From the NCBI RefSeq assembly GCF_006740045.1, contig NZ_AP019749.1, forward strand, positions 1,817,001-1,881,000: a stretch of 64,000 bases of DNA. The letters are read 5' to 3'. The translations under genes and the position numbers were made by a program. Shown in pieces: positions 1 through 64,000 of the stretch (position 1 is the stretch's first letter; each line of letters begins with the position of its first letter). The stretch comes from Comamonas terrigena NBRC 13299. Its GTDB lineage: Bacteria; Pseudomonadota; Gammaproteobacteria; Burkholderiales; Burkholderiaceae_C. Below the pieces are notes generated by a model. The model saw only the letters and a list, made by a program, of their open reading frames with translations, did not search any database and had not been told where the DNA came from.

Positions 1-1495
1 CCGTGCTGCGCAGGCAGGCCTGCAGCCGCTGTGCGACGGTCTGCAGCAGCACATCGCCGGCCGCGTGGCCGTGGGTGTCGTTGACGGGTTTGAAACCGTC
101 CAGGTCCAGCAGCAGCACATAGCCGTGCAGGTCTTCCCCGGCCTGGGCATGTGCCAGCGCATGGCCCAGGGCTTCTTCCAGCACCACGCGGTTGCCCAGC
201 CCGGTCAGCGGATCGTGGCGGGCGCGGTGCTGCAGCGCGCGTTCGCTGTCGCGCAACTGCACGATGGCGCGGTCCAGGGTGCGGGTGTGCTGCCGGCTTT
301 CCAGGAAGGCGCCGATCATGTCGGCCACGGTGTGCAGAAACACCCGCTCGCTGTCCGACCAGCGGCGCTGCTGCTGCAGGTCCTGCACGCACAGATAGCC
401 GAACCACTGGCCCTGGCCCCACACCGGCAGGGCGGCCACGCTGCGCACCCCGGCGGCGATCAGCTGCTGGCGTTCGGGCTCGGGCAGGTCCTCTACGGTG
501 CCCAGCAACCCGGAGCGTTCCTCAAAGCAGCTGCGCCAGCGGGCCGGCACCAGGGCCTGTGCTGCGTCCGGCCAGGGGGCTCCGGCCACCACGCGGGCCT
601 GGGCCTGCCAGGTGGTGGCGGTGGTCTGCAGGTTCTCGGCCAGGTAGATGCGGTCCGCACCGGTGGTGCGCAGCACCTGGGCCAGCACCTCGGGCAGTGG
701 ACTTTGCTGGCCGGCGGCGGTGGCCAGCAGGCTGCGGGCGCAATGGGCCAGGGTGGACTGGCGGGCAAAACGGGAGTCCAACTCTTCGAGCAGGGCGTCA
801 TAGGCCTGGACCACGTCGGACAGTTCGTCGTTGCGCAGCCCCTCCCCGGCATCCGCCGGGCCGGCGTGGCTGCGCACGGTGCGCTGGTCGCTGATGGCCT
901 GGCGAAAGCGTGCCAGCGGGCGGCCGATGAGGTGGCGGAACACCAGGGCAGCCCCCAGCAGCACCACCACCAGCATGGCGGCGAACACGGCCAGTTGTTG
1001 GCCCAGGTTCTGCATGGCGGCCTGGGCCATGGAGAAAGGGGTGAACTGCACGCTCAGGTGGCCCACCTGGTGGTCGCGCCCTTGTTCGTCGCGGTGGTGC
1101 AGCGGCATGGCCAACTGGTTGGTGTGTGCGGGGTCCTGGGCTGGGAGGATGGTGTCGAGGGCGGATTCGGAGGCGATGACGTTGTCGCCGCAGCTGTCGT
1201 GCAGGCGCACGGCCTGCACCAGGGGCTGCTGGGCCAGGGTGTCCACGATCCCGCGTGCGGTGGCGCCATCGCAGTCCCACAGCGGCTTGATCAGGGTGCG
1301 CGCAAAAATGCGCAAGGTCTGTTCGCGCAGTGCGGTGTGCTGCGCTTTTTCGCTGTGGTAGTTGACGGTGGCCGTGGTGCCTGCGGCCAGCACAAAGGCC
1401 AGCACCAGCGGCCACAGCAGCCGCTGCACGAACTGCCCGTGCAGCGTGCGGCGGCGGGGCAGCGGAGGCGCGGATGTGGCGGGAGAAGGGGGCAT
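1..1495 (-). CDS. Membrane diguanylate cyclase (HAMP-GAF-GGDEF), C-terminus cut by window edge
   Basis: This would make the second messenger c-di-GMP from two GTP at the inner membrane. The reverse strand is open from an ATG at 1495 to the left edge (498 codons visible). Transmembrane segments lie near residues 26-43 and 167-186 and enclose a periplasmic region. A HAMP-like linker (about 186-243), a GAF-like domain (about 250-402) and the start of a GGDEF domain follow. The latter shows HDPLTGLGNR (428-437) and DLDGFKPVND (464-473) with the first metal-binding Asp. The GG(D/E)EF signature itself lies beyond the edge, so catalytic competence cannot be judged. It starts 7 bases after the upstream periplasmic binding-like gene, so the two probably form a sensor/output pair. 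The GAF assignment is from fold-like pattern only. Confidence 0.88.
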   Translation of the reverse strand, partial: MPPSPATSAPPLPRRRTLHGQFVQRLLWPLVLAFVLAAGTTATVNYHSEKAQHTALREQTLRIFARTLIKPLWDCDGATARGIVDTLAQQPLVQAVRLHDSCGDNVIASESALDTILPAQDPAHTNQLAMPLHHRDEQGRDHQVGHLSVQFTPFSMAQAAMQNLGQQLAVFAAMLVVVLLGAALVFRHLIGRPLARFRQAISDQRTVRSHAGPADAGEGLRNDELSDVVQAYDALLEELDSRFARQSTLAHCARSLLATAAGQQSPLPEVLAQVLRTTGADRIYLAENLQTTATTWQAQARVVAGAPWPDAAQALVPARWRSCFEERSGLLGTVEDLPEPERQQLIAAGVRSVAALPVWGQGQWFGYLCVQDLQQQRRWSDSERVFLHTVADMIGAFLESRQHTRTLDRAIVQLRDSERALQHRARHDPLTGLGNRVVLEEALGHALAHAQAGEDLHGYVLLLDLDGFKPVNDTHGHAAGDVLLQTVAQRLQACLRST

Positions 1496-1502
1496 GCGGG
1501 CC

Positions 1503-2396
1503 TCAGGGCTGGAACAGCAGATGGCGGTAGCGCGGCGGCACCAGACGCTGGTCGTAGAAAGGGTTGGCAATGTCGATGGTGGTGCGCTCGCGGAAGAAGC
1601 GCGCGTCGGGCGGGTGGCGGTACTGGTTCCATACGCGCATGAACTGGCCGTTGGCCACGATGCGGTCAAAGCCGGTCTGCAGCGCCTGGTACAGCGCCTC
1701 GGTATCTGGTCCCGGGGCCACCCAGACAAAGCGGAACCAGGGGTAGCGCACCAGGAGGTAGGGGTCGACGGTGAGTTGGGGGTAGTACTTCTGGAAGTGG
1801 GGCAGGAAGTAGTTCAGCGTCTCTTCCAGGCCCAGCGGGAACAGGTCCAGAAAGCCTGCCTCCATCTGTTCGGCGAATTCCCCGTTGCTCCAGTGCTTGA
1901 TTTCCTTGGTGGGGATGCCGGCCGCGCGGTAGATCTCCACATCCATCCAGCCCACGTTCTGCCCCATGGAGAACTGCGCCAGGTCGGCGGCCGTGCGCAC
2001 CTGGGCCAGCTTGTCGCGCTGCGAGGCCAGCAGCAGGTTGATGCGCCAGCCCAGCAGCCCCCGGTCCAAGGGGATGGGCACCATGCGCAGCTTGCCTTGC
2101 TCCACCAGTCGCAGCCGTGCCGGGGTGGCGGGCATCATGTCGATGTGGGTGTGGCCGTGGCTGATCTGGTAGAGGTTGCGGCGTTCGTTGCCCTGCGGGG
2201 CGTCGGTGAAGGTGGCCTGCATGCCGGCGGCATCCAGCGCGGCGCGCACCAGGGCGCGGGCATGGGCCAGGTGGGGCTCGTTCTGCACCACGAAAACGGG
2301 TGCAGCCGCCTGGCATGCCGGGCCACCCAGCCCGCAGGCGAGTGCCAGAATGCGCAGAGCGGATCGAATGCGGAGGAGCCAGACCATGGTGTCCAT
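1503..2396 (-). CDS. Periplasmic substrate-binding-like protein partnered with the diguanylate cyclase
   Basis: A secreted family-3-type solute-binding-like protein of about 297 residues. The N-terminus has a hydrophobic stretch ending near a Gly-Pro-Ala-Cys-Gln-Ala signal region. The mature part has the order expected of an ABC-type periplasmic binding protein, but no transporter genes accompany it. It sits directly upstream of a membrane diguanylate cyclase on the same strand. I infer that it senses a ligand or feeds a signal to the cyclase rather than importing a nutrient. The ATG at 2396 is chosen over a TTG at 2435; a second ATG lies at 2387, and none of the three has a convincing Shine-Dalgarno sequence. 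Ligand unknown. Confidence 0.75.
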   Translation of the reverse strand: MDTMVWLLRIRSALRILALACGLGGPACQAAAPVFVVQNEPHLAHARALVRAALDAAGMQATFTDAPQGNERRNLYQISHGHTHIDMMPATPARLRLVEQGKLRMVPIPLDRGLLGWRINLLLASQRDKLAQVRTAADLAQFSMGQNVGWMDVEIYRAAGIPTKEIKHWSNGEFAEQMEAGFLDLFPLGLEETLNYFLPHFQKYYPQLTVDPYLLVRYPWFRFVWVAPGPDTEALYQALQTGFDRIVANGQFMRVWNQYRHPPDARFFRERTTIDIANPFYDQRLVPPRYRHLLFQP

Positions 2397-2471
2397 GCAG
2401 CGGATAAACGGGCAAGATGTAAGCAAAAGCTGCAAAGCTTAGCCGATTCCGCGCGACATAATGCATGTTCT

Positions 2472-3503
2472 ATGCTGGCCTATATCCTCAAACGCTTTCT
2501 GTTGATGGTGCCCACCTTGCTGGGTGTGTTGCTGCTGACTTTTGTGGTGATCCAGTTCGTTCCCGGCGGCCCGGTGGAGCAGTACCTGGCAGAGGCCAAG
2601 GCCGGTATCGGCGGGGGCGGTGCCGAAGGTGGGGGCATGGCCTACCGCGGGGCGCAGGGGGTGGACCCGCAGCGGCTGGAGCAGATCAAGGCCCTGTACG
2701 GCTTTGACAAGCCGGCGCACGAGCGCTTTTTCCAGATGCTGGGCCAGTTCGCACGGTTTGACCTGGGGCGCAGCTTTTTCCAGAACAAGGATGTTTGGAC
2801 GCTGATTGCCGAAAAGCTGCCGGTCTCCATCAGCCTGGGGTTGTGGACGTTTTTCATCAGCTATCTGGTGGCCGTGCCGCTGGGCGTGGCCAAGGCGGTG
2901 CGCGCGGGCAGCCGCTTCGATCTGCTGACCACGCTGCTGATTCTGGTTGGCTATGCCATCCCCGGCTTTGTGCTGGGCGTGGCCTTGCTGGTGATTTTCG
3001 GGGGGCAGCTGCAGTGGTTCCCGCTGCGCGGGCTGACATCGGCCAACTGGGACGAGTTGAGCACCCTGGGCAAGGTGGCCGACTACCTGTGGCATATCGC
3101 ACTGCCGGTGACGGCCATGGTGGCGGGCAGCTTTGCCGTCACGGCCATGCTGACCAAGAACGCATTTCTGGAAGAGATCCGCAAACAGTACGTGCTGACG
3201 GCCCGGGCCAAGGGCCTCTCGGAGCGGCAGGTGCTGTGGAAGCATGTGTTCCGCAACGCGCTGATTCCCATCATCACCGGCTTTCCGGCGGCGTTCGTGG
3301 GAGCGTTCTTCACGGGTTCGCTGCTGATCGAGACCCTGTTTTCGCTGGACGGGCTGGGCCTGCTCAGCTATGAGAGCGTGATCCGCCGCGACTACCCGGT
3401 GGTGCTGGGTTCGCTGTTCTTTTTCACGCTGATCGGTCTGGTGACCAAGCTGATCAGCGACCTGTGCTACGTGTGGGTGGACCCCCGCGTGAAATTCGAT
3501 TGA
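2472..3503 (+). CDS. yejB: YejB-like oligopeptide ABC transporter permease
   Basis: Inner-membrane permease of a peptide/opine/nickel-type (family 5) importer, 343 residues, most like YejB of the YejABEF oligopeptide importer. It opens with the typical N-terminal helix (residues 9-30) and carries the EAA loop that contacts the ATPase around 239-252 (LTARAKGLSE). It has about six membrane segments. A long unrelated open frame runs in from upstream, but ATG 2472 begins the recognisable protein. The partner permease gene starts 646 bases downstream, with an antisense gene between them, which is unusual for this family. No YejA-type binding protein gene is seen in the window. Confidence 0.9.
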   Translation: MLAYILKRFLLMVPTLLGVLLLTFVVIQFVPGGPVEQYLAEAKAGIGGGGAEGGGMAYRGAQGVDPQRLEQIKALYGFDKPAHERFFQMLGQFARFDLGRSFFQNKDVWTLIAEKLPVSISLGLWTFFISYLVAVPLGVAKAVRAGSRFDLLTTLLILVGYAIPGFVLGVALLVIFGGQLQWFPLRGLTSANWDELSTLGKVADYLWHIALPVTAMVAGSFAVTAMLTKNAFLEEIRKQYVLTARAKGLSERQVLWKHVFRNALIPIITGFPAAFVGAFFTGSLLIETLFSLDGLGLLSYESVIRRDYPVVLGSLFFFTLIGLVTKLISDLCYVWVDPRVKFD

Positions 3504-3523
3504 AAGCGCACTCGGTGCACACT

Positions 3524-4027
3524 TCAGGGCCCTTCCACACGCACAGGCTCCCGGCGGCGTTCGCGCAGGCGCAACGCCAGCACGGCCAGCAGCGCCAGAT
3601 TGATGAGCAATACCGCGGCGCCTTGCCAATGGGGGGCGTGCAGCAGGTGCTGCACCTCCAGGGGCACATAGATGCTGCAGGACAGCACGCCCAGCCATTC
3701 ACCCCAGGCCCGGTCCTGCCACAGGCCCCAGGCTTCAACCCAGCGCACGGTGATGTACAGCCCACCCAGCCACACCAGCGTGTGCACGGGTGTGGCATTG
3801 ACGCGGTCGACCGCCTGCATCAGCAAGGCCGGGTAGTGCTGCTGGGGACTCAGGCCGATATGCCCCATCCATTCCAGCGCCAGATGGTGCAGATCGTGGT
3901 GCAACAGTTCCAGCAGTCCCAGCAGGCCGACCAAGGCGGTCACCCCTTTCAGGGCCTCGAAAATCGCCACGCCGCGCACGGCGTGGCGCAGACCGGCTGG
4001 GGGAGAAGCAGTGGGGGGAGAGGGCAT
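3524..4027 (-). CDS. DUF2127-like small membrane protein
   Basis: A predicted inner-membrane protein of 167 residues with three or four hydrophobic segments and the pattern GVAIFEALKGV near the N-terminus, which I associate with DUF2127 (predicted membrane proteins of unknown function). ATG 4027 is chosen because the longer frame to 4138 adds a low-complexity, unconserved-looking stretch. The gene lies on the opposite strand between the two permease genes of the Yej-like importer, convergent with yejB (20 bases between stops) and divergent from yejE. Function unknown. Confidence 0.75.
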   Translation of the reverse strand: MPSPPTASPPAGLRHAVRGVAIFEALKGVTALVGLLGLLELLHHDLHHLALEWMGHIGLSPQQHYPALLMQAVDRVNATPVHTLVWLGGLYITVRWVEAWGLWQDRAWGEWLGVLSCSIYVPLEVQHLLHAPHWQGAAVLLINLALLAVLALRLRERRREPVRVEGP

Positions 4028-4149
4028 GAGCGCGAGGGAATGGGAAGGCGGGCGGTGTGCTGTCGCCGCAGTATGGGTGCGCAGCTGCGTGCCTGGCAAT
4101 GGATGCACCGTCGGCAGCAGTCGCTGCTGACAGTACAAGGAGTGTTTGC

Positions 4150-5235
4150 ATGACGGTGGAGACAGCGCGTTCGCCAGCCGCCCGCGCGTGGGCGCGGTTT
4201 CGGCGCAATCGCCTGGGCTTTTGGAGCCTGGTGCTGTTTGTGGTGCTGGTGGTCATCAGCCTGGGGGCGGAGCTGGTCAGCAACGACAAGCCGCTGGCCG
4301 TGCGCTATGAGGGGCAGATGTACTGGCCGCTGTGGCACAGCTATCCCGAAAAGGTGTTTGGTGGCGACTTTGACACCGCCACCGACTACCTGGACCCCTT
4401 CATCCAGGCGCAGCTGTCCAAGGGCAGCAACTGGGCGGTGTTTCCGCCCAACCCCTATGGCGCCAACACCATCAACTACTTTGCCCAGTCGCCCAACCCG
4501 GCGCCGCCCACCACGGCCAACTGGCTGGGCACGGACGACCGGGGCCGCGACATGCTGGCCCAGCTGCTGTACGGTTTTCGCGTCAGCGTGCTGTTTGCGC
4601 TGGCGCTGACAGCCACCGGCGTGCTGCTGGGCGTGGTGACCGGCGCCATCCAGGGCTTTTTCGGCGGCAAGACAGACTTGGTGTTCCAGCGCTTCATCGA
4701 AATCTGGGGCTCCATGCCTGAGCTCTACCTGCTGATCATCTTCTCTGCCGTGTTTGCGCCCAGCATCACCTTGCTGCTGGTGCTGCTCAGCCTGTTTGGC
4801 TGGATGGGGCTGTCCGACTATGTGCGGGCCGAGTTCCTGCGCAACCGCCAGCTGGATTATGTGAAGGCGGCGCGGGCGCTGGGGGTGTCCAACGGCCAGA
4901 TCATCGGTCGCCACATCCTGCCCAACAGCATGACGCCGGTGGTCACCTTTCTGCCCTTTCGCATGAGTGCGGCCATTCTGGCGCTGACGTCGCTGGACTT
5001 TCTGGGCCTGGGGGTGCCGCCCGGCACCCCCAGCCTGGGCGAGCTGCTGAGCCAGGGCAAGAACAATATCGACGCCTGGTGGATTTCGCTGTCCACCTTT
5101 GGCGTGCTGGTTACCACGCTGCTGCTGCTGACCTTCATGGGGGATGCGCTGCGCGATGCGCTGGACCCGCGCAAGGCGATGGAAACACCGGCGGCACCTG
5201 CCGCCCCCGCCGGTGCGGGCAAGGGGGGCGCATGA
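4150..5235 (+). CDS. yejE: YejE-like oligopeptide ABC transporter permease
   Basis: Second inner-membrane permease of the importer, 361 residues. One helix near residues 22-44 is followed by a large periplasmic stretch, then GTDDRGRDMLAQLLYG (typical of DppC/OppC/YejE proteins) and an EAA loop around 236-250 (YVKAARALGVS). ATG 4150 is preceded by AAGGAG at good spacing. The stop overlaps the ATPase start as ATGA, so the two genes are translationally coupled. The 122 bases between this gene and the divergent DUF2127 gene must hold any promoter of its own. Confidence 0.9.
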   Translation: MTVETARSPAARAWARFRRNRLGFWSLVLFVVLVVISLGAELVSNDKPLAVRYEGQMYWPLWHSYPEKVFGGDFDTATDYLDPFIQAQLSKGSNWAVFPPNPYGANTINYFAQSPNPAPPTTANWLGTDDRGRDMLAQLLYGFRVSVLFALALTATGVLLGVVTGAIQGFFGGKTDLVFQRFIEIWGSMPELYLLIIFSAVFAPSITLLLVLLSLFGWMGLSDYVRAEFLRNRQLDYVKAARALGVSNGQIIGRHILPNSMTPVVTFLPFRMSAAILALTSLDFLGLGVPPGTPSLGELLSQGKNNIDAWWISLSTFGVLVTTLLLLTFMGDALRDALDPRKAMETPAAPAAPAGAGKGGA

Positions 5236-6860
5236 GCGAGTCCACATCGATGAATCCGGTCCCTCTGCTGTCGGTACGCGATCTGCGCGTGGCCTTTGGC
5301 AGCAAAGAGGTGGTGCACGGCACCAGCTTTGAGCTGCATGCCGGTGAAAAACTGGCCCTGGTGGGTGAATCCGGCTCGGGCAAGACGGTGACGGCGCTGG
5401 GTCTGCTGCGCCTGCTGGGCGATGCCCGCATCAGCGGCCAGGCCCTGCTGGATGGGCGCGACCTGCTGACTTTGCCGGAGCGGCAGATGCAGACCGTGCG
5501 CGGCGGTGATGTGGCCATGATCTTTCAGGAGCCGATGACGGCATTGAACCCGCTGATGACCGTGGGCGACCAGGTGGCGGAGGTGCTGCTGATCAAGCAG
5601 GCGCTCAGCAAGGCCCAGGCCTGGAAGCAGGCCGTGGAGCTGCTGGCCACCACCGGTATTCCGGAGCCCGAGCGCCGCAGCGCCGCCTATCCGCACCAGC
5701 TCAGCGGTGGCCAGCGCCAGCGCGCCATGATTGCCATGGCCCTGGCGTCCCAGCCGCGCCTGCTGCTGGCCGATGAGCCCACCACCGCGCTGGATGTGAC
5801 GCTGCGCACGCAGATTCTGGAGCTGCTGGGCGACCTGCAGCGCCAGACCGGCATGGCTATGGTGTTGATCACCCATGACCTGCACCTGGTGCGCCGCTTT
5901 GCCGACCGTGCCGTGGTGATGGAGCATGGCCATCTGGTGGAGCAGGGCCCGGTGGCGCAGCTGTTTGCAGCGCCGCAGCACCCCTACACCCGCAAACTGC
6001 TGTCCAGTGCGCCCCGGCGCCAGGTGGTGGAAGTGGCGGACGGCGCCGTGCCCCAGCCCCCTGTGCTGCATACCCAGGATCTGCGCGTGGCCTATGCCAC
6101 GCCGCTGCCGGGCATCAAGGGGTGGTTCCGCCATGGCGAATTCGTGGCTGTGCAGGGCGCCAGCCTGGCGCTGCAGCCAGGCCAGACCCTGGGTGTGGTG
6201 GGCGAGTCGGGTTCGGGCAAGTCCACCCTGGCGCAGGCCATCCTGGGGTTGCTGCCGTCCAAAGGGGTTTTGGACGTGGGCGGTCAGCCTTGGCAGCAGC
6301 CGGCCATCCGCAACAGCCCCCACAACCAGCGGCTGCGCCGCCAGGTGCAGGTGGTGTTCCAGGACCCGTTCTCGTCGCTGTCGCCGCGCATGACGGTGGG
6401 CGAGATCGTGGGGGAAGGCCTGCGGGTGCATGCGTCCGCGCTGTCGGCCGGGCAGGTGCGCCAGCAGGTGCTGGCCATGCTGGAGGAGGTTGGCCTGAGC
6501 GAAGCCCAGTTCCCCGGCCTGCTGGAGCGCTACCCGCATGAATTTTCCGGCGGCCAGCGCCAGCGCATTGCCGTGGCCCGCGCCCTGGTGCTGGAGCCGC
6601 AGCTGCTGGTGCTGGACGAGCCCACCAGCGCGCTGGATGTGACCATTCAGCAACAGGTGCTGGCCTTGCTGCAGCGCCTGCAGCGCGAGCGCGGTCTGGC
6701 GTATCTGCTGATCACCCACGATATGGACGTGATCCGTGCCATGGCCCACCAGGTGCTGGTGATGAAGGATGGCGCCATCGTGGAGCAAGGCCCGGCCCTG
6801 GAGTTGCTGGCCCAGCCCCGCCATCCCTATACCCAGAAGCTGGTGGCGGCCACGCAATAG
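5232..6860 (+). CDS. yejF: YejF-like double-ATPase subunit of peptide importer
   Basis: Cytoplasmic ATPase with two complete nucleotide-binding domains in one chain of 542 residues, as in YejF. The first Walker A is GESGSGKT (45-52) and the second GESGSGKS (about 323-330). Each half also has a LSGGQ/FSGGQ signature, a Walker B (LLLADEP and LLVLDEP) and a switch His (THD). After each ATPase domain a short peptide-importer-type tail is seen ([16 protein letters not shown]). The start overlaps yejE by 4 bases. Together with yejB and yejE it gives all membrane and energy parts, but the binding protein must be encoded elsewhere. Confidence 0.92.
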
Positions 6861-6979
6861 GGCAGGCACCCCGGAAGGGGCATGCGCCACCCATGGCCTG
6901 CCGGGGCGGAGTGTCGGCGCCTTTGCTCCGCACGGGTGGGCGCATGGCCGCCGCCTTGCCGCAGCAAGCTGTGTGGGTG

Positions 6980-7618
6980 CTAGTAGCTGCCGGTGGGGTT
7001 GACGCCGTCCTGGTGCACCCAGATCACGCGGTCCACCGGTACGCCCATCTCGCGCGCCTGGCGCAGCAGGCGCTCTTCCACCCCCATGGGCAAAAAAGGT
7101 GTGCGCGACAGAATCCAGAAGCGGTCCAGCTGCGAGCCCACCACCATGGCCCAGCGGTATTTGGGGTCCAGCGCCACCACGTTGTAGCCGTCGTAGAACG
7201 GCCCGAAAAACGCCACTTTCAACGCACCCACATCCGGCCCCAGCACGGTCTTGGCTTTGCCGGTGGCGATATGCCATTCGCGCTTGCGTGGGTCGTAGCC
7301 GCGGTTTTCCACGCGGATACCGCCATTGGGCAGGCGGCTGTATTCGGCCTGGGTGCGCTGCAGGCCTTTTTCAAAACGGTTGTCGATGCGCGCGACCTCG
7401 TACCACTTGCCCAGGTAGCGGCCTAGTTCAAAGTCGGACACCGGTATGGCCGTGGGGGGAATCGGCGGGCGGCGCAGCGCATACCAGGCAATCGCGCCCA
7501 CGGTGGTCAGCGCCAGGGTGGCCAGCACGGGGATGTTGCGTTCCAGCACCTGCGAAACCGGCAGATGGCCGCGTGCTTCTGTGGGGTCCTGGCGGAGCGG
7601 ATCGGGGAGGCGGAGCAT
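6980..7618 (-). CDS. Blc-like lipocalin with N-terminal membrane anchor
   Basis: A lipocalin of 212 residues resembling bacterial Blc, a family that binds lipids or lysophospholipids in the envelope. The family signature GKWYEVARIDNRFEKG begins at residue 70, followed by VENRGYD and a later LDRFWILSRTP strand. ATG 7618 follows AAAGGAACC at good spacing and is preferred to a start at 7687. Most Blc proteins are outer-membrane lipoproteins. This one has no lipobox but a single hydrophobic helix at about 29-47, so it is probably anchored in the inner membrane facing the periplasm. It converges with yejF. Confidence 0.85.
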   Translation of the reverse strand: MLRLPDPLRQDPTEARGHLPVSQVLERNIPVLATLALTTVGAIAWYALRRPPIPPTAIPVSDFELGRYLGKWYEVARIDNRFEKGLQRTQAEYSRLPNGGIRVENRGYDPRKREWHIATGKAKTVLGPDVGALKVAFFGPFYDGYNVVALDPKYRWAMVVGSQLDRFWILSRTPFLPMGVEERLLRQAREMGVPVDRVIWVHQDGVNPTGSY

Positions 7619-8140
7619 GGCAGGTTCCTTTGGCTGCAAACAGGGAAGTCGGGCGGCGCAAACGGGTGCGGTTACCAGCTTAGGCATATCCGCAGGCGCT
7701 TGCTATAGGTTCTGACTGTAGGTGTGGCGTAGTTGCAGCGCTTGTAGTCCATTTCTGGCAAAACGCGTGCGCAGGTGCAGGGCTTGCGGTCCTGTCAGCG
7801 TACCGGCAGCGGTGTGCCAGAGGGTGGCTTGTGCAGGAAAGCGGATGCAGTACAAAGCTGTGCATTGCGGGTTTTTACGGAGCCGGCGGAGGGGCGCCCC
7901 GGCCGCACCGCAGGGAAATTCCATGCTGCATGGCGCGGAACGCGGGCCCTTGCGGCCTTGGTCGAGGGCGCAGCAGTGTTTTTGAATGACCGCTGAAACC
8001 GGCCTGCAACGCAGGTGGCACTAGCACAGTTGGCTATGTATTTGTGACTTTGTGCAGGGATTTGCACGCGCACTGTTCAAGCCGGGCGCTGGATGTGGAA
8101 GAATCCTGCCCTTTACCGTTGTTCGCAAAAGGAGTCCATC
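7619..8140. other. 522-base intergenic region, no convincing gene
   Basis: Frames of 60-92 codons on both strands overlap one another, lack good ribosome binding sites and resemble nothing. The region must contain the promoters of the divergent lipocalin and small-protein genes. I cannot fix either with confidence. Confidence 0.6.
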
Positions 8141-8302
8141 ATGGGCAACAAAATCGTGACCGAAGCCGATCGCAAGTTCACCCCCCAACCCGCAGTGCCT
8201 AACGGCGTGACCCTGCCCACCGGTGGCCGTGGCCAGCGCGTGAGCCTGGAACGTGGTTCGCACACCCGCAGCAAGAAGAACCCTGGCAAGCGCCACGGTT
8301 GA
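8141..8302 (+). CDS. Small basic conserved-looking protein, 53 residues
   Basis: A short cytoplasmic protein with no membrane segment, beginning MGNKIVTEADRKF and ending in a basic Ser-Lys-Lys-Asn-Pro-Gly-Lys-Arg stretch. AAAAGGAG sits 7 bases before the ATG, an excellent ribosome binding site. A perfect terminator follows 40 bases after the stop, so it is a self-contained transcription unit. I do not recognise a function. The basic tail could bind nucleic acid, but that is only a guess. Confidence 0.75.
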   Translation: MGNKIVTEADRKFTPQPAVPNGVTLPTGGRGQRVSLERGSHTRSKKNPGKRHG

Positions 8303-8341
8303 TTCCCGGACCTGCAGGCGCCTTGCCTGCGGATCTGCTGC

Positions 8342-8375
8342 ACAACAGCCCGCCTTGGCGGGCTGTTGTCGTTTT
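8342..8375 (+). terminator. Rho-independent terminator after small protein gene
   Basis: A perfect 13-bp stem (8342-8354 with 8357-8369, CAACAGCCCGCC half) with a two-base gap between the arms is followed by CGTTTT. It closes the 8141-8302 unit. Confidence 0.85.
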
Positions 8376-8513
8376 GGGGTCGTCCACCGTGTGCAGAGGC
8401 ACATGCCATGGGCGCACAGGGAGGCCGTCACGACCGTATGCGGCGATCTGGCTGCTGGCCAGGGGGTGTTCTCCCGGATGGTGGAGCCGGACGGCTCTGG
8501 CTAGCGTGTGGGC

Positions 8514-9428
8514 ATGCACCACAGGCTTTGCGCATTGGGGGATGGACGGATTTCACCACGGTATGAAGCACCGGGAGTTTCCGGTGCGTGGCGCAGGCAT
8601 CAGCACGGACTGGCGCGGGTCGCTGCTGCGCTATGGGTGGCACTGTGCGCCGTGACTGGTGCAGCGGGTATAGCAGGTGCGGCAGGTGCAGCGCAGGCCA
8701 TGCCTTCTGTTGCGCCGCAGCCATCCCCTTTATCTCCGTTGTCGCCAGCTCTGTCAGCGCCTTCTCCCTGGGCAGGCCAGGGCGCCGTGCCCTCGCTGCA
8801 AGCCAGCCATGTGGCGGCCTGCACCGCCTGCCATGGGCCGCAGGGGCGGGCCACGCCGTCCGGTTACTTTCCACGCATTGCGGGCAAGCCCGAGGAATAC
8901 CTCTACCAGCAACTGCTGAACTTCCGCGATGGCCGGCGCAGCTACCCCTTGATGGGCCATCTGCTGCAGCACCTGGATGACGGCATGCTGCGGGGCATGG
9001 CGCGTTATTTTGCGGCGCTGGATGTGCCGTATCCGCCGCCGGAGCCCCCGGCTTCCACGGCGGCCCGCCTGGTGCGTGGCGCACAGCTGGTGCGCCAGGG
9101 CGATGCCGCACGCGGCATTCCTGCCTGCACCCAATGCCATGGAGCGCAGCTGACGGGCAGTCTGCCGGCGGTGCCCGGGCTGCTGGGTCTCTCGCGCGAC
9201 TATCTGAACAGCCAGCTGGGAGCCTGGCGTGCCGGGCGGCGCGCCGCCCGCGCGCCGGACTGCATGGCCCAGGTGGCCAAGGGGCTGGCGCTGGAGGATG
9301 TGGCCGATCTGAGCGCCTGGCTGGCCACACAGCCCGTGCCCGTGCACTCCAAGCCATCCGCCTCTGCGGCCGTGCGCTGGCCGCTGCCTTGCGGTGCGGC
9401 GCCGCAACCCGGGGAGGGGCGGCCATGA
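8514..9428 (+). CDS. Diheme c-type cytochrome (cytochrome c4-like)
   Basis: A periplasmic electron carrier with two covalent haem sites, CTACH (103-107) and CTQCH (205-209), in two similar halves as in cytochrome c4. A hydrophobic helix near residues 34-62, rich in Ala and Gly, acts as signal or anchor. The start is uncertain: ATG 8514 and GTG 8508 both give an unusually long 30-residue positively charged leader, and no good start lies nearer the helix. The stop overlaps the next cytochrome gene as ATGA. No dehydrogenase subunit gene is adjacent, so the electron donor is unknown. Confidence 0.85.
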   Translation: MHHRLCALGDGRISPRYEAPGVSGAWRRHQHGLARVAAALWVALCAVTGAAGIAGAAGAAQAMPSVAPQPSPLSPLSPALSAPSPWAGQGAVPSLQASHVAACTACHGPQGRATPSGYFPRIAGKPEEYLYQQLLNFRDGRRSYPLMGHLLQHLDDGMLRGMARYFAALDVPYPPPEPPASTAARLVRGAQLVRQGDAARGIPACTQCHGAQLTGSLPAVPGLLGLSRDYLNSQLGAWRAGRRAARAPDCMAQVAKGLALEDVADLSAWLATQPVPVHSKPSASAAVRWPLPCGAAPQPGEGRP

Positions 9429-10813
9429 GTGCGCCACGGATGCCGCGCGCCATGGCGCAGCCCATGCCGGTCGGCCTGGGGGCGCGGGGGCGGCGCCGGT
9501 GGATGCGGGTTGTGGTTCTGTGCGCCTTGCTGGCTGTGGCCGCGCTGGCCTGGCTGCTGTGGCGTGGCAGTGCGGCGGGCACGCCGTCGGAGACGAAGGG
9601 TGCGGAGTCGTCGGCGCCGCCTTCTGCCGCGGTGCTGGAGCGCGGGGCCTATCTGGTGCGGGTCGGCGCCTGCATGGGCTGCCACACCGCCCAGGGCGGT
9701 GTGGTGCTGGCGGGGGGAGGCGAGGTGCGCACGCCGTTTGGCGTGTTCCATGCGCCGAATCTGACCCCCGATGCCGAGACCGGTCTGGGCCGCTGGAGCC
9801 TGGCCGATTTTCGTCGCGCCATGCGCCACGGCGTGGCGCCCGGCGGGCGCTTGCTGTACCCCGCATTCCCTTACGAGCAGTACACGGCCTTGCGTACGGA
9901 TGACGTGGATGCCCTCTACCACTACCTGCGCAGCCTGCCGCCGGTGGCGCAGCCGGCCCAGCCGCATGTGCTGGCGTTTCCCTATGGGTCCCAATGGGCG
10001 CTGGCCCTGTGGCGCGGGCTGTACTTCCGCCCGGCCGCTGCTGTGGCGCAGGAAGGGGAGGCTGGGCCACTGGAAGCGGGGCGGTATCTGGTGCAGGCTG
10101 TGGCACATTGCGCGGCCTGCCATTCCCCGCGCAATGGCCTGGGGGCGCTGGGGGGCGGCCAGCGGCTGGAAGGGGGGCTGATGCCCACCGAGGGCTGGCA
10201 GGCGCCGTCGTTGCTGGACAGCCGCGAGGCCGGCGTGCAGCGCTGGACGCCGCAGGCCGTGGTGCAGCTGCTGCGCACCGGGCGCACCGATGAAGGGGCC
10301 ACGGCCAGTGGCCCCATGGCGGATGCGGTGTTCTGGAGCACCCGGTATCTGACGGACGGCGATGCCCGGGCCGTGGCAGCCTATCTGCAGCGTCTGCCGG
10401 ATGCGGCGGCGGGTACAGGAGCCAGTGGGGGAGAGGCCGCGGTGCCGCCGCCCGCCGCAGGGGGCGGCCAACGCTATGACAGCGGCGCCCAGGCCAATTT
10501 CCGTCACTATTGTGCGGACTGCCATGGTGCCCAGGGCCAGGGGGGCGGCCCTGGCGGGGCGTTTCCCCCGCTGGCGGGCAACCGGGCAGTGCTGCGCAGC
10601 GACCCCGGCAATATGCTGCGCAGCATATTGCAGGGCGGCTATGCCCCCGCGACGGCGGGGAACCCGGCGCCGCACGGCATGCCTCCGTTCATGCAGACCC
10701 TGGGCGATGCGGAAATCGCAGCGCTGGCCACGTATATCCGCCAGTCCTGGGGCAACCAGGCTGCGACAGTCGCTACCATGGAGGTTTTTCGCGCCCGGCA
10801 GGGCCGTCCGTGA
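9425..10813 (+). CDS. Membrane-anchored triheme c-type cytochrome (alcohol/gluconate dehydrogenase cytochrome subunit-like)
   Basis: A 462-residue protein with one N-terminal membrane helix (about 27-46) and three haem sites, CMGCH (83-87), CAACH (229-233) and CADCH (363-367). The layout matches the cytochrome subunits that pass electrons from membrane flavo- or quinoprotein dehydrogenases to the respiratory chain. The family motif GVFHAPNLTPDAETG follows the first haem. It is translationally coupled to the diheme gene and probably to the thioredoxin-like gene. No catalytic dehydrogenase gene is present here, so it may serve an enzyme encoded elsewhere or link the bc1 pool to an oxidase. Confidence 0.88.
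   Translation: MSAPRMPRAMAQPMPVGLGARGRRRWMRVVVLCALLAVAALAWLLWRGSAAGTPSETKGAESSAPPSAAVLERGAYLVRVGACMGCHTAQGGVVLAGGGEVRTPFGVFHAPNLTPDAETGLGRWSLADFRRAMRHGVAPGGRLLYPAFPYEQYTALRTDDVDALYHYLRSLPPVAQPAQPHVLAFPYGSQWALALWRGLYFRPAAAVAQEGEAGPLEAGRYLVQAVAHCAACHSPRNGLGALGGGQRLEGGLMPTEGWQAPSLLDSREAGVQRWTPQAVVQLLRTGRTDEGATASGPMADAVFWSTRYLTDGDARAVAAYLQRLPDAAAGTGASGGEAAVPPPAAGGGQRYDSGAQANFRHYCADCHGAQGQGGGPGGAFPPLAGNRAVLRSDPGNMLRSILQGGYAPATAGNPAPHGMPPFMQTLGDAEIAALATYIRQSWGNQAATVATMEVFRARQGRP
10608..10631. repeat. 24-bp perfect palindrome inside the triheme cytochrome gene
   Basis: The half-site GCAATATGCTGC is followed directly by its exact reverse complement. It lies within codons for Gly-Asn-Met-Leu-Arg-Ser-Ile-Leu-Gln near the third haem domain. 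No function is evident. Confidence 0.8.
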
Positions 10814-10838
10814 CGGCGGCTGGCGGGCCAGGAGTGCA

Positions 10839-11228
10839 ATGCAAATGAAGGATGCGGCTGTGCCGACCGCGGCGCCCGAGGTGTCTGCCGACCCCTGGTG
10901 GGTGGTGTGCCTGTGCGCTGGCTGGTGCGGGGTGTGCCGGGATTACCGCAGCGGATTCGATGCCGTGGCCCAGCGCTGGCCGGACGTGCGCTGGGAATGG
11001 CTGGATGTGGAGGATCGGGAAGACCTTGTGGACGATGTGGATGTGGAAACTTTTCCCACGCTGCTGATCGGCCAGGGGGCGCGTGCGTTCTTCCTGGGGC
11101 CGCTGCTGCCGCAGCATGCGGTGCTGGAGCGGCTGGTGGCCTCTTTTATCGATGGCGCGCCGGCCACGCCCCAGTTGCCGCCCGAGGCCACACCGCTTTT
11201 TCAGCGGGTGACAGCCGCACTGGCGTAA
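10839..11228 (+). CDS. Thioredoxin-like protein with CGVC active site
   Basis: A 129-residue thioredoxin-fold protein without a signal peptide, so probably cytoplasmic. The redox motif is WCGVC (Cys30, Cys33), preceded by two further cysteines (24 and 26). A cis-Pro motif FPTLLI follows as in thioredoxins. CAGGAG precedes ATG 10839 at good spacing, and the gene begins 25 bases after the triheme cytochrome. It may help keep cysteines reduced, but because haem attachment is periplasmic its link to the cytochromes is only positional. Confidence 0.8.
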   Translation: MQMKDAAVPTAAPEVSADPWWVVCLCAGWCGVCRDYRSGFDAVAQRWPDVRWEWLDVEDREDLVDDVDVETFPTLLIGQGARAFFLGPLLPQHAVLERLVASFIDGAPATPQLPPEATPLFQRVTAALA

Positions 11229-11266
11229 GGCGGTCTGGAGGCTTCCATCCGGCTTGTGGGCTGTCT

Positions 11267-11295
11267 TTGCGAATCAACGCTTTAGCGGCTACAAT
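11267..11295 (+). promoter_or_regulatory. Strong sigma-70-type promoter of the rimP-nusA-infB operon
   Basis: TTGCGA (11267-11272), a 17-base spacer and TACAAT (11290-11295) match the consensus 4/6 and 5/6. Transcription would start near 11302, directly before a terminator-like hairpin and 130 bases before rimP. Confidence 0.75.
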
Positions 11296-11305
11296 ACGGG
11301 CTTCA

Positions 11306-11348
11306 CGACCAAACGGGCGGGTAACAACCGCCCGTTTTTTTTGGTCGG
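11306..11348 (+). terminator. Intrinsic terminator in the rimP leader (candidate attenuator)
   Basis: CGGGCGG (11314-11320) pairs with CCGCCCG (11328-11334) around a 7-base loop, and eight T follow. The outer CGACCAAA also pairs with TTTGGTCG across the T run, so a longer stem competes with termination. It lies only a few bases downstream of the predicted transcription start. It could equally terminate the cytochrome/thioredoxin unit. Confidence 0.75.
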
Positions 11349-11431
11349 TAGGATTTGGAGCTCGAAGCTGCCGCCCTATCAGAGCGGTGGTTATCGGGTT
11401 TTTTGTACTTCCGGGATTGAACTGAATACAC

Positions 11432-12013
11432 GTGGCATTACAGCAAATCGTTGAAGAAACCGTGACAGGTCTGGGCTACGACCTGGTCGAGATCGAACGC
11501 ACCGCAGGCGGGCTGTTGCGTATTACGATCGATTTGCCTTGGGCGCCGCCGGCCGAGGGCCAGCCTGCGCCGCTGCTGGAGCAGTTCATCACCGTCGAAG
11601 ACTGCGAACGTGTGACACGCCAACTGCAGTTTGCGCTGGAAGTCGATGGCGCCGATTACAAGCGCCTGGAAGTTTCGTCGCCCGGCATCGACCGTTTGCT
11701 GCGCCACGAGCAGGACTTCATCCGTTTTGAAGGCCAGGAGGTGGACTTGACGCTCAAGGAAGCCATTGGCGAGGCGGCGACCGGCAGCATCAATGCCAAT
11801 CGCAAGAAATTCCGCGGCACGCTGGAGCGCGCCGAAGGCGGTGGGTGGCAGATCGTCTGGAGCGATGCCCCTCCCATCAAGCCTGGGGTACGAGTGAGTA
11901 AAAAGCGTGAAGCGCCGCCACTGCAGGCGCTGGGCTTCACGTTCGACGAGTTGCGTGAAGCGCGGCTGGCGCCCATCGTCAATTTCAAAGGGCGCGCGGC
12001 CAAGCCGGAGTAA
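11432..12013 (+). CDS. rimP: Ribosome maturation factor RimP
   Basis: Needed for assembly of the 30S subunit. The 193-residue protein begins with a GTG codon and ALQQIVEETVTGLGYDLVEIE, the standard RimP N-terminus. It contains the conserved VSSPGIDRLL (Ser-Ser-Pro-Gly) segment before the C-terminal barrel. It heads the operon rimP-nusA-infB-rbfA-truB-typA, as in most proteobacteria, but the metY tRNA that precedes it in E. coli is absent. It is slightly longer than E. coli RimP because of inserted loops in both domains. Confidence 0.96.
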   Translation: MALQQIVEETVTGLGYDLVEIERTAGGLLRITIDLPWAPPAEGQPAPLLEQFITVEDCERVTRQLQFALEVDGADYKRLEVSSPGIDRLLRHEQDFIRFEGQEVDLTLKEAIGEAATGSINANRKKFRGTLERAEGGGWQIVWSDAPPIKPGVRVSKKREAPPLQALGFTFDELREARLAPIVNFKGRAAKPE

Positions 12014-12089
12014 GGCTGGATCGTCATCGTTTGGGCAAGGAAGGCGCTGTGGGTGCCTCCTCTTGGAAAGAAAATAGGAGAGTCGTCGC

Positions 12090-13577
12090 ATGAATCGCGA
12101 ACTGTTGATGTTGGTGGAAGCCATTTCGCGTGAAAAGAATGTCGAGCACGATGTGGTTTTCGGCGCGGTGGAACAAGCGCTGGCGCAAGCCACAAAGAAG
12201 CTGTACGAAGGTGAAGTGGACATTCGTGTGGCGATCGACCGCGACAGCGGCGACTACGACACTTTCCGCCGCTGGGTGGTGGTGCCGGATGACGCCGGTC
12301 TGCAAAACCCCGATGCCGAAGAAATGCTGATGGACGCGGAAGATCGCGTGCCCGGCATCCAGGTGGGCGAGTTCATTGAAGAGCAGATCGAATCGCTGCC
12401 CATCGGCCGTATCGGTGCGATGGCCGCCAAGCAGGTCATCCTGCAGAAGATCCGTGACGCCGAGCGCGAAATGCTGCTCAACGAATTCATGGCCCGTGGC
12501 GAAAAGATCTTCACCGGCACGGTCAAGCGCATGGACAAGGGCGACATCATTGTCGAATCCGGCCGTGTGGAAGGCCGTCTGCGCCGTGGGGAAATGATCC
12601 CCAAGGAAAACCTGCGCAACGGCGACCGCGTGCGCGCCATGATCATGGAAGTGGACCTGACGCTGCGTGGCGCTCCCATCATCCTGTCGCGTTCCGCACC
12701 GGAGTTCATGATCGAGCTGTTCCGCAACGAAGTGCCGGAAATCGAGCAAGGTCTGCTGGAAATCAAGAGCTGCGCACGCGATGCGGGCAGCCGTGCGAAA
12801 ATCGCCGTGATCTCCCATGACAAGCGCGTGGATCCCATCGGTACCTGCGTGGGCGTGCGTGGTTCGCGCGTCAATGCCGTGACCAATGAGCTGGCCGGCG
12901 AGCGCGTGGACATCGTGCTGTGGTCGGAAGACCCTGCGCAGTTCGTGATCGGCGCCCTGGCGCCTGCGAACGTGTCGTCCATCGTGGTGGATGAAGAAAA
13001 GCACGCCATGGACGTGGTGGTGGACGAGGAAAACCTGGCCATCGCCATCGGCCGTGGTGGTCAGAACGTGCGTCTGGCCTCCGACCTGACAGGTTGGAAG
13101 ATCAACATCATGGATGCCGCCGAGTCTGCCCAGAAGCAGGCTGTGGAAACCGACTCCGCCCGCAAGCTGTTCATGGAAAAGCTGGACGTGGATGAGGAAT
13201 TCGCCGGCATCCTGATTGACGAAGGTTTCAGCAGCCTGGAAGAGGTGGCCTATGTGCCCATCGCCGAAATGCTGGAAATCGAGGCGTTCGACGAGGAAAC
13301 CGTCAACGAACTGCGTGCACGTGCCAAGGATGCACTCCTGACGATGGAAATCGCCAAGGAAGAGAGCGTGGCCCATGTCTCCCAGGATCTCCGTGATCTG
13401 GAAGGCCTGACACCGGATCTGGTGGCCAAGCTGGCTGCTGGTGGTGTGCAAACCCGTGATGATCTGGCTGACCTGGCCATCGACGAGCTGACCGAACTGA
13501 CCGGTCAGACCGCTGATGAAGCCAAGGCGCTGATCATGAAGGCGCGCGAGCACTGGTTCACGCAGGGTGAAGAGTAA
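12090..13577 (+). CDS. nusA: Transcription termination/antitermination factor NusA
   Basis: RNA polymerase-binding factor that modulates pausing, termination and antitermination. The 495-residue chain shows the N-terminal polymerase-binding domain, then S1 (about 135-200), two KH domains with [11 protein letters not shown] and [11 protein letters not shown] motifs, and two acidic C-terminal repeats. This is the proteobacterial full-length form. AATAGGAG precedes the ATG. In E. coli, NusA represses its own operon through leader termination, which makes the hairpin before rimP of interest. Confidence 0.97.
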
Positions 13578-13600
13578 GGGTACGGAGGTAAGTAGGAAAT

Positions 13601-16432
13601 ATGTCGTTGAATACAGTCGCCGAGTTTGCCGCCGAACTCAAGAAAACCCCCGAGACCCTGCTCGAACAACTGAAGTCCGCAGGTGTGGCCAAAGCCACGT
13701 CTGCAGATCCTTTGACCGAATCGGACAAGCAAAAACTACTCAGCTTCCTGAAGGCCAGCCATGGCGCGGAAGGTGCTGACCGCAAGAAGATTACGTTGAC
13801 CAAAAAATCGACGAGTGAGATCAAGCAGGCCGATGCCACTGGCAAGGCCCGCACCATTCAGGTGGAAGTGCGCAAGAAGCGCACCTTCATCCAACGCGAC
13901 GAAACCCCGGCCGAAGCTGCCGCCCAGGCTGCACGCCCTGCGGCCGAACTGGCCCGCCGTGAGGAAGAGGCACGCCTGCAAGTGGAAGACCTGCGCAAGC
14001 AGGAAGAAGCACTGGTGACCGAACGCAAGGAACGCGAAGAGCGCGAAGAGCTGGTGCGCCGCGAGCGCGAAGCCGAAGAGCGCGCCCGTGCCTATGCCGA
14101 AGCCGAAGCTGCCAAGGTGCGCCAGGAAAAGGAAGCCAAGAAGGAAGCCGCTGCAGAAGCTGTGGCCGCCCAGGAAGCTCGCGTTTCGGCACAGGCCGAA
14201 GCCCGTGCCAAGGCCGACGAGGAATCCCGCCAGCGCGCTGCGGAAGAAGCCGCACGTGCCAAGGATCTGGACGAGCGCCGCCGCAAGGCCCTGGCAGAAG
14301 CCGAAGCCATCCGTGCCATGATGGCCGCTCCCAAGAAGGTGCTGGTCGCCAAGAAGCCGGAAGAGCCCAAGAAGCCTGCAGCAACCACGGCCGATGCCAA
14401 GAAGGCCGCGCCTGCAGCCAAGGATGGCAAGCCTGCCGCCGGCGGTGCGACCGCCAACGCGGGTGCCGGCAACCGCAACGGCGGTGGCAAGGAAGTCAAG
14501 TCGGCCAAGCTGTCCTCCAGCTGGGCCAATGACGCCAACGGCAAGAAGAAGGAAATCAAGACCCGTGGCGACAGCTCGGGCGGCGTGGGCCGTTCGAACT
14601 GGCGCGGTGGTCCGCGTGGTGGCCGTCGCGGCAATGACCGCAACGACCAGCAACAACAGCAGAGCCAGGAATTCCGCCAGCTGGAGATTTCGGTGCCCGA
14701 AACCATCACTGTGGCCGAACTGGCGCACAAGATGGCCATCAAGGCTTCCGAAGTGATCAAGTCGCTGATGAAGATGGGCCAGATGGTCACCATCAACCAG
14801 CCGCTGGACCAGGACACCGCCATGATCGTGGTGGAAGAAATGGGCCACGTGGCCAAGGTGGCTGCACTGGACGATCCGGAAGCGTTCACCGCCGAGGAAG
14901 TGTCCAACTCCGAAGCCGAGATGATCTCCCGCGCTCCTGTGGTGACCGTCATGGGCCACGTGGACCACGGCAAGACCTCGCTGCTGGACTACATCCGCCG
15001 CACCAAGGTGGCGTCGGGCGAAGCCGGTGGCATTACCCAGCACATCGGTGCCTACCACGTGCAGACGCCACGCGGCATGATCACCTTCCTGGACACCCCG
15101 GGTCACGAGGCCTTCACGGCCATGCGTGCCCGCGGCGCCAAGTCCACCGACATCGTGATTCTGGTGGCCGCTGCCGACGACGGCGTGATGCCCCAGACCA
15201 AGGAAGCCATCAAGCACGCCAAGGCGGCTGGTGTTCCTATCGTGGTGGCCATCACCAAGTCGGACAAGCCCGATGCCAACCCCGACCGCGTCAAGCAGGA
15301 GCTGGTGGTGGAAGAGGTGCTGCCCGAAGAGTACGGTGGTGACTCGCCTTTCGTGTCCGTGTCGTCCAAGACCGGCCAGGGCATCGACGAGCTGCTGGAG
15401 CAGGTGCTTCTGCAGGCCGAAGTGCTGGAACTGAAGGCGCCAGTGGATGCCGCTGCCAAGGGTCTCGTGATCGAAGCACAGCTGGACAAGGGCCGCGGTA
15501 CCGTGGCCACCGTGCTGGTGCAGTCCGGTACGCTGAAGGTGGGCGACATCGTGCTGGCAGGCCAGACCTATGGCCGCGTGCGTGCCATGCTGGACGAAGA
15601 CGGCAAGCAGACCAAGGAAGCCGGTCCGTCGATTCCGGTCGAAATCCAGGGTCTGAACGAAGTGCCCATGGCCGGTGATGACTTCATGGTGCTGAGCGAC
15701 GAACGCCGTGCCCGTGAAATCGCCACCTACCGCGCTGGCAAGTTCCGCAACACCAAGCTGGCCAAGCAACAAGCCGCCAAGCTGGAAAACATGTTCGCCG
15801 AAATGTCCGCTGGCGATGTGCAGACGCTGCCCATCATCATCAAGGCCGACATGCAGGGTTCGCAGGAAGCACTGGCTGCCTCGCTGCTCAAGCTGTCGAC
15901 CGAGGAAATCAAGGTCCAGCTGGTGTACTCCGGCGTGGGCGGTATCTCGGAATCCGACGTCAACCTGGCGCTGGCTTCCAAGGCCATCATCATCGGTTTC
16001 AACGTGCGTGCAGACGCCCAGGCCCGCAAGACGGCCGAAGGCAACGACGTGGACATCCGCTACTACAACATCATCTACGACGCCGTGGATGAAGTGAAGT
16101 CGGCCATGTCGGGCATGCTGGCCCCCGAGAAGCGCGAAGAGATCATCGGTATGGCCGAGATCCGCACCGTGTTCGTGGCAACGAAGATCGGCACCATTGC
16201 CGGTTCGTACATCACGCAAGGTCACGTCACCCGCAATGCACACTTCCGTCTGCTGCGCGACAACGTGGTCATCTACACGGGCGAGATCGAGTCGCTGCGC
16301 CGTATGAAGGACGACGTCAAGGAAGTCAAGGAAGGCTTCGAGTGCGGTATCAAGCTCAAGAACTACAACGACATTCGTGAGAACGACATGCTCGAAGTGT
16401 TCGAGATCAAGGAAATCGCGCGTACGCTGTAA
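13601..16432 (+). CDS. infB: Translation initiation factor IF-2
   Basis: GTPase that brings initiator tRNA to the 30S subunit and promotes subunit joining. The 943-residue chain starts with an IF2 N-terminal domain, then a long Ala/Glu/Lys/Arg-rich helical linker (about 90-330), a Gly/Arg-rich segment, and the GTPase core. G1 is GHVDHGKT (452-459) and G3 DTPGH (498-502). G4 reads TKSD (552-555) instead of the usual NKxD. The linker is what makes the protein longer than most IF2 forms. It starts 23 bases after nusA. Confidence 0.97.
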
Positions 16433-16438
16433 TCACTG

Positions 16439-16816
16439 ATGGCAACACGCAAGAAGTCCGCTGCGCCCAATCGCAGCTTCAAAGTCTCCGACCAGATCCA
16501 GCGCGATCTGTCGGAGCTGATCGCCCGCGAGTTGAAGGACCCGCGCGTTGGCATGGTCACGCTGCAAAGCGTGGAGGTGACGCCCGACTATGCCCACGCC
16601 AAGGTCTACTTCAGCCTGCTGGTGGGTGATCCTGAACAAACCGAAATGGCACTGAACCAGGCCGCAGGCTTTCTGCGCAACGGCCTGTTCAAGCGCCTGC
16701 ACATCCATACCGTGCCCACGCTGCACTTCCATTTCGACCGCACCACCGAGCGTGCGGCCGACATGAACGCCTTGATTGCCAAGGCTGTGGCGTCGCGCGG
16801 ACCTGAAGAAGGCTAA
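16439..16816 (+). CDS. rbfA: 30S ribosome-binding factor RbfA
   Basis: Cold-shock-associated factor that binds the 30S subunit and helps mature the 5' end of 16S rRNA. The 125-residue protein shows the KH-like core with [22 protein letters not shown], the hallmark segment of the family. It lies 6 bases after infB and just before truB, the usual order. Confidence 0.95.
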
Positions 16817-16820
16817 GCAT

Positions 16821-17813
16821 ATGAACGCCCCTCGCACACGGGTGCAGCGGCGCCCTGTGCATGGGGTGTTGCTGCTTGACAAGCCGCTGGGCCTTTCCAG
16901 CAATGACGCTTTGCAGAAGGTGAAGTGGTTGTTGCGCGCGGAAAAGGCCGGCCATACCGGAACCCTGGACCCCCTGGCCAGTGGCGTGCTGCCGCTGTGC
17001 TTTGGTGCGGCCACCAAGTTCAGCCAGCTGCAGCTGGAAGCACCCAAGACCTATACCGCCATTGCCCGCCTGGGGCAGACCACGACCACGGCCGATGCCG
17101 AGGGCGCGGTGCTGCGCGAGCGTCCGGTGGACCTGGTGTCCATCACGCCCGAGCGTCTGGCTGCCGTGCAGGCCCAGTTCACTGGCGACATCCAGCAGGT
17201 GCCGCCGATGTACAGCGCCCTGAAGAAAGACGGCAAGGCCTTGTATGAGTACGCTCGCGCGGGTGTGGAGATCGAGCGCCCGGCGCGCGCGGTCACGATC
17301 CACGCACTGAAGCTGGCGCTGACGCAGGACGAGGACGGCCAGCCGGCCATTGAAATGGTGGTGACCTGCAGCAAGGGCACGTACATCCGTACGCTGGCCG
17401 AGGATGTAGGCGAGGCCCTGGGCTGTGGTGCGCATCTGCGCGCGCTGCGCCGTACCGATACCGGTGGCATCGATCTTGCACGCTGCGTGACGCTGCAGGC
17501 GCTGATCGATATGCCGGAGGCCGAACGCATGCAGCATGTGCTGCCTGCGGACACATTGCTGCATGCCCATGTGCCTGTCACATTGGGCGAGCAAGATGCC
17601 GGACGTTTCCTGTCCGGCTTGCGCCGCCGTGGCGACTGGCCCGATGCCAGTGCCGTGGCGGTGTATGGAGACCAACCCCGTGCCCTGTTGGGTGTGGGGC
17701 ATGTCACAAGCGGGGAGCTGATTCCTGACCGCCTGCTCAGTCCCCTGGAAATTCAACAGATTTTGGAAGGCACGCCGCTGCACACAGAGCGCGGCAGTTT
17801 GGAAACTTTATGA
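16821..17813 (+). CDS. truB: tRNA pseudouridine-55 synthase TruB
   Basis: Converts U55 in the T-loop of tRNAs to pseudouridine. The 330-residue protein has the catalytic motif [12 protein letters not shown] with Asp50 as nucleophile, [10 protein letters not shown], and the C-terminal TruB extension. The ATG at 16821 is preferred; a longer frame into rbfA is not homologous-looking. The stop overlaps the start of typA as ATGA. Confidence 0.96.
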
Positions 17814-19639
17814 GCAAACAAATCCGCAACATCGCCATCATTGCGCACGTTGACCATGGCAAGACCACCATGGTTGACCAGCTGCTGCGCCAATCCGGTA
17901 CCTTTGCCGAACACGAAAAAGTCGTGGACACGGTGATGGACAACCACGCCATCGAACGTGAACGTGGCATCACGATTCTGGCCAAGAACTGCGCCGTGTC
18001 CTGGAAGGACACCCACATCAACATTCTCGACACCCCCGGTCACGCGGACTTCGGTGGCGAAGTGGAACGTGCCCTGTCCATGGTGGACGGTGTGGTGCTG
18101 CTGATCGACGCGCAAGAAGGCCCCATGCCCCAGACGCGTTTCGTGACCAAGAAGGCGCTGGCCCTGGGCCTGCGTCCCATCGTGGTCGTGAACAAGGTGG
18201 ACAAGCCAGGTGCCAACCCCGACAAGGTCGTCAACGCTGCGTTCGACCTGTTCGACAAGCTGGGCGCCACTGATGAACAGCTGGACTTCCCCGTGGTGTA
18301 TGCCTCGGGCATCAACGGCTGGTCTTCGAAGGAAGAGGGCGAGCCCGGCGCACAATGGGGTACCGACATGTCGGCCCTGTTCGACACCATTCTGGAGCAC
18401 GTGCCTTCGGTGCAAGGCGATGCTTCGGCACCCCTGCAGATGCAGATCTCGGCGCTGGACTACTCCACGTTCGTGGGCCGTATCGGCGTGGGCCGCATCA
18501 CCCAAGGTACGCTGAAGGTGAACCAGAGCGTGACGGTCATGGCCGGTCCGGAAGGCAAGCCTTACAACGGCAAGATCAACCAGATCCACCAGTTCCAGGG
18601 TATCGATCGCGTGCAAGTGACCGAAGCCGGTCCTTCGGACATCGTGCTGATCAGCGGTATCGAAAACATCGGTATCGGCGAAACCATCACCGATCCCGCC
18701 AATCCCCAGCCTCTGCCGATGCTGAAGATTGACGAGCCCACGCTGACCATGAACTTCTGCGTGAACACCTCGCCTCTGGCAGGTCGTGAAGGCAAGTTCG
18801 TGACCAGCCGCCAGATCTGGGACCGTCTGCAAAAGGAACTGCGTTCCAACGTGGCGCTGCGCGTCAAGGAAACCGACGAAGACGGTATCTTTGAAGTCTC
18901 CGGCCGTGGTGAACTGCACCTGACCATTCTGCTGGAAGAAATGCGTCGCGAAGGCTATGAGCTGGCTGTGTCCAAGCCCCGCGTGGTGATGCAGATGATC
19001 GACGGTGTCCGCCACGAGCCTATCGAGCTGGTGACGGCCGACATCGAAGAAGGTCACCAAGGCGGCGTGATGCAGGCCCTGGGCGAGCGCAAGGGCGAGC
19101 TGGTGAACATGGAGCCCGATGGCCGCGGTCGCGTCCGTCTGGAATACCGCATCCCGGCCCGTGGCCTGATCGGTTTCACCAACGAATTCCTGAACCTGAC
19201 CCGTGGTTCCGGCCTGATCGCCAACATCTTCGACAGCTACGAACCCCATAAGGGCGACATCGGCGGCCGCAAGAACGGCGTGCTGATTTCCATGGACGAC
19301 GGTGAAATCTTCACCTACGCCCTGGGCAAGCTGGACGACCGTGGTCGCATGTTCGTCAAGCCCAACGACCCCGTGTATGAAGGCATGATCGTCGGTATCC
19401 ACAGCCGTGACAACGATCTGGTGGTGAACGCCACCCGTACCAAGCAGCTGACCAACTTCCGCGTGAGCGGCAAGGAAGACGCGATCAAGATCACGCCTCC
19501 CATCGAGCTGTCGCTGGAATACGGCGTGGAATTCATCGAAGACGACGAGCTGCTGGAAATCACCCCCACCAGCCTGCGCGTGCGCAAGCGCCACCTGAAG
19601 GAGCACGACCGCAAGCGTGCTTCGCGCGAAAACGCGTAA
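17810..19639 (+). CDS. typA: Ribosome-associated GTPase TypA/BipA
   Basis: Translational GTPase involved in stress adaptation and large-subunit assembly. The 609-residue chain starts [16 protein letters not shown] (G1 at 12-19) with [14 protein letters not shown] (G3) and NKVDKPGA (G4), followed by EF-G-like and BipA-specific C-terminal domains. The start overlaps truB, tying it into the rimP operon. A terminator follows 31 bases after the stop, so this is the last gene of the operon. Confidence 0.96.
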
Positions 19640-19670
19640 GCCAGCGGCTGCTTCGGCAGCTGTTGCACAC

Positions 19671-19699
19671 AAAGGCCGCCCTGTGCGGCCTTTTTCTTT
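19671..19699 (+). terminator. Terminator of the rimP-typA operon
   Basis: AAAGGCCGC pairs with GCGGCCTTT around a five-base loop, and a T-rich tail follows. Confidence 0.88.
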
Positions 19700-19878
19700 G
19701 GGCATTGCGGTTGCAATAGCTGCCGCCGCAGGGCCAGATCGCGCAATACGCTGGCGGTGGTGCGCGCGGGGGACAGAAATCGGCACCATCCTCGGTTATC
19801 GTGCCGGTTTGACCGGGCGCAGCCGTAGTACTCGTGGCGTGCGCCGGATCCGCGAACCCCTACGGAGAGATTTCCCCC

Positions 19879-20976
19879 ATGACAGAGACAACCGCAGACG
19901 TTCTGGCCGAAGTGCGTGGCCAGGTCGGCTTTATCACCCTGAACCGCCCCAAGGCCATCAATGCCCTGTCGCTGGGCATGGTGCGTGCGTTGCTGGCCCA
20001 GCTGCTGGCCTGGCAGCATGACGACAAGGTGCTGGCCGTGGCGATCCGCGGCAGCCACAAGGAAGGCGTGTTCGGCCACTTCTGCGCGGGCGGGGACATC
20101 CGCTTTCTGCATGCGGCAGGCAGCACGGGCAACCCCGAGCTGGAGGACTTCTTCACCGAGGAATACGCCCTCAACCACCTGATCTTCAACTATCCCAAGC
20201 CCTATATTGCCTTCATGGACGGCATCGTCATGGGCGGCGGCATGGGCATCAGCCAGGGCGCCAGCCTGCGCATCGTGACCGAGAAGACCAAGATGGCCAT
20301 GCCCGAGACCGTCATCGGTCTGTTCCCCGATGTGGGCGGCGGCTACTTCCTGTCGCGCTGCCCCGGTCATGTGGGGGAGTGGCTGGCGTTGACCGGTGAC
20401 ACCATCACCGCGGCCGATGCCATCGCCTTCAAGCTGGCCGATGCCTACCTGCCCACGGCAGAGCAGGGCGCGCTGTGGGAGGCGCTGGCCACCCAGTCCT
20501 TTGCCGACGGGCAGGCGGTGCAGGCTTTTGCACAGGCACGCACGCAGGCGCAGGCACCGGGCACGGTGCGCAGCACGGCCGATATCGACCGCGTGTTTGC
20601 CCTGCCCACGGTGCAGGCCATCATCGACACGCTGGAAGCCGATGGCAGCGAATGGGCCCAGAGCACGGCGGCGGCGCTGCGCAAGCGTTCGCCCCTGATG
20701 CTGCATGTGGTGCTGGAGCAGATTCGCCGCGCGCGCGGCATGGATGTGGCCAGCGATCTGCGCATGGAGCGCGACATGGTGCGCCACTGCTTCTATCTGC
20801 GCCCCGGCCAGAGTGAGACCGTGGAGGGTGTGCGTGCGCTGGCGGTGGACAAGGACCACAACCCGCAATGGAATCCGCCACGCATTGAAGAGGTGAGCGA
20901 GGAGCTGTGGCGCGCCTTCTTTGTTAGCCCCTGGCCAGCGCACTCCCACCCGCTGGCCATGCTGAAAGACGCGTAA
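19879..20976 (+). CDS. 3-hydroxyisobutyryl-CoA hydrolase / enoyl-CoA hydratase family enzyme
   Basis: Crotonase-fold enzyme of 365 residues. The size and the motifs GHFCAGGDIRFLH, ETVIGLFPDVGGGYFLSR and a C-terminal long helical region fit 3-hydroxyisobutyryl-CoA hydrolase of valine breakdown better than a plain 260-residue hydratase. GGAGAG lies 9 bases before ATG 19879. It is a single-gene unit between two terminators, and no other branched-chain degradation gene is near. Activity on enoyl-CoA cannot be excluded. Confidence 0.85.
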   Translation: MTETTADVLAEVRGQVGFITLNRPKAINALSLGMVRALLAQLLAWQHDDKVLAVAIRGSHKEGVFGHFCAGGDIRFLHAAGSTGNPELEDFFTEEYALNHLIFNYPKPYIAFMDGIVMGGGMGISQGASLRIVTEKTKMAMPETVIGLFPDVGGGYFLSRCPGHVGEWLALTGDTITAADAIAFKLADAYLPTAEQGALWEALATQSFADGQAVQAFAQARTQAQAPGTVRSTADIDRVFALPTVQAIIDTLEADGSEWAQSTAAALRKRSPLMLHVVLEQIRRARGMDVASDLRMERDMVRHCFYLRPGQSETVEGVRALAVDKDHNPQWNPPRIEEVSEELWRAFFVSPWPAHSHPLAMLKDA

Positions 20977-21021
20977 GCCGGCACGGCAGGCGCTGCGGGC
21001 GCCGCTGCGCCGCAGACCGAG

Positions 21022-21045
21022 GCCGCACCCAGGTGCGGCTTTTTT
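21022..21045 (+). terminator. Terminator after the crotonase-family gene
   Basis: GCCGCAC (21022-21028) pairs with GTGCGGC (21033-21039), followed by six T. Confidence 0.82.
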
Positions 21046-21155
21046 CTGCCTGATTGGTGGCTGGATGCTGCGCAGCCACCAGCAGCAGTTGGACCATGCC
21101 CGATGCGGCGCCGGCAGCCCGCGCGCCATGCACGGCCACGTTGTCACACAGGCGC

Positions 21156-21177
21156 AAAAAAAGCCGCGCAAGGCGGC
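21156..21177 (-). terminator. Terminator of smpB
   Basis: Read on the reverse strand: GCCGC, a five-base loop, GCGGC, then seven T. It lies 24 bases after the smpB stop. Confidence 0.8.
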
Positions 21178-21200
21178 CTGTGGCGGGGTGAGTGTGCGCC

Positions 21201-21677
21201 TTAGCGGTTGCGGCTTTTCAGGGCGCGTTCCACTTCGCGCTTGCCTTCGCGGTCCTTGATGACATCGCGCTTGTCGTGCTCGGCCTTGCCCTTGGCCAGT
21301 GCGATGTCGCACTTCACGAAGCCGTTCTTCCAGTGCAGGTTGATGGGCACCAGGGTGTAGCCTTTTTGTTCGACTTTGGTCGTCAGGCGCTCGATGTCGT
21401 TCTTCTTGAGCAGCAGCTTCTTGATGCGCGCGGCGTCGGGGTTGACGTGGGTGGAGGCGGTCTTGAGTGGGTTGATCTGGCAGCCCAGCAGGAACATCTC
21501 GCCCTCCTTGATGAGGACGTAGCCATCGGTCAGCTGCACCTTGCCTTCGCGCAGGGCCTTGACCTCCCAGCCGTGCAGCACCACGCCGGCTTCGTAGCGC
21601 TCTTCGAAGAAGTAATTGAAAGCCGCTTTCTTGTTGTCTGCAATGCGCGAGGGTGTTTCGGTTTTTTTCGTTGCCAT
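21201..21677 (-). CDS. smpB: SsrA-binding protein SmpB
   Basis: Binds tmRNA and delivers it to stalled ribosomes in trans-translation. The 158-residue protein has the beta-barrel core with [33 protein letters not shown] and the basic C-terminal tail that enters the decoding centre. It is divergent from ratA, the usual arrangement in Burkholderiales. The tmRNA gene itself is not in the window. Confidence 0.96.
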
Positions 21678-21822
21678 GGGTCTTTGATACGGTGCGCCCC
21701 GTGCCAGCAGGGCTCTCTCTACAATGGGCGCTTTGCCGCAAGATGCAATTCTAGTTTCGCACGGTCTGTCGTGCCGCCAGGGAAATCATTCCCGGTGGGC
21801 GCCAGGGCCCTGCAGCGCTCTG

Positions 21823-22263
21823 ATGAAAAACGTCCACAAATCCGTCCTGATCTGGTACAGCCCTGCTGAAATGTACGCCCTCGTTACCGATGTGGCGCGC
21901 TATCCGGAGTTTTTGCCATGGTGCTCCCACACCCAGGTGCTGGAGCAGGACGCCACGGGCATGACGGCCGAGGTGGGCATGTCCCTGGGCGGACTCAAGA
22001 AGTCCTTCATCACCCGCAACACACACGAAGCAGGCCACAGCGTGGCCATGCGGCTGATCAAAGGGCCGTTCTCGCGGCTGGAAGGGCGCTGGATCTTCCA
22101 CCCCGTAGGTGATGGCAGCCAGCGCGCTTGCAAGGTCGAGCTGCAACTGGATTACGGTTTTGACTCCGCGCCGCTGGCGGCGCTGGTCGGGCCGGTGTTC
22201 GACCGCATCGCCAATTCCATGGTGGATGCCTTCATCAAGCGTGCCGAAGCCGTGTATGGCTGA
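21823..22263 (+). CDS. ratA: RatA-type START-domain ubiquinone-binding protein
   Basis: Small START/polyketide-cyclase-fold protein (146 residues) of the RatA/Coq10 family, which binds ubiquinone or, in E. coli, affects 70S assembly. The N-terminus reads KSVLIWYSPAEMYALVTDVARYPEFLPWC, typical of the family, and the C-terminal helix is present. It overlaps rnfH by 8 bases. The neighbours smpB and rnfH support the call. The toxin role reported for E. coli RatA is disputed, so I do not treat this as a toxin. Confidence 0.9.
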   Translation: MKNVHKSVLIWYSPAEMYALVTDVARYPEFLPWCSHTQVLEQDATGMTAEVGMSLGGLKKSFITRNTHEAGHSVAMRLIKGPFSRLEGRWIFHPVGDGSQRACKVELQLDYGFDSAPLAALVGPVFDRIANSMVDAFIKRAEAVYG

Positions 22264-22615
22264 GCATTCCCCATCTGAGGCGGTCGCGCCGCCCCCGGCG
22301 GAGCTGGCGGTGTGGGTATGCCATTCGCCCGCGCCGGGCGAAGTGCAGGAGCACTGCCTGCAACTGCCTGCGCCCGCCACCGTGGCCGACGCCCTGCAGG
22401 CGGCTGGCCTGGCTTGGCAGGAAGGGCAGGCTTGCGGCATCTGGGGGCGGGTGTGCGATGCCGCCACCCTGCTGCATTCCGGGGACCGGGTGGAGCTCTA
22501 CCGCCCCTTGACAGTGGACCCCAAGGTGGCGCGCCGCGAACGCTTTGCCCAGCAGGGCGCACGCCGCTCCGGGCTGTTTGCCAAGCGCCGGGCGAACAGC
22601 AAGGCAGGCTACTGA
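22256..22615 (+). CDS. rnfH: RnfH family ubiquitin-like protein
   Basis: A 119-residue beta-grasp protein of the RnfH family, of uncertain function and commonly encoded next to ratA. It shows the family pattern ATVADALQAAGL, GIWGRVCDAAT, RVELYRPLTVDPKVARRERF. The 20 residues after that are basic and probably disordered. It starts inside the end of ratA, so it is translationally coupled to it. Confidence 0.88.
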   Translation: MAEHSPSEAVAPPPAELAVWVCHSPAPGEVQEHCLQLPAPATVADALQAAGLAWQEGQACGIWGRVCDAATLLHSGDRVELYRPLTVDPKVARRERFAQQGARRSGLFAKRRANSKAGY

Positions 22616-24424
<1,809 letters not shown>

Positions 24425-24433
24425 GTTCTGCCC

Positions 24434-24503
24434 AATCTGACCAGATTGCAAATTCTGGTCTGAATGCTAAAATCTGGTCTGACTCCAACGTCAGGCCAGA
24501 TTT
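24434..24503 (+). promoter_or_regulatory. Operator/promoter region of the toxin-antitoxin pair: four copies of an ATCTGGTCTGA motif
   Basis: Four copies of a 10-12-base motif lie in the 100 bases before the antitoxin gene: inverted at 24434-24446, direct at 24452-24464, direct at 24471-24483 and inverted at 24490-24502. A TGCTAAAAT -10-like element sits between copies two and three. This matches operators on which Phd/VapB-type antitoxins, alone or with toxin, repress their own promoter. Confidence 0.7.
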
Positions 24504-24525
24504 TTCTTTTTGCGCAACCACTTTT

Positions 24526-24786
24526 ATGCAATCCGTCGGCATCTACGAAGCCAAGACCCGTTTCTCTGCCTTGATCGAACTGGTCGAGCAGGGCGAGGAA
24601 GTGCGCATCACGCGCCACGGCAAGGAAGTGGTGCGCATGCTGCCGGTGCGCCGCAAGCCGGTGATCACCGATGAGCAGATCGCCCGCGAGCTGGAGCAGA
24701 TCCAGGCGCTGCAGCGCTCCATCCGCCCAGCCACGGCGGCGGATGAAGCTGCCCCTCTGCGCCAGACCGGACGGAGCGTGGCATGA
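24526..24786 (+). CDS. Phd/YefM-type antitoxin
   Basis: An 86-residue antitoxin of the Phd/YefM fold: SVGIYEAKTRFSALIELVEQGEEVRITRHGKEVVRMLP is the N-terminal DNA-binding and dimer part. The remaining residues would wrap the toxin and are probably disordered when free. The 3' end overlaps the toxin gene as ATGA, so antitoxin is made first. It sits between guaB and guaA. VapB naming would follow from the PIN partner, although the fold is Phd-like. Confidence 0.88.
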   Translation: MQSVGIYEAKTRFSALIELVEQGEEVRITRHGKEVVRMLPVRRKPVITDEQIARELEQIQALQRSIRPATAADEAAPLRQTGRSVA

Positions 24787-25217
24787 GTGCTTTCATTCTG
24801 GATGCCTCCGTTACCGCCGCCTGGCTGCTGCCCGAGCATGCCAGCCGCCACACCGAGCGCCTGTACACCCGCATCCGCCGCGATGAGGTCGATCCGCAAG
24901 CCCCCAACCTCTGGCAGTGGGAATGCGGCAATCTGATCGCCTCGGGTGTGAATAATGGCCGCATTCCGCATGGGTCTGTCGAAGGCCTATGGGGCGTGCT
25001 GGAAGCCATACGCCACCGGGTGGAGCTGCACGAGTTGGCGCCCGCCCAGCACAAAGCCGTGCTGGATGTGGCGCTGGACACGGGCTTGCCCACCTACGAT
25101 GCCGCCTATCTGTGGCTGGCGCAGTCGCTGCGCCTGCCACTTGCCACATTAGATGCCGCCCAGATGGCTGCCGCCCGCAAAAGCGGCGTCACGCTGCTGG
25201 CGCCCGAAGATTTCTAG
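24783..25217 (+). CDS. vapC: PIN-domain ribonuclease toxin (VapC-like)
   Basis: A 144-residue PIN-domain protein; such toxins cleave RNA, often tRNA or rRNA, using Mg or Mn. The four acidic residues that form the site are visible at Asp7, Glu47, Asp106 and Asp124, so it looks active. It is translationally coupled to the antitoxin. guaA starts only 34 bases after the stop, so transcripts of the pair can run into GMP synthase. RNA target unknown. Confidence 0.88.
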   Translation: MSAFILDASVTAAWLLPEHASRHTERLYTRIRRDEVDPQAPNLWQWECGNLIASGVNNGRIPHGSVEGLWGVLEAIRHRVELHELAPAQHKAVLDVALDTGLPTYDAAYLWLAQSLRLPLATLDAAQMAAARKSGVTLLAPEDF

Positions 25218-25250
25218 CCCCTTTTTGTCACCCTCTTGCCCTTGATCACC

Positions 25251-26867
25251 ATGCAACACGACAAGATCCTCATTCTGGACTTCGGCTCTCAGGTCACGCA
25301 GCTGATTGCTCGCCGCGTGCGCGAAGCCCATGTCTACTGCGAAGTCCACCCCTGCGATGTGAGCAGCGACTGGGTGCGCGAATTCGCCGCCGACGGCAAG
25401 CTCAAGGGCATCATCCTGTCCGGCAGCCATGCTTCCGTGTACGAAGTGGACGACCGCGCACCGGACGCCGTGTTCGAGCTGGGCCTGCCCGTGCTGGGCA
25501 TTTGCTACGGCATGCAGACCATGGCCACCCAGCTGGGCGGCAAGGTCGAAGGCAGCAACAGCCGCGAATTCGGTTACGCCGAAGTGCGCGCCCATGGCCA
25601 CACCGAACTGCTCAAGGGCATCGAAGACTTCGTCACGCCCGAAGGCCACGGCATGCTCAAGGTCTGGATGAGCCACGGCGACAAGGTCACCGAGCTGCCT
25701 CCCGGCTTCAAGGTCATGGCCTCGACCCCCAGCTGCCCCATCGCCGGCATGGCCGACGAAGCACGCCGTTACTACGCCGTGCAGTTCCACCCCGAAGTCA
25801 CGCACACCGTGCAAGGCCAGGCGCTGCTCAATCGCTTTGTGCTGGACATCTGCGGCACGCAGGCTGACTGGATCATGGGCGACTACATCGAAGAAGCGGT
25901 GGCCAAGATCCGTGAACAGGTGGGTGACGAGGAAGTGATTCTGGGTCTGTCCGGCGGCGTGGATTCGTCGGTGGCTGCGGCGCTGATCCACCGCGCCATC
26001 GGCGACCAGCTGACCTGCGTGTTCGTGGACCACGGCCTGCTGCGCCTGAACGAAGGCGATATGGTCATGGACATGTTCGAAGGCAAGCTGCACGCCAAGG
26101 TGGTGCGTGTCGATGCTTCCGATCTGTTCCTGGGCGAGCTGGCCGGTGTGTCCGAGCCCGAGCAAAAGCGCAAGATCATCGGCCGCCTGTTCGTGGATGT
26201 GTTCAAGGCTGAAGCCTCCAAACTCAAGGCGGCCAACGCCGGCAGCAAGGGCGCAACCTTCCTGGCCCAGGGCACGATCTATCCCGATGTGATCGAGTCC
26301 GGCGGCGCCAAGAGCAAGAAGGCTGTCACCATCAAGAGCCACCACAATGTGGGCGGCCTGCCGGAACAGCTGGGTCTGAAGCTGCTGGAGCCGCTGCGCG
26401 ACCTGTTCAAGGACGAAGTGCGCGAACTGGGTGTGGCCCTGGGCCTGCCGCGCGGCATGGTCTACCGCCATCCCTTCCCCGGCCCGGGTCTGGGTGTGCG
26501 CATCCTGGGCGAGGTGAAGAAGGAATACGCGGACCTGCTGCGCCGCGCCGATGCCATCTTCATCGAAGAGCTGAACAACTGGATCGACGAAAAGACCGGC
26601 AAGAGCTGGTACGACCTGACCAGCCAGGCTTTCACCGTCTTCCTGCCCGTGAAGAGCGTGGGCGTGATGGGCGACGGCCGCACCTACGACTACGTGGTGG
26701 CCCTGCGTGCGGTGCAGACCAGCGACTTCATGACGGCCGACTGGGCTGAACTGCCTTATGGCCTGCTGAAGAAGGTGTCCGGCCGCATCATCAATGAGGT
26801 GCGTGGCATCAACCGCGTGACCTATGACGTGAGCACCAAGCCGCCTGCAACTATCGAGTGGGAATAA
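25251..26867 (+). CDS. guaA: GMP synthase (glutamine-hydrolysing)
   Basis: Converts XMP to GMP with ATP and glutamine. The 538-residue chain joins a class I amidotransferase (GICYGMQ with Cys85; His and Glu in FHPEVTHT) to an ATP pyrophosphatase domain (SGGVDSS at 234-240) and the C-terminal dimer domain ending TIEWE. ATG 25251 is used; an upstream in-frame TTG would add five residues. No separate promoter is evident in the 33 bases after the toxin gene. Confidence 0.97.
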
Positions 26868-26906
26868 TCCCGCTGGCTGGTGGAGCCTGGCGTTCCACTG
26901 CAGATT

Positions 26907-26937
26907 AAAAAGCCCGCAATTGCGGGCTTTTTTTTAT
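26907..26937 (+). terminator. Terminator after guaA
   Basis: AGCCCGCA (26911-26918) pairs with TGCGGGCT (26921-26928), flanked by A and T runs; it could work in both directions. Confidence 0.88.
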
Positions 26938-27042
26938 GGAGCCCTTGGTAGGGCATGCATCAAAAGCAGTTTGTCCATGGAGTTTTGGACGCGTTGCCGG
27001 ACCTGTTGCTCGCCGTTGTCGGAGAGGCGTAGAGCAATATAG

Positions 27043-27738
27043 TCAGTTATCTGGAATCGAACCTACAACAATCACTGCAAGAAAAACGATAAAAAGAGCA
27101 ACCACGAGCAGGCTGCGCCCTGTCCCAATCCGCCCGTGGGATACCTTGAATCCTTCTTCCGCATCCCAGGTGGTCCGACCGTTCGCGCGAAGCATCCTAT
27201 AGGCGTAAATCAATGTACCCAAGTTGATAAAAGGGAATCCTGCGGCCAAGCCTCGCCACCAGACTTTGACGCTGCGTTTCAACGCCTGACCGTAGGTAAG
27301 GGCATGGGGGCCGTTGTAGATCAACCGGGTCTTGAGCAGGAACTTGCCTGGCGTGGTGCCAAATGTGGACAGGCAGAACGGTTCTACAAAAACCCACGTG
27401 AATAGTGCAAGCAGACCAATTGCGTATTCATTTTCCTTTGTGATAGGTAGTTGGGGAGAAAATATCCCCCATAGAACTCCGATAGTAAATGACCATAACC
27501 ATATGTCGAAGATCCGCGCAAAGAACCGAACCCATGGTCGCACTTGATTGACGTCTGTTTCCTCGGTTGTTGGGATCTTTGAAGAAGAAAAAGATTCAGG
27601 CGTACTGAAGGTGGTGGGCTTGTTTACCTGTGCATCTAGCCAATTCGGCGAGGCTGCCGAAGCGGCCACTGCCTTGCCGCAGGCTTGGCAGAATTGCGCT
27701 TGCGCAGGCAGTGCGGTGCCGCAGTGGGTGCAAAACAT
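27043..27738 (-). CDS. RDD-family membrane protein with N-terminal zinc ribbon
   Basis: A 231-residue protein. Residues 1-20 form a zinc ribbon with Cys3, Cys6, Cys17 and Cys20; a hydrophilic linker and an RDD domain with about four membrane segments follow (PWVRFFARIFDIWLWS, then GTTPGKFLLKTRLIY). RDD proteins are of unclear role, some linked to transport or ion balance. GGGAGGAAA precedes the ATG at good spacing, and TAAGAT upstream is a plausible -10. Its base composition is clearly more AT-rich than that of its neighbours, which suggests transfer. The product ends in the only potential tRNA T-loop-like string of the area, judged coincidental. Confidence 0.82.
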   Translation of the reverse strand: MFCTHCGTALPAQAQFCQACGKAVAASAASPNWLDAQVNKPTTFSTPESFSSSKIPTTEETDVNQVRPWVRFFARIFDIWLWSFTIGVLWGIFSPQLPITKENEYAIGLLALFTWVFVEPFCLSTFGTTPGKFLLKTRLIYNGPHALTYGQALKRSVKVWWRGLAAGFPFINLGTLIYAYRMLRANGRTTWDAEEGFKVSHGRIGTGRSLLVVALFIVFLAVIVVGSIPDN

Positions 27739-28130
27739 TTTATTTCCTCCCTGATTGAAACATTTTGTTTTATCTTACCTGCACAGCACGCCGGTTCTCT
27801 TGTCTGCTCGCGGCCCGATCAGAGCATTCGGATCGACATGAATCGAATGGTTTGTCCGCAGTTCAGGATGGATTAGCGTTTTGCGGTTGACCGGCGTGGC
27901 TGGGATTTTGCTTGGCCACGGACGTACCGTTTGCCATGCATGCGCCTCCAGGGCTGCTGCTTGCGGGCAGCCCTCATGGCGGCATGCCGTCGCTGCGCTG
28001 GATTCAACAAAGGTAGAAGAGCCTCCGCCATCGACCAGCGCAGAACGTAGCCACCATACGGGTCAGCGGCACGCAGTTGTGTAGGGCTGACCTGGTGCGC
28101 ACAAGGATGCCGACTTCGGGTTGCACAGGC
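27739..28130. other. 392-base intergenic region, no gene seen
   Basis: The left 45 bases are AT-rich and carry the leader and probable -10 of the RDD gene (reverse strand). The rest has frames up to 67 codons without binding sites or familiar patterns. Confidence 0.5.
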
Positions 28131-28337
28131 TCAGGCTGCCTGCGTCAGCGCCTGGTCGATCACATCGCGCAGACGGCGCAGTTCTGCGGTGGTCAGGTCG
28201 CTGCTGTAGCGAACCTGGTGTTCCGGACGCCGCGCGCTGGGGATGACGCTGGTGATCAGCAGGTGGTGCTGGTCTGCCCCCAAAGACTGGATGGTGGCAT
28301 CCAGTTGCGCGCATACGGTGGTTGGGGTGATTGCCAT
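28131..28337 (-). CDS. Small hypothetical protein, 68 residues
   Basis: A cytoplasmic protein without membrane segments. An N-terminal helix (CAQLDATIQSL) is followed by a strand-like middle and a C-terminal helix (TAELRRLRDVIDQALTQA). CAGGAG lies 6 bases before the ATG. I do not recognise a family. The good binding site and normal amino-acid make-up support a real gene. Confidence 0.62.
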   Translation of the reverse strand: MAITPTTVCAQLDATIQSLGADQHHLLITSVIPSARRPEHQVRYSSDLTTAELRRLRDVIDQALTQAA

Positions 28338-28526
28338 GTGGACTCCTGTTTCCCCGCAGACTGTTGAAACGTCTGCTACGTGCGGGGAGGAGTGCGCGGC
28401 TCAACGTTTTAGCAGTTGGTAACGCCCCTGCAATAGTCATAACTCGGGCGACCAGCGCTTGAAGCTGGTGTGCAAATTCTAGCAGCTGCTGCTAGGTGGT
28501 GTGGCGGAACTGCGCCAGCGGAGGGT

Positions 28527-28673
28527 TCAGAACGCGTCCACGCTGTGTTCGCCCAGCGGGGACTGCTGGGCCAGCAACTGCAGCACCTCTTCCGGCGGCA
28601 GCGGTTCCGGCAAGGGCGCCAGGACGGGTGGTGGTGCATGGGATTCCAGGCGTGCAGCATCAGCGTCGGTCAT
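28527..28673 (-). CDS. Possible 48-residue protein
   Basis: A short reverse-strand frame begins MTDADAARLESHAPPP and ends with ...SPLGEHSVDAF, Pro-rich in the middle. CAGGAG lies 7 bases before the ATG, a strong binding site for so short a frame. It has the same orientation as the 28131-28337 gene, with 189 bases between them. It may be a small acidic regulatory or structural protein, but chance cannot be ruled out. Confidence 0.45.
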   Translation of the reverse strand: MTDADAARLESHAPPPVLAPLPEPLPPEEVLQLLAQQSPLGEHSVDAF

Positions 28674-28954
28674 GGGCGGTCTCCTGGCTGGGGAAGGCAC
28701 GGTGGGTTCGTCTGTTCACTATCGGTGGCGGCGGAAGGCGTCATGTGAGGTAGACAGGGTGTCTGCTTGTCAGCAGGGAGCTGATTGGCATTTCAGCGTG
28801 CTGGCGGCGGTGTGCCAACCGAGTGGGCATGCAAGGCGTGCAGGTGCTGCGGGCTATGGGGCAGGGCGGTGCGGCGGACAATTTCTTACAGAACTTTCCA
28901 TTGCTGGCGGTGCAAACTTTCTAGACTTCCCACGCTTTGCGAAGGAGCTGTGCG

Positions 28955-29095
28955 ATGAAAAAATGGTGTGCGATGTTGTCTGTGGTGGCCCTGTTGTCGG
29001 GCTGTGTGGTGTACCCGGGCTATGGCCATGACCATGGCCGTGGAAACGACCGGGACTTCTGCCCGCCCGGTCAGGCCAAGAAGGGCAACTGCTGA
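28955..29095 (+). CDS. Tiny lipoprotein, 46 residues
   Basis: A signal peptide with a lipobox (ALLSGC, Cys18) is followed by only about 28 residues rich in His, Gly, Asp and Arg (YGHDHGRGNDRDF) and ending with two more cysteines. AAGGAG precedes the ATG. It should be lipid-anchored in the envelope. The His/Asp-rich tail could bind metal. It is followed 89 bases later by another small His-rich secreted protein, suggesting a pair. Confidence 0.65.
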   Translation: MKKWCAMLSVVALLSGCVVYPGYGHDHGRGNDRDFCPPGQAKKGNC

Positions 29096-29184
29096 GCTGC
29101 GGCCGAGGTGCTGTGATGATTGGAAACACCTGATCGGGTGGCATTCCAGTAGGCTTGCGCGTTCTGTTTTTCTGGTTCCGAACA

Positions 29185-29493
29185 ATGATTTTTTCTCTGG
29201 CTCCCCGCTGGCTGTTGCCGGCCTTGTTGTGTGCGCTCCCGTTGTCGGTGCTGGCGGACCATGACGACCATGGCCACCGCCACAAGCACAAAGGCGGCAG
29301 CTACAGGGAAGAATTCTGGGACGGCCACTGCAAGGTGGAGCGCAAGTGGAAGCGCAACGGCGAGTTCAAGGAAAAGCGCAAGTGCCAGGCGCAGCCCATG
29401 GTCTACCACCGCCCGCCGCCGCCCGTCATGGTGTATCCGGCAGCGCCACCCGGTGCGATCGTGATCAGTCCGCAGGTCGTGATCCGTCCCTAA
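29185..29493 (+). CDS. Small secreted His-rich protein
   Basis: A 102-residue protein with a signal peptide (about residues 1-24, ending VLA). A His-rich stretch DHDDHGHRHKHKGG follows directly, then a charged central part with two cysteines (GHCKVERKWKRNG, RKCQAQ) and a Pro/Val-rich tail. The two cysteines probably form a disulfide in the periplasm. ATG 29185 fits the signal peptide; TTG 29155 would add ten residues. Metal binding is a reasonable guess from composition. A terminator follows. Confidence 0.68.
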   Translation: MIFSLAPRWLLPALLCALPLSVLADHDDHGHRHKHKGGSYREEFWDGHCKVERKWKRNGEFKEKRKCQAQPMVYHRPPPPVMVYPAAPPGAIVISPQVVIRP

Positions 29494-29536
29494 GGCCCGG
29501 AGTCCCCTGCGGCGGTGCATGCGCACCGCTGACACC

Positions 29537-29566
29537 ACACCCCGCTTCTGGCGGGGTGTTTCGTTT
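29537..29566 (+). terminator. Terminator after the His-rich protein gene
   Basis: ACACCCCGC (29537-29545) pairs with GCGGGGTGT (29551-29559), followed by TTCGTTT. Confidence 0.75.
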
Positions 29567-29857
29567 GCTGCCATCCCATGCCACGCAGCCAGTGGCGGTC
29601 GAAGGGCGCACAGCGGTGGATGGCGGCGACAGGGCGGGGTTTTGCCGGTTATGCCAGGCATGGCACAGGTGAGATTAGGCAAAATGTGAGCAACTTGTGC
29701 CCTTGCAGCTGTGATTCTGGCGGTTTTGCCGGTGAAAGCCTGGATGGATGGCACAGGCCGCTTTATTTTCAGGGGCGTGCGACCAGCCGTGGGGTTTGGG
29801 CAGGCGGGGCGTGCCGCACGCCAGCAGCCGGTCATGCGCTCCACCTGATGGTGACCC
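29567..29857. other. 291-base gap before the potassium channel gene, no gene seen
   Basis: No convincing frame on either strand. It must contain the channel gene promoter, which I cannot place. Confidence 0.5.
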
Positions 29858-30940
29858 ATGCGCTGGCTGGATTTTCTGATCGACTTTTTCCACGATAAAT
29901 ACCCCTCGGCCGAGCGCCTGGGGGTGCCGGTAGCGCGCTGGCGCCAGAGCATCTACCGCACGGTATTCGAGACCAACACGCCCATGGGCAAACGCTTTGA
30001 AAAGCGGCTGACCGTGGCCATTGTGCTAAGCCTGTGCGTGGTGATTGCGCACAGCATTCCGTCGATTGCCCAGGGCTGGGTGGTGTACGGGCTGCGCACG
30101 CTGGAGTGGCTGTTCACGCTGGCGTTCACGGTGGAATACGGGCTGCGGCTGATTTCCGTGCGCCGGCCATGGCGCTATGTGCTGAGCTTCTACGGGCTGG
30201 TGGACCTGCTGGCCATCATTCCCGGCTACCTGTCGCTGTTCCATCCGGAATACCAGTTCCTGGGCGCCATCCGGGCGCTGCGGCTGGTGCGCACCTTCCA
30301 TGTGTTTCCCATCCTGCGCGGCTTTCTGGAGGACTACTTCATGCTGGGCCGGGCGCTGAAGCACAGCGCACGCAAGATCTTTGTGTTCCTCAGCGTGGTG
30401 GCGGTGATCGTGTTCGTGATGGGCGCGCTGATCTTTGTGATCGAAGGTCCCGAGCATGGCTTTACCAGCATGCCCATGGGCATGTACTGGGCCATTTCCA
30501 CCGTGACCACCGTGGGCTATGGCGATGTCACGCCGTCCACGCCGCTGGGCAAGATCTTTGCCTCCGCGATGATGCTGGTGGGCTGGAGCATTCTGGCCGT
30601 ACCCACCGGCATTGTGGGCGTGGAGCTGTCGCGCGGCTTCGGCACCAAGCCCTGCCGCCGGCCGCTGCACTGCGAGACCTGCGGTGAGGCGCGCCATGAG
30701 GACGATGCCCGCTTTTGCCGGCGTTGCGGCACCCGGCTGACGGAGGAGCGTAACGAGGCCGAAGCAGGCACGGTGCGGGCGGCGGCGCCGGATGTGGGCG
30801 CTGACGGTGCTGGTGGCAGCACTGCCAGCACCGCGAGGACGGCAACGATGGCTGGCACCGCCCCTGCCGATCCCGCCGCGGCTCCTGCAAAGCCGCCTGC
30901 CAACGACGGCAGGCGAACAGATGGGGCGCAGGCTGCTTGA
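29858..30940 (+). CDS. Six-helix voltage-gated-type potassium channel with C-terminal zinc ribbon
   Basis: An inner-membrane potassium channel of 360 residues. It has a voltage-sensor-like unit of four helices (about 50-160) in which S4 reads AIRALRLVRTF (137-147) with three arginines. The pore helix and selectivity filter TVGYGD (218-223) and the last helix (about 235-257) follow. A zinc ribbon comes next (Cys272, Cys275, Cys287, Cys290), then an Ala/Pro/Thr-rich, disordered-looking tail of 60 residues. Bacterial Kv channels normally end soon after the pore, so the ribbon is unusual. Its stop faces that of the RNase H gene 6 bases away. Confidence 0.88.
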   Translation: MRWLDFLIDFFHDKYPSAERLGVPVARWRQSIYRTVFETNTPMGKRFEKRLTVAIVLSLCVVIAHSIPSIAQGWVVYGLRTLEWLFTLAFTVEYGLRLISVRRPWRYVLSFYGLVDLLAIIPGYLSLFHPEYQFLGAIRALRLVRTFHVFPILRGFLEDYFMLGRALKHSARKIFVFLSVVAVIVFVMGALIFVIEGPEHGFTSMPMGMYWAISTVTTVGYGDVTPSTPLGKIFASAMMLVGWSILAVPTGIVGVELSRGFGTKPCRRPLHCETCGEARHEDDARFCRRCGTRLTEERNEAEAGTVRAAAPDVGADGAGGSTASTARTATMAGTAPADPAAAPAKPPANDGRRTDGAQAA

Positions 30941-30946
30941 TAAGCC

Positions 30947-31471
30947 TTACGGCTTGCGTTTGACGGCCAGGGGGGCAGGCACGGCCCCCGGGAGCTGCAA
31001 GGCCGCGCGGGCCAGGGCATCGGCTTGCTGGTTGCGGTGGCGCGGCACCCAGTGCAAGGTCACGCCCGCAAACTGCCGCACGGCGGCACGTGCCTGGTCA
31101 TACAGCGGTGTCAGGCGCACCACGGGTTTGGGCTTGGCCAGGGTGAGCTGTTCTACCAGGATGCTGCTGTCGCTGTAGACACGCGCATGCTGGGCCTGCT
31201 GGGTGCGCAGCACTGCCAGTGCGGCCAGCAGGGCCAGTACCTCGGCCTCGTTGTTGCAGCCGGTGCGGTGGGTGTCCTGGGACACGGTGTGGCAGGCCCC
31301 GGCAGGGCTGACCAAGACCGCTCCCAGCGCCATGCGGCCAGGGTTGGGCAGGGCGCTGCCATCGATGTGGACAGTCCACCAGGGCGTGGAGGGCGCGGCC
31401 GAATCAGGCGATCCAGCGGAAGTGGAAGCGGAGGAGGCAGGGGAAACAGGGATGGCAGCGGTCTCAGGCAT
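30947..31471 (-). CDS. RNase H type I family protein
   Basis: A 174-residue protein with an RNase HI fold and a Ser/Pro/Ala-rich leader of about 30 residues. The catalytic carboxylates are in place: Asp37 (HIDGSALPNPG), Glu77 (CNNEAEVLALL), Asp101 (VYSDSSILVE) and Asp151 (NQQADALARAA). It lacks the basic protrusion of E. coli RNase HI and resembles the shorter HI-like group. It would cut the RNA strand of RNA/DNA hybrids. Probably a second RNase H next to the housekeeping rnhA elsewhere. Confidence 0.83.
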   Translation of the reverse strand: MPETAAIPVSPASSASTSAGSPDSAAPSTPWWTVHIDGSALPNPGRMALGAVLVSPAGACHTVSQDTHRTGCNNEAEVLALLAALAVLRTQQAQHARVYSDSSILVEQLTLAKPKPVVRLTPLYDQARAAVRQFAGVTLHWVPRHRNQQADALARAALQLPGAVPAPLAVKRKP

Positions 31472-31607
31472 GGCTGCACTGTAGCGCCGATGGCGTTAGC
31501 TGGCTGCGGTATGGCGCGAGTGGGCGCGTGGCGGGCCAGTTGCCGGGTGGAAATGCTTCGAATTGGTGCGAAATGCGGCAGGGCAACACCAAGATGGTGC
31601 ATGGCGT

Positions 31608-31621
31608 TTGATTTTCATCAA
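31608..31621 (+). promoter_or_regulatory. Perfect FNR/ANR-type box before napE
   Basis: TTGAT-TTTC-ATCAA matches the FNR consensus TTGATnnnnATCAA exactly. Its centre lies at -41.5 from the start predicted from the TAATAT box, the position of a class II activator site. Oxygen-limited induction of nap is the expected consequence. Confidence 0.85.
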
Positions 31622-31643
31622 GTACTTGGCGTACCATCAAAAA

Positions 31644-31649
31644 TAATAT
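31644..31649 (+). promoter_or_regulatory. -10 box of the nap promoter
   Basis: TAATAT matches the consensus 5/6 and lies 22 bases after the FNR box. No good -35 is present, as expected for an activator-dependent promoter. The leader to napE would be about 106 bases and contains a small GGCACC/GGTGCC hairpin near 31731-31745. Confidence 0.72.
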
Positions 31650-31761
31650 GGGCGCATGAATAAAAACCCGTTGCGCTGAACTGCTGACCCCGCCCGTAAG
31701 GGCTGGCACGCATTTGGCGCGACCTACAAGGCACCTCGGTGCCATACCCACGGGAGTCCTT

Positions 31762-31920
31762 ATGGCCGACCCTCAATCCCCCTCTACCCGCCAAGAGGAA
31801 CTGCGCAGTTTTGCGTTCCTGACCGTGGTCATGGCCCCCGTCATTACGGGTGCCATCATCGTGACCTACGGTTTTCTCGTCTGGTTCTACCAAATGTTCG
31901 CCGGCCCTCCCCACGCCTGA
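31762..31920 (+). CDS. napE: Periplasmic nitrate reductase accessory protein NapE
   Basis: A 52-residue one-helix membrane protein (helix about 17-43) with the NapE pattern RQEELRSFAFLTVVMAPV. Its role in nitrate reduction is not settled. CGGGAG precedes ATG 31762. It leads the order E-D-A-B-C, as in Cupriavidus and Paracoccus rather than the E. coli F-D-A-G-H-B-C order. Confidence 0.9.
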   Translation: MADPQSPSTRQEELRSFAFLTVVMAPVITGAIIVTYGFLVWFYQMFAGPPHA

Positions 31921-31933
31921 TGGGGAGTGATGC

Positions 31934-32221
31934 ATGAGCGATGAACTGCATATCGCCAGCCTGGTCGTGCATGTGGCGCCCGCGTCGTTGACGGGGGTGG
32001 CGCAGGCGGTGACCGGTGTCGACGGGCTGGTGCTTCACGGCACCCACCCCAGCGGCAAGCTGGTCGTCACCCTGGAAGGGCCCAGCGCCGCTTCCGTCCT
32101 AGACCGTGTTTCCACCATCCAACACCTGGAGGGCGTGATCAACGTCTCTCTGGTCTACCAGCATGCCGAGGCATGGCAATCACTCCATCAAGAGGTAAAG
32201 CATGAGCAGCACAAGGCGTGA
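31934..32221 (+). CDS. napD: NapD chaperone for NapA
   Basis: A 95-residue cytoplasmic protein of the NapD fold that binds the Tat signal peptide of NapA and delays export until the cofactor is in place. The typical start [14 protein letters not shown] and the end VSLVYQHAE are seen. Its 3' end overlaps napA by 20 bases. Confidence 0.92.
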
Positions 32222-34697
32222 CTTCGTTCGTCAATCTGCCGCCGCGGCCGCAGGTGCCGTGGCCGGCATTCCCATTCAAGCCATTTCGCAGGGAACCGTG
32301 CCGCAGGCCGGTGGCGCGCAGCTGACATGGTCCAAGGCCCCATGCCGCTTCTGCGGCACAGGCTGCGGTGTGATGGTGGCCGTCAAGGACAACCGCGTGG
32401 TGGCCACGCAGGGCGACCCGGAAGCCGAGGTGAACCGGGGGCTCAACTGTGTCAAGGGTTACTTCCTGTCCAAGATCATGTACGGCGAAGACCGGCTGAC
32501 CAAGCCGCTGCTGCGCATGAAAAATGGCGTGTATGCCAAGGACGGCGAATTCCAGCCCGTGTCCTGGGACAAGGCCTTCGACGTGATGGCCGAGCAGTTC
32601 AAGAAGGCGCTGAAGAAGCAGGGTCCTTCGGGGGTGGGCATGTTCGGCTCGGGCCAGTGGACGGTGTGGGAAGGCTATGCCGCCTCCAAGCTGTTCAAGG
32701 CGGGTTTCCGCTCCAACAATATCGACCCCAATGCGCGCCACTGCATGGCGTCCGCGGTGGCGGGCTTCATGCGCACCTTCGGCATGGACGAGCCCATGGG
32801 CTGCTATGACGATATCGAGCAGGCCACGGCCTTTGTGCTGTGGGGCTCGAACATGGCGGAAATGCACCCGGTGCTCTGGACCCGCGTGACCGACCGCCGC
32901 CTGAGCAGCCCGGACGTCAAGGTGGCCGTGCTGTCGACCTTCGAGCACCGCTCTTACGAGCTGGCCGATATCGAGCTGACGTTCAAGCCCCAGACCGATC
33001 TGGCGATCCTGAACTACATCGCCAACCACATCATCGCCACCGGGCGTGTGAACCAGGATTTCGTCTCCAAGCACTGCAATTTCAAGCTGGGCAATACCGA
33101 CATCGGCTATGGCCTGCGTCCCGAGCATCCGCTGCAGAAAGCGGCCAAGAACGCGGACGATCCGAATGGCGCCAAGCCGATGACCTATGAGGAGTACGCG
33201 AAGTACGTCTCCAAGTACACGCTGGAGTACACGACCGAGCTGACCGGCGTGCCCGCGAACCGGCTGAAAGCGCTGGCCGAGTTGTACGCAGACCCCAAGA
33301 CCAAGGTGGTGTCCTTCTGGACCATGGGTTTCAACCAGCACACCCGCGGTGTCTGGGCCAACAACATGGTCTACAACATCCACCTGCTGACCGGCAAGAT
33401 CGCCACGCCCGGCAACAGCCCGTTCTCGCTGACGGGCCAGCCTTCGGCCTGCGGCACCGCACGGGAAGTGGGCACGTTCTCGCACCGTCTGCCGGCGGAC
33501 ATGGTGGTGACCAACCCCAAGCACCGCGCCATGGCCGAAGCGATGTGGAAGCTGCCGGAAGGCACCATCCCGGGCAAGCCGGGCTACCACGCCGTGCTGC
33601 AAAACCGCATGCTCAAGGACGGCAAGCTCAATGCCTACTGGGTGATGGTGAACAACAACATCCAGGCCGGTGCCAACCTGGCCCAGGAAGGCTACCCCGG
33701 CTACCGCAACCCCGAGAACTTCATTGTGGTCTCGGATGCCTATCCCACGGTGACAGCCGTGGCCGCCGACCTGATTCTGCCTACCGCCATGTGGGTGGAA
33801 AAAGAGGGTGCCTACGGCAATGCCGAGCGCCGCACCCACTTCTGGCACCAGCTGGTGAAGGCGCCGGGGGAAGCCCATTCGGACCTGTGGCAGCTGATGG
33901 AGTTCTCCAAGCGCTTCAAGATCGAGGAAGTCTGGCCCGAGGAGCTGCTGGCCAAGAAGCCCGCCTACCGCGGCAAGACCATGTACGAAGTGCTGTTCCG
34001 CAATGGCCAGGTGGACAAGTTCCCGCTCACGGACATGGACAAGGCCTACGACAACGAAGAATCGGCCCACTTCGGCTTCTATGTGCAAAAAGGCCTGTTC
34101 GAAGAGTACGCGGCCTTTGGCCGTGGACATGGCCATGATCTGGCGCCGTTTGACGAGTACCACAAGGTGCGCGGCCTGCGCTGGCCTGTGGTGGATGGCA
34201 AGGAAACCCGCTGGCGCTACCGCGAAGGCTCCGATCCCTATGTGAAGGCCGGCACGGGCTACCAGTTCTACGGCAACGTGGACAACAAGGCCAATATCTT
34301 TGCCCTGCCGTACGAGCCGGCCGCCGAGTCACCGGACAAGGAGTTCCCGTTCTGGCTGTCGACCGGCCGTGTGCTGGAGCACTGGCATTCGGGTTCGATG
34401 ACCCGCCGCGTGCCCGAGCTGCACCGTGCCGTGCCCAATGCCCTGTGCTACATGCATCCCGAGGATGCGAAGGCGCTGGGCCTGCGCCGGGGCAGCGAGG
34501 TGGAGATCGCATCGCGCCGTGGCGCCATGCGCTCGCGGGTGGAAACCCGTGGCCGCAACAAGCCGCCGCGCGGGCTGGTCTATGTGCCCTGGTTTGATGC
34601 CAGCCAGCTGATCAACAAGGTGACGCTGGATGCGACGGACCCGATCTCGCTGCAGACGGACTTCAAAAAATGTGCCGTCAAGATCACCAAGGTTTGA
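32202..34697 (+). CDS. napA: Periplasmic nitrate reductase catalytic subunit NapA
   Basis: Reduces nitrate to nitrite in the periplasm with a bis-MGD molybdenum centre and one 4Fe-4S cluster. The 831-residue protein begins with a Tat signal (STRRDFVRQ). Cluster cysteines are Cys48, Cys51, Cys55 and Cys83 ([17 protein letters not shown]). Cys181 in ARHCMAS is the likely molybdenum ligand. The full length fits NapA. Electrons would come through NapC and NapB, encoded next. Confidence 0.97.
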
Positions 34698-34714
34698 TGG
34701 CAGGAGTGTGGATC

Positions 34715-35203
34715 ATGAACTTCATTCGTACTCTTTTTCTGATGCTGTGCATGGGAGCCGCCCTGGCACAGCCAGTGGCACGCCCTTTCACGGACGCTGC
34801 ACGCGGCCCCGCGCCCATCATGGAGACCACCAAGCCTCCGGTGCTGGGCAATGCCATCAATGACGATGTGCGCCGCACGCGCAACTACACCTGGCAGCCG
34901 CCGACCATTCCGCACCGGGTGGATGGCTACCAGGTGGACAAGAACTTCAACAAGTGCATGGACTGCCATTCGCGCACCAAGGCGGAAGTCTCGCAGGCGG
35001 TGCCGGTGTCGGTGACGCACTACATGGACCGCGACGGCCACATGCTGGGCCAGGTCTCCACGCGCCGCTACTTCTGCATGCAGTGCCATGTGAGCCAGGA
35101 TGCAGTCCGCCCGCTGGTGAACAACACCTTCATGGATGTGGACGCCCTGATCCTGAAGTCCATGCGGTCGCAGTCGGGCGCACAGGCCACCCAGAAAAAC
35201 TGA
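34715..35203 (+). CDS. napB: NapB diheme cytochrome c subunit
   Basis: Small periplasmic electron-transfer subunit of NapA, 162 residues with a signal peptide (about 1-19). It has two haem sites, CMDCH (81-85) and CMQCH (121-125), and the distal His residues (HYMDRDGH) typical of NapB bis-His haems. ATG 34715 follows AGGAG at close spacing; 17 bases separate it from napA. Confidence 0.95.
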   Translation: MNFIRTLFLMLCMGAALAQPVARPFTDAARGPAPIMETTKPPVLGNAINDDVRRTRNYTWQPPTIPHRVDGYQVDKNFNKCMDCHSRTKAEVSQAVPVSVTHYMDRDGHMLGQVSTRRYFCMQCHVSQDAVRPLVNNTFMDVDALILKSMRSQSGAQATQKN

Positions 35204-35233
35204 CGCTGCCTTGTGCAGCACAAGAGAACCATC

Positions 35234-35881
35234 ATGTTGACACTTCTCAAGCGCTACTGGGCGGTCATCCGCCGCCCCAGCGTGCACTTCAGCCTGGGGT
35301 TTCTGACCATCGGGGGCTTTATTGGCGGCATCCTGTTCTGGGGTGCCTTCAATACCGCCATGGAGTTCACCAACACCGAGAAATTCTGTACCAGCTGCCA
35401 TGAAATGCGCGACAACGTGTATGCCGAGCTGAAGAGCACCATCCACTACACCAACCGCTCCGGTGTGCGGGCCGTGTGTTCCAACTGCCATGTGCCGCAT
35501 GACTGGACCGACAAGATGGCCCGCAAGATGCAGGCGTCCAAGGAAGTCTGGGGCAAGATCTTCGGCACCATCGACACGCCGGAAAAATTCCAGGAAAAGC
35601 GCCTGGAGCTGGCGCAGCATGAATGGGCGCGTCTGAAGGCCAATGATTCACTGGAGTGCCGCAACTGCCACAACTACGACTCCATGGACTTCACCCGCCA
35701 GAGCCTGCGCGCGCAGAACATGCACGCGACCTACCTGGCGAGCAAGGAAAAGACCTGCATCGACTGCCACAAGGGTATTGCCCACAAGCTGCCGCACATT
35801 CCACCGGGGCAGGGACCGGGCAACGACACCCCGGGCCAGGTGGTTCCCATGGCCGCCACACCGGTGGCGCAAGCGAAGTAG
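35234..35881 (+). CDS. napC: NapC tetraheme quinol dehydrogenase
   Basis: Membrane-anchored cytochrome of the NapC/NirT family that oxidises quinol and feeds NapB. It has one helix (about 18-40) and four haem sites: CTSCH (52-56), CSNCH (82-86), CRNCH (142-146) and CIDCH (175-179), in 215 residues. napGH are absent, so NapC is the only visible quinol route. The ATPase gene ccmA begins 5 bases after the stop. Confidence 0.96.
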
Positions 35882-35886
35882 TGGGG

Positions 35887-36588
35887 ATGGCAGGAGACGG
35901 CGCCGCAGCCCCGGATCGACCGGTATCGCTGGCGGTCTCGGGTCTGGGGTGTCTGCGCGGCGGCAAGGTGCTGTTCCGCGACCTCGGCTTTGTGCTGGAG
36001 CGCGGGCAGGCCCTGGTGGTGAATGGCGCCAATGGAGCGGGCAAGAGCAGCCTGCTGCGCAGCCTGGCAGGACTGCTGCCCTGGCGGGCCGGGCAGCTGC
36101 AGTGGTGTGGGCACACCTTGAAACCCACCGATGCGGCGTATGCGCAGCGTCTGGCCTATCTGGGCCACCACAGCGGCATGAGCGACACCTTGACCGGGCT
36201 GGAGAATCTGCGCTTTGCGCTGACCCTGGCGGAGGTCCCTTGGGATACCGGTCAGGTGCAGCAGGTGCTGCAGCAGCTGGCTCTGCAGGATATGGTGTCG
36301 CGCCCCCTGGGCCGGCTGTCCCAGGGGCAGCGGCGCAGGCTGGCACTGGCCCGCGTCTGGCTCAGCCAGCGGCCGCTGTGGCTGCTGGACGAACCGGACA
36401 ATTCCCTGGATGGCGAAGGCTGCCAGCGTCTGGTGCAGATGCTGGACCAGCATCTGGATGCCGGAGGGCTGGCGGTGGTGGTCTGCCACCGCGGCCTGGC
36501 GCTGCCGCCGCAGCACACCCAGACCCTCTCGCTGTCTGCGGCAGCAGAGCGTGCCCCGGCTCTGGTGCAGGAGGCAGTGCCATGCTAG
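35887..36588 (+). CDS. ccmA: Haem exporter ATPase CcmA
   Basis: ATPase of the CcmABCD complex, which uses ATP to release holo-CcmE for c-type cytochrome maturation. The 233-residue protein has Walker A GANGAGKS (47-54), a signature LSQGQRRRLALAR and Walker B LWLLDEP. Its first 15 residues are an extra Ala/Asp-rich stretch. It is placed directly behind napC, linking cytochrome maturation to nitrate reductase expression. Confidence 0.95.
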   Translation: MAGDGAAAPDRPVSLAVSGLGCLRGGKVLFRDLGFVLERGQALVVNGANGAGKSSLLRSLAGLLPWRAGQLQWCGHTLKPTDAAYAQRLAYLGHHSGMSDTLTGLENLRFALTLAEVPWDTGQVQQVLQQLALQDMVSRPLGRLSQGQRRRLALARVWLSQRPLWLLDEPDNSLDGEGCQRLVQMLDQHLDAGGLAVVVCHRGLALPPQHTQTLSLSAAAERAPALVQEAVPC

Positions 36589-37238
36589 CCGCGGTTTTGG
36601 GGCGCGAGCTGCGCCTGGCCTCCCGGCGCCCGGCCGATGCGCTGGGCGGACTGCTGTTCTTTGTGCTGGTGGGCAGCCTTTTTCCGCTGGCGCTGGGGCC
36701 GGACGCCAACTTGCTGCAGCAGATTGCGCCTGGTGTGATGTGGGTGGCCGCCTTGCTGGCCGTGCTGTTGGGCCAGCACCGGTTGTTTGAAGGCGACTGG
36801 GCCGATGGCTCGCTGGAGCAGTGGCTGCTGGCGCCCCAGCCGCTGCCACTGCTGGTGCTGGCCAAGGTGGCGGCGCATTGGCTGCTGGGCGTAGCCCCCT
36901 TGCTGTTGGTGGCGCCGCTGCTGGGCTGGCAGTACGGGCTCGACGGCGCGGTGATCGCTGTGCTGCTGGCGTCCCTGGCGCTGGGCACCCCCAGCCTGTA
37001 CCTGCTGGCGGCCTTGGGCGCTGCACTGACCTTGGGGTTGCGCGGGCAGTTGCTGCTGGTGCTGGTGGTGCTGCCGCTGTCCATCCCCGTTCTGATTTTT
37101 GGCAGCCATGCGGTGGCCCAGGCCCAGCAGGGGCTGAGTGCGGCGCCTGCGCTGAACCTGCTGGGCGCTTTTCTGTGCCTGGCCCTGCTGGCAGGGCCGT
37201 GGGCCATTGGTGCGGCGCTGCGCCTTGCCTTGGAGTGA
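36582..37238 (+). CDS. ccmB: Haem exporter permease CcmB
   Basis: Membrane subunit of the CcmABCD complex, 218 residues with six predicted helices. It has the family start RELRLASRRPADALGGLLFF and VPLSIPVLIFG-like segment VLPLSIPVLIFGSHA. It overlaps ccmA by 7 bases. Confidence 0.95.
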   Translation: MLAAVLGRELRLASRRPADALGGLLFFVLVGSLFPLALGPDANLLQQIAPGVMWVAALLAVLLGQHRLFEGDWADGSLEQWLLAPQPLPLLVLAKVAAHWLLGVAPLLLVAPLLGWQYGLDGAVIAVLLASLALGTPSLYLLAALGAALTLGLRGQLLLVLVVLPLSIPVLIFGSHAVAQAQQGLSAAPALNLLGAFLCLALLAGPWAIGAALRLALE

Positions 37239-37239
37239 C

Positions 37240-38007
37240 ATGAAAACCCTGAACCCCGTTTCCTCCCAGACGGTGGCAACTTCGGCTCGCACCGTGCCCC
37301 GACGCTGGCGCCAGCTGGCATCACCCCCCGTCTTCTATCACTGGGCTGGCCGGGTCTGGCCCTGGATGGCGGTGCTGGCGGTGGTGCTGGCGGTGGCCGG
37401 TCTGTGGCTGGGGTTTGCGGTGGCCCCCACCGACCACCAGCAGGGCGAGGTGTACCGCATCATCTTCCTGCATGTGCCTGCGGCCTGGATGTCGATGTTC
37501 ATCTACCTGGTGGCCGCCCTGCATGCGGCCCTGGGTCTGGTCTATGGCACCCGCCTGTCGCCGCTGCTGGCACGGGCCCTGGCGCCGACGGGCGCGGTGT
37601 TCACGGTCATCGCACTGTGGACCGGAGCAGCCTGGGGCAAGCCCACCTGGGGAGCCTGGTGGGTGTGGGATGCCCGGCTCACGTCGGAGCTGATCCTGCT
37701 GTTCCTGTACCTGGGCTATCTGGGCGTGGTGTCCGCCATCGAGGACCCGCGCCGCGCGGACAGCGCCGGCGCCATCGTGCTGCTGGCGGGCGTGGTCAAC
37801 GTTCCCATCATCTATTTTTCGGTGCAGTGGTGGAGCACGCTGCACCAGGGCGCCACCATCCGCATGGATGCCGCGCCCAGCATGACGCACACCATGCTGG
37901 CCGGCATGCTGCTGATGGCGCTGGCCTGCTGGGCCTACACCCTGGCCATGGCGCTGGTGCGCACCCGTTGCCTGATTGTGGAACGCGCAGGCGAGGAGCA
38001 ACTGTGA
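37240..38007 (+). CDS. ccmC: Haem-handling protein CcmC
   Basis: Membrane protein that loads haem onto CcmE. The 255-residue chain has six helices, the tryptophan-rich WGAWWVWDAR (137-146) and conserved histidines, including LHVPAAW. It starts 1 base after ccmB and overlaps ccmD by one base. Confidence 0.95.
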   Translation: MKTLNPVSSQTVATSARTVPRRWRQLASPPVFYHWAGRVWPWMAVLAVVLAVAGLWLGFAVAPTDHQQGEVYRIIFLHVPAAWMSMFIYLVAALHAALGLVYGTRLSPLLARALAPTGAVFTVIALWTGAAWGKPTWGAWWVWDARLTSELILLFLYLGYLGVVSAIEDPRRADSAGAIVLLAGVVNVPIIYFSVQWWSTLHQGATIRMDAAPSMTHTMLAGMLLMALACWAYTLAMALVRTRCLIVERAGEEQL

Positions 38008-38138
38008 TGCAGGACCATGCTTTTTTTATTGCCCTGGCCTACGGCGTGAGTGCCATGCTGCTGGTGGCTGAAGTCTGGTCGCTGTGGCGGCGCTGCCGCA
38101 GGCAGGCCGCACACACCGAAGGGGAGTTGCCGGAATGA
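38007..38138 (+). CDS. ccmD: CcmD, small membrane subunit
   Basis: A 43-residue one-helix protein that helps release holo-CcmE from CcmABC. It begins [21 protein letters not shown] and ends in a basic then acidic tail. It overlaps ccmC (TGATG) and ccmE (ATGA), so position supports the call as much as sequence does. Confidence 0.9.
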
Positions 38139-38575
38139 AGCCACGTCAAAGAAGGCTGCTGTGGGTGCTGGCGGGTCTGGTGCTGGTGGCCACTGCGGTG
38201 ACCCTGGTGTTGCGGGCACTGAATGCCAATGTGATGTTCTTCTACAGCCCCACGCAGGTACTGGCCGGGGAGGCGCCGCCGTCTGCCGCCTTTCGCCTGG
38301 GCGGGCTGGTGGAGTCCGGCTCGCTGCAGCGCAGCCCCGATGGGCTGCAGGTGCGGTTCATGGTGACGGATGGCGCACAGCGCGTGCCGGTGCAGTACCG
38401 TGGCCTGCTGCCGGACCTGTTCCGGGAGGGCAAGGGGGTGGTGGTGTCCGGCAAGCTGCAGGCGGGTGGCGGGTTTCAGGCCCGCGAAGTGCTGGCCAAG
38501 CACGATGAGAACTACATGCCTCCCGAAGCCGCGCACGCGTTGAAACAGGCCCAGCCTGCCAAGGAGCTGCCATGA
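38135..38575 (+). CDS. ccmE: Haem chaperone CcmE
   Basis: Periplasmic haem carrier anchored by one N-terminal helix (about 8-27), 146 residues. The haem-binding signature HDENY lies at 123-127, with His123 as the covalent haem ligand. The OB-fold segment [10 protein letters not shown] is present. It overlaps both neighbours by 4 bases. Confidence 0.96.
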
Positions 38576-40578
38576 TTCCGGAGCTGGGACTGTTCGCACT
38601 GGTGCTGGCGTTGATAGTGGCCGCGGTCCAGGCCGTGGTGCCGTTGGCCGGTGCGCACTGGGGCGTGGTGGGCTGGGTGCGCCTGGCGCGGCCCGCTGCC
38701 ATGCTGCTTGCCGTGCTGAGCCTGCTGTCGGCCGGCTGCCTGGTCTGGTCTTTCTGGCGGGATGACTTTTCCGTGCTGTATGTGGCGGGCAATTCGCACA
38801 GCGCGCTGCCTGCCGTCTACAAGCTGACCGCGATGTGGGGCGGCCACGAGGGCTCCATGCTGCTGTGGCAGGTGCTGCTGGCCTGCTGGAGCTGGGTGGT
38901 GGCGTGGCGCAGCCGCCATCTGCCCCCGGCGTTCGTGGCCCGGGTCCTGGCGGTGCTGGCCTGGATCGGCGTGGGCCTGCTGCTGTTTCTGCTGTTTCTC
39001 TCCAACCCCTTTACCCGGCTGGTGCCTGGCGCACCCGAAGGCAAGGACCTGAATCCGCTGCTGCAGGACCCCGGCATGGTGTTGCATCCGCCGCTGCTGT
39101 ACATGGGCTATGTGGGCTTTGCCGTGCCTTTCGCCTTTGCGCTGGCGGCGCTGATTTCGGGAGAGCTGGGCGCTGCCTGGGCGCGCTGGTCCCGCTCGTG
39201 GACGCTGGCCGCCTGGGGCTTTCTCACCGTGGGCATTCTGCTGGGCAGCGCCTGGGCGTACTACGTGCTGGGCTGGGGCGGCTGGTGGTTCTGGGACCCG
39301 GTGGAAAACGCTTCCTTCATGCCCTGGCTGGTGGGCACCGCGCTGCTGCATTCGCTGATAGTGACGGACCAGCGCGGCGCATTCCGCAGCTGGTCGGCCT
39401 TGTTGGCTATTTCGGCGTTCTCGTTGAGCCTGCTGGGCACGTTCCTGGTGCGCTCGGGGGTGCTGACCTCGGTGCACGCCTTTGCCGTCGATCCCGGGCG
39501 CGGGCTGTACATCCTGTGCTTCATCGTGGCCGTGGTGGGGACTTCGCTGTGGCTGTTTGCCTGGCGGGCCCAGGCGCTGGGGCAGGGTGAAGGCCGGTTC
39601 GCCATGCTGTCGCGCGAGTCGCTGCTGCTGGTGAACAACGTGCTGTTCAGCGCGGCCGCGCTGGCGGTGCTGATCGGCACGCTGTATCCGCTGGCCCTGG
39701 ATGTGCTCAGCGGCGAGAAGATTTCGGTGGGCCCGCCGTACTTTGAAGCCGTGTTCGTGCCCCTGGTGCTGCCGGCCCTGCTGTTGATGGCCGTGGGCAC
39801 GGTGGCGCGCTGGAAGCACAGCACCGAGCGGGAGCTGTGGGTCCGCCTGCGCATGCCTGTGCTGTGGACCGGGGTCTGCACCACAGTGCTGGTGCTGGCC
39901 GAAGGCTGGCTGGGTGCGCAGGTCTCCGCCGCCACGCTGCTGGGCATGGCCCTGGGGCTGTGGTGCATTCTGGGCACCGCGGGCCATGCGGTGCAGCGCC
40001 TGCGCCAAGGGGTGGACAGCGGCCAGGGGTGGCAGCGTGTGCTGCGCCAGCCTTGGGGCTGGTGGGGCATGCTGGCGGCGCACACCGGGGTGGGCGTTTT
40101 CATTCTGGCGGTGAGCCTGGCCAACGGCATGGAGCGCAAGCTGGAAACCACACTGGCGCAGGGCGAGTCGGTGGAGCTGGCGGGCTACCACTTCCGCTTC
40201 GACAGCCTGGCAGCTGTCGAAGGACCGAACTACGACGCACAGCGTGCGCAGTTCAGTGTGCACACCGAGGGACAGACGCCGTGGCGGATGTTCCCGGAAA
40301 AGCGTGTGTTCCGCGTCCAGAGCATGCCGCTGAGCCAGGCGGCCATCGACAGCAGCTGGACGCGAGACGTGTTCCTGGCCCTGGGGGAACCGCTGGACCC
40401 CGAAGGCCGCGCCTGGACGGTGCGCCTGCAGATCAAGCCGTTCATGGACTGGATCTGGGTGGGCACCCTGATGATGGCGCTGGGCGCCGGCCTGAGCCTG
40501 CTGGACCGGCGCTTCCGCCTGGCCCCGCGCCGTGAGCCACGGGCTGCGCTGCAGCCTCTGCAGGAAAGGAGCGCCTGA
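38572..40578 (+). CDS. ccmF: Cytochrome c haem lyase subunit CcmF
   Basis: Large membrane protein that attaches haem to apocytochromes together with CcmH. The 668-residue chain has many helices and the WWD motif ([11 protein letters not shown] beginning at residue 238), plus the start [13 protein letters not shown]. Length and helix pattern fit the full-length family. The stop and the ccmG start share one base. Confidence 0.96.
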
Positions 40579-41096
40579 TGCGGTTCATCTTGCCCTTGGC
40601 GGCCTTCCTGGCCTTGGCGGTGATGCTGGGCCTGGGGCTGCAGCGCAATCCGCGCGATGTGCCGTCTGCGCTGGTGGAGCGGGCGGCGCCGGCCATTGAA
40701 CGCCCCCTGCTGGACAAGCCGGAGCAGTTGCTGAGCGTGCAGGCGCTGCACGGGCAGGCCTGGGTGCTGAATGTGTGGGCCTCGTGGTGTGCGCCGTGCC
40801 GGCAGGAGCTGCCGGTGCTGCAGGCCATGTCACAGGCTGACCAGGTGCCGGTGTATGGCCTGAACTACAAGGACCAGTCGGCCAAGGCCCAGGCGCTGTT
40901 GCGCGTGGCGGGCAATCCCTACCAGGCATCGGCCGTGGATGCGGACGGGCGCGTGGGCATGGACTGGGGCATACAGGGAGTGCCCGAGACGTTTGTGATC
41001 GATGGACAGGGGCGGGTGCGCTATCGCCATGCCGGGCCGGTGACGGCCGAGGTCTGGCGTGACCGCATCCGACCGGTATTGGAGGCCGTGCGATGA
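40578..41096 (+). CDS. ccmG: Thiol-disulfide oxidoreductase CcmG/DsbE
   Basis: Periplasmic membrane-anchored thioredoxin that reduces the CXXCH cysteines of apocytochromes. The 172-residue protein has an N-terminal anchor (about 3-21), active site WASWCAPC (Cys71, Cys74) and cis-Pro GVPETFVID. Confidence 0.95.
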   Translation: MRFILPLAAFLALAVMLGLGLQRNPRDVPSALVERAAPAIERPLLDKPEQLLSVQALHGQAWVLNVWASWCAPCRQELPVLQAMSQADQVPVYGLNYKDQSAKAQALLRVAGNPYQASAVDADGRVGMDWGIQGVPETFVIDGQGRVRYRHAGPVTAEVWRDRIRPVLEAVR

Positions 41097-41545
41097 AGCT
41101 CCACACAGTGCTGGGTGGTGGCCTGTTGCTGGTGGCCCTGGGGGGACATGCCAACCCGGCCGAGCCCTTGCAGGCCAGGGAAATGGCGCTGGCGGCGCAG
41201 CTGCGCTGCGTGGTCTGCCAGAACCAGACCGTGGCCGAATCGCATGCCCCGATGGCGGCCGACATGCGGCGTGAAATCCGCGCACAGATGGAGCAGGGCC
41301 GCAGCGATGCCGAGGTGGTGGCCTTCTTCGAGCAGCGCTACGGCGCTTTCGTGCGCTACAACCCGCCCTGGAAGCCGTCCACCTGGCTGCTATGGGGCGG
41401 TCCCTTTGTGGTGGTGATTGCGGGGCTGCTGCTGCTGCGCCGCACGTTGCGGCGGCGCCAGACGCCACCGTCCACGCTGTCGGCCGCACAGCGCCAGCAG
41501 GTGCAGACGTGGCTGCACCAGTCCGACGGGAAGGAGCAGCCATGA
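41093..41545 (+). CDS. ccmH: CcmH (N-terminal CcmH/CycL type)
   Basis: Membrane-bound protein with a reducible cysteine pair that holds the apocytochrome. The 150-residue protein has a signal peptide, LRCVVCQNQ (Cys39, Cys42) and a C-terminal anchor (about 97-117). The E. coli C-terminal TPR half is encoded separately here as ccmI. Confidence 0.94.
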   Translation: MKLHTVLGGGLLLVALGGHANPAEPLQAREMALAAQLRCVVCQNQTVAESHAPMAADMRREIRAQMEQGRSDAEVVAFFEQRYGAFVRYNPPWKPSTWLLWGGPFVVVIAGLLLLRRTLRRRQTPPSTLSAAQRQQVQTWLHQSDGKEQP

Positions 41546-42432
41546 ACGATGTGCAACTGCTGTGGGTGGGCGTGCTGGCCCTGATCCTGCTGAGTTTGGG
41601 GGTGTTGCTGCCAGCCTTGCTGGTGGAGGTGGCACCGGAATCGCTGCCACGCAGCGACGATGCGCTGCGCGGCCTGTACCAGACCCAGCTGGCCGAGCTG
41701 GAGCGCGAACGGGCGGGGGAGCGCCTGAGTGCGGCAGACCATGCCCAGGCGGTGGATGAGTTGCAGGCGCGCCTGCTGGCCGAGCTAGAGCGGCGCACCC
41801 CGGCTGGCCTGCGCCGGCACAGTGTGTGGCTGCAGCGCGGCAGCGGCCTGCTGCTGGCGGTGCTGGTGCCTGTGGGCGCGATGCTGCTCTATACGCAGGT
41901 GGGCGATCCGCAGGCGGTGGTGCGCCTGGGCCAGGTGCAGGAAAGCGACCACATGGCCCGGGAGGGGCAGGTGCAGGCCATGGTGGCCAGCCTGGCCCAC
42001 AAGCTGCAGGAGGAGCCGCAGAATCTGCCCGGCTGGCTGATGCTGGCGCGTTCCTACGAAACCCTGGAGCGCTACGGCGATGCCGCCCAGGCCTACCAGC
42101 AGGCCTTGGAGGAAGCACGCCGCAGCGGTCTGGATACCGACACCCAGGCGCGGCTGCTGGCAGACCAGGCCGATGCCTTGGCTTCGGCGGCCGGCGGCAG
42201 CCTGGAAGGGGAGGCGGGGGCTGCCATTGCGCAGGCCCTGCGTCTGCAGCCGACCCAGGCCAAGGCCCTGGCCCTGGCCGGCAGTGCCGCGGTGCGGCGT
42301 GGGGACATCGCCCTGGCCCGCCAGCATTGGCAGGCGTTGCTGGCGCAGATGGAGCCCGGGTCGGACATGGCGCTGCGGGTGCAGGATGATCTGCTGAAGC
42401 TGGAGGCCTTGCAGGCTGGCCCCGACAAGTGA
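41542..42432 (+). CDS. ccmI: CcmI, TPR-containing cytochrome assembly factor
   Basis: Chaperone that binds the C-terminus of apocytochromes. The 296-residue protein has two helices (about 7-28 and 101-117) separated by a cytoplasmic coiled-coil-like stretch, then TPR repeats with NLPGWLMLARSYETLERYGDAAQAYQQA. It is the last gene of the nap-ccm unit; a strong terminator follows about 110 bases later. Confidence 0.92.
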   Translation: MNDVQLLWVGVLALILLSLGVLLPALLVEVAPESLPRSDDALRGLYQTQLAELERERAGERLSAADHAQAVDELQARLLAELERRTPAGLRRHSVWLQRGSGLLLAVLVPVGAMLLYTQVGDPQAVVRLGQVQESDHMAREGQVQAMVASLAHKLQEEPQNLPGWLMLARSYETLERYGDAAQAYQQALEEARRSGLDTDTQARLLADQADALASAAGGSLEGEAGAAIAQALRLQPTQAKALALAGSAAVRRGDIALARQHWQALLAQMEPGSDMALRVQDDLLKLEALQAGPDK

Positions 42433-42540
42433 GCAACCCCGGAGGCTGGTTGCCGGTGGCGGTGTGACCACGGACTACGGCGACAGCGGCGGCTGCGGGT
42501 CGGTGGGCCGGCCTCCATACTGCGGGTCGCCCGCCATGAC

Positions 42541-42577
42541 AAAGGCCCTGGCTGCGGACACAGCCAGGGCCTTTTTC
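42541..42577 (+). terminator. Terminator of the nap-ccm unit
   Basis: AAAGGCCCTGGCTG pairs perfectly with CAGCCAGGGCCTTT around a six-base loop, and T residues follow. It also lies just beyond the end of the converging oxygenase gene. Confidence 0.9.
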
Positions 42578-42693
42578 GCGGTGTTCACCCGCTTCACCGT
42601 GGGGGCGGCGCAGCCGCCCGGGGTTGCTTGCGTGTGCAGAGCGCTGCACCGTGCCAGGTAACACTACATCACACAGAGCCTGCTGAACAAGGT

Positions 42694-43806
42694 TCAGTAG
42701 GCGCTGGGCTTGGCTGTCTTGTCCAGCAGGGCAAATTGCGCCGGGTAGAACTTCTCCGCCACATCCAGGTGGGAGCGCACCCGGCCCTTGAGTGCATTGG
42801 TGCCGATGTGGCTGAACAAGGGGTTCAGCGGGTCGCTCTCAGGGCCACGTGCCTGCTGCGCCAGATGGGAGGGCAGGTCCAGCAGCGGCACTTCCTGGGC
42901 GTGCAGGCTGGGCGAGAAGAAATACGCGATCGAGTAGCGGCTGACGCCCGAGCGGGGAGACAGCACGCGGTGCACATTGGCGCGCAGATAGCCGTTGGTG
43001 GCCAGCTCCAGCATTTCGCCGATGTTCACCACAAAGGCGTTCTTGCGGGGCGGCACATCCAGCCAGCCTTGCGGGGTCTGCACCTGCAGCCCGCCCACCT
43101 GGTCCTGCAGCAGCAGGGTGAGCAGGCCTCCATCCTTGTGGGCTCCGACGCCCTGGTCGGACTGGCCCTGGGCCTGGCCGGGGTAGTGGATGATCTTCAG
43201 GCGGTTGTTGTGCGGCGGTGCCACCAGGGCGTTCAGGGCCGTGGCGGGCTGCTCCAGTGCCACCAGAAAGGCCTGCAGCAGGCGCTTGGCCACATCGCGC
43301 GTGGTGTCCAGCCAGGCCAGGATATCGCTTTGCAGCTGCGGCAGCTCGGCAGGCCACTGGTTGGGGCCTTGCAGGCCCCACCAGGCGGGCGTGTCGGCGG
43401 CTTGTGCCACGGGCTCCAGCTCTTCGCCGAAGTCGATCTGTTCGCGCAGGTCGGGCTGCAGGCGGGTGATTTCACCGCCCACACCGGTGTAGCCCCGGAA
43501 ATGGCGGGAGTGGTGGATGGCAATGCGCTGCTTCACCTCGGGGGGCAGGGCGAAGAACTGGCGGGCCACGGCTTCCAGCCGCTCGATCTGCTCGGGCGCA
43601 ATGCCATGCCCTTCCAGATAGAAGAAACCGATGTCGCGTGCAATCCGAGCCAGCCGGGCGTGGGCGGGCGTGTGCCGGGTGGAGTCGCCCAGCTCGGCCA
43701 GGTTGATGACCGGCAGGGAGTCCAGCGGGGTGTCCAGGGCGGAAAGGGCCTGGGCAGCATTCAGGGATGTGGTGGCGGGGCGAAGGGCTTGTGCAACGGT
43801 GCTCAT
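42694..43806 (-). CDS. 2-oxoglutarate/Fe(II) oxygenase, isopenicillin N synthase family
   Basis: A 370-residue non-haem iron oxygenase. The iron triad is His223, Asp225 (GAHKDGG) and His279 (NVHRV), and Arg290 in RYS would bind 2-oxoglutarate. The N-terminal DIOX_N part begins LPVINLAEL. It is the last gene of osmC-metY-oxygenase, overlapping metY by 4 bases. Substrate unknown; among sulfur genes, oxidation of an organosulfur compound or an amino-acid derivative is plausible but not shown. Confidence 0.87.
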   Translation of the reverse strand: MSTVAQALRPATTSLNAAQALSALDTPLDSLPVINLAELGDSTRHTPAHARLARIARDIGFFYLEGHGIAPEQIERLEAVARQFFALPPEVKQRIAIHHSRHFRGYTGVGGEITRLQPDLREQIDFGEELEPVAQAADTPAWWGLQGPNQWPAELPQLQSDILAWLDTTRDVAKRLLQAFLVALEQPATALNALVAPPHNNRLKIIHYPGQAQGQSDQGVGAHKDGGLLTLLLQDQVGGLQVQTPQGWLDVPPRKNAFVVNIGEMLELATNGYLRANVHRVLSPRSGVSRYSIAYFFSPSLHAQEVPLLDLPSHLAQQARGPESDPLNPLFSHIGTNALKGRVRSHLDVAEKFYPAQFALLDKTAKPSAY

Positions 43807-45200
43807 GAAGGCTCCTGGAGAAGTTCAAGGTCGGGTGTGGAGGCGGGCAAGGCCGTGGCGGTCTGCGCATGGCCCAAGGCCTGGCCCAGGTCGGCCAGCA
43901 GGTCGTGCGGGTGTTCGATGCCGATGGACAGGCGCACCAGCCCCGGGGCAATGCCCACCCGTGCCAGCTCGGCATCGGGCAGCAGGTGGTGGGTGGTTTC
44001 CGCCGGGATGGCGGCCAGGGATTTGCTGTCGCCGATGTTGACCAGGCGCAGAAACAGCTGCAGCGCGTCATAGAAGCGCTGGGCGGCGGGGCGGCCGCCG
44101 TGCAGCTCCAGGGACAGCAGCCCGGGCACGAGGCTGCCGCGCAGGTACTGCGTGGCATGGCCGTGGTCGGGATGGCCGGGGTGGGCCACGTGGTGGATGC
44201 GCGCCACCTGGGGTTGGGTCTGCAGAAAGTCCAGCACGGCCCGGGTGTTGCTGCTGATGCGTTCCATGCGCAGCGCCAGCGTTTCCAGCCCTTGCAGCAG
44301 CAAGAAAGCCGAATGCGCCGCCAGCGTGGCGCCGGCATTGCGCAGCATGACGGTGCGTGCACGGGCGACCAGGGGGGCATCGGGATAGCGTTCGGTGAAC
44401 ACCACCTGGTGAAAGGCCGGATCGGGGTGGGTCAGCTGGGGGTAGCGGTCGGACCGGGCCTGCCAGTCGAAGCGGCCGCCATCCACAATCAGCCCGCCCA
44501 TGGCCGTACCGTGGCCGCCGATGTACTTGGTGGCCGAGTGCACCACCACATCGGCGCCATGCTCCAGCGGGCGGATCAGCAGGGGCGTGGCGCTGGTGTT
44601 GTCCACCACTACGGCCACGCCCTGGGCATGGGCCAGCGCGGCAATGGCGGCGATGTCGGCGACATCGCCGGAAGGGTTGCCCACGGATTCCAGAAACACT
44701 GCCTTGGTCTGCGGCGTGAAGGCCGCGCGCAGGGCGTCGTGGTCGCCCCGGCCCACCACGGTGCTGGCAATGCCGCGGCCTTGCAGCACATGCACGACCA
44801 GGTTGTGGGAGCCGCCATACAGGGCCGAGGCCAGGATCACATGGTCCCCGGCCCGGGCCAGCGTGGCCAGGGTGATGTCGATGGCAGCCATGCCGGAGGC
44901 CACGGCCAGTGCGGCCGTGCCGCCTTCGAGCCGGGCGATGCGCTGCTCCAGCACGGTTTGCGTGGGGTTGCCGGTACGGGCGTAGATATGGCCTTCCTGC
45001 ACCAGGTCGAACAGTTCGGCGCCGTGTTGCGCATCCTCAAACAGAAAGGATGTGGTCTGGTAGATGGGCACGGCCGCGCTGCGCTGGTGCTGCAACCCGT
45101 CATAGCCGGCGTGCAGCACGACGGTGTCGGGCTGCCATGCGGGTGTGGGCGCTGGCACAGGCGCTGGCGGCTGCCGGCCCTGGGCAGGTGCGGTGCTCAT
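43803..45200 (-). CDS. metY: O-acetylhomoserine aminocarboxypropyltransferase (MetY-like)
   Basis: PLP enzyme that makes homocysteine from O-acetylhomoserine and sulfide, or a close relative acting on another thiol. The 465-residue chain has Lys225 in SATKYIGGHG as the PLP site, PIYQTTSF, YARTGNPT and VVDNTSATPLL, the usual MetY/cystathionine gamma-synthase motifs. About 22 Pro/Ala-rich residues precede the normal start. It sits between osmC and an oxygenase gene with 4-base overlaps. A direct-sulfhydrylation role fits a sulfur-scavenging operon. Confidence 0.9.
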   Translation of the reverse strand: MSTAPAQGRQPPAPVPAPTPAWQPDTVVLHAGYDGLQHQRSAAVPIYQTTSFLFEDAQHGAELFDLVQEGHIYARTGNPTQTVLEQRIARLEGGTAALAVASGMAAIDITLATLARAGDHVILASALYGGSHNLVVHVLQGRGIASTVVGRGDHDALRAAFTPQTKAVFLESVGNPSGDVADIAAIAALAHAQGVAVVVDNTSATPLLIRPLEHGADVVVHSATKYIGGHGTAMGGLIVDGGRFDWQARSDRYPQLTHPDPAFHQVVFTERYPDAPLVARARTVMLRNAGATLAAHSAFLLLQGLETLALRMERISSNTRAVLDFLQTQPQVARIHHVAHPGHPDHGHATQYLRGSLVPGLLSLELHGGRPAAQRFYDALQLFLRLVNIGDSKSLAAIPAETTHHLLPDAELARVGIAPGLVRLSIGIEHPHDLLADLGQALGHAQTATALPASTPDLELLQEPS

Positions 45201-45766
45201 GCGGGCTGCGCCTCCTTGGCGGCAGGGGCTGCGGCCTGGGGGGCCGGCTGGGCGCGCACCAGCGTGCCCACGACCTGCTGCGGGTTGCGCAGCAGGTTCA
45301 GAATGGGGCAGTTCTTCTCGACCGCCGCGAACAGCTCGTTCAGCTGCGCATCCGAGGCGCTGGAGGCGACCTGGACTTCGTACTGGATGTTGTGCGGCCA
45401 GATGGGGGTGGCCTCGTGGCCGGGGTGGCCGCCGCGCGGATCGATGGTGCCGCGCACATCCACTTCGATGCTGTCCAGCGGCACCTGCAGCAGCGCAGCC
45501 TGGATTTCAAAGATGTGCGTCACGCAGGTGCCCAGCACGCCCAGTTGCAGCTCGGGCGAGGAGGGGCCCAGGTTGAAGCCGGCAAAGTCGTAGGGGCTGT
45601 CGCTGATGACCTGGTGCTCGCGGATGCGCAGGCGGCGGATGCCGCTGCGGCCTTCGGCCGAGACATGGGCGTGCAAGGACGTGGCCTGGGCACTGCCGTC
45701 GGCAATGCGTTGCTGGCGAGCCAGTACGGCGCGGCGTTTGTGGGACAGATAGTCGTTCAGGCTCAT
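45197..45766 (-). CDS. OsmC family peroxide-handling protein
   Basis: A 189-residue OsmC/Ohr-fold protein; the family reduces organic or sulfur peroxides by two cysteines. Cys81 (LGTCVTH) and Cys153 (KNCPILN) are visible. ATG 45766 follows ACGGAG and is preferred to the frame start at 45802. It is the first gene of the operon with metY and the oxygenase. An operator-like motif lies 55-87 bases upstream. Confidence 0.87.
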   Translation of the reverse strand: MSLNDYLSHKRRAVLARQQRIADGSAQATSLHAHVSAEGRSGIRRLRIREHQVISDSPYDFAGFNLGPSSPELQLGVLGTCVTHIFEIQAALLQVPLDSIEVDVRGTIDPRGGHPGHEATPIWPHNIQYEVQVASSASDAQLNELFAAVEKNCPILNLLRNPQQVVGTLVRAQPAPQAAAPAAKEAQPA

Positions 45767-45820
45767 GGTGTGCTCCGTTGGAATGCCGCCATGGTCTGCC
45801 AAGCCTGCACCGCAAGGCTA

Positions 45821-45853
45821 CGAAGCTTTTTGTGTTTGCATATGCGCTTTTTG
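45821..45853 (-). promoter_or_regulatory. Operator-like motif, site A (before osmC)
   Basis: Read toward osmC: AAAGCGCATATGCAAA, then AAAGCTTCG after a short gap. The core lies 73-81 bases before the osmC ATG. It matches site B (before metQ) at 25 of 33 positions. Confidence 0.7.
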
Positions 45854-45882
45854 CTGTGCGGCCGTCGCCTGGGCGCGGCGGT

Positions 45883-45914
45883 GTTTTGCGCATATGGATA
45901 CACGCTTTCGTTCG
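45883..45914 (+). promoter_or_regulatory. Operator-like motif, site D (before the sulfonate-type SBP gene)
   Basis: Read forward: TGCGCATATGGATACACG, then TTCG at the same spacing as in site A. The core lies 83-91 bases before the ATG at 45979. Sites A and D face away from each other in the same divergent promoter region. Confidence 0.65.
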
Positions 45915-45978
45915 TTGCCGCAGCGCGGTCTGGCGTCCTATCGTGCTGCCACTTTTCACAGTTTCCTGGAGGGAGCAC

Positions 45979-47004
45979 ATGGACGAATTTCTGCCCACGG
46001 CGCACGGCACGCCCTGGAACCGCCGCCATTTCCTGGGAGCGGCTGCGGCCGCTGGTGCAGCCGGTGCCGCAGGCCTGCTGCCGCTGGCGGTGCATTCGCA
46101 GCCGCGCAAGATCACCCTGGCCTGGAGCCAGGCCAGCTTCTGCCAGGTGCCGGTGCCGATTGCGCTGGAGCGCGGCCTGTTCGAGAAGAACGGCCTGCAG
46201 GTGGAGGTGCTGAACTGGGGCGGTTCTGCCGACCAGTTACTGGAGGCGCTGGCAACCGGCAAGGCCGAAGTGGGGGTGGGCCTGATCCACCGCTGGGTCA
46301 AGCCGCTGGAAGCCGGGCTGGACGTGAAGATCGTGGGCAGCGTGCACGGCGGCTGCCTGCGCCTGGTGGGGGTCAATGCGGCCGGGGTGACGCGCGATGT
46401 GAAGTCGCTCAAGGGCAAGGTGATCGGAGTGGCCGACCTGAACAGTCCGGCCAAGCAGTTCTACGGCATCCACCTGGCCAAGCTGGGGCTGGACATCGAC
46501 AAGGATGTGGAGTGGCGGGTCTACCCTGCCGACCTGCTGGATGTGGCGGTGAAGAAGGGCGAGGTCCACGCCATTGCCGATGGCGACCCGAATCTCTACC
46601 TGATCGAAAAGCGCAACCCCGGCGTGTTCACCGAACTGGGCAACAGCGCCACCGGGGAATATGCCGAGAAGATCTGCTGCGTGCTGGGCGCGGGCGCCAA
46701 GTTCGTGCGCGACGACCGCAAGAGCGCTGCCGCGGTGGTGCGTGCATTGGCGCAGGCATCGGACTATGTGGCCGAGAACCCCAACGAGTCTGCCAAGATC
46801 TTCGCCAAGTACACGCCCAAGTTCGAGGTGCCTGATCTGCAGCGCCTGATTGCGGAGCTGACGTACAAGCACCATCCGCACAACAGCCGTCTGCAGGATG
46901 AGGTGCGTGAATTCGCAGCCGATTTCCGTTCGGCCGGCATTCTGAAGAAGAGCACCGACCCGGCACGCTTTGCGCGCCATATTACCCAGGATGTGCTGTC
47001 ATGA
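45979..47004 (+). CDS. SsuA/TauA-like ABC transporter substrate-binding protein
   Basis: Periplasmic binding protein of 341 residues with a Tat-type signal (RRHFLGAAAA). The mature part resembles the nitrate/sulfonate/taurine group: ALERGLFEKNGLQVEVLNWGG, LATGKAEVGVG, LKGKVIGVADLNSPAKQF. ATG 45979 follows GGAGGGAG; the longer frame from 45778 is not used. It is the first gene of a transporter operon that ends with a cytochrome c gene. The sulfur neighbours suggest a sulfonate or other organosulfur ligand, which is inference. Confidence 0.86.
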   Translation: MDEFLPTAHGTPWNRRHFLGAAAAAGAAGAAGLLPLAVHSQPRKITLAWSQASFCQVPVPIALERGLFEKNGLQVEVLNWGGSADQLLEALATGKAEVGVGLIHRWVKPLEAGLDVKIVGSVHGGCLRLVGVNAAGVTRDVKSLKGKVIGVADLNSPAKQFYGIHLAKLGLDIDKDVEWRVYPADLLDVAVKKGEVHAIADGDPNLYLIEKRNPGVFTELGNSATGEYAEKICCVLGAGAKFVRDDRKSAAAVVRALAQASDYVAENPNESAKIFAKYTPKFEVPDLQRLIAELTYKHHPHNSRLQDEVREFAADFRSAGILKKSTDPARFARHITQDVLS

Positions 47005-48092
47005 GTGACGCCACCGTACTTCTGGAGCTGGCGCCGCAGGCCGGCGCGCCGATCCTGCAGCCCGCCACGCCCACGGCCGCACCTTCGACCACGGCCACCG
47101 CCGTGGCTGCGGATCCGGCACCTTCTTCGGCGGAGCAGGGTGTCTGGCGCCAGGGGCTGGTGGCGGCCCTGGCCTGGCTGCTGCTGGGCGCGCTGACCTG
47201 GTGGTGGCCCAACAAGGAAATCGGCTTCAGCGACTGGGCATACACCACGGAGTTTGCCGTGCTCACGGCCGCGCTGGCTGTGCTGCTGGCCGCGCTGGCC
47301 CTGGCGGGCGAGCGCGCGGGCCGGGTGCTGCGCTGGCTGCGGCCGGCGGGTGCCTGGCTGATCGCTGCGCCGGCGCTGCTGGCAGTGTGGGAGGTGCTGA
47401 CGGCCAAGCTGGGCGTGCTGCCGCCGCCATTCTTTGCGCCGCCGCAAAGCCTGCTGGAGGTCTACCTGGACGATTCCGCCCGGCTGGGGCTGTCGGTGGC
47501 GCATTCGCTGCGGCTGCTGGTGCACGGCATCGTGATCGGCAGCCTGGTGGGTTTTGTCACCGGCGTGTGGGTGGGCTGGTCGCGCGTTGCGGGCTACTGG
47601 GTCCATCCCTTGCTGCGCTTTCTGGGACCGGTTCCGGCATCGGCACTGCTGCCACTGGCATTCTTCTTTGCCCCCAGCAGCTACAGTGCCGCGGTGTTCC
47701 TAGTGGCATTGGCCACCTTCTTCCCGGTGGCGGTGCTGACCTGGTCCGGGGTGGCCAATGTCAGCAAGAGCTATTACGACGTCGCCCGCACCCTGGGTGC
47801 ATCGGAATGGTTTCTGGTGCTACGCGTGGCGATTCCGGCAGCGCTGCCCCAGGTGTTTGTGGGACTGTTCATGGGGCTGGGCGCGTCGTTCTCGGTGCTG
47901 ATCACGGCGGAGATGATGGGCGTGAAAGCGGGCCTGGGCTGGTACCTGCAGTGGGCCCAGGGCTGGGCGGCCTACGCCAATATGTACGGCGCGCTGCTGG
48001 TGATGGCGGTGTTGTGCTCGGGCTTGATCACCCTGCTGTTCACCGTGCGTGACCGGCTGCTGGGCTGGCAGAAAGGAACCGTGAAATGGTGA
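47001..48092 (+). CDS. SsuC-like ABC transporter permease with extended N-terminus
   Basis: Permease of 363 residues, about 100 longer than SsuC. The C-terminal 250 residues hold the usual helices and EAA loop (ARTLGASEWFLVLRVAIP). The first 115 residues are an Ala/Pro/Thr-rich cytoplasmic stretch plus two extra helices (about 54-70 and 84-101). The start overlaps the SBP gene as ATGA. The extra helices could dock the cytochrome encoded at the end of the operon, which is speculation. Confidence 0.86.
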   Translation: MSDATVLLELAPQAGAPILQPATPTAAPSTTATAVAADPAPSSAEQGVWRQGLVAALAWLLLGALTWWWPNKEIGFSDWAYTTEFAVLTAALAVLLAALALAGERAGRVLRWLRPAGAWLIAAPALLAVWEVLTAKLGVLPPPFFAPPQSLLEVYLDDSARLGLSVAHSLRLLVHGIVIGSLVGFVTGVWVGWSRVAGYWVHPLLRFLGPVPASALLPLAFFFAPSSYSAAVFLVALATFFPVAVLTWSGVANVSKSYYDVARTLGASEWFLVLRVAIPAALPQVFVGLFMGLGASFSVLITAEMMGVKAGLGWYLQWAQGWAAYANMYGALLVMAVLCSGLITLLFTVRDRLLGWQKGTVKW

Positions 48093-48892
48093 GCGCTGCA
48101 AATGCAAGTGCCAGCAATGCGCAAGCGCTGGAGAACCCGGAGTCCCAGACCGGGGCACGCATCGATATCGCCCAGGTGTCGCACCAGTTTGCCCAGCTGC
48201 CGGTGCTGAGCGATGTCAGCCTGCAGGTGCAGCCGGGCGAGTTCGTGGCCCTGCTGGGGCCCAGCGGTTGCGGCAAGTCCACGCTGCTGCGCCTGGTGGC
48301 CGGGCTGGAGCCACCGCGCAGCGGCCACATCACGCAGGATGGCCAGCCCATCACGCGGCCCGATCCTTCGCGCATCGTGGTCTTCCAGGACCCGACCTTG
48401 TTTCCCTGGCGCACGGTGCGCGACAACGTGGCCCTGGGGCTGCAGGCGCGCAAAGTGCCCAAGGCACAGCATGCCCGGGTGGACGAGGCGCTGGCACTGG
48501 TGGGGCTGTCCGAGTTTGCGGACAGCTACCCGCACCAGCTCTCGGGCGGCATGGCCCAGCGTGCCGCACTGGCGCGTGCCCTGGTGAATGAGCCGCAACT
48601 GCTGATCCTGGATGAGCCGCTGGGCAAGCTCGATTCGCTGACCCGGCTGACCATGCAGGCCGAGCTGCTGAAACTATGGCAGCGCGCAGGCTTTTCGGTG
48701 CTGCTGGTGACACACGATGTGGAAGAGGCCTTGTTCCTGGCCAACCGGGTGGTGGTCTTCTCCGACCGTCCGGCCCGCACCGTGGCCGAGCTGGCCGTGG
48801 ATCTGCCCTATCCGCGCCACCGCACGCAGCCACGCTTTGTGGAGCTGCGCCAGCAGGCGCTGCGCCATCTGGGACTGGGTGATGCGACCTGA
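48086..48892 (+). CDS. SsuB-like ABC transporter ATPase
   Basis: A 268-residue ATPase of the nitrate/sulfonate/taurine group. Walker A is GPSGCGKS (58-65), signature LSGGMAQRAALARAL, Walker B LLILDEP and VTHDVEEALFLANR, all intact. It overlaps the permease gene by 7 bases and the cytochrome gene by one (TGATG). Confidence 0.9.
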   Translation: MVSAANASASNAQALENPESQTGARIDIAQVSHQFAQLPVLSDVSLQVQPGEFVALLGPSGCGKSTLLRLVAGLEPPRSGHITQDGQPITRPDPSRIVVFQDPTLFPWRTVRDNVALGLQARKVPKAQHARVDEALALVGLSEFADSYPHQLSGGMAQRAALARALVNEPQLLILDEPLGKLDSLTRLTMQAELLKLWQRAGFSVLLVTHDVEEALFLANRVVVFSDRPARTVAELAVDLPYPRHRTQPRFVELRQQALRHLGLGDAT

Positions 48893-50073
48893 TGCCTGAG
48901 CGGATTGCAGACGCACCCTGGCTGTTCTGGCTGTTGGAAGCGGTGCACCGGTGCCAGGTGGGCCTGCTGCAGCTGTGGCATGCGCTGGGCCTGAGCGGCG
49001 AGGTGGACGGCCAGCCTGCCTGGCCCTGGGCACAGCGCATGGCGGGCGAGCGCCTGCTGCAGGACCTGGGCCAGGCACGCCAGCTGGTCTGGAGTCTGGC
49101 GGCCGTGGCCGCCGTGCTGGTGCTGGTGGGCGTCGCGGTACTGTGGCGGCGCGGCCGGCCCTGGCTGCTGGCCGGCGCCTTGCTGGCCCTGGTGCTGGCG
49201 CCCTGGCCGGAACGCCAGGTGGTGCTGGCATCGGCGGTGCCCACCAGTTTTCACCGCAACCCTCTGCCTTTTACCGATGCGGCGATCGTCCAGGGCGCGG
49301 CGCTCTACCAGCGGCAGTGCCTGCGCTGCCATGGCGAAGCGGGCAACGGGCAGGGCCCGGATGCGGCAGACCAGCCGGTCTGGCCGCCCAGTTTTTCCGG
49401 CCCGCTGCTGTGGCGCCGTGCGGAAGGAGAGCTGCTGCAGGCGGTGCGCCATGGCATGCAGGATGCGCAGGGGCGCACGACCATGCCTGGCTTTGCCGCG
49501 CAGCTGTCGGTTCCCGAGAGCTGGGCGTTGCTGCATTTTCTGCGTGCCCAGGCGGCGGGACAACTGCTGCGTGCCACGGGCAGTTGGGCCCAGCCCATTG
49601 CCTTGCCCGACATGCCGTTGCGCTGCCACCGCCCGGACAAGCTGCAGGTGCGCGACTGGCAGGGCCAGCGCCTGCGGGTGGTCAGCAGCGCCCGCGTGCA
49701 GGATGTGGCGCCGGACCCGCGCATGGTGACGCTGTGGCTGCCCCAGCCGGGGCAGGATGCTGCGCACCTTCCAGACCATGTGGATTGCGCCGTTACCTCG
49801 GGGGCGACCGCGTTGCAGGCACTGGGCTGGATCAATGCGGGCGAATCCGTGCGCGAGGTGCAGTTGCTGGCGGACAAGGCCGGTTGGCTGCGGGCGCGCA
49901 ACGGCCGGGGCACGGAAAGTTGGAGCGATGACGATCTGCTGTGCCGCACCACGGATGCGCCGGCCGCTGCCCGGGGGCAGACCGAAGAGGACGGCTTGAC
50001 CCGTATTCTGCGGCGCATGGATGCCGAGCCGCTGGGCTATGTCCAGGGTGGGCGGGTGCACGGCGGGCGCTGA
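48892..50073 (+). CDS. Membrane-anchored monoheme cytochrome c in the ABC-transporter operon
   Basis: A 393-residue protein with no N-terminal signal peptide but two helices (about 67-85 and 91-105). A class I cytochrome c domain follows: CLRCH (143-147) and likely axial Met198 in TTMPGF. A C-terminal domain of about 160 residues (230-393) I do not recognise; it has Cys in LRCHRP and DLLCRTT. It is fused translationally to the ATPase gene (TGATG), so it belongs to the transporter operon. Electron partner unknown; oxidation of a sulfur product such as sulfite would need such an acceptor, but no such enzyme is adjacent. Confidence 0.82.
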   Translation: MPERIADAPWLFWLLEAVHRCQVGLLQLWHALGLSGEVDGQPAWPWAQRMAGERLLQDLGQARQLVWSLAAVAAVLVLVGVAVLWRRGRPWLLAGALLALVLAPWPERQVVLASAVPTSFHRNPLPFTDAAIVQGAALYQRQCLRCHGEAGNGQGPDAADQPVWPPSFSGPLLWRRAEGELLQAVRHGMQDAQGRTTMPGFAAQLSVPESWALLHFLRAQAAGQLLRATGSWAQPIALPDMPLRCHRPDKLQVRDWQGQRLRVVSSARVQDVAPDPRMVTLWLPQPGQDAAHLPDHVDCAVTSGATALQALGWINAGESVREVQLLADKAGWLRARNGRGTESWSDDDLLCRTTDAPAAARGQTEEDGLTRILRRMDAEPLGYVQGGRVHGGR

Positions 50074-50117
50074 ACGCGGCCCACGTACCGCAACCACGGT
50101 CGCATTGACTGCGGATG

Positions 50118-50156
50118 AAAAAAAGCAGTCCTGCCGCGGTGCAGGACTGCTTTTTT
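50118..50156. terminator. Bidirectional terminator between the cytochrome gene and cysB
   Basis: A perfect 16-bp stem (50119-50134 with 50141-50156, GCAGTCCTGC half) has A on one side and six T on the other. It serves both converging genes. Confidence 0.9.
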
Positions 50157-50176
50157 GAGGAGGGAGGGACAGGGTT

Positions 50177-51112
50177 TCAGCCGTCGCTGTCTTCGTTCAG
50201 CTTCTGGCGCACCACATCCGGCGTCAGCGTGGGCACAAAGCTTTCGATGAAGTGGTAGGCATAGTCGCGCAGCCAGATGCCCCGGCGCACGGCAATGCGG
50301 GTGAGGTTGATCTCGAACAGGTGGCGGGCATCGATGGCGCGCAGCAGCCGGTCCCGTTCGGGGTCGAATGCGATGGAAGCCACGATGCCGATGCCCATGC
50401 CCAGCTCCACATAGGTCTTGATCACGTCGGCATCCATGGCAGTCAACACCACCTCCGGCGCCAGGCCTTCGCGTGCAAAGGCCTCGTCAATGTGGGCGCG
50501 CCCGGTGAAGCCATGCTCGTAGGTGATGATGGGGTGGCGGGCCAGATCCTCCAGCGAAATCGGCGTGCTCTGCTGCAGCAAAGGGTGATCGGGCGGGACG
50601 ATCACGCTGTGGGACCAGCGGTAGCCGGGTAGGGTGACCAGTTGCTCGTAATCGGCCAGGGCTTCGGTGGCCACGCCGATGTCGGCTTCCCCGGTCAGCA
50701 GCATGTCGGCAATCTGCTGGGGAGAGCCCTGGCGCAGGTGCAGCGTGACGCCGGGGTAGATCTGGCGGAAGTCCCGCACCACGGCAGGCAGGGCATAGCG
50801 GGCCTGGGAGTGGGTGGCCGCGACGTAGAAGACGCCGGTGTCCTTTTCCTTGAAGTCCTTGCCCGCGTTCTTGAGGTTGCCGGCCTCCAGCAGCAGGCGG
50901 TCGATGATGGGCAGCAGGGTCTTGCCGGGCGTGGTCAGCCCGGTCAGCCGTTTTCCGGCGCGGGTGAATATCTCGACCCCGAGCTCTTCTTCCAGTTCAC
51001 GGATCTGCCGGCTGATGGCCGGCTGGGAGGTGAACAGCACGGATGCCACTTCCGTCAGGTTGTAGTTGTTGCGGGCGGCTTCACGGATGGAGCGCAGTTG
51101 CTGGAAATTCAT
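50177..51112 (-). CDS. cysB: CysB-type LysR regulator
   Basis: LysR-family activator of sulfur assimilation, 311 residues. The N-terminal HTH with NYNLTEVASVLFTSQPAISRQ and TPAGK-like TTPGKTLLP is characteristic of CysB/Cbl. The effector domain contains ATHSQARYALP and ITYEHGFTGR, also CysB-like. It probably senses O-acetylserine or a sulfur signal. It follows the VOC gene on the same strand by 30 bases and is the likely regulator of the neighbouring sulfur genes. Cbl rather than CysB cannot be excluded. Confidence 0.9.
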   Translation of the reverse strand: MNFQQLRSIREAARNNYNLTEVASVLFTSQPAISRQIRELEEELGVEIFTRAGKRLTGLTTPGKTLLPIIDRLLLEAGNLKNAGKDFKEKDTGVFYVAATHSQARYALPAVVRDFRQIYPGVTLHLRQGSPQQIADMLLTGEADIGVATEALADYEQLVTLPGYRWSHSVIVPPDHPLLQQSTPISLEDLARHPIITYEHGFTGRAHIDEAFAREGLAPEVVLTAMDADVIKTYVELGMGIGIVASIAFDPERDRLLRAIDARHLFEINLTRIAVRRGIWLRDYAYHFIESFVPTLTPDVVRQKLNEDSDG

Positions 51113-51142
51113 GGTGAGGGCTCCACGGTCTGTAATGGTTTC

Positions 51143-51502
51143 TCAGTGGGCGGGTTCCAGAAACTCCAGCTGGTTGCCGGCTGGGTCTTTGATGTAGATC
51201 TGCTGCGCCGGCTGGTCGGGGTGGCTTTCGATGAAGGCCAGGTCAAAGGCATGCAGGCGCTGCTTCAGATCGCCAATGCCTTGCACGTTGAACGCCACAT
51301 GCTGCGAGGGTTTGCGGCCCGTGGCCCCGGTTTCCGGTGTGAAGCACAGGCGCTGCTCGCCCATCTCGAACTGCAGCAGCTGCTTGGTTTCGGGGGAATG
51401 CAGTTCGTGGGCGCCCAGCACCGTGGCATAGAAAAAGCGGATGGCTTCCTTCGAATGGGCCGGAAACTGAAAATGGATATGGTTGACCGAGGTGATGATC
51501 AT
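51143..51502 (-). CDS. Small VOC (glyoxalase-fold) protein
   Basis: A 119-residue protein with one vicinal-oxygen-chelate module pair. Its pattern HIHFQFPAHSKEAIRFFYATVLG ... IYIKDPAGNQLEFLEP ends with the metal-ligand Glu region typical of the fold; His7 or His9 may be the first ligand. It probably dimerises to form its site. It shares a transcript with cysB. Substrate unknown. Confidence 0.82.
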   Translation of the reverse strand: MIITSVNHIHFQFPAHSKEAIRFFYATVLGAHELHSPETKQLLQFEMGEQRLCFTPETGATGRKPSQHVAFNVQGIGDLKQRLHAFDLAFIESHPDQPAQQIYIKDPAGNQLEFLEPAH

Positions 51503-51735
51503 GTGCGTGCGAAGCCCTTGCGGCCCGGGACGATCTGCCGGGTTGCAACAAGCCTGGTGTATTCAAAGGGAAGGGGAAGCGGGGCCAGCGTTTGCTGGGC
51601 CTACCGATGGCAGAAACCCGTGGGGTCTGACGGGGCGGTCAAGGAGCCCGTCAGGGACAGGGAAATACCGTGCGCTGGAGTAGGTCAGTGGCGCTCATCA
51701 ATGCCTCGCCCGGGAAGAAAGTGGGTATGGCATTC

Positions 51736-51764
51736 ACTATAAAAAAAGACTCTTATAAATACAA
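51736..51764 (-). promoter_or_regulatory. Promoter of the VOC-cysB unit
   Basis: Read on the reverse strand: TTGTAT (51764-51759), a 17-base spacer and TATAGT (51741-51736). Upstream of it lies very AT-rich DNA of the kind CysB-type proteins bind, so autoregulation is plausible. Confidence 0.68.
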
Positions 51765-51926
51765 TAAATGTTTTATTACTTTTTAATTACCTAAAGATAT
51801 TTAGATTACTGAATATGCCTGCAGTGCTGTTTGTGCTGGGTGCTCTGTCGTGGGTGATTGGCAATGCAGCGCCTGAGGATGGGGCCGTGTGCAGGACAAG
51901 GCCGGTCGTGCGGGCGCCCATGTGAA

Positions 51927-51971
51927 ACCGCCAGCGACCCGTGCCACAAATGGCCGGGGTCGCTGGCGGTG
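51927..51971 (-). terminator. Hairpin after metI
   Basis: ACCGCCAGCGACCC pairs with its complement at 51958-51971. On the reverse strand only a short T stretch follows, so termination may be weak or Rho-aided. Confidence 0.5.
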
Positions 51972-52001
51972 GGATGTCGGGCCGCCTCGGCGGCCGCGGT
52001 G

Positions 52002-52655
52002 TCAATGCCGGTGGTTGACCTTGCGCGACAGGGTTTCGCCGGCGAACTGCACGATGGACACCAGGGCCACCAGGATCACGATGACTTCGAACATCACCCG
52101 GGTTTCATAGCGTTCGTAGCCGTAGCGGATGGCCAGGTCGCCCAGGCCGCCCGCGCCCACGGCGCCGGCCATGGCCGAGGCGTTGACCATGGCGATCACG
52201 CTCACCGTCATCCCTCCGATGATGCCGGGCAGGGCTTCGGGCAGCAGCACATGGCGCACGATGTGCCAGCGCTTGCAGCCCATGGCGCGTGCGGCTTCCA
52301 CCAGACCTGGATCCACATCGTTCAGGCTGACCTGGGCGATGCGGGCATAGAAGGGGATCAGGTTGACCGACAGCGGCACCACGGCCGCCCAGGTGCCCAG
52401 GGTGGTGCCGACGATGCTGCGGGTGACCGGCAGCAAGGCCACCAGCAGAATGATGAAGGGAATGGCACGGAAGATGTTCACCGTCACCGACAGCCCTTTG
52501 TAAAAGCGCGGCCGGGTGTACAGGCCACGCGGGCCGGTGATGGTGAGCACGATGGCCAGCAGCAGCCCCAGGCCGATGGCGATCAGCGAGGAGGTGGCCA
52601 CCATCAACAGGGTTTCGGCAAAAGCCTGCAGGTATTTGTCAATCGGCGCGGACAT
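52002..52655 (-). CDS. metI: MetI-like methionine ABC transporter permease
   Basis: A 217-residue permease with five or six helices and the EAA loop [26 protein letters not shown], typical of MetI. ATG 52655 begins [19 protein letters not shown]; the longer frame lies inside metN. It overlaps the end of metN by 17 bases. Confidence 0.94.
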
Positions 52656-53712
52656 AGCCCAGCAGCTCCAGGTGGTCGGCGCCGGTGGAGTGGCGCAATG
52701 CATCAAGGGAAGGCAGGCCGGTGGCTGGTGTGGACACCAGCAACTGGCCCAGTGAATGGCCGCGCAACCGGTCCAGCCCGCCATGCAGCAAGGTGGCCTG
52801 GCTGCCCAATGCGGCCAGGGCCTGCAGCGGCAGGCCTTGGGGGCGCTGTGCACCGGCAAAGCGCAGGCTGAGCACGGCGCGGTCGGCGCTGCTGCTGGGT
52901 TGGGGCAGCAGCTGGCGGGCCAGATCGGGGGGCAGGCCTTGCTGCAGCGGCTGCAGCAGCGCTTGCGTGGCGGCGGCCTGCGGTGCGCCGAAGACGCGCC
53001 AGACCTCGCCGATTTCCTGCACCTGGCCCTGGTCCAGCACCAGCACACGGTCGCAGATGGCGCGGATCACCGCCATGTCGTGGGTGATCAGCACCACCGT
53101 CAGGCGCAGCTGGCGGTTGATGTCGCGCAGCAGGGACAGGATGGACTGTGTGGTTTCCGGGTCCAGCGCGCTGGTGGCTTCGTCGCACAGCAGCACTTCG
53201 GGCCCGTGCACCAGGGCACGGGCAATGCCGACACGCTGCTTCTGGCCGCCGGACAGCTGTGCCGGGTAGGCCTGGCCCTTGTCCGACAGGCCGACCAGGG
53301 CCAGCAGTTCGTCCACCCGGGCCTTGATGATGGCCGGGCGTTCACCGGCCACACGCAGCGGCAGGGCCACGTTTTCGCGCACGGTCTTGGCGGACAGCAG
53401 GTTGAAGTGCTGAAAGATCATGCCGATGCGCCGGCGCAGCGCGACCAGGGCGTTTTCGTCCAGCTGCGCCGGGTCCACGCCGTGGATCTGCACCCGGCCT
53501 TCGGAAGGGGTCTCGAGCGCATTGATGGTGCGCAGCAGCGTGGATTTGCCGGCGCCGCTGCGGCCGATGATGCCGAAGACCTCGCCATGGTGGATGTCAA
53601 AGTTCACCGCCGACAGCGCCTGGACCTGGCTGCTGCGGCCGGCGTAGGACTTGCCCACGCCGTCGAACACGATGTGCGGTGCCAGTTGCACCGGAGGAGG
53701 GAGGGTGGTCAT
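52639..53712 (-). CDS. metN: MetN-like methionine ABC transporter ATPase
   Basis: ATPase of the methionine importer, 357 residues. Walker A GRSGAGKS, the MetN-typical [35 protein letters not shown] and [13 protein letters not shown] are seen. The C-terminal 100 residues correspond to the methionine-sensing NIL domain, which lets internal methionine inhibit transport. It lies 8 bases after the second metQ gene. Confidence 0.95.
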
Positions 53713-53720
53713 GCAGTCGC

Positions 53721-54548
53721 TCAGAACGCCGGAATCAGCGTGCCTTCGTACTTGGTTTCGATGAAGCGGCGGATGGCTTCGGTCTGGAAGGATGCCACCA
53801 GGGCCTTGACCCAGGGCGCGTCCTGGTCCTTGCTGCGCACGGCAATGATGTTGACGTAGGGGTTGTGCTCGCGCTTTTCCACAGCGATGCCGTCGCGGGT
53901 GGCGATCAGGCCGACCTGGTAGGCAAAGGTGTTGATGACGGCGGCGGCGTCCAGATCGGGCACCGAGCGGGCCAGGACGTTGGAGGCGGCTTCCACCAGC
54001 TGCAGCTGGCGAGGGTTGGCGGTGACGTCTGCCAGCCCTGCGGTGCCGGAGAAGGGGTCGAACCCGTCGCGCAGCTTGATCAGCCCCTGGTCGCGCAGGA
54101 TGACCAGGGCGCGGGTCTGGTTGCTGGGGTCATTGGGAATGCCCACCCGGGCCTTGGCCGGCAGATCCTGCAGGCGCTTGTGCTTGTTGGAGTAGAAGGC
54201 GATCGGGGCAATCAGCGTGTTGCCTGCGGAGACGATCTGGTAGCCGCGCTGGCGCACCTGGTCTTGCAGAAAGGGCAGGTGCTGGAAGGCGTTGGCTTCC
54301 AGGTCGCCGTTGTTCAGCGCCTCGTTGGGGCTGACCGCGCCGCCCAGAACGACCAGCTGCACATCAAGGCCCTTGGCCTTGGCGGCCTTGGCCACTTCGG
54401 CCCACAGCTCTTCACCGATGCCGCCACGGATGCCCACGCGCACGCGCTGGGCCGCCTGGGCGGAAGGGAGTTGCAGCAAGGCAGCGGCGCCTGTGCCCAG
54501 CAGGGCGGCCAGTGCGCCGCGGCGCGAAGTTGGGGAAAAATGAATCAT
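53721..54548 (-). CDS. MetQ-like substrate-binding protein, second copy
   Basis: A 275-residue NlpA/MetQ-type periplasmic binding protein with the core [15 protein letters not shown] and [15 protein letters not shown]. coli MetQ is a lipoprotein, but this one has no lipobox and shows a Tat-like start ([11 protein letters not shown]), so it should be soluble. It is about the same length as, and very similar to, the neighbouring copy. The two may bind different ligands, for example methionine and an oxidised or D-form. Confidence 0.92.
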
Positions 54549-54559
54549 GGATGGCTCTC

Positions 54560-55387
54560 TCAGAACGCGGGAATCACCGAGCCCTGGTATTTCTGCAGGA
54601 TGAACTGGCGCACCGGTTCGGACTGGTAGGCGGCCACCAGCTGTTTGGCCCAGGGGGTGTCCTGGTCCTTGGCGCGCACGGCAATGAGGTTGGTGTAGGG
54701 GTTGCGCTCGCGCTTTTCCACGGCAATGCCGTCGCGGGTGGCGACCAACCCCGCCTGGTAGGCAAAGCTGTTGACGATGGCGGCGGCGGCCAGGTCATCC
54801 AGCGAACGGGCCAGCACCACCGAGGCCACTTCCACCAGCTCCACCTTCTGGCGCAGCGCGGTCACGTCGGCCAGGGAGGCGGTGCCGGTGAAAGGGTCGA
54901 AGCCAGGCTTGAGGTCCAGCACGCCCTGGTCGCGCAGCACCACCAGGGCGCGGGTCTGGTTACTCGGGTCGTTGGGGATGCCCACGCGCGCGCCGGCAGG
55001 CAGGTCGGCTAGGCGCTTGTACTTGCGGGAATAGAAGGCAATGGGGGAGATGTAGGTGTCACCTGCCGATACCAGCTGGTAGCCGCGCTGCTGGTTCTGG
55101 TCGCGCAGGAAGGGCTGGTGCTGGAAGGAGTTGGCTTCCAGATCGCCGTTGTGCACGCCTTCGTTGGGGCTGACCGAGCCGCTGAGCACCACGGGCTTGA
55201 CGTTCAGGCCGCGTTCCTTGGCGACCTTGGTCACCACCTCCCAGATTTCCTCGTCCACACCGCCGCGCACGCCCACGCGGATCAGGGCCGGGGTGGTGGT
55301 GGCGGCCGTGGCCAGGGCGGAGAAGGTGCCGGCCGCAGCAGGCAGCAGGAAGGCAGCAGAGGTGCGCAGAAAGTCGCGTTTGTTCAT
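54560..55387 (-). CDS. metQ: MetQ-like substrate-binding protein, first copy
   Basis: A 275-residue MetQ-type binding protein, paralogous to the next gene and sharing its motifs ([29 protein letters not shown]). The signal peptide has a KRDFLR start and no lipobox. It leads metQ-metQ-metN-metI. Operator site B lies 63-95 bases upstream, overlapping the end of the VOC gene. No SAM riboswitch fits in the 75-base gap. Confidence 0.92.
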   Translation of the reverse strand: MNKRDFLRTSAAFLLPAAAGTFSALATAATTTPALIRVGVRGGVDEEIWEVVTKVAKERGLNVKPVVLSGSVSPNEGVHNGDLEANSFQHQPFLRDQNQQRGYQLVSAGDTYISPIAFYSRKYKRLADLPAGARVGIPNDPSNQTRALVVLRDQGVLDLKPGFDPFTGTASLADVTALRQKVELVEVASVVLARSLDDLAAAAIVNSFAYQAGLVATRDGIAVEKRERNPYTNLIAVRAKDQDTPWAKQLVAAYQSEPVRQFILQKYQGSVIPAF

Positions 55388-55449
55388 GGTGGATCCGGTC
55401 GGTGGGATGGAATGGGAGGCAGTATCCCGAGCCACCGGGGCCCGGGCAA

Positions 55450-55482
55450 CGAAGCTTTGCGGCTATGCAAATGCGCTTTGCG
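55450..55482 (-). promoter_or_regulatory. Operator-like motif, site B (before metQ)
   Basis: Read toward metQ: AAAGCGCATTTGCATA, then AAAGCTTCG, matching site A at 25 of 33 positions. The core is about 80-89 bases before the metQ ATG and covers the stop codon of the VOC gene. Confidence 0.7.
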
Positions 55483-56296
55483 CATGAGCACCGGGGTGCG
55501 CGGCGGGATGAGCGGAGGTGCCGGTGCCGGGGTAGGCGATCAGCTCCAGCCGGGTGCCATGGGTGTTGCCATGCACCACGGGCCCCAGAGGGTTGGCCTG
55601 CGTGGTGTGCAAGGCGATGGCAAACGGGCCTTCGCCTTGCAGGGCCAGCCGCTGGGCGGCTTCAGGGCTGGCGCTGGCGGATTCCAGCTTCAGCACGGTG
55701 CCGCCCAGCTGCAGGCTGGCAGCGCCTTCGGCAGGGACCGGGGCATCCGTCAGGCCCAGCAGGGCACGGTAGCGTTCCAGTGTGGCGGCCACGTCGTGCA
55801 CGGCCACGTGCAGCTGGGCGACGCCCTGCACGCCATTGGCGTGCTCACGCACCGGGCCTTCAGGCACGCGCAGGGCGCGGGGTGTGACATCGCCGCACAG
55901 GAAAGGCAGATCGGGCGTGGCCGGGCGGGCGTTTTGCCAGCGCAGCTCCACCCCGTCGGGGCGCAGCCGCCCGCCATCGACCGGGGGCTGGTAGGCCAGG
56001 CCGCGCGACAGCGCCTGTGCCACCACCTGCGGCGTGGTGCCGGGCAGCAAGGCAAAGTCCACGATGCCGGGGCCAAAGCGGCTGAGCTTGGGCCACCAGG
56101 GGTGGGCTTCTTCCGGGCCTTTCCAGGCGATCAACTCAAAGTAGGAGCCGTCCTGGAACACCACCAGTGCGTTGTGGGTGGCGCGGCCCGGGTGGTCCCC
56201 GCCCGGGGTGACGGTGAATCCCAGATTGCGGTAGTCGTGGATGGCGGTGTGCAGATCGTGCACGGCAATCACGATGTGGTCCAAAGGCAGTGACAT
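55463..56296 (-). CDS. Glyoxalase-like (VOC) protein, two-module
   Basis: A 277-residue protein with two VOC modules, beginning LPLDHIVIAVHDLHTAIHDYRNLGF. It fits the glyoxalase-like family 3 type (PF13468-like). His7 and Glu54 (YFELIAW) could be metal ligands in the first half, with LHVAVHD in the second. The C-terminal 20 residues are Ala/His/Pro-rich. It lies between metQ and the divergent family-5 importer and shares the motif-bearing promoter region. Substrate unknown. Confidence 0.83.
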   Translation of the reverse strand: MSLPLDHIVIAVHDLHTAIHDYRNLGFTVTPGGDHPGRATHNALVVFQDGSYFELIAWKGPEEAHPWWPKLSRFGPGIVDFALLPGTTPQVVAQALSRGLAYQPPVDGGRLRPDGVELRWQNARPATPDLPFLCGDVTPRALRVPEGPVREHANGVQGVAQLHVAVHDVAATLERYRALLGLTDAPVPAEGAASLQLGGTVLKLESASASPEAAQRLALQGEGPFAIALHTTQANPLGPVVHGNTHGTRLELIAYPGTGTSAHPAAHPGAHAQSAFA

Positions 56297-56355
56297 GGGA
56301 GGCTTTCTCTGAGGTGGGAAAGCGCCATGCTCGCGCGGCTGCGGGCGGGCGGCAA

Positions 56356-56388
56356 ATACGGAATACGGCTTTGGTTATGCGGTTTGTG
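56356..56388 (-). promoter_or_regulatory. Operator-like motif, site C (before VOC gene)
   Basis: Read toward the VOC gene: CACAAACCGCATAACCAAA (56388-56370), matching the first 19 positions of site A at 15. The core lies 79-86 bases before the ATG at 56296. The second half of the motif is weak. Confidence 0.5.
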
Positions 56389-56407
56389 CCGGGCGCTGCA
56401 TATCTGC

Positions 56408-56440
56408 TGGCCGCATATCCAAGTGCGAAAACAGAGGTTC
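56408..56440 (+). promoter_or_regulatory. Operator-like motif, site E (before family-5 SBP gene)
   Basis: Read forward: GGCCGCATATCCAAG, then AAAACAGAGGTTC. CGCATAT and CAA match the core of site A; the second half is only roughly similar. The core lies 118-126 bases before the SBP start, farther than in the other four sites. Confidence 0.45.
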
Positions 56441-56536
56441 AAAAAGGCGAGCGGAATTCCTAGCATTCAGGCCATCTGGAAGGTTTCCCTTGGAGTCTTC
56501 CGACTCTTGCATAACAGCGCCTCAATGGCATGAAGG

Positions 56537-58213
56537 ATGGATGGTCTCGTGCAACTGCAACGCAAAAACAAACGTCAATGGTGGTGGCTGGCAGCCATGG
56601 CTGCGGGAGTCTGGGTGGCGGGATGCTCCCAGCAAAGCAGCACTTCGGAAGGCGCATCGGCAGGTGCTGCCGTACAGGGAGGGGAGCTGGTCTATCTGGA
56701 GCAGCAGGCCCACACCAATCTGTATCCGCCGGCCGGCGGCTTCTATCCCAACGGCGGTGTGCTCAACCAGATCACCGACAAGCTGACCTACCAGGACCCG
56801 AAGACGCTGGAAATCCAGCCCTGGATCGCCGAGTCCTGGGCCATCAATGACCAGGCCACGGAGTTCACGTTCAAGCTGCGTTCCGGCGTGACGTTCTCGG
56901 ATGGCACGCCGCTGGATGCGGCGGCCGTGGCCAAGAACTTCGACACCTACGGTCTGGGCAACAAGGCGCTGAAGCTGCCGGTGTCCGAAGTGATCAACAA
57001 CTACCAGCGCAGCGAGGTCGTAGACCCGCTGACGGTGAAGTTCTATTTCAGCAAGCCGTCGCCGGGGTTCCTGCAAGGCACGTCGGTGATCGGCTCGGGC
57101 CTGGTGTCGCTGGCCACGCTGGCACGGCCTTTCGAAGAGCTGGGTGATGCCACGCGCATCATCGGCTCCGGCCCCTTTGTGGTGGAGCGGGAGACACTGG
57201 GCAAGGAGCTGCTGTTCAAGGCGCGTGCCGACTACAAGTGGGGCCCTGCCAAGCATGCGCACCAGGGCCGTGCGCGCCTGGACAGCATCCGTCTGGTGGT
57301 CACGCCCGAGGACAGCGTGCGCATTGGCGCGCTGCTGTCGGGCCAGGCGGGCCTGATCCGCCAGGTGCAGGCCTATGACGAGAAGCGCGTGCAGGAACAG
57401 AACTTCCAGATCTACGCGCCTTCCACCCGCGGGGTGAACAACAGCATTGCCCTGCGCCCGGACAACGCCCTGGTGGCCGATCTGCGCGTGCGCCAGGCGC
57501 TGCTGCATGGGACGAACACCGCCGAAGTGGTGCAGACCCTGTTCTCGGCCAACTACCCGCAGGCCACTTCGGTGATCGCCAAGTCCGCCGCAGGGTACGT
57601 GGACCTTTCTGCCGATCTGAAGTTCGATCCGCAGCAGTCGCAGCGCCTGCTGGACGAAGCCGGCTGGACCTTGGGGGCCAACGGCCTGCGGCAGAAGGAC
57701 GGTCAGGAGCTGGTGCTGACGGCCTATGAATCCCTGCCGCAGCCGCAGAACAAGGAAACCCTGCAGCTGGTGGCGCAGCAGTGGGGCAAGCTGGGGGTCA
57801 AGCTCAATGTGCTGGCCGGTGATGCGGGCAGCAAGACGCTGGACAGCCTGGATCCGGCCAAGACCCCGGTCGCGCCGGGCATGGTGGGGCGCGCAGATCC
57901 GGATGTGATCAAGAGCAACTACTACCCCACGAACCGCAATGTGCTGCTGCAAAAAGGCGGTGTGAGCCAGAAGGTCAACAGCTTTGTGGATGACAAGCTC
58001 AACGGCCTGCTGGACGCGATTGCGGCCGAGACCGACGCCGCCAAGCGCCTGCAGCTTACCGGGGACGTGCAGCGCTATTTGATTGCCCAGGCCTATGTGA
58101 TTCCGATCTTCGAGGAGCCCCAGGCCTTTGCCGGTGCCACGACGGTCAAGGATGTCGGGTTCGAGGCCGTGGGCCGACCCAGCTTCTATGCCACCTGGCT
58201 GGCCAAGCCCTAA
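56537..58213 (+). CDS. Family-5 (dipeptide-type) substrate-binding lipoprotein, KPN_01854-like
   Basis: Periplasmic binding lipoprotein of 558 residues with lipobox VAGC (Cys30). SBP family 5 features include WIAESWAINDQATEFTFKLRSGVTFSDGTP and a late QRYLIAQAYVIPIF. From memory it resembles a TIGRFAM family named after Klebsiella KPN_01854, which occurs next to a luciferase-like monooxygenase as here. The start is not certain: ATG 56537 has a poor binding site. It leads the operon SBP-permease-permease-ATPase-monooxygenase-peroxidase. Ligand unknown. Confidence 0.88.
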   Translation: MDGLVQLQRKNKRQWWWLAAMAAGVWVAGCSQQSSTSEGASAGAAVQGGELVYLEQQAHTNLYPPAGGFYPNGGVLNQITDKLTYQDPKTLEIQPWIAESWAINDQATEFTFKLRSGVTFSDGTPLDAAAVAKNFDTYGLGNKALKLPVSEVINNYQRSEVVDPLTVKFYFSKPSPGFLQGTSVIGSGLVSLATLARPFEELGDATRIIGSGPFVVERETLGKELLFKARADYKWGPAKHAHQGRARLDSIRLVVTPEDSVRIGALLSGQAGLIRQVQAYDEKRVQEQNFQIYAPSTRGVNNSIALRPDNALVADLRVRQALLHGTNTAEVVQTLFSANYPQATSVIAKSAAGYVDLSADLKFDPQQSQRLLDEAGWTLGANGLRQKDGQELVLTAYESLPQPQNKETLQLVAQQWGKLGVKLNVLAGDAGSKTLDSLDPAKTPVAPGMVGRADPDVIKSNYYPTNRNVLLQKGGVSQKVNSFVDDKLNGLLDAIAAETDAAKRLQLTGDVQRYLIAQAYVIPIFEEPQAFAGATTVKDVGFEAVGRPSFYATWLAKP

Positions 58214-58225
58214 GCGGAGGCGCGC

Positions 58226-59164
58226 ATGACGGCATATCTGTTGCGGCGCACCGGCCAGGCACTGCTGGTGCTGTGGGCAGCGTTCTCGGTCTCGTTCGTG
58301 CTGCTGCAGCTGATGCCAGGGGATGCGGTGCTGATCAAGTTCCTGAACCCCGATCTGGGGCTGGGGCCGGAGCAGATTGCCGATATCCAGGCCGCCTATG
58401 GCGCGGACCAGCCGGTCTGGCGCCAGTACCTGCACACCTTGGGGCAGTTTCTGACGGGCCATTTCGGCTATTCGCTGCAGGCCGGGGTGCCGGTCAGCGA
58501 AGGGCTGGCCACCAACCTGCCGCCCACACTGCGCCTGGCGGCGCTGGGGCTGGCTGCGGCACTGCTGCTGGCCCTGGGCCTGGCGCTGGCCGCCAGCGTG
58601 GTGCGGGTGCGGGCCGTGCGTGCGCTGCTGCAGTCGCTGCCCTCGCTGTTCGTATCGATCCCGGTGTTCTGGCTGGGCATCATGCTGATCCAGTGGGTGT
58701 CGTTCCGCTGGGGCTGGGTGCCGGTGATCAATCCCGGGCCTTGGCAGGGGCTGATCCTGCCCACGCTGACGCTGGCCGTACCCATTTCTGCGCCGCTGGC
58801 GCAGATCCTGATGCGCAATCTGGATGCCGCGCTGGCACAGCCCTATGTAGCCGTGGCGCGCGCCAAAGGTGCCTCGCAGCTGCATGTGCTGCTGCGCCAT
58901 GCCGCACGCAATGCCTTGCTGCCCGTGCTGACCATGACTGGCGTGCTGTTCGGCGAGCTGCTGGCCGGCGCCGTGGTGACCGAGGCGGTGTTCGGCCTCA
59001 ACGGACTGGGCAGCCTGACCCAGCAGGCCGTGGGCAACCAGGACACGGCGGTATTGCAGGCCGTGGTCATGGTGTCTGCCGCGGCCTTTGTGACCATCAA
59101 CCTGATCGTGGACCTGCTTTATCCCTGGCTGGATCCACGGCTTCGCCATGCGGCAGGAGGCTGA
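58226..59164 (+). CDS. DppB-like ABC transporter permease
   Basis: A 312-residue family-5 permease with six helices. It starts LLRRTGQALLVLWAAFSVSFVLLQLMPGD and has the EAA loop VAVARAKGASQLHVLLRHAARNALLP. CGGAGG precedes the ATG. It is paired with the next permease. Confidence 0.92.
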   Translation: MTAYLLRRTGQALLVLWAAFSVSFVLLQLMPGDAVLIKFLNPDLGLGPEQIADIQAAYGADQPVWRQYLHTLGQFLTGHFGYSLQAGVPVSEGLATNLPPTLRLAALGLAAALLLALGLALAASVVRVRAVRALLQSLPSLFVSIPVFWLGIMLIQWVSFRWGWVPVINPGPWQGLILPTLTLAVPISAPLAQILMRNLDAALAQPYVAVARAKGASQLHVLLRHAARNALLPVLTMTGVLFGELLAGAVVTEAVFGLNGLGSLTQQAVGNQDTAVLQAVVMVSAAAFVTINLIVDLLYPWLDPRLRHAAGG

Positions 59165-59168
59165 CGCG

Positions 59169-60149
59169 ATGAATGCATTGACACACAACGAAGGGCTGGC
59201 GCTGCGCGCACCGGCAGCGGATCCCTTGCAGGGCACCGTGCCGCAAGTTGCCGTGGCGGCAGCAGCGGCCACAGCGGCTACCGCGCCTGCTGCATCCGCC
59301 CGTGCACGTCCATGGGCGCAGGGCCTTGGCCTGGGCTTGCTGCAGCAGCGCGCACGGCAGGTGCCGCCGGGCCTGTGGCTTGCCTGGACGGTGCTGGCCG
59401 TGGTGCTGCTGTGGGCCTTGGTGCCCGGCTGGTTCAGCAGCCACGACCCCCTGGTGGGGCTGGCGGGCCAGCAGCTGCGCGCACCGGGTGCCGGCCATTG
59501 GCTGGGCACGGATGCGCTGGGGCGCGATGTCTGGGCCCGGGTGGTACATGGTGCCGTGCATTCGCTGTCCGGCGCGCTGGTGGCCGTGGGGGTGGGCCTG
59601 GTGGCCGGCACCGCGCTGGGCCTGATCGCGGGCGCCGTGGGCGGCCGCACCGACGAGGCGCTGATGCGGGTGGTGGATGTGCTGCTGGCCGTGCCGTCGC
59701 TGCTGCTGTCGCTCACCATCATCATCGTGCTGGGCTTTGGCACGGTGAATGCGGCCATTGCCGTGGGGGTGGCGTCGGTGGCCAGTTTTGCGCGCCTGGT
59801 GCGCTCGGAAGTGGTGCGTGTGCGCCGCACGGAATATGTGGAGGCAGCCTTTGGCAGCGGCGGGCGCTTTGGCGCGGTGCTGTGGCGCCATGTGCTGCCC
59901 AACTCGCTGACCTCGGTGGTGGCGCTGGCGGCGCTGCAGTTCGGCACGGCGATTCTGGCCATCGCCACCCTGGGCTTTCTGGGCTATGGCGCGCCACCGC
60001 CCACGCCGGAATGGGGACTGCTGATCGCCGAAGGGCGCAATTACCTGTCCACGGCCTGGTGGCTGACATCGGCCCCGGGCCTGGTGGTGGTGGCCGTGGT
60101 GCTGGCGGTCAACCGCATCAGCGTGTCGCTGTCGGGAGCACGCGCATGA
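59169..60149 (+). CDS. DppC-like ABC transporter permease
   Basis: A 326-residue permease with an Ala-rich N-terminal stretch of about 50 residues before the first helix (about 72-92). It has HWLGTDALGRDVWARVVHG and an EAA loop VEAAFGSGGRFGAVLWRHVLPN, in which the usual Ala-X-X-X-Gly pattern is changed to AAFGSGG. ATG 59169 is used. It overlaps the ATPase gene by 4 bases. Confidence 0.9.
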   Translation: MNALTHNEGLALRAPAADPLQGTVPQVAVAAAAATAATAPAASARARPWAQGLGLGLLQQRARQVPPGLWLAWTVLAVVLLWALVPGWFSSHDPLVGLAGQQLRAPGAGHWLGTDALGRDVWARVVHGAVHSLSGALVAVGVGLVAGTALGLIAGAVGGRTDEALMRVVDVLLAVPSLLLSLTIIIVLGFGTVNAAIAVGVASVASFARLVRSEVVRVRRTEYVEAAFGSGGRFGAVLWRHVLPNSLTSVVALAALQFGTAILAIATLGFLGYGAPPPTPEWGLLIAEGRNYLSTAWWLTSAPGLVVVAVVLAVNRISVSLSGARA

Positions 60150-61903
60150 GTGCCTGGCAAATCTGGCGCCAGCGCCTGCTGCGCACGGCAGCGGCAGAGC
60201 CTGCCTCCGCCGCCGCGCCGATTCCGGCGGACGGCCCGTTGCTGGAAATCGACAACCTGCAAATCGCCTACCGGGAGGCGGATGGGCTGCGCACGGTGGT
60301 GCACGGCGTGTCGTTGAGCGTGCGTGCTGGTGAGGTGGTGGCGCTGGTGGGGGAGTCCGGCTCCGGCAAATCCACCACGTCGCAGGCCGCGATCGGGCTG
60401 TTGCCGGACAACGGCCGGGTGGTGGGCGGCAGCATCCGCCTGCTGGGGGAAGATGTGACCCATGCCGGCGAGGCGCAATGGCGCAGCCTGCGCGGCCGGG
60501 TGGTCAGCCTGGTACCCCAGGACCCGACGGCTTCGCTCAACCCCGTGCGCACCATCGGTGCGCAGGTGGCCGAAGTGCTGCAACTGCACGGCTGGCGCGA
60601 TGCCGCTGCCGTGGAGCAGCAGGTGGTGGAGTTGCTGCGCAAGGTGGGTCTGTCGCGGCCGGAGCTGCGCTACCGCCAGTACCCGCACGAGCTGTCGGGT
60701 GGCATGAAGCAGCGGGTGCTGATTGCCATGGCCGTGGCGCTGAAGCCTGCGCTGATCATTGCCGATGAGCCCACCAGCGCGCTGGATGTGACCGTGCAGC
60801 GGCGCATTCTCGACCTGATCGACACCCTGCGCCGCGAGACCGGCACCGCCGTGCTGCTGGTCACCCACGATCTGGGGGTGGCGGCCGACCGGGCCCACCG
60901 CATTGTTGTGCTGCGCCAGGGGCGCGTGCAGGAAGCGGGTGAGACGCTGCAGGTGCTGCGCCAGCCGCAAAGCAGCTATGCGCGCCAGTTGCTGGCCGAT
61001 GCGCCGGCCCTGTCTACGCCGGTGCTGCGCACGGCAGAGCCGGACGATGCCGCGCCGGTCACCGAATGGGCTGTGCAGGTGCAGGAGGTCGAGCACCACT
61101 TTCCCATGCCGGGCCAGCGGGAGCCGTTCAAGGCTGTGGACGGGGTGTCATTCCAGGTGCGGCGCGGCAGCACCCATGCCATTGTGGGAGAGTCCGGATC
61201 GGGGAAGACCACCACCATCCGCGCCCTGGTGGGGCTGCTGCGGCCCACGGCGGGGCAGATCCGCATTGCCGGAGAGGACGTGACCGCGCTGCGCGGCGAG
61301 GCTCTGCGCCAGTTCCGCCGCAAGGTGCAGCTCGTCTACCAGAACCCCTATGCCTCGCTGGACCCACGCCAGACCGTGTGGAACATTGTGGAGGAGCCGC
61401 TGCGCAACTTTGCGCCGCTGCCGGCCGCCGAGCGCCGCCAGCGTGTGCAGGCCACGCTGGAGCGCGTGGGGCTGGCGGCGGAGCTGCACCAGCGCCGCCC
61501 GCATGCCCTGTCGGGCGGCCAACGCCAGCGCGTGGCCATTGCCCGTGCCCTGGTGCTGCAGCCCGAGGTGCTGGTGCTGGACGAGGCTGTTTCCGCACTC
61601 GATGTGACGGTGCAGGCCCAGATCCTGCGCCTGCTGGAAACGCTGCAGCAGCAGCTGCAGCTGACCTATGTATTTGTCACGCACGACCTGTCGGTGGTGC
61701 GTCAGATCGCCCACACCGTCTCCGTGCTACAGCACGGCAAGGTGGTGGAGCAGGGCACGGTGGAGCAGGTGTTCCTGCATCCCCGCAGCCATTACACCCG
61801 TGAACTGATCGCCGCCATTCCCGGCACAAGGAGCATTGATTTTGTCCAATCCCACCACCACCCCGAAGAAACGCCTGGGCTACTTCAGCCGATTGCTGGA
61901 TGA
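60146..61903 (+). CDS. Double-ATPase subunit of the family-5 importer
   Basis: A 585-residue chain with two ATPase domains, each with Walker A (GESGSGKS and GESGSGKT), a LSGG signature and Walker B. In the second half Walker B reads LVLDEAVSALD, so the usual DEPTSALD Pro is Ala. A frame of 863 codons runs in from upstream, but the protein starts at ATG 60146. Its last 62 bases overlap the monooxygenase gene in another frame. Confidence 0.92.
   Translation: MSAWQIWRQRLLRTAAAEPASAAAPIPADGPLLEIDNLQIAYREADGLRTVVHGVSLSVRAGEVVALVGESGSGKSTTSQAAIGLLPDNGRVVGGSIRLLGEDVTHAGEAQWRSLRGRVVSLVPQDPTASLNPVRTIGAQVAEVLQLHGWRDAAAVEQQVVELLRKVGLSRPELRYRQYPHELSGGMKQRVLIAMAVALKPALIIADEPTSALDVTVQRRILDLIDTLRRETGTAVLLVTHDLGVAADRAHRIVVLRQGRVQEAGETLQVLRQPQSSYARQLLADAPALSTPVLRTAEPDDAAPVTEWAVQVQEVEHHFPMPGQREPFKAVDGVSFQVRRGSTHAIVGESGSGKTTTIRALVGLLRPTAGQIRIAGEDVTALRGEALRQFRRKVQLVYQNPYASLDPRQTVWNIVEEPLRNFAPLPAAERRQRVQATLERVGLAAELHQRRPHALSGGQRQRVAIARALVLQPEVLVLDEAVSALDVTVQAQILRLLETLQQQLQLTYVFVTHDLSVVRQIAHTVSVLQHGKVVEQGTVEQVFLHPRSHYTRELIAAIPGTRSIDFVQSHHHPEETPGLLQPIAG
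61828..61833 (+). promoter_or_regulatory. Ribosome binding site that decides the monooxygenase start
   Basis: AAGGAG ends 8 bases before a TTG codon at 61842 but only 2 bases before the TTG at 61836 that opens the longest frame. Initiation at 61842 is therefore preferred. Confidence 0.6.
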
Positions 61904-62924
61904 CGCCTCTGCCGGCGAACGCTACCGCCTGGTGACCGAGCAGATCGCCCATGCCGAGGCGCTGGGCTTCGAGTCGGCCTGGGTCGCCCAGCACCATTTC
62001 CACGAACACGAAGGCGGCTTGCCTTCGCCGCTGGTGTTTCTGGCCCATGTGGCGGCGCGCACGCAGCGTATCCGCCTGGGGACGGGCGTGGTGACGCTGA
62101 GCATGGAAAACGCCATCCGGGTGGCGGAAGATGCCGCGGTGCTGGACCTGCTGTCCGGTGGCCGCCTGGAAGTGGGGCTGGGAACGGGCGGTACGGCCGA
62201 ATCGTTCGAGGCCTTTGGCGTGGGCAGCCAGGAGCGGGGTGCGGTCTATGGCCGCAATCTGGATGTGCTGCGCGCCGCCTGGCGCGGTGATGCCTTGCAG
62301 GGTGGCGTGCGGGTCTACCCCGCAGCCCCGCATTTGCTGGGCCGCATCTGGCAGGCCACTTTCTCGGTGGAGGGCGGCCAGCGCGCCGGCGCGGCGGGCG
62401 AAGGCCTGATGCTGTCGCGCACCCAGCCCCGCCCTGACCATGCGCCCAAGCTGTCGCTCTCGGAGATCCAGAACCCCATCATCGATGCCTATCTGGCGGC
62501 ACTGCCGGCCGGGCAGGCTCCGCGCATCCTGGGCTCGCGCACCCTGTTGGTGGCCGACCGCCGTGAAGACGCGCTGCACTGGGCCGAGACCGGTCTGCGC
62601 CGTCTGGCGGTGCGCCATGCCCATGCATCGGCCGGTCCATTCCCGCGTGTGGACCCCCAGGCGCCCCTGGAGCGGCTGATCGCAGCCTATGACGTGCACC
62701 TGGGCACGCCCGACGAGGTGATCGCCTCGCTGCAGGCCGATACGGCACTGGCGCGCACCACGGACCTGGTGTTCCAGGTGCATTCGATCGACCCGCCGCA
62801 TGCGGCCATCCTGCGCTCGCTGGAGCTGACGGCCCGCATCGTTGCGCCTGCGCTGGGCTGGAGCGGCACCGCTGGCGCCGCGGCGGCACCGGCTGGCACC
62901 GAACGCGAATTGCAAGCGGCTTGA
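61842..62924 (+). CDS. FMN-dependent luciferase-like monooxygenase, KPN_01858-like
   Basis: A 360-residue flavin-dependent monooxygenase of the luciferase-like TIM-barrel fold, using reduced FMN and oxygen. It shows GFESAWVAQHHFHEHEGGLPSP, TQRIRLGTGVVTL and LSGGRLEVGLGTGG. From memory it fits the KPN_01858 monooxygenase family, found beside the SBP family seen upstream. No flavin reductase gene is visible in this operon, though one could lie past the right edge. Oxidation of the imported compound is the likely role; desulfonation or C-S cleavage is only suggested by the setting. The start is TTG. Confidence 0.86.
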   Translation: MSNPTTTPKKRLGYFSRLLDDASAGERYRLVTEQIAHAEALGFESAWVAQHHFHEHEGGLPSPLVFLAHVAARTQRIRLGTGVVTLSMENAIRVAEDAAVLDLLSGGRLEVGLGTGGTAESFEAFGVGSQERGAVYGRNLDVLRAAWRGDALQGGVRVYPAAPHLLGRIWQATFSVEGGQRAGAAGEGLMLSRTQPRPDHAPKLSLSEIQNPIIDAYLAALPAGQAPRILGSRTLLVADRREDALHWAETGLRRLAVRHAHASAGPFPRVDPQAPLERLIAAYDVHLGTPDEVIASLQADTALARTTDLVFQVHSIDPPHAAILRSLELTARIVAPALGWSGTAGAAAAPAGTERELQAA

Positions 62925-62937
62925 GAAAGGCAGAACC

Positions 62938-64000
62938 ATGACAGAAATCGTGCATGCACCCGAAGCCACAAATGCGGGTACACAGACGGGTACCCATGCA
63001 GGCGCACAGACGGCACCGCCCGATGTGATCGACCTGCTGGCCGGTATTGCGCCAGGCGACTGGCTGGACCAGCTGCGCTGGTCGCGCCCGCAGACCCGTG
63101 ATCAGGCGCAAAAAAGCCATGATGCGCTGTTTTCGCCTGCAGCCCCCGTGGCGGGGCAGGTCAGCGCAGCGGAGCGCCATGCGGTGGCCGCCTTTGTGGC
63201 CTTGCTGCACCAGCAGGCGGCGGTGGCGGATTTCCATCTGCAGGCCCTGGAACCCCTGGCGCCCACCTGGGCCCAGGCGGTGCGCCACGCCGCTGCCGTC
63301 GGCACGGTGCAAGGCCCGTACGGGCGCTTTCCCGAAGGGCCGCTGACGGTGGAAGACCGCGAAGGGCTGGAACTGCACCTGTCCGATACGCTGCGCACCG
63401 TGCTGGGGGGGCGGCTGCATGCCGCCTTGCGGCACGCGCATTTCCTGGTGTTCCATCCGCGGGATGCACAGCCGCAGCGCCTGCGCGCGCTGGAGGCTGC
63501 GGGCTGGTCGGCCGACGACATCGTGGTTCTGTCGCAGCTGGTGGCATTTCTCAGCTTTCAGATCCGGGTGGTGGCGGGGCTGGGGGTGCTGTCGGCGCAC
63601 TGGGACACCACCGCTGCTGCTGCGGCACGCACCGGCGCGTCGCAGCCGGTGGCACCAGTGCACGAAGAGGTGGTGCCGGGCACGGCCCCGGTCGTGTTCA
63701 CCCAGGCCGAGCTGGACTGGCAGCCCTGGCTGGCGCCGCTGGAAGAGGCTGCACTGACGCACCGCCACTATGACGGACTGGTGGATGCGGTGCGCGCCAA
63801 GTCGCCGTATTTCCGCTTGCTGGCACGCGACCCGGACACCTTGGGTGCGCGCACCCGCACCGACAAGGACATCTTCTACAACCCCGAAGCCGGCCTGCCA
63901 CGGGCCGAGCGGGAGCTGGCTGCGGCGGCCACGTCGCGCCACAACGGCTGCATCTATTGCGCTTCGGTGCATGCCCGGTTCGCCAGCCATTTCGCCCGCC
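62938..64000 (+). CDS. Fused CMD / AhpD-like alkylhydroperoxidase domain protein, cut by right edge
   Basis: At least 354 residues. The N-terminal part (about 28-215) resembles the CMD domain family named after Avi_7170. The later part (from about 255) resembles the alkylhydroperoxidase family named after Avi_7169 and carries the AhpD motif CIYCASVH (Cys338, Cys341, His345). From memory these are often separate genes next to the monooxygenase, so this looks like a fusion. The AhpD site suggests removal of a peroxide or reactive intermediate. The C-terminus is not in the window. Confidence 0.83.
   Translation, partial: MTEIVHAPEATNAGTQTGTHAGAQTAPPDVIDLLAGIAPGDWLDQLRWSRPQTRDQAQKSHDALFSPAAPVAGQVSAAERHAVAAFVALLHQQAAVADFHLQALEPLAPTWAQAVRHAAAVGTVQGPYGRFPEGPLTVEDREGLELHLSDTLRTVLGGRLHAALRHAHFLVFHPRDAQPQRLRALEAAGWSADDIVVLSQLVAFLSFQIRVVAGLGVLSAHWDTTAAAAARTGASQPVAPVHEEVVPGTAPVVFTQAELDWQPWLAPLEEAALTHRHYDGLVDAVRAKSPYFRLLARDPDTLGARTRTDKDIFYNPEAGLPRAERELAAAATSRHNGCIYCASVHARFASHFAR

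Follow-up and report, generated by a model that had tools for sequence, protein, structure and literature searches.

Among the closest described systems is that of SsuR, a LysR-family regulator of Burkholderia cenocepacia. In studies attributed to Iwanicka-Nowicka (2007) and Lochowska (2011), about 44 bp before or over the -35 box were reportedly enough for SsuR binding, and the likeness among SsuR recognition sites is said to have been called limited. In enteric bacteria, CysB binds long, AT-rich sites. For the methionine regulons, part of PMC4239095 describes the SahR and SamR motifs as palindromes of 20 and 24 bp, respectively, the MetJ sites as tandem repeats, and the beta-proteobacterial MetR regulons as mostly metE and metR only. 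For the SsuR system, part of a further source (PMC7970998) gives the gene order sbp-cysT-cysW-cysA-ssuR. A literature search by title and start of abstract found no description of the operator presented below.

The window analyzed here is a 64,000-nt stretch of the Comamonas terrigena NBRC 13299 genome (contig NZ_AP019749.1), for which an earlier note had proposed that a motif shared by five sulfur-related units marks a single regulon. All five sites, A to E, are present in the window letters where that note had placed them. In a 33-nt frame, site A (45818-45850, minus strand) consists of the core CGCATATGCAAACAC and the distal element TTCGTA, and faces a unit composed of an OsmC-like protein as its first gene (45197-45766, minus; PF02566), a MetY-type O-acetylhomoserine sulfhydrylase (43803-45200, minus; TIGR01326, 505.8 bits, cut-off 495.1) and a 2OG-Fe(II) oxygenase (42694-43806, minus; PF03171, PF14226). 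Site D (45885-45917, plus) has no mismatch to the genus pattern and faces a sulfonate-type importer, whose genes, all on the plus strand, encode an SsuA-family/NMT1 substrate-binding protein (first gene, 45979-47004; TIGR01728 at 76.5 bits, below the cut-off of 163.5; PF09084 in the longer frame), a permease (47001-48092; PF00528), an ATPase (48086-48892; PF00005) and a cytochrome-c-domain protein (48892-50073; PF13442, PF00034). Site B (55447-55479, minus) faces metQ1-metQ2-metN-metI (52002-55387, minus), in which both MetQ proteins give TIGR00363-family matches below the cut-off, and MetN and MetI, named by position and reading, are conserved in Comamonas terrae (locus L031). Site C (56353-56385, minus), which has a weak distal half, faces the gene of a VOC (Glyoxalase_3) protein (55463-56296, minus; PF13468), and site E, the weakest (56408-56440, plus), faces a family-5 importer, the first gene of which encodes its substrate-binding protein (56537-58213, plus; TIGR04028, 866.6 bits, cut-off 468.5).

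A recount from the letters confirmed that sites A and B are identical at 25 of 33 positions, that every site is oriented toward its own gene, and that four of the five cores, counted from the C of CGCAT, lie 73-91 nt before the start codon (A 80, B 88, C 85 and D 90; E 125). Two details of the earlier description are corrected, namely: the VOC gene runs into site B with its final bases, and sites C and E keep the distal element only in part but retain the -10 position described below.

In order to score the sites, we took 15 sites from other genomes as the rows of a 33-nt matrix, leaving out the window sites and their close counterparts in L031 and L032. Over the whole window, D (39.7 bits), B (36.2), A (32.9), C (28.7) and E (17.3) occupy ranks 1-5, and the sixth match reaches 7.5 bits. 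In 100 first-order Markov sequences of 64 kb, the best score averages 6.9 bits, with a 99th percentile of 16.0 and a highest value of 21.5; sites A-D are beyond chance, and E is marginal on its own score. It should be noted that a part of the 15 rows comes from sites in front of distant homologues of the genes that D and B face. When three such rows were also removed, the scores were 38.5 (B), 36.9 (D), 35.4 (A), 29.6 (C) and 18.8 bits (E), and the next was 10.3, the Markov null being that of the 15-row matrix. This 10.3-bit match is site D read on its opposite strand.

In the 4.67-Mb genome, a 28-nt two-part pattern with up to three mismatches finds 10 matches, five of which are A-E, compared to three for the reversed-pattern control. 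Further matches stand before a VOC paralogue with a DUF2817 gene and before a rhodanese gene with a hexapeptide transferase gene behind it; two more are at 2494441 and 2844997. The specificity of this pattern is due to the distal element, since the 13-nt core alone, with up to one mismatch, gives 40 matches (35 with one mismatch) versus 20 in the reversed control, and was abandoned as a search pattern for being too weak. Two of the places where the core matches exactly (178020 and 2747246) were also set aside, as they lie inside long open frames with no evident sulfur relation. Another, at 3386257 before a taurine-type importer, is a tentative site, to which the long matrix gives only 13.0 bits and the opposite orientation. 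Neither the matrix ranking nor the genome scan gave the equal scores at random positions that would speak against the motif, which is real and stronger than the earlier note could show.

The sites appear to be built into promoters. At a fixed place outside the matrix (offset 50), 50 of 62 sites have a -10 box, against a mean over offsets of 2.5 with the peak included. The TTCGTT of the motif runs into the -35 box, which the conserved core precedes by ~12-26 nt; as tested for a LysR-activated promoter, the operator abuts the -35 box and the -10 spacing is normal. The consensus would read CGCATAWSSAWRNSCGNWWWNCTTCGTTG, then ~20 nt, then YANNAT. The final TT(G) of the motif would open the -35 box, with a gap of 17 (sometimes 18) bp to the -10 box, which would place the recognition half near -61 to -47 and the distal half near -40. 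A recognition site and an activation site at such positions are the usual LysR geometry. The predicted -10 boxes with a spacer of 18 are GACCAT for A (45791-45796, minus; -35 at 45815-45820) and TATCGT for D (45939-45944, plus; -35 at 45915-45920). Those with a spacer of 17 are GATACT for B (55421-55426, minus; -35 at 55444-55449), with GATAC one base further in L031 and L032, GAGCAT for C (56327-56332, minus; -35 at 56350-56355), and TAGCAT for E (56461-56466, plus; -35 at 56438-56443), which is also found in L031. A riboswitch or other known RNA leader was dropped as a candidate, as Rfam gives no match at gathering score between positions 42000 and 62000 of the window.

All five sites recur in L031, so that a lack of conservation upstream of the same genes in relatives was not what we found: A, B and D are conserved there (B also in L032), the block of E is conserved, and C drops to 13.2 bits. 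In 53 same-genus genomes, including the one studied, the pattern with up to one mismatch gives 50 matches in 24 genomes and none for the reversed control; without the genome itself, 46 matches remain in 23 of 52. Sulfur genes follow most of the 30 genus matches looked at. A genus-trained matrix applied to 76 loci (L035-L110) yields 70 matches above 16 bits versus a mean of 0.4 from ten permuted matrices. The targets in relatives include Sbp, SsuE, TauD, a luciferase-type monooxygenase, rhodanese and NMT1/SsuA types and, by reading, MetN types and some regulator genes. At plasmid and chromid loci (8 of 70 matches listed), the site is present at both Cupriavidus SsuA-like loci and absent from those of Burkholderia (SsuA-like, 0/2), Variovorax (0/1) and the tauD-like type (0/2), and one Comamonadaceae record has a 9.5-bit match before its own CysB-family gene. 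L033, with a regulator 87% identical to that of the window, carries a diverged site of 25.0 bits before a metQNI-type operon, and L034 (85% identical) reaches 10.6 bits only. The matrix ranking, the genome scan, the recurrence before sulfur genes in relatives and the conservation all support a single sulfur regulon.

The earlier note had named CysB, encoded between the sites, as the natural regulator. The gene in question (50177-51112, minus) holds as the best candidate, while the name does not: its product, which contains LysR HTH and substrate-binding domains (PF00126, PF03466), passes the CysB-subfamily model (NF009327, 457.9 bits, cut-off 402), misses the equivalog cut-offs of CysB (NF009326, 387.4 against 436) and Cbl (NF009324, 388.1 against 491), and is better called SsuR-type. 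The CysB-like protein of this genome is the product of a separate gene (contig C1, 2159022-2159957) and is 49% identical to the window regulator, which in turn is 69-76% identical to relatives outside Comamonas (best 80 of 567). The window regulator gene adjoins other organosulfur genes. Where the neighbouring ATPase was typed, in seven loci, the SsuB model is best in L045, L047, L110, L035 and L054, at 348-369 bits against a cut-off of 395, and the CysA subfamily is above its cut-off in L056 and L053. Relatives of the regulator lie directly behind the SsuB-type ATPase genes in L045, L047, L110 and L035, with SsuD also in L045; in 5 of 60 loci scored, an ATPase gene of the same orientation lies no more than 200 bp upstream. 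In three other families, the distance between a site and the regulator gene is 66 bp (G260), 72 bp (G276) and 703 bp (G122), and in the window the regulator's own gene has no strong site in front (best 2.9 bits).

Motif and regulator occur together. Within the genus, 41 genomes carry an SsuR-type gene and 12 lack it; the motif with up to one mismatch is found in 24 of the former and 0 of the latter (p = 2e-4). With up to two mismatches, the 41 genomes give 139 matches versus 13 in the control, and the other 12 give 10 versus 8. Restricted to genomes of at least 4 Mb, the association weakens to 22/36 versus 0/4 (p = 0.03). At the order level, a relative at E ≤ 1e-105, a limit of our own choice, is carried by 18 of the 23 genomes that have the motif, compared to 83 of all 250 (p = 4e-6). 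These statistics treat related genomes as independent, which kinship makes them not. There is no match at up to one mismatch in 17 of the 41 genus genomes with an SsuR-type gene, and none even at up to two mismatches in G031, G035 and G040, whose regulators are 85-88% identical.

The same counts bear on which protein reads the sites. CysB could share them because joint control of one cys operon by CysB and SsuR in Burkholderia is reported in part of PMC3633348, and the CysB-like protein passes the same subfamily model (453.8 bits) as the SsuR-type one. Reading by the CysB-like protein, or by both proteins equally, is nevertheless unlikely: of the 53 genus genomes, 50 have a CysB-like protein (the incomplete G006, G013 and G033 do not), which is kept by 11 of the 12 that lack the SsuR type and have no motif, and the promoters of inorganic sulfate genes in this genome carry no strong facing site, with 6.9 bits at sbp1, nothing above 6 at sbp2, and 15.2 bits at cysI pointing away. 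That a third regulator travelling with ssuR reads the motif is harder still to credit; co-occurrence cannot separate genes gained and lost together, but sites stand beside ssuR genes in several families, in front of some of them, and the SsuR-type gene is the only regulator seen among the annotated genes of the five units. MetR, MetJ, SahR and SamR were dropped as readers, as the window motif resembles none of theirs as described in part of PMC4239095.

There is hardly any room for chance or plain promoter likeness in place of an operator. The twofold excess of the core alone and the position of site E near the 99th percentile of the null would be compatible with it; against it stand the 50 versus 0 matches in the genus, the 70 versus 0.4 in other loci, and a conserved core that lies well upstream of the -35 box. 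The counts oppose chance for A-D as a set, and only site E could still be due to it.

Taken together, A-E are most likely operators of an SsuR-group LysR-type activator, each fused to a sigma-70-type promoter, in an organosulfur regulon. The motif, its spacing, the -10 position, the target classes and the co-occurrence with SsuR-type genes are computational observations; SsuR binding and activation, for which co-occurrence and gene adjacency speak, are inferred, as is the sulfur signal. Under a shortage of preferred sulfur, the SsuR-type protein would bind the sites and recruit RNA polymerase, which would turn on organosulfur capture. The regulon would comprise importers D and E, methionine import, the OsmC-MetY-oxygenase unit and VOC proteins and, elsewhere in the genome, the rhodanese operon and a second VOC operon.

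We lean toward the broader proposal that the SsuR regulon of Comamonadaceae and other Burkholderiales uses a sharp, previously unrecognized operator-promoter code, which also covers genes outside the usual list of sulfur genes, namely: TIGR04028 family-5 importers, Glyoxalase_3 VOC proteins with DUF2817, an OsmC-MetY-2OG oxygenase unit and the cytochrome-bearing sulfonate-type importer. If so, these added genes would represent unrecognized organosulfur scavenging pathways. A pattern-searchable LysR operator would permit the direct listing of sulfur-starvation genes in Comamonadaceae and their relatives, and would let functions be proposed for importers and VOC/oxygenase enzymes whose substrate is not known. 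With the SsuR type in place of CysB as the likely regulator, the knockout and the growth condition to test also change.

Compared to the described systems, the window regulator resembles SsuR of B. cenocepacia as a CysB-subfamily protein whose predicted targets include organosulfur and sulfate-uptake genes. It differs in that its predicted sites, unlike those reported for B. cenocepacia, have a sharp two-part consensus and a fixed promoter spacing, its gene lies in an organosulfur island, and two Burkholderia SsuA-like loci lack the site. With enteric CysB and Cbl it shares the domain layout (PDB CysB 1al3 aligned over residues 1-303, E = 1.3e-92; Cbl 2fyi over 89-303), whereas it falls below both equivalog cut-offs and its sites are neither long nor AT-rich. 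As in the MetR, MetJ, SahR and SamR regulons, for which part of PMC4239095 indicates that MetQ-type uptake genes can be targets, methionine uptake genes stand behind one of its predicted operators.

All five putative operators, each with a CGCAT-containing core and all or part of a distal TTCG element, lie where the earlier note had placed them: site A at 45821-45853, D at 45883-45914, B at 55450-55482, C at 56356-56388 and E at 56408-56440. Its figure for the likeness of A and B also holds (25 of 33 letters identical on counting), and the sites do face the units that it had claimed, namely: osmC-metY-2OG oxygenase; the SsuA-family importer, which includes a cytochrome gene; metQQNI; a VOC gene; and the TIGR04028 family-5 importer. 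The start codon lies at a distance of 80 from the C of CGCAT at site A, 88 at B, 85 at C, 90 at D and 125 at E.

Gene 4 of the sulfonate-type ABC importer operon (48892-50073 (+)) encodes a 393-aa cytochrome-c-domain protein, an odd importer partner that is found beside the same importer in Comamonas terrae (L031; 69%) and in L086 (45%). Two MetQ-type binding-protein genes lie in tandem at 53721-55387; both align to one MetQ gene in L031 (91% and 69%) and in L032 (89% and 68%), which suggests that one of the pair arose here by duplication or was gained later.

By itself, the 13-nt core is unconvincing (40 matches at up to one mismatch in the 4.67-Mb genome vs. 20 for the reversed control pattern), but it is convincing once the distal element is added. 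A 27-nt pattern, derived partly from the window sites themselves, gives 6 genomic matches at up to three mismatches, 4 of which are A, B, D and C, vs. 3 for the control. The proposal of a shared motif is borne out by a cleaner matrix made from 15 sites of other genomes (20 rows minus 5 window sites or close counterparts): D, B, A, C and E rank first to fifth in the window (39.7, 36.2, 32.9, 28.7 and 17.3 bits), and the next score is 7.5. The best scores in 100 Markov sequences of the same length have a mean of 6.9, a 99th percentile of 16.0 and a maximum of 21.5. A stricter matrix, with three further rows removed (those preceding importer or MetN-type homologues), returns the same top five, now in the order B, D, A, C and E (38.5, 36.9, 35.4, 29.6 and 18.8 bits), followed by the opposite strand of D at 10.3. 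Site E is marginal by its own score but is conserved in L031 (18.4 bits), as are A (35.5), B (19.2), C (13.2) and D (40.8). An extra GCATAT, 15 bp before that of site E and within the same highly conserved block (56390-56433), may be a further half-site.

Across the genus (53 genomes, counting this one), CGMATAWSSAWRNNCNNNNNNNTTCGTT has 50 matches in 24 genomes at up to one mismatch and the reversed control has none; at up to two mismatches, the counts are 149 vs. 21. A subset of 30 of the 50 was examined (L141-L170, with L160 being site D itself); they are not 30 independent cases, since many are counterparts of one another. Based on translations read and a family-checked sample, 27 of the 30 adjoin a gene that can be assigned to a sulfur type: SsuA-family, TauD, luciferase-type monooxygenase, MetN-type, rhodanese, YdeN-type serine hydrolase, or osmC/importer as in the window. 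In some of these the gene is paired divergently with one for a Bug-type binding protein. The match precedes a family-3 binding protein with no evident substrate in L150, L153 and L161. In L152 the osmC side lies beyond the contig end, leaving just the importer gene on the other side in view. Cysteine dioxygenase was rejected as a target because its gene is opposite a site, not behind one. Divergent motif pairs about 70-93 bp apart recur in G001, G002, G033, G043 and G052 and in the window (A/D).

In the own genome there are ten matches at up to three mismatches, five of which are A-E. Two more fall on the two strands at a single position upstream of a second Glyoxalase_3 VOC gene, which has DUF2817 behind it, and one precedes a rhodanese gene and then a hexapeptide-transferase gene that looks like serine acetyltransferase (Pfam support is for Hexapep only); two others remain. 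Genes for inorganic sulfate, named by reading of sequence, are not clearly included: sbp1 has 6.9 bits, sbp2 has no site above 6, and the 15.2-bit site adjacent to cysI is oriented away from it. An exact 13-nt core at G000:C1:3386257-3386269 is a short way upstream of a taurine-type ABC importer, but it points the other way and has no clear distal element.

Alignment of 19 non-redundant sites out of 58 gave conserved columns outside the pattern, including an A at 50 (0.74) and a T at 54 (0.89). Of 62 sites (the non-redundant ones among 75 from L035-L110 and L204-L224), 50 have A-N3-T at offset 50, vs. a mean of 2.5 across 62 offsets, peak included. It is the predicted -10 box, YANNAT; the -35, starting with the last TT of TTCGTT, lies 17 bp away. 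The box is exactly at the expected offset for B (GATACT), C (GAGCAT) and E (TAGCAT), and one base further for A (GACCAT) and D (TATCGT). Given where the -35 begins, the putative operator ends inside it, as is usual where a LysR protein activates.

Beyond the genus, a genus-trained matrix (20 of 41 sites after near-copy removal, window sites included) was run on 76 loci (L035-L110) picked for carrying a regulator relative, some being Comamonas records. It gave 70 matches above 16 bits vs. 0.4 on average with ten permuted versions, with targets, by reading, that include sbp, some regulator genes themselves, and TauD and SsuA types. Among 250 genomes of the order, there were 30 matches vs. 6 in the control, with 25 outside the genus. 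At least 10 of the latter (L204, L205, L207, L208, L211, L212, L214, L224, L225 and L228) are followed by a recognisable sulfur gene, with SsuE in L224 and Sbp in L228 above the model cut-off; the others are unclear or probably chance. Eight named plasmid/chromid records were examined of the 70 matches listed. The site precedes an SsuA-like gene in both Cupriavidus records, one Comamonadaceae record has 9.5 bits before a CysB-family gene, and none was found in Burkholderia (0/2), Variovorax (0/1) or tauD-like loci (0/2). From this mixed outcome, Comamonadaceae and their close relatives may be where the motif is strongest.

The LysR gene between the sites (50177-51112 (-)) had been put forward as CysB. 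Its product passes the CysB-subfamily model and fails both the CysB and Cbl equivalogs. The name SsuR is our own assignment, supported by the gene's neighbourhood in relatives and its co-occurrence with the motif, both described below. A second own-genome regulator above the subfamily cut-off (2159022-2159957), 49% identical to the first, reads like CysB of Burkholderiales. Ahead of the regulator unit and of a small Glyoxalase-domain gene (51143-51502), at about 51700-51830, is an AT-rich block that also occurs in L031. Blocks like it score weakly in L032, L033 and L176, and it may be a control site of the regulator itself.

The motif follows the SsuR-type protein, defined in the genus as at least 70% protein identity: 41 of 53 genomes carry it, including all 24 motif genomes (p=2e-4). 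In genomes of at least 4 Mb, the motif occurs in 22/36 with the protein vs. 0/4 without (p=0.03). In all 53 genomes, matches at up to two mismatches number 139 vs. 13 control with the protein and 10 vs. 8 without. CysB may share the sites: joint regulation of an operon by CysB and SsuR is reported in Burkholderia (PMC3633348). The CysB-like protein is present in 50 of 53 genomes, including 11 of the 12 that lack the SsuR type. Returning to the SsuR-type regulator, a relative (E<=1e-105) occurs in 18 of 23 motif genomes of the order vs. 83 of 250 overall (p=4e-6), and in 16 of 21 with the genus left out (p=3e-5). In G260, G276 and G122, from three other families, sites lie 66, 72 and 703 bp from the regulator gene and lead into ssuE or sbp. 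Seventeen genus genomes with the regulator have no match at up to one mismatch, and three of them (regulators 85-88% identical) have none at up to two. In the named record L033 (regulator 87%), a diverged site of 25.0 bits stands upstream of a metQNI-type operon; in L034 (85%) the site reaches only 10.6 bits.

In B. cenocepacia, likeness among SsuR sites is reportedly only limited. No description of this motif was found by title or abstract start in a literature search with few subscription papers. Two things appear to be new: a sharply defined putative operator at a fixed spacing to its promoter, and a longer list of targets. In relatives, the ATPase gene neighbouring the regulator is typed SsuB in 5 of 7 loci. 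In L045, L047, L110 and L035 it stands just ahead of the regulator gene, with SsuB as the best model (348-369 bits, below the cut-off of 395), and L045 also has SsuD above cut-off; in L056 and L053 it is CysA-type. This neighbourhood recalls the B. cenocepacia cluster, whose order is given as sbp-cysT-cysW-cysA-ssuR in PMC7970998. Judged from sequence, the system would work as the SsuR branch does among the CysB/Cbl systems, and it probably is that branch.
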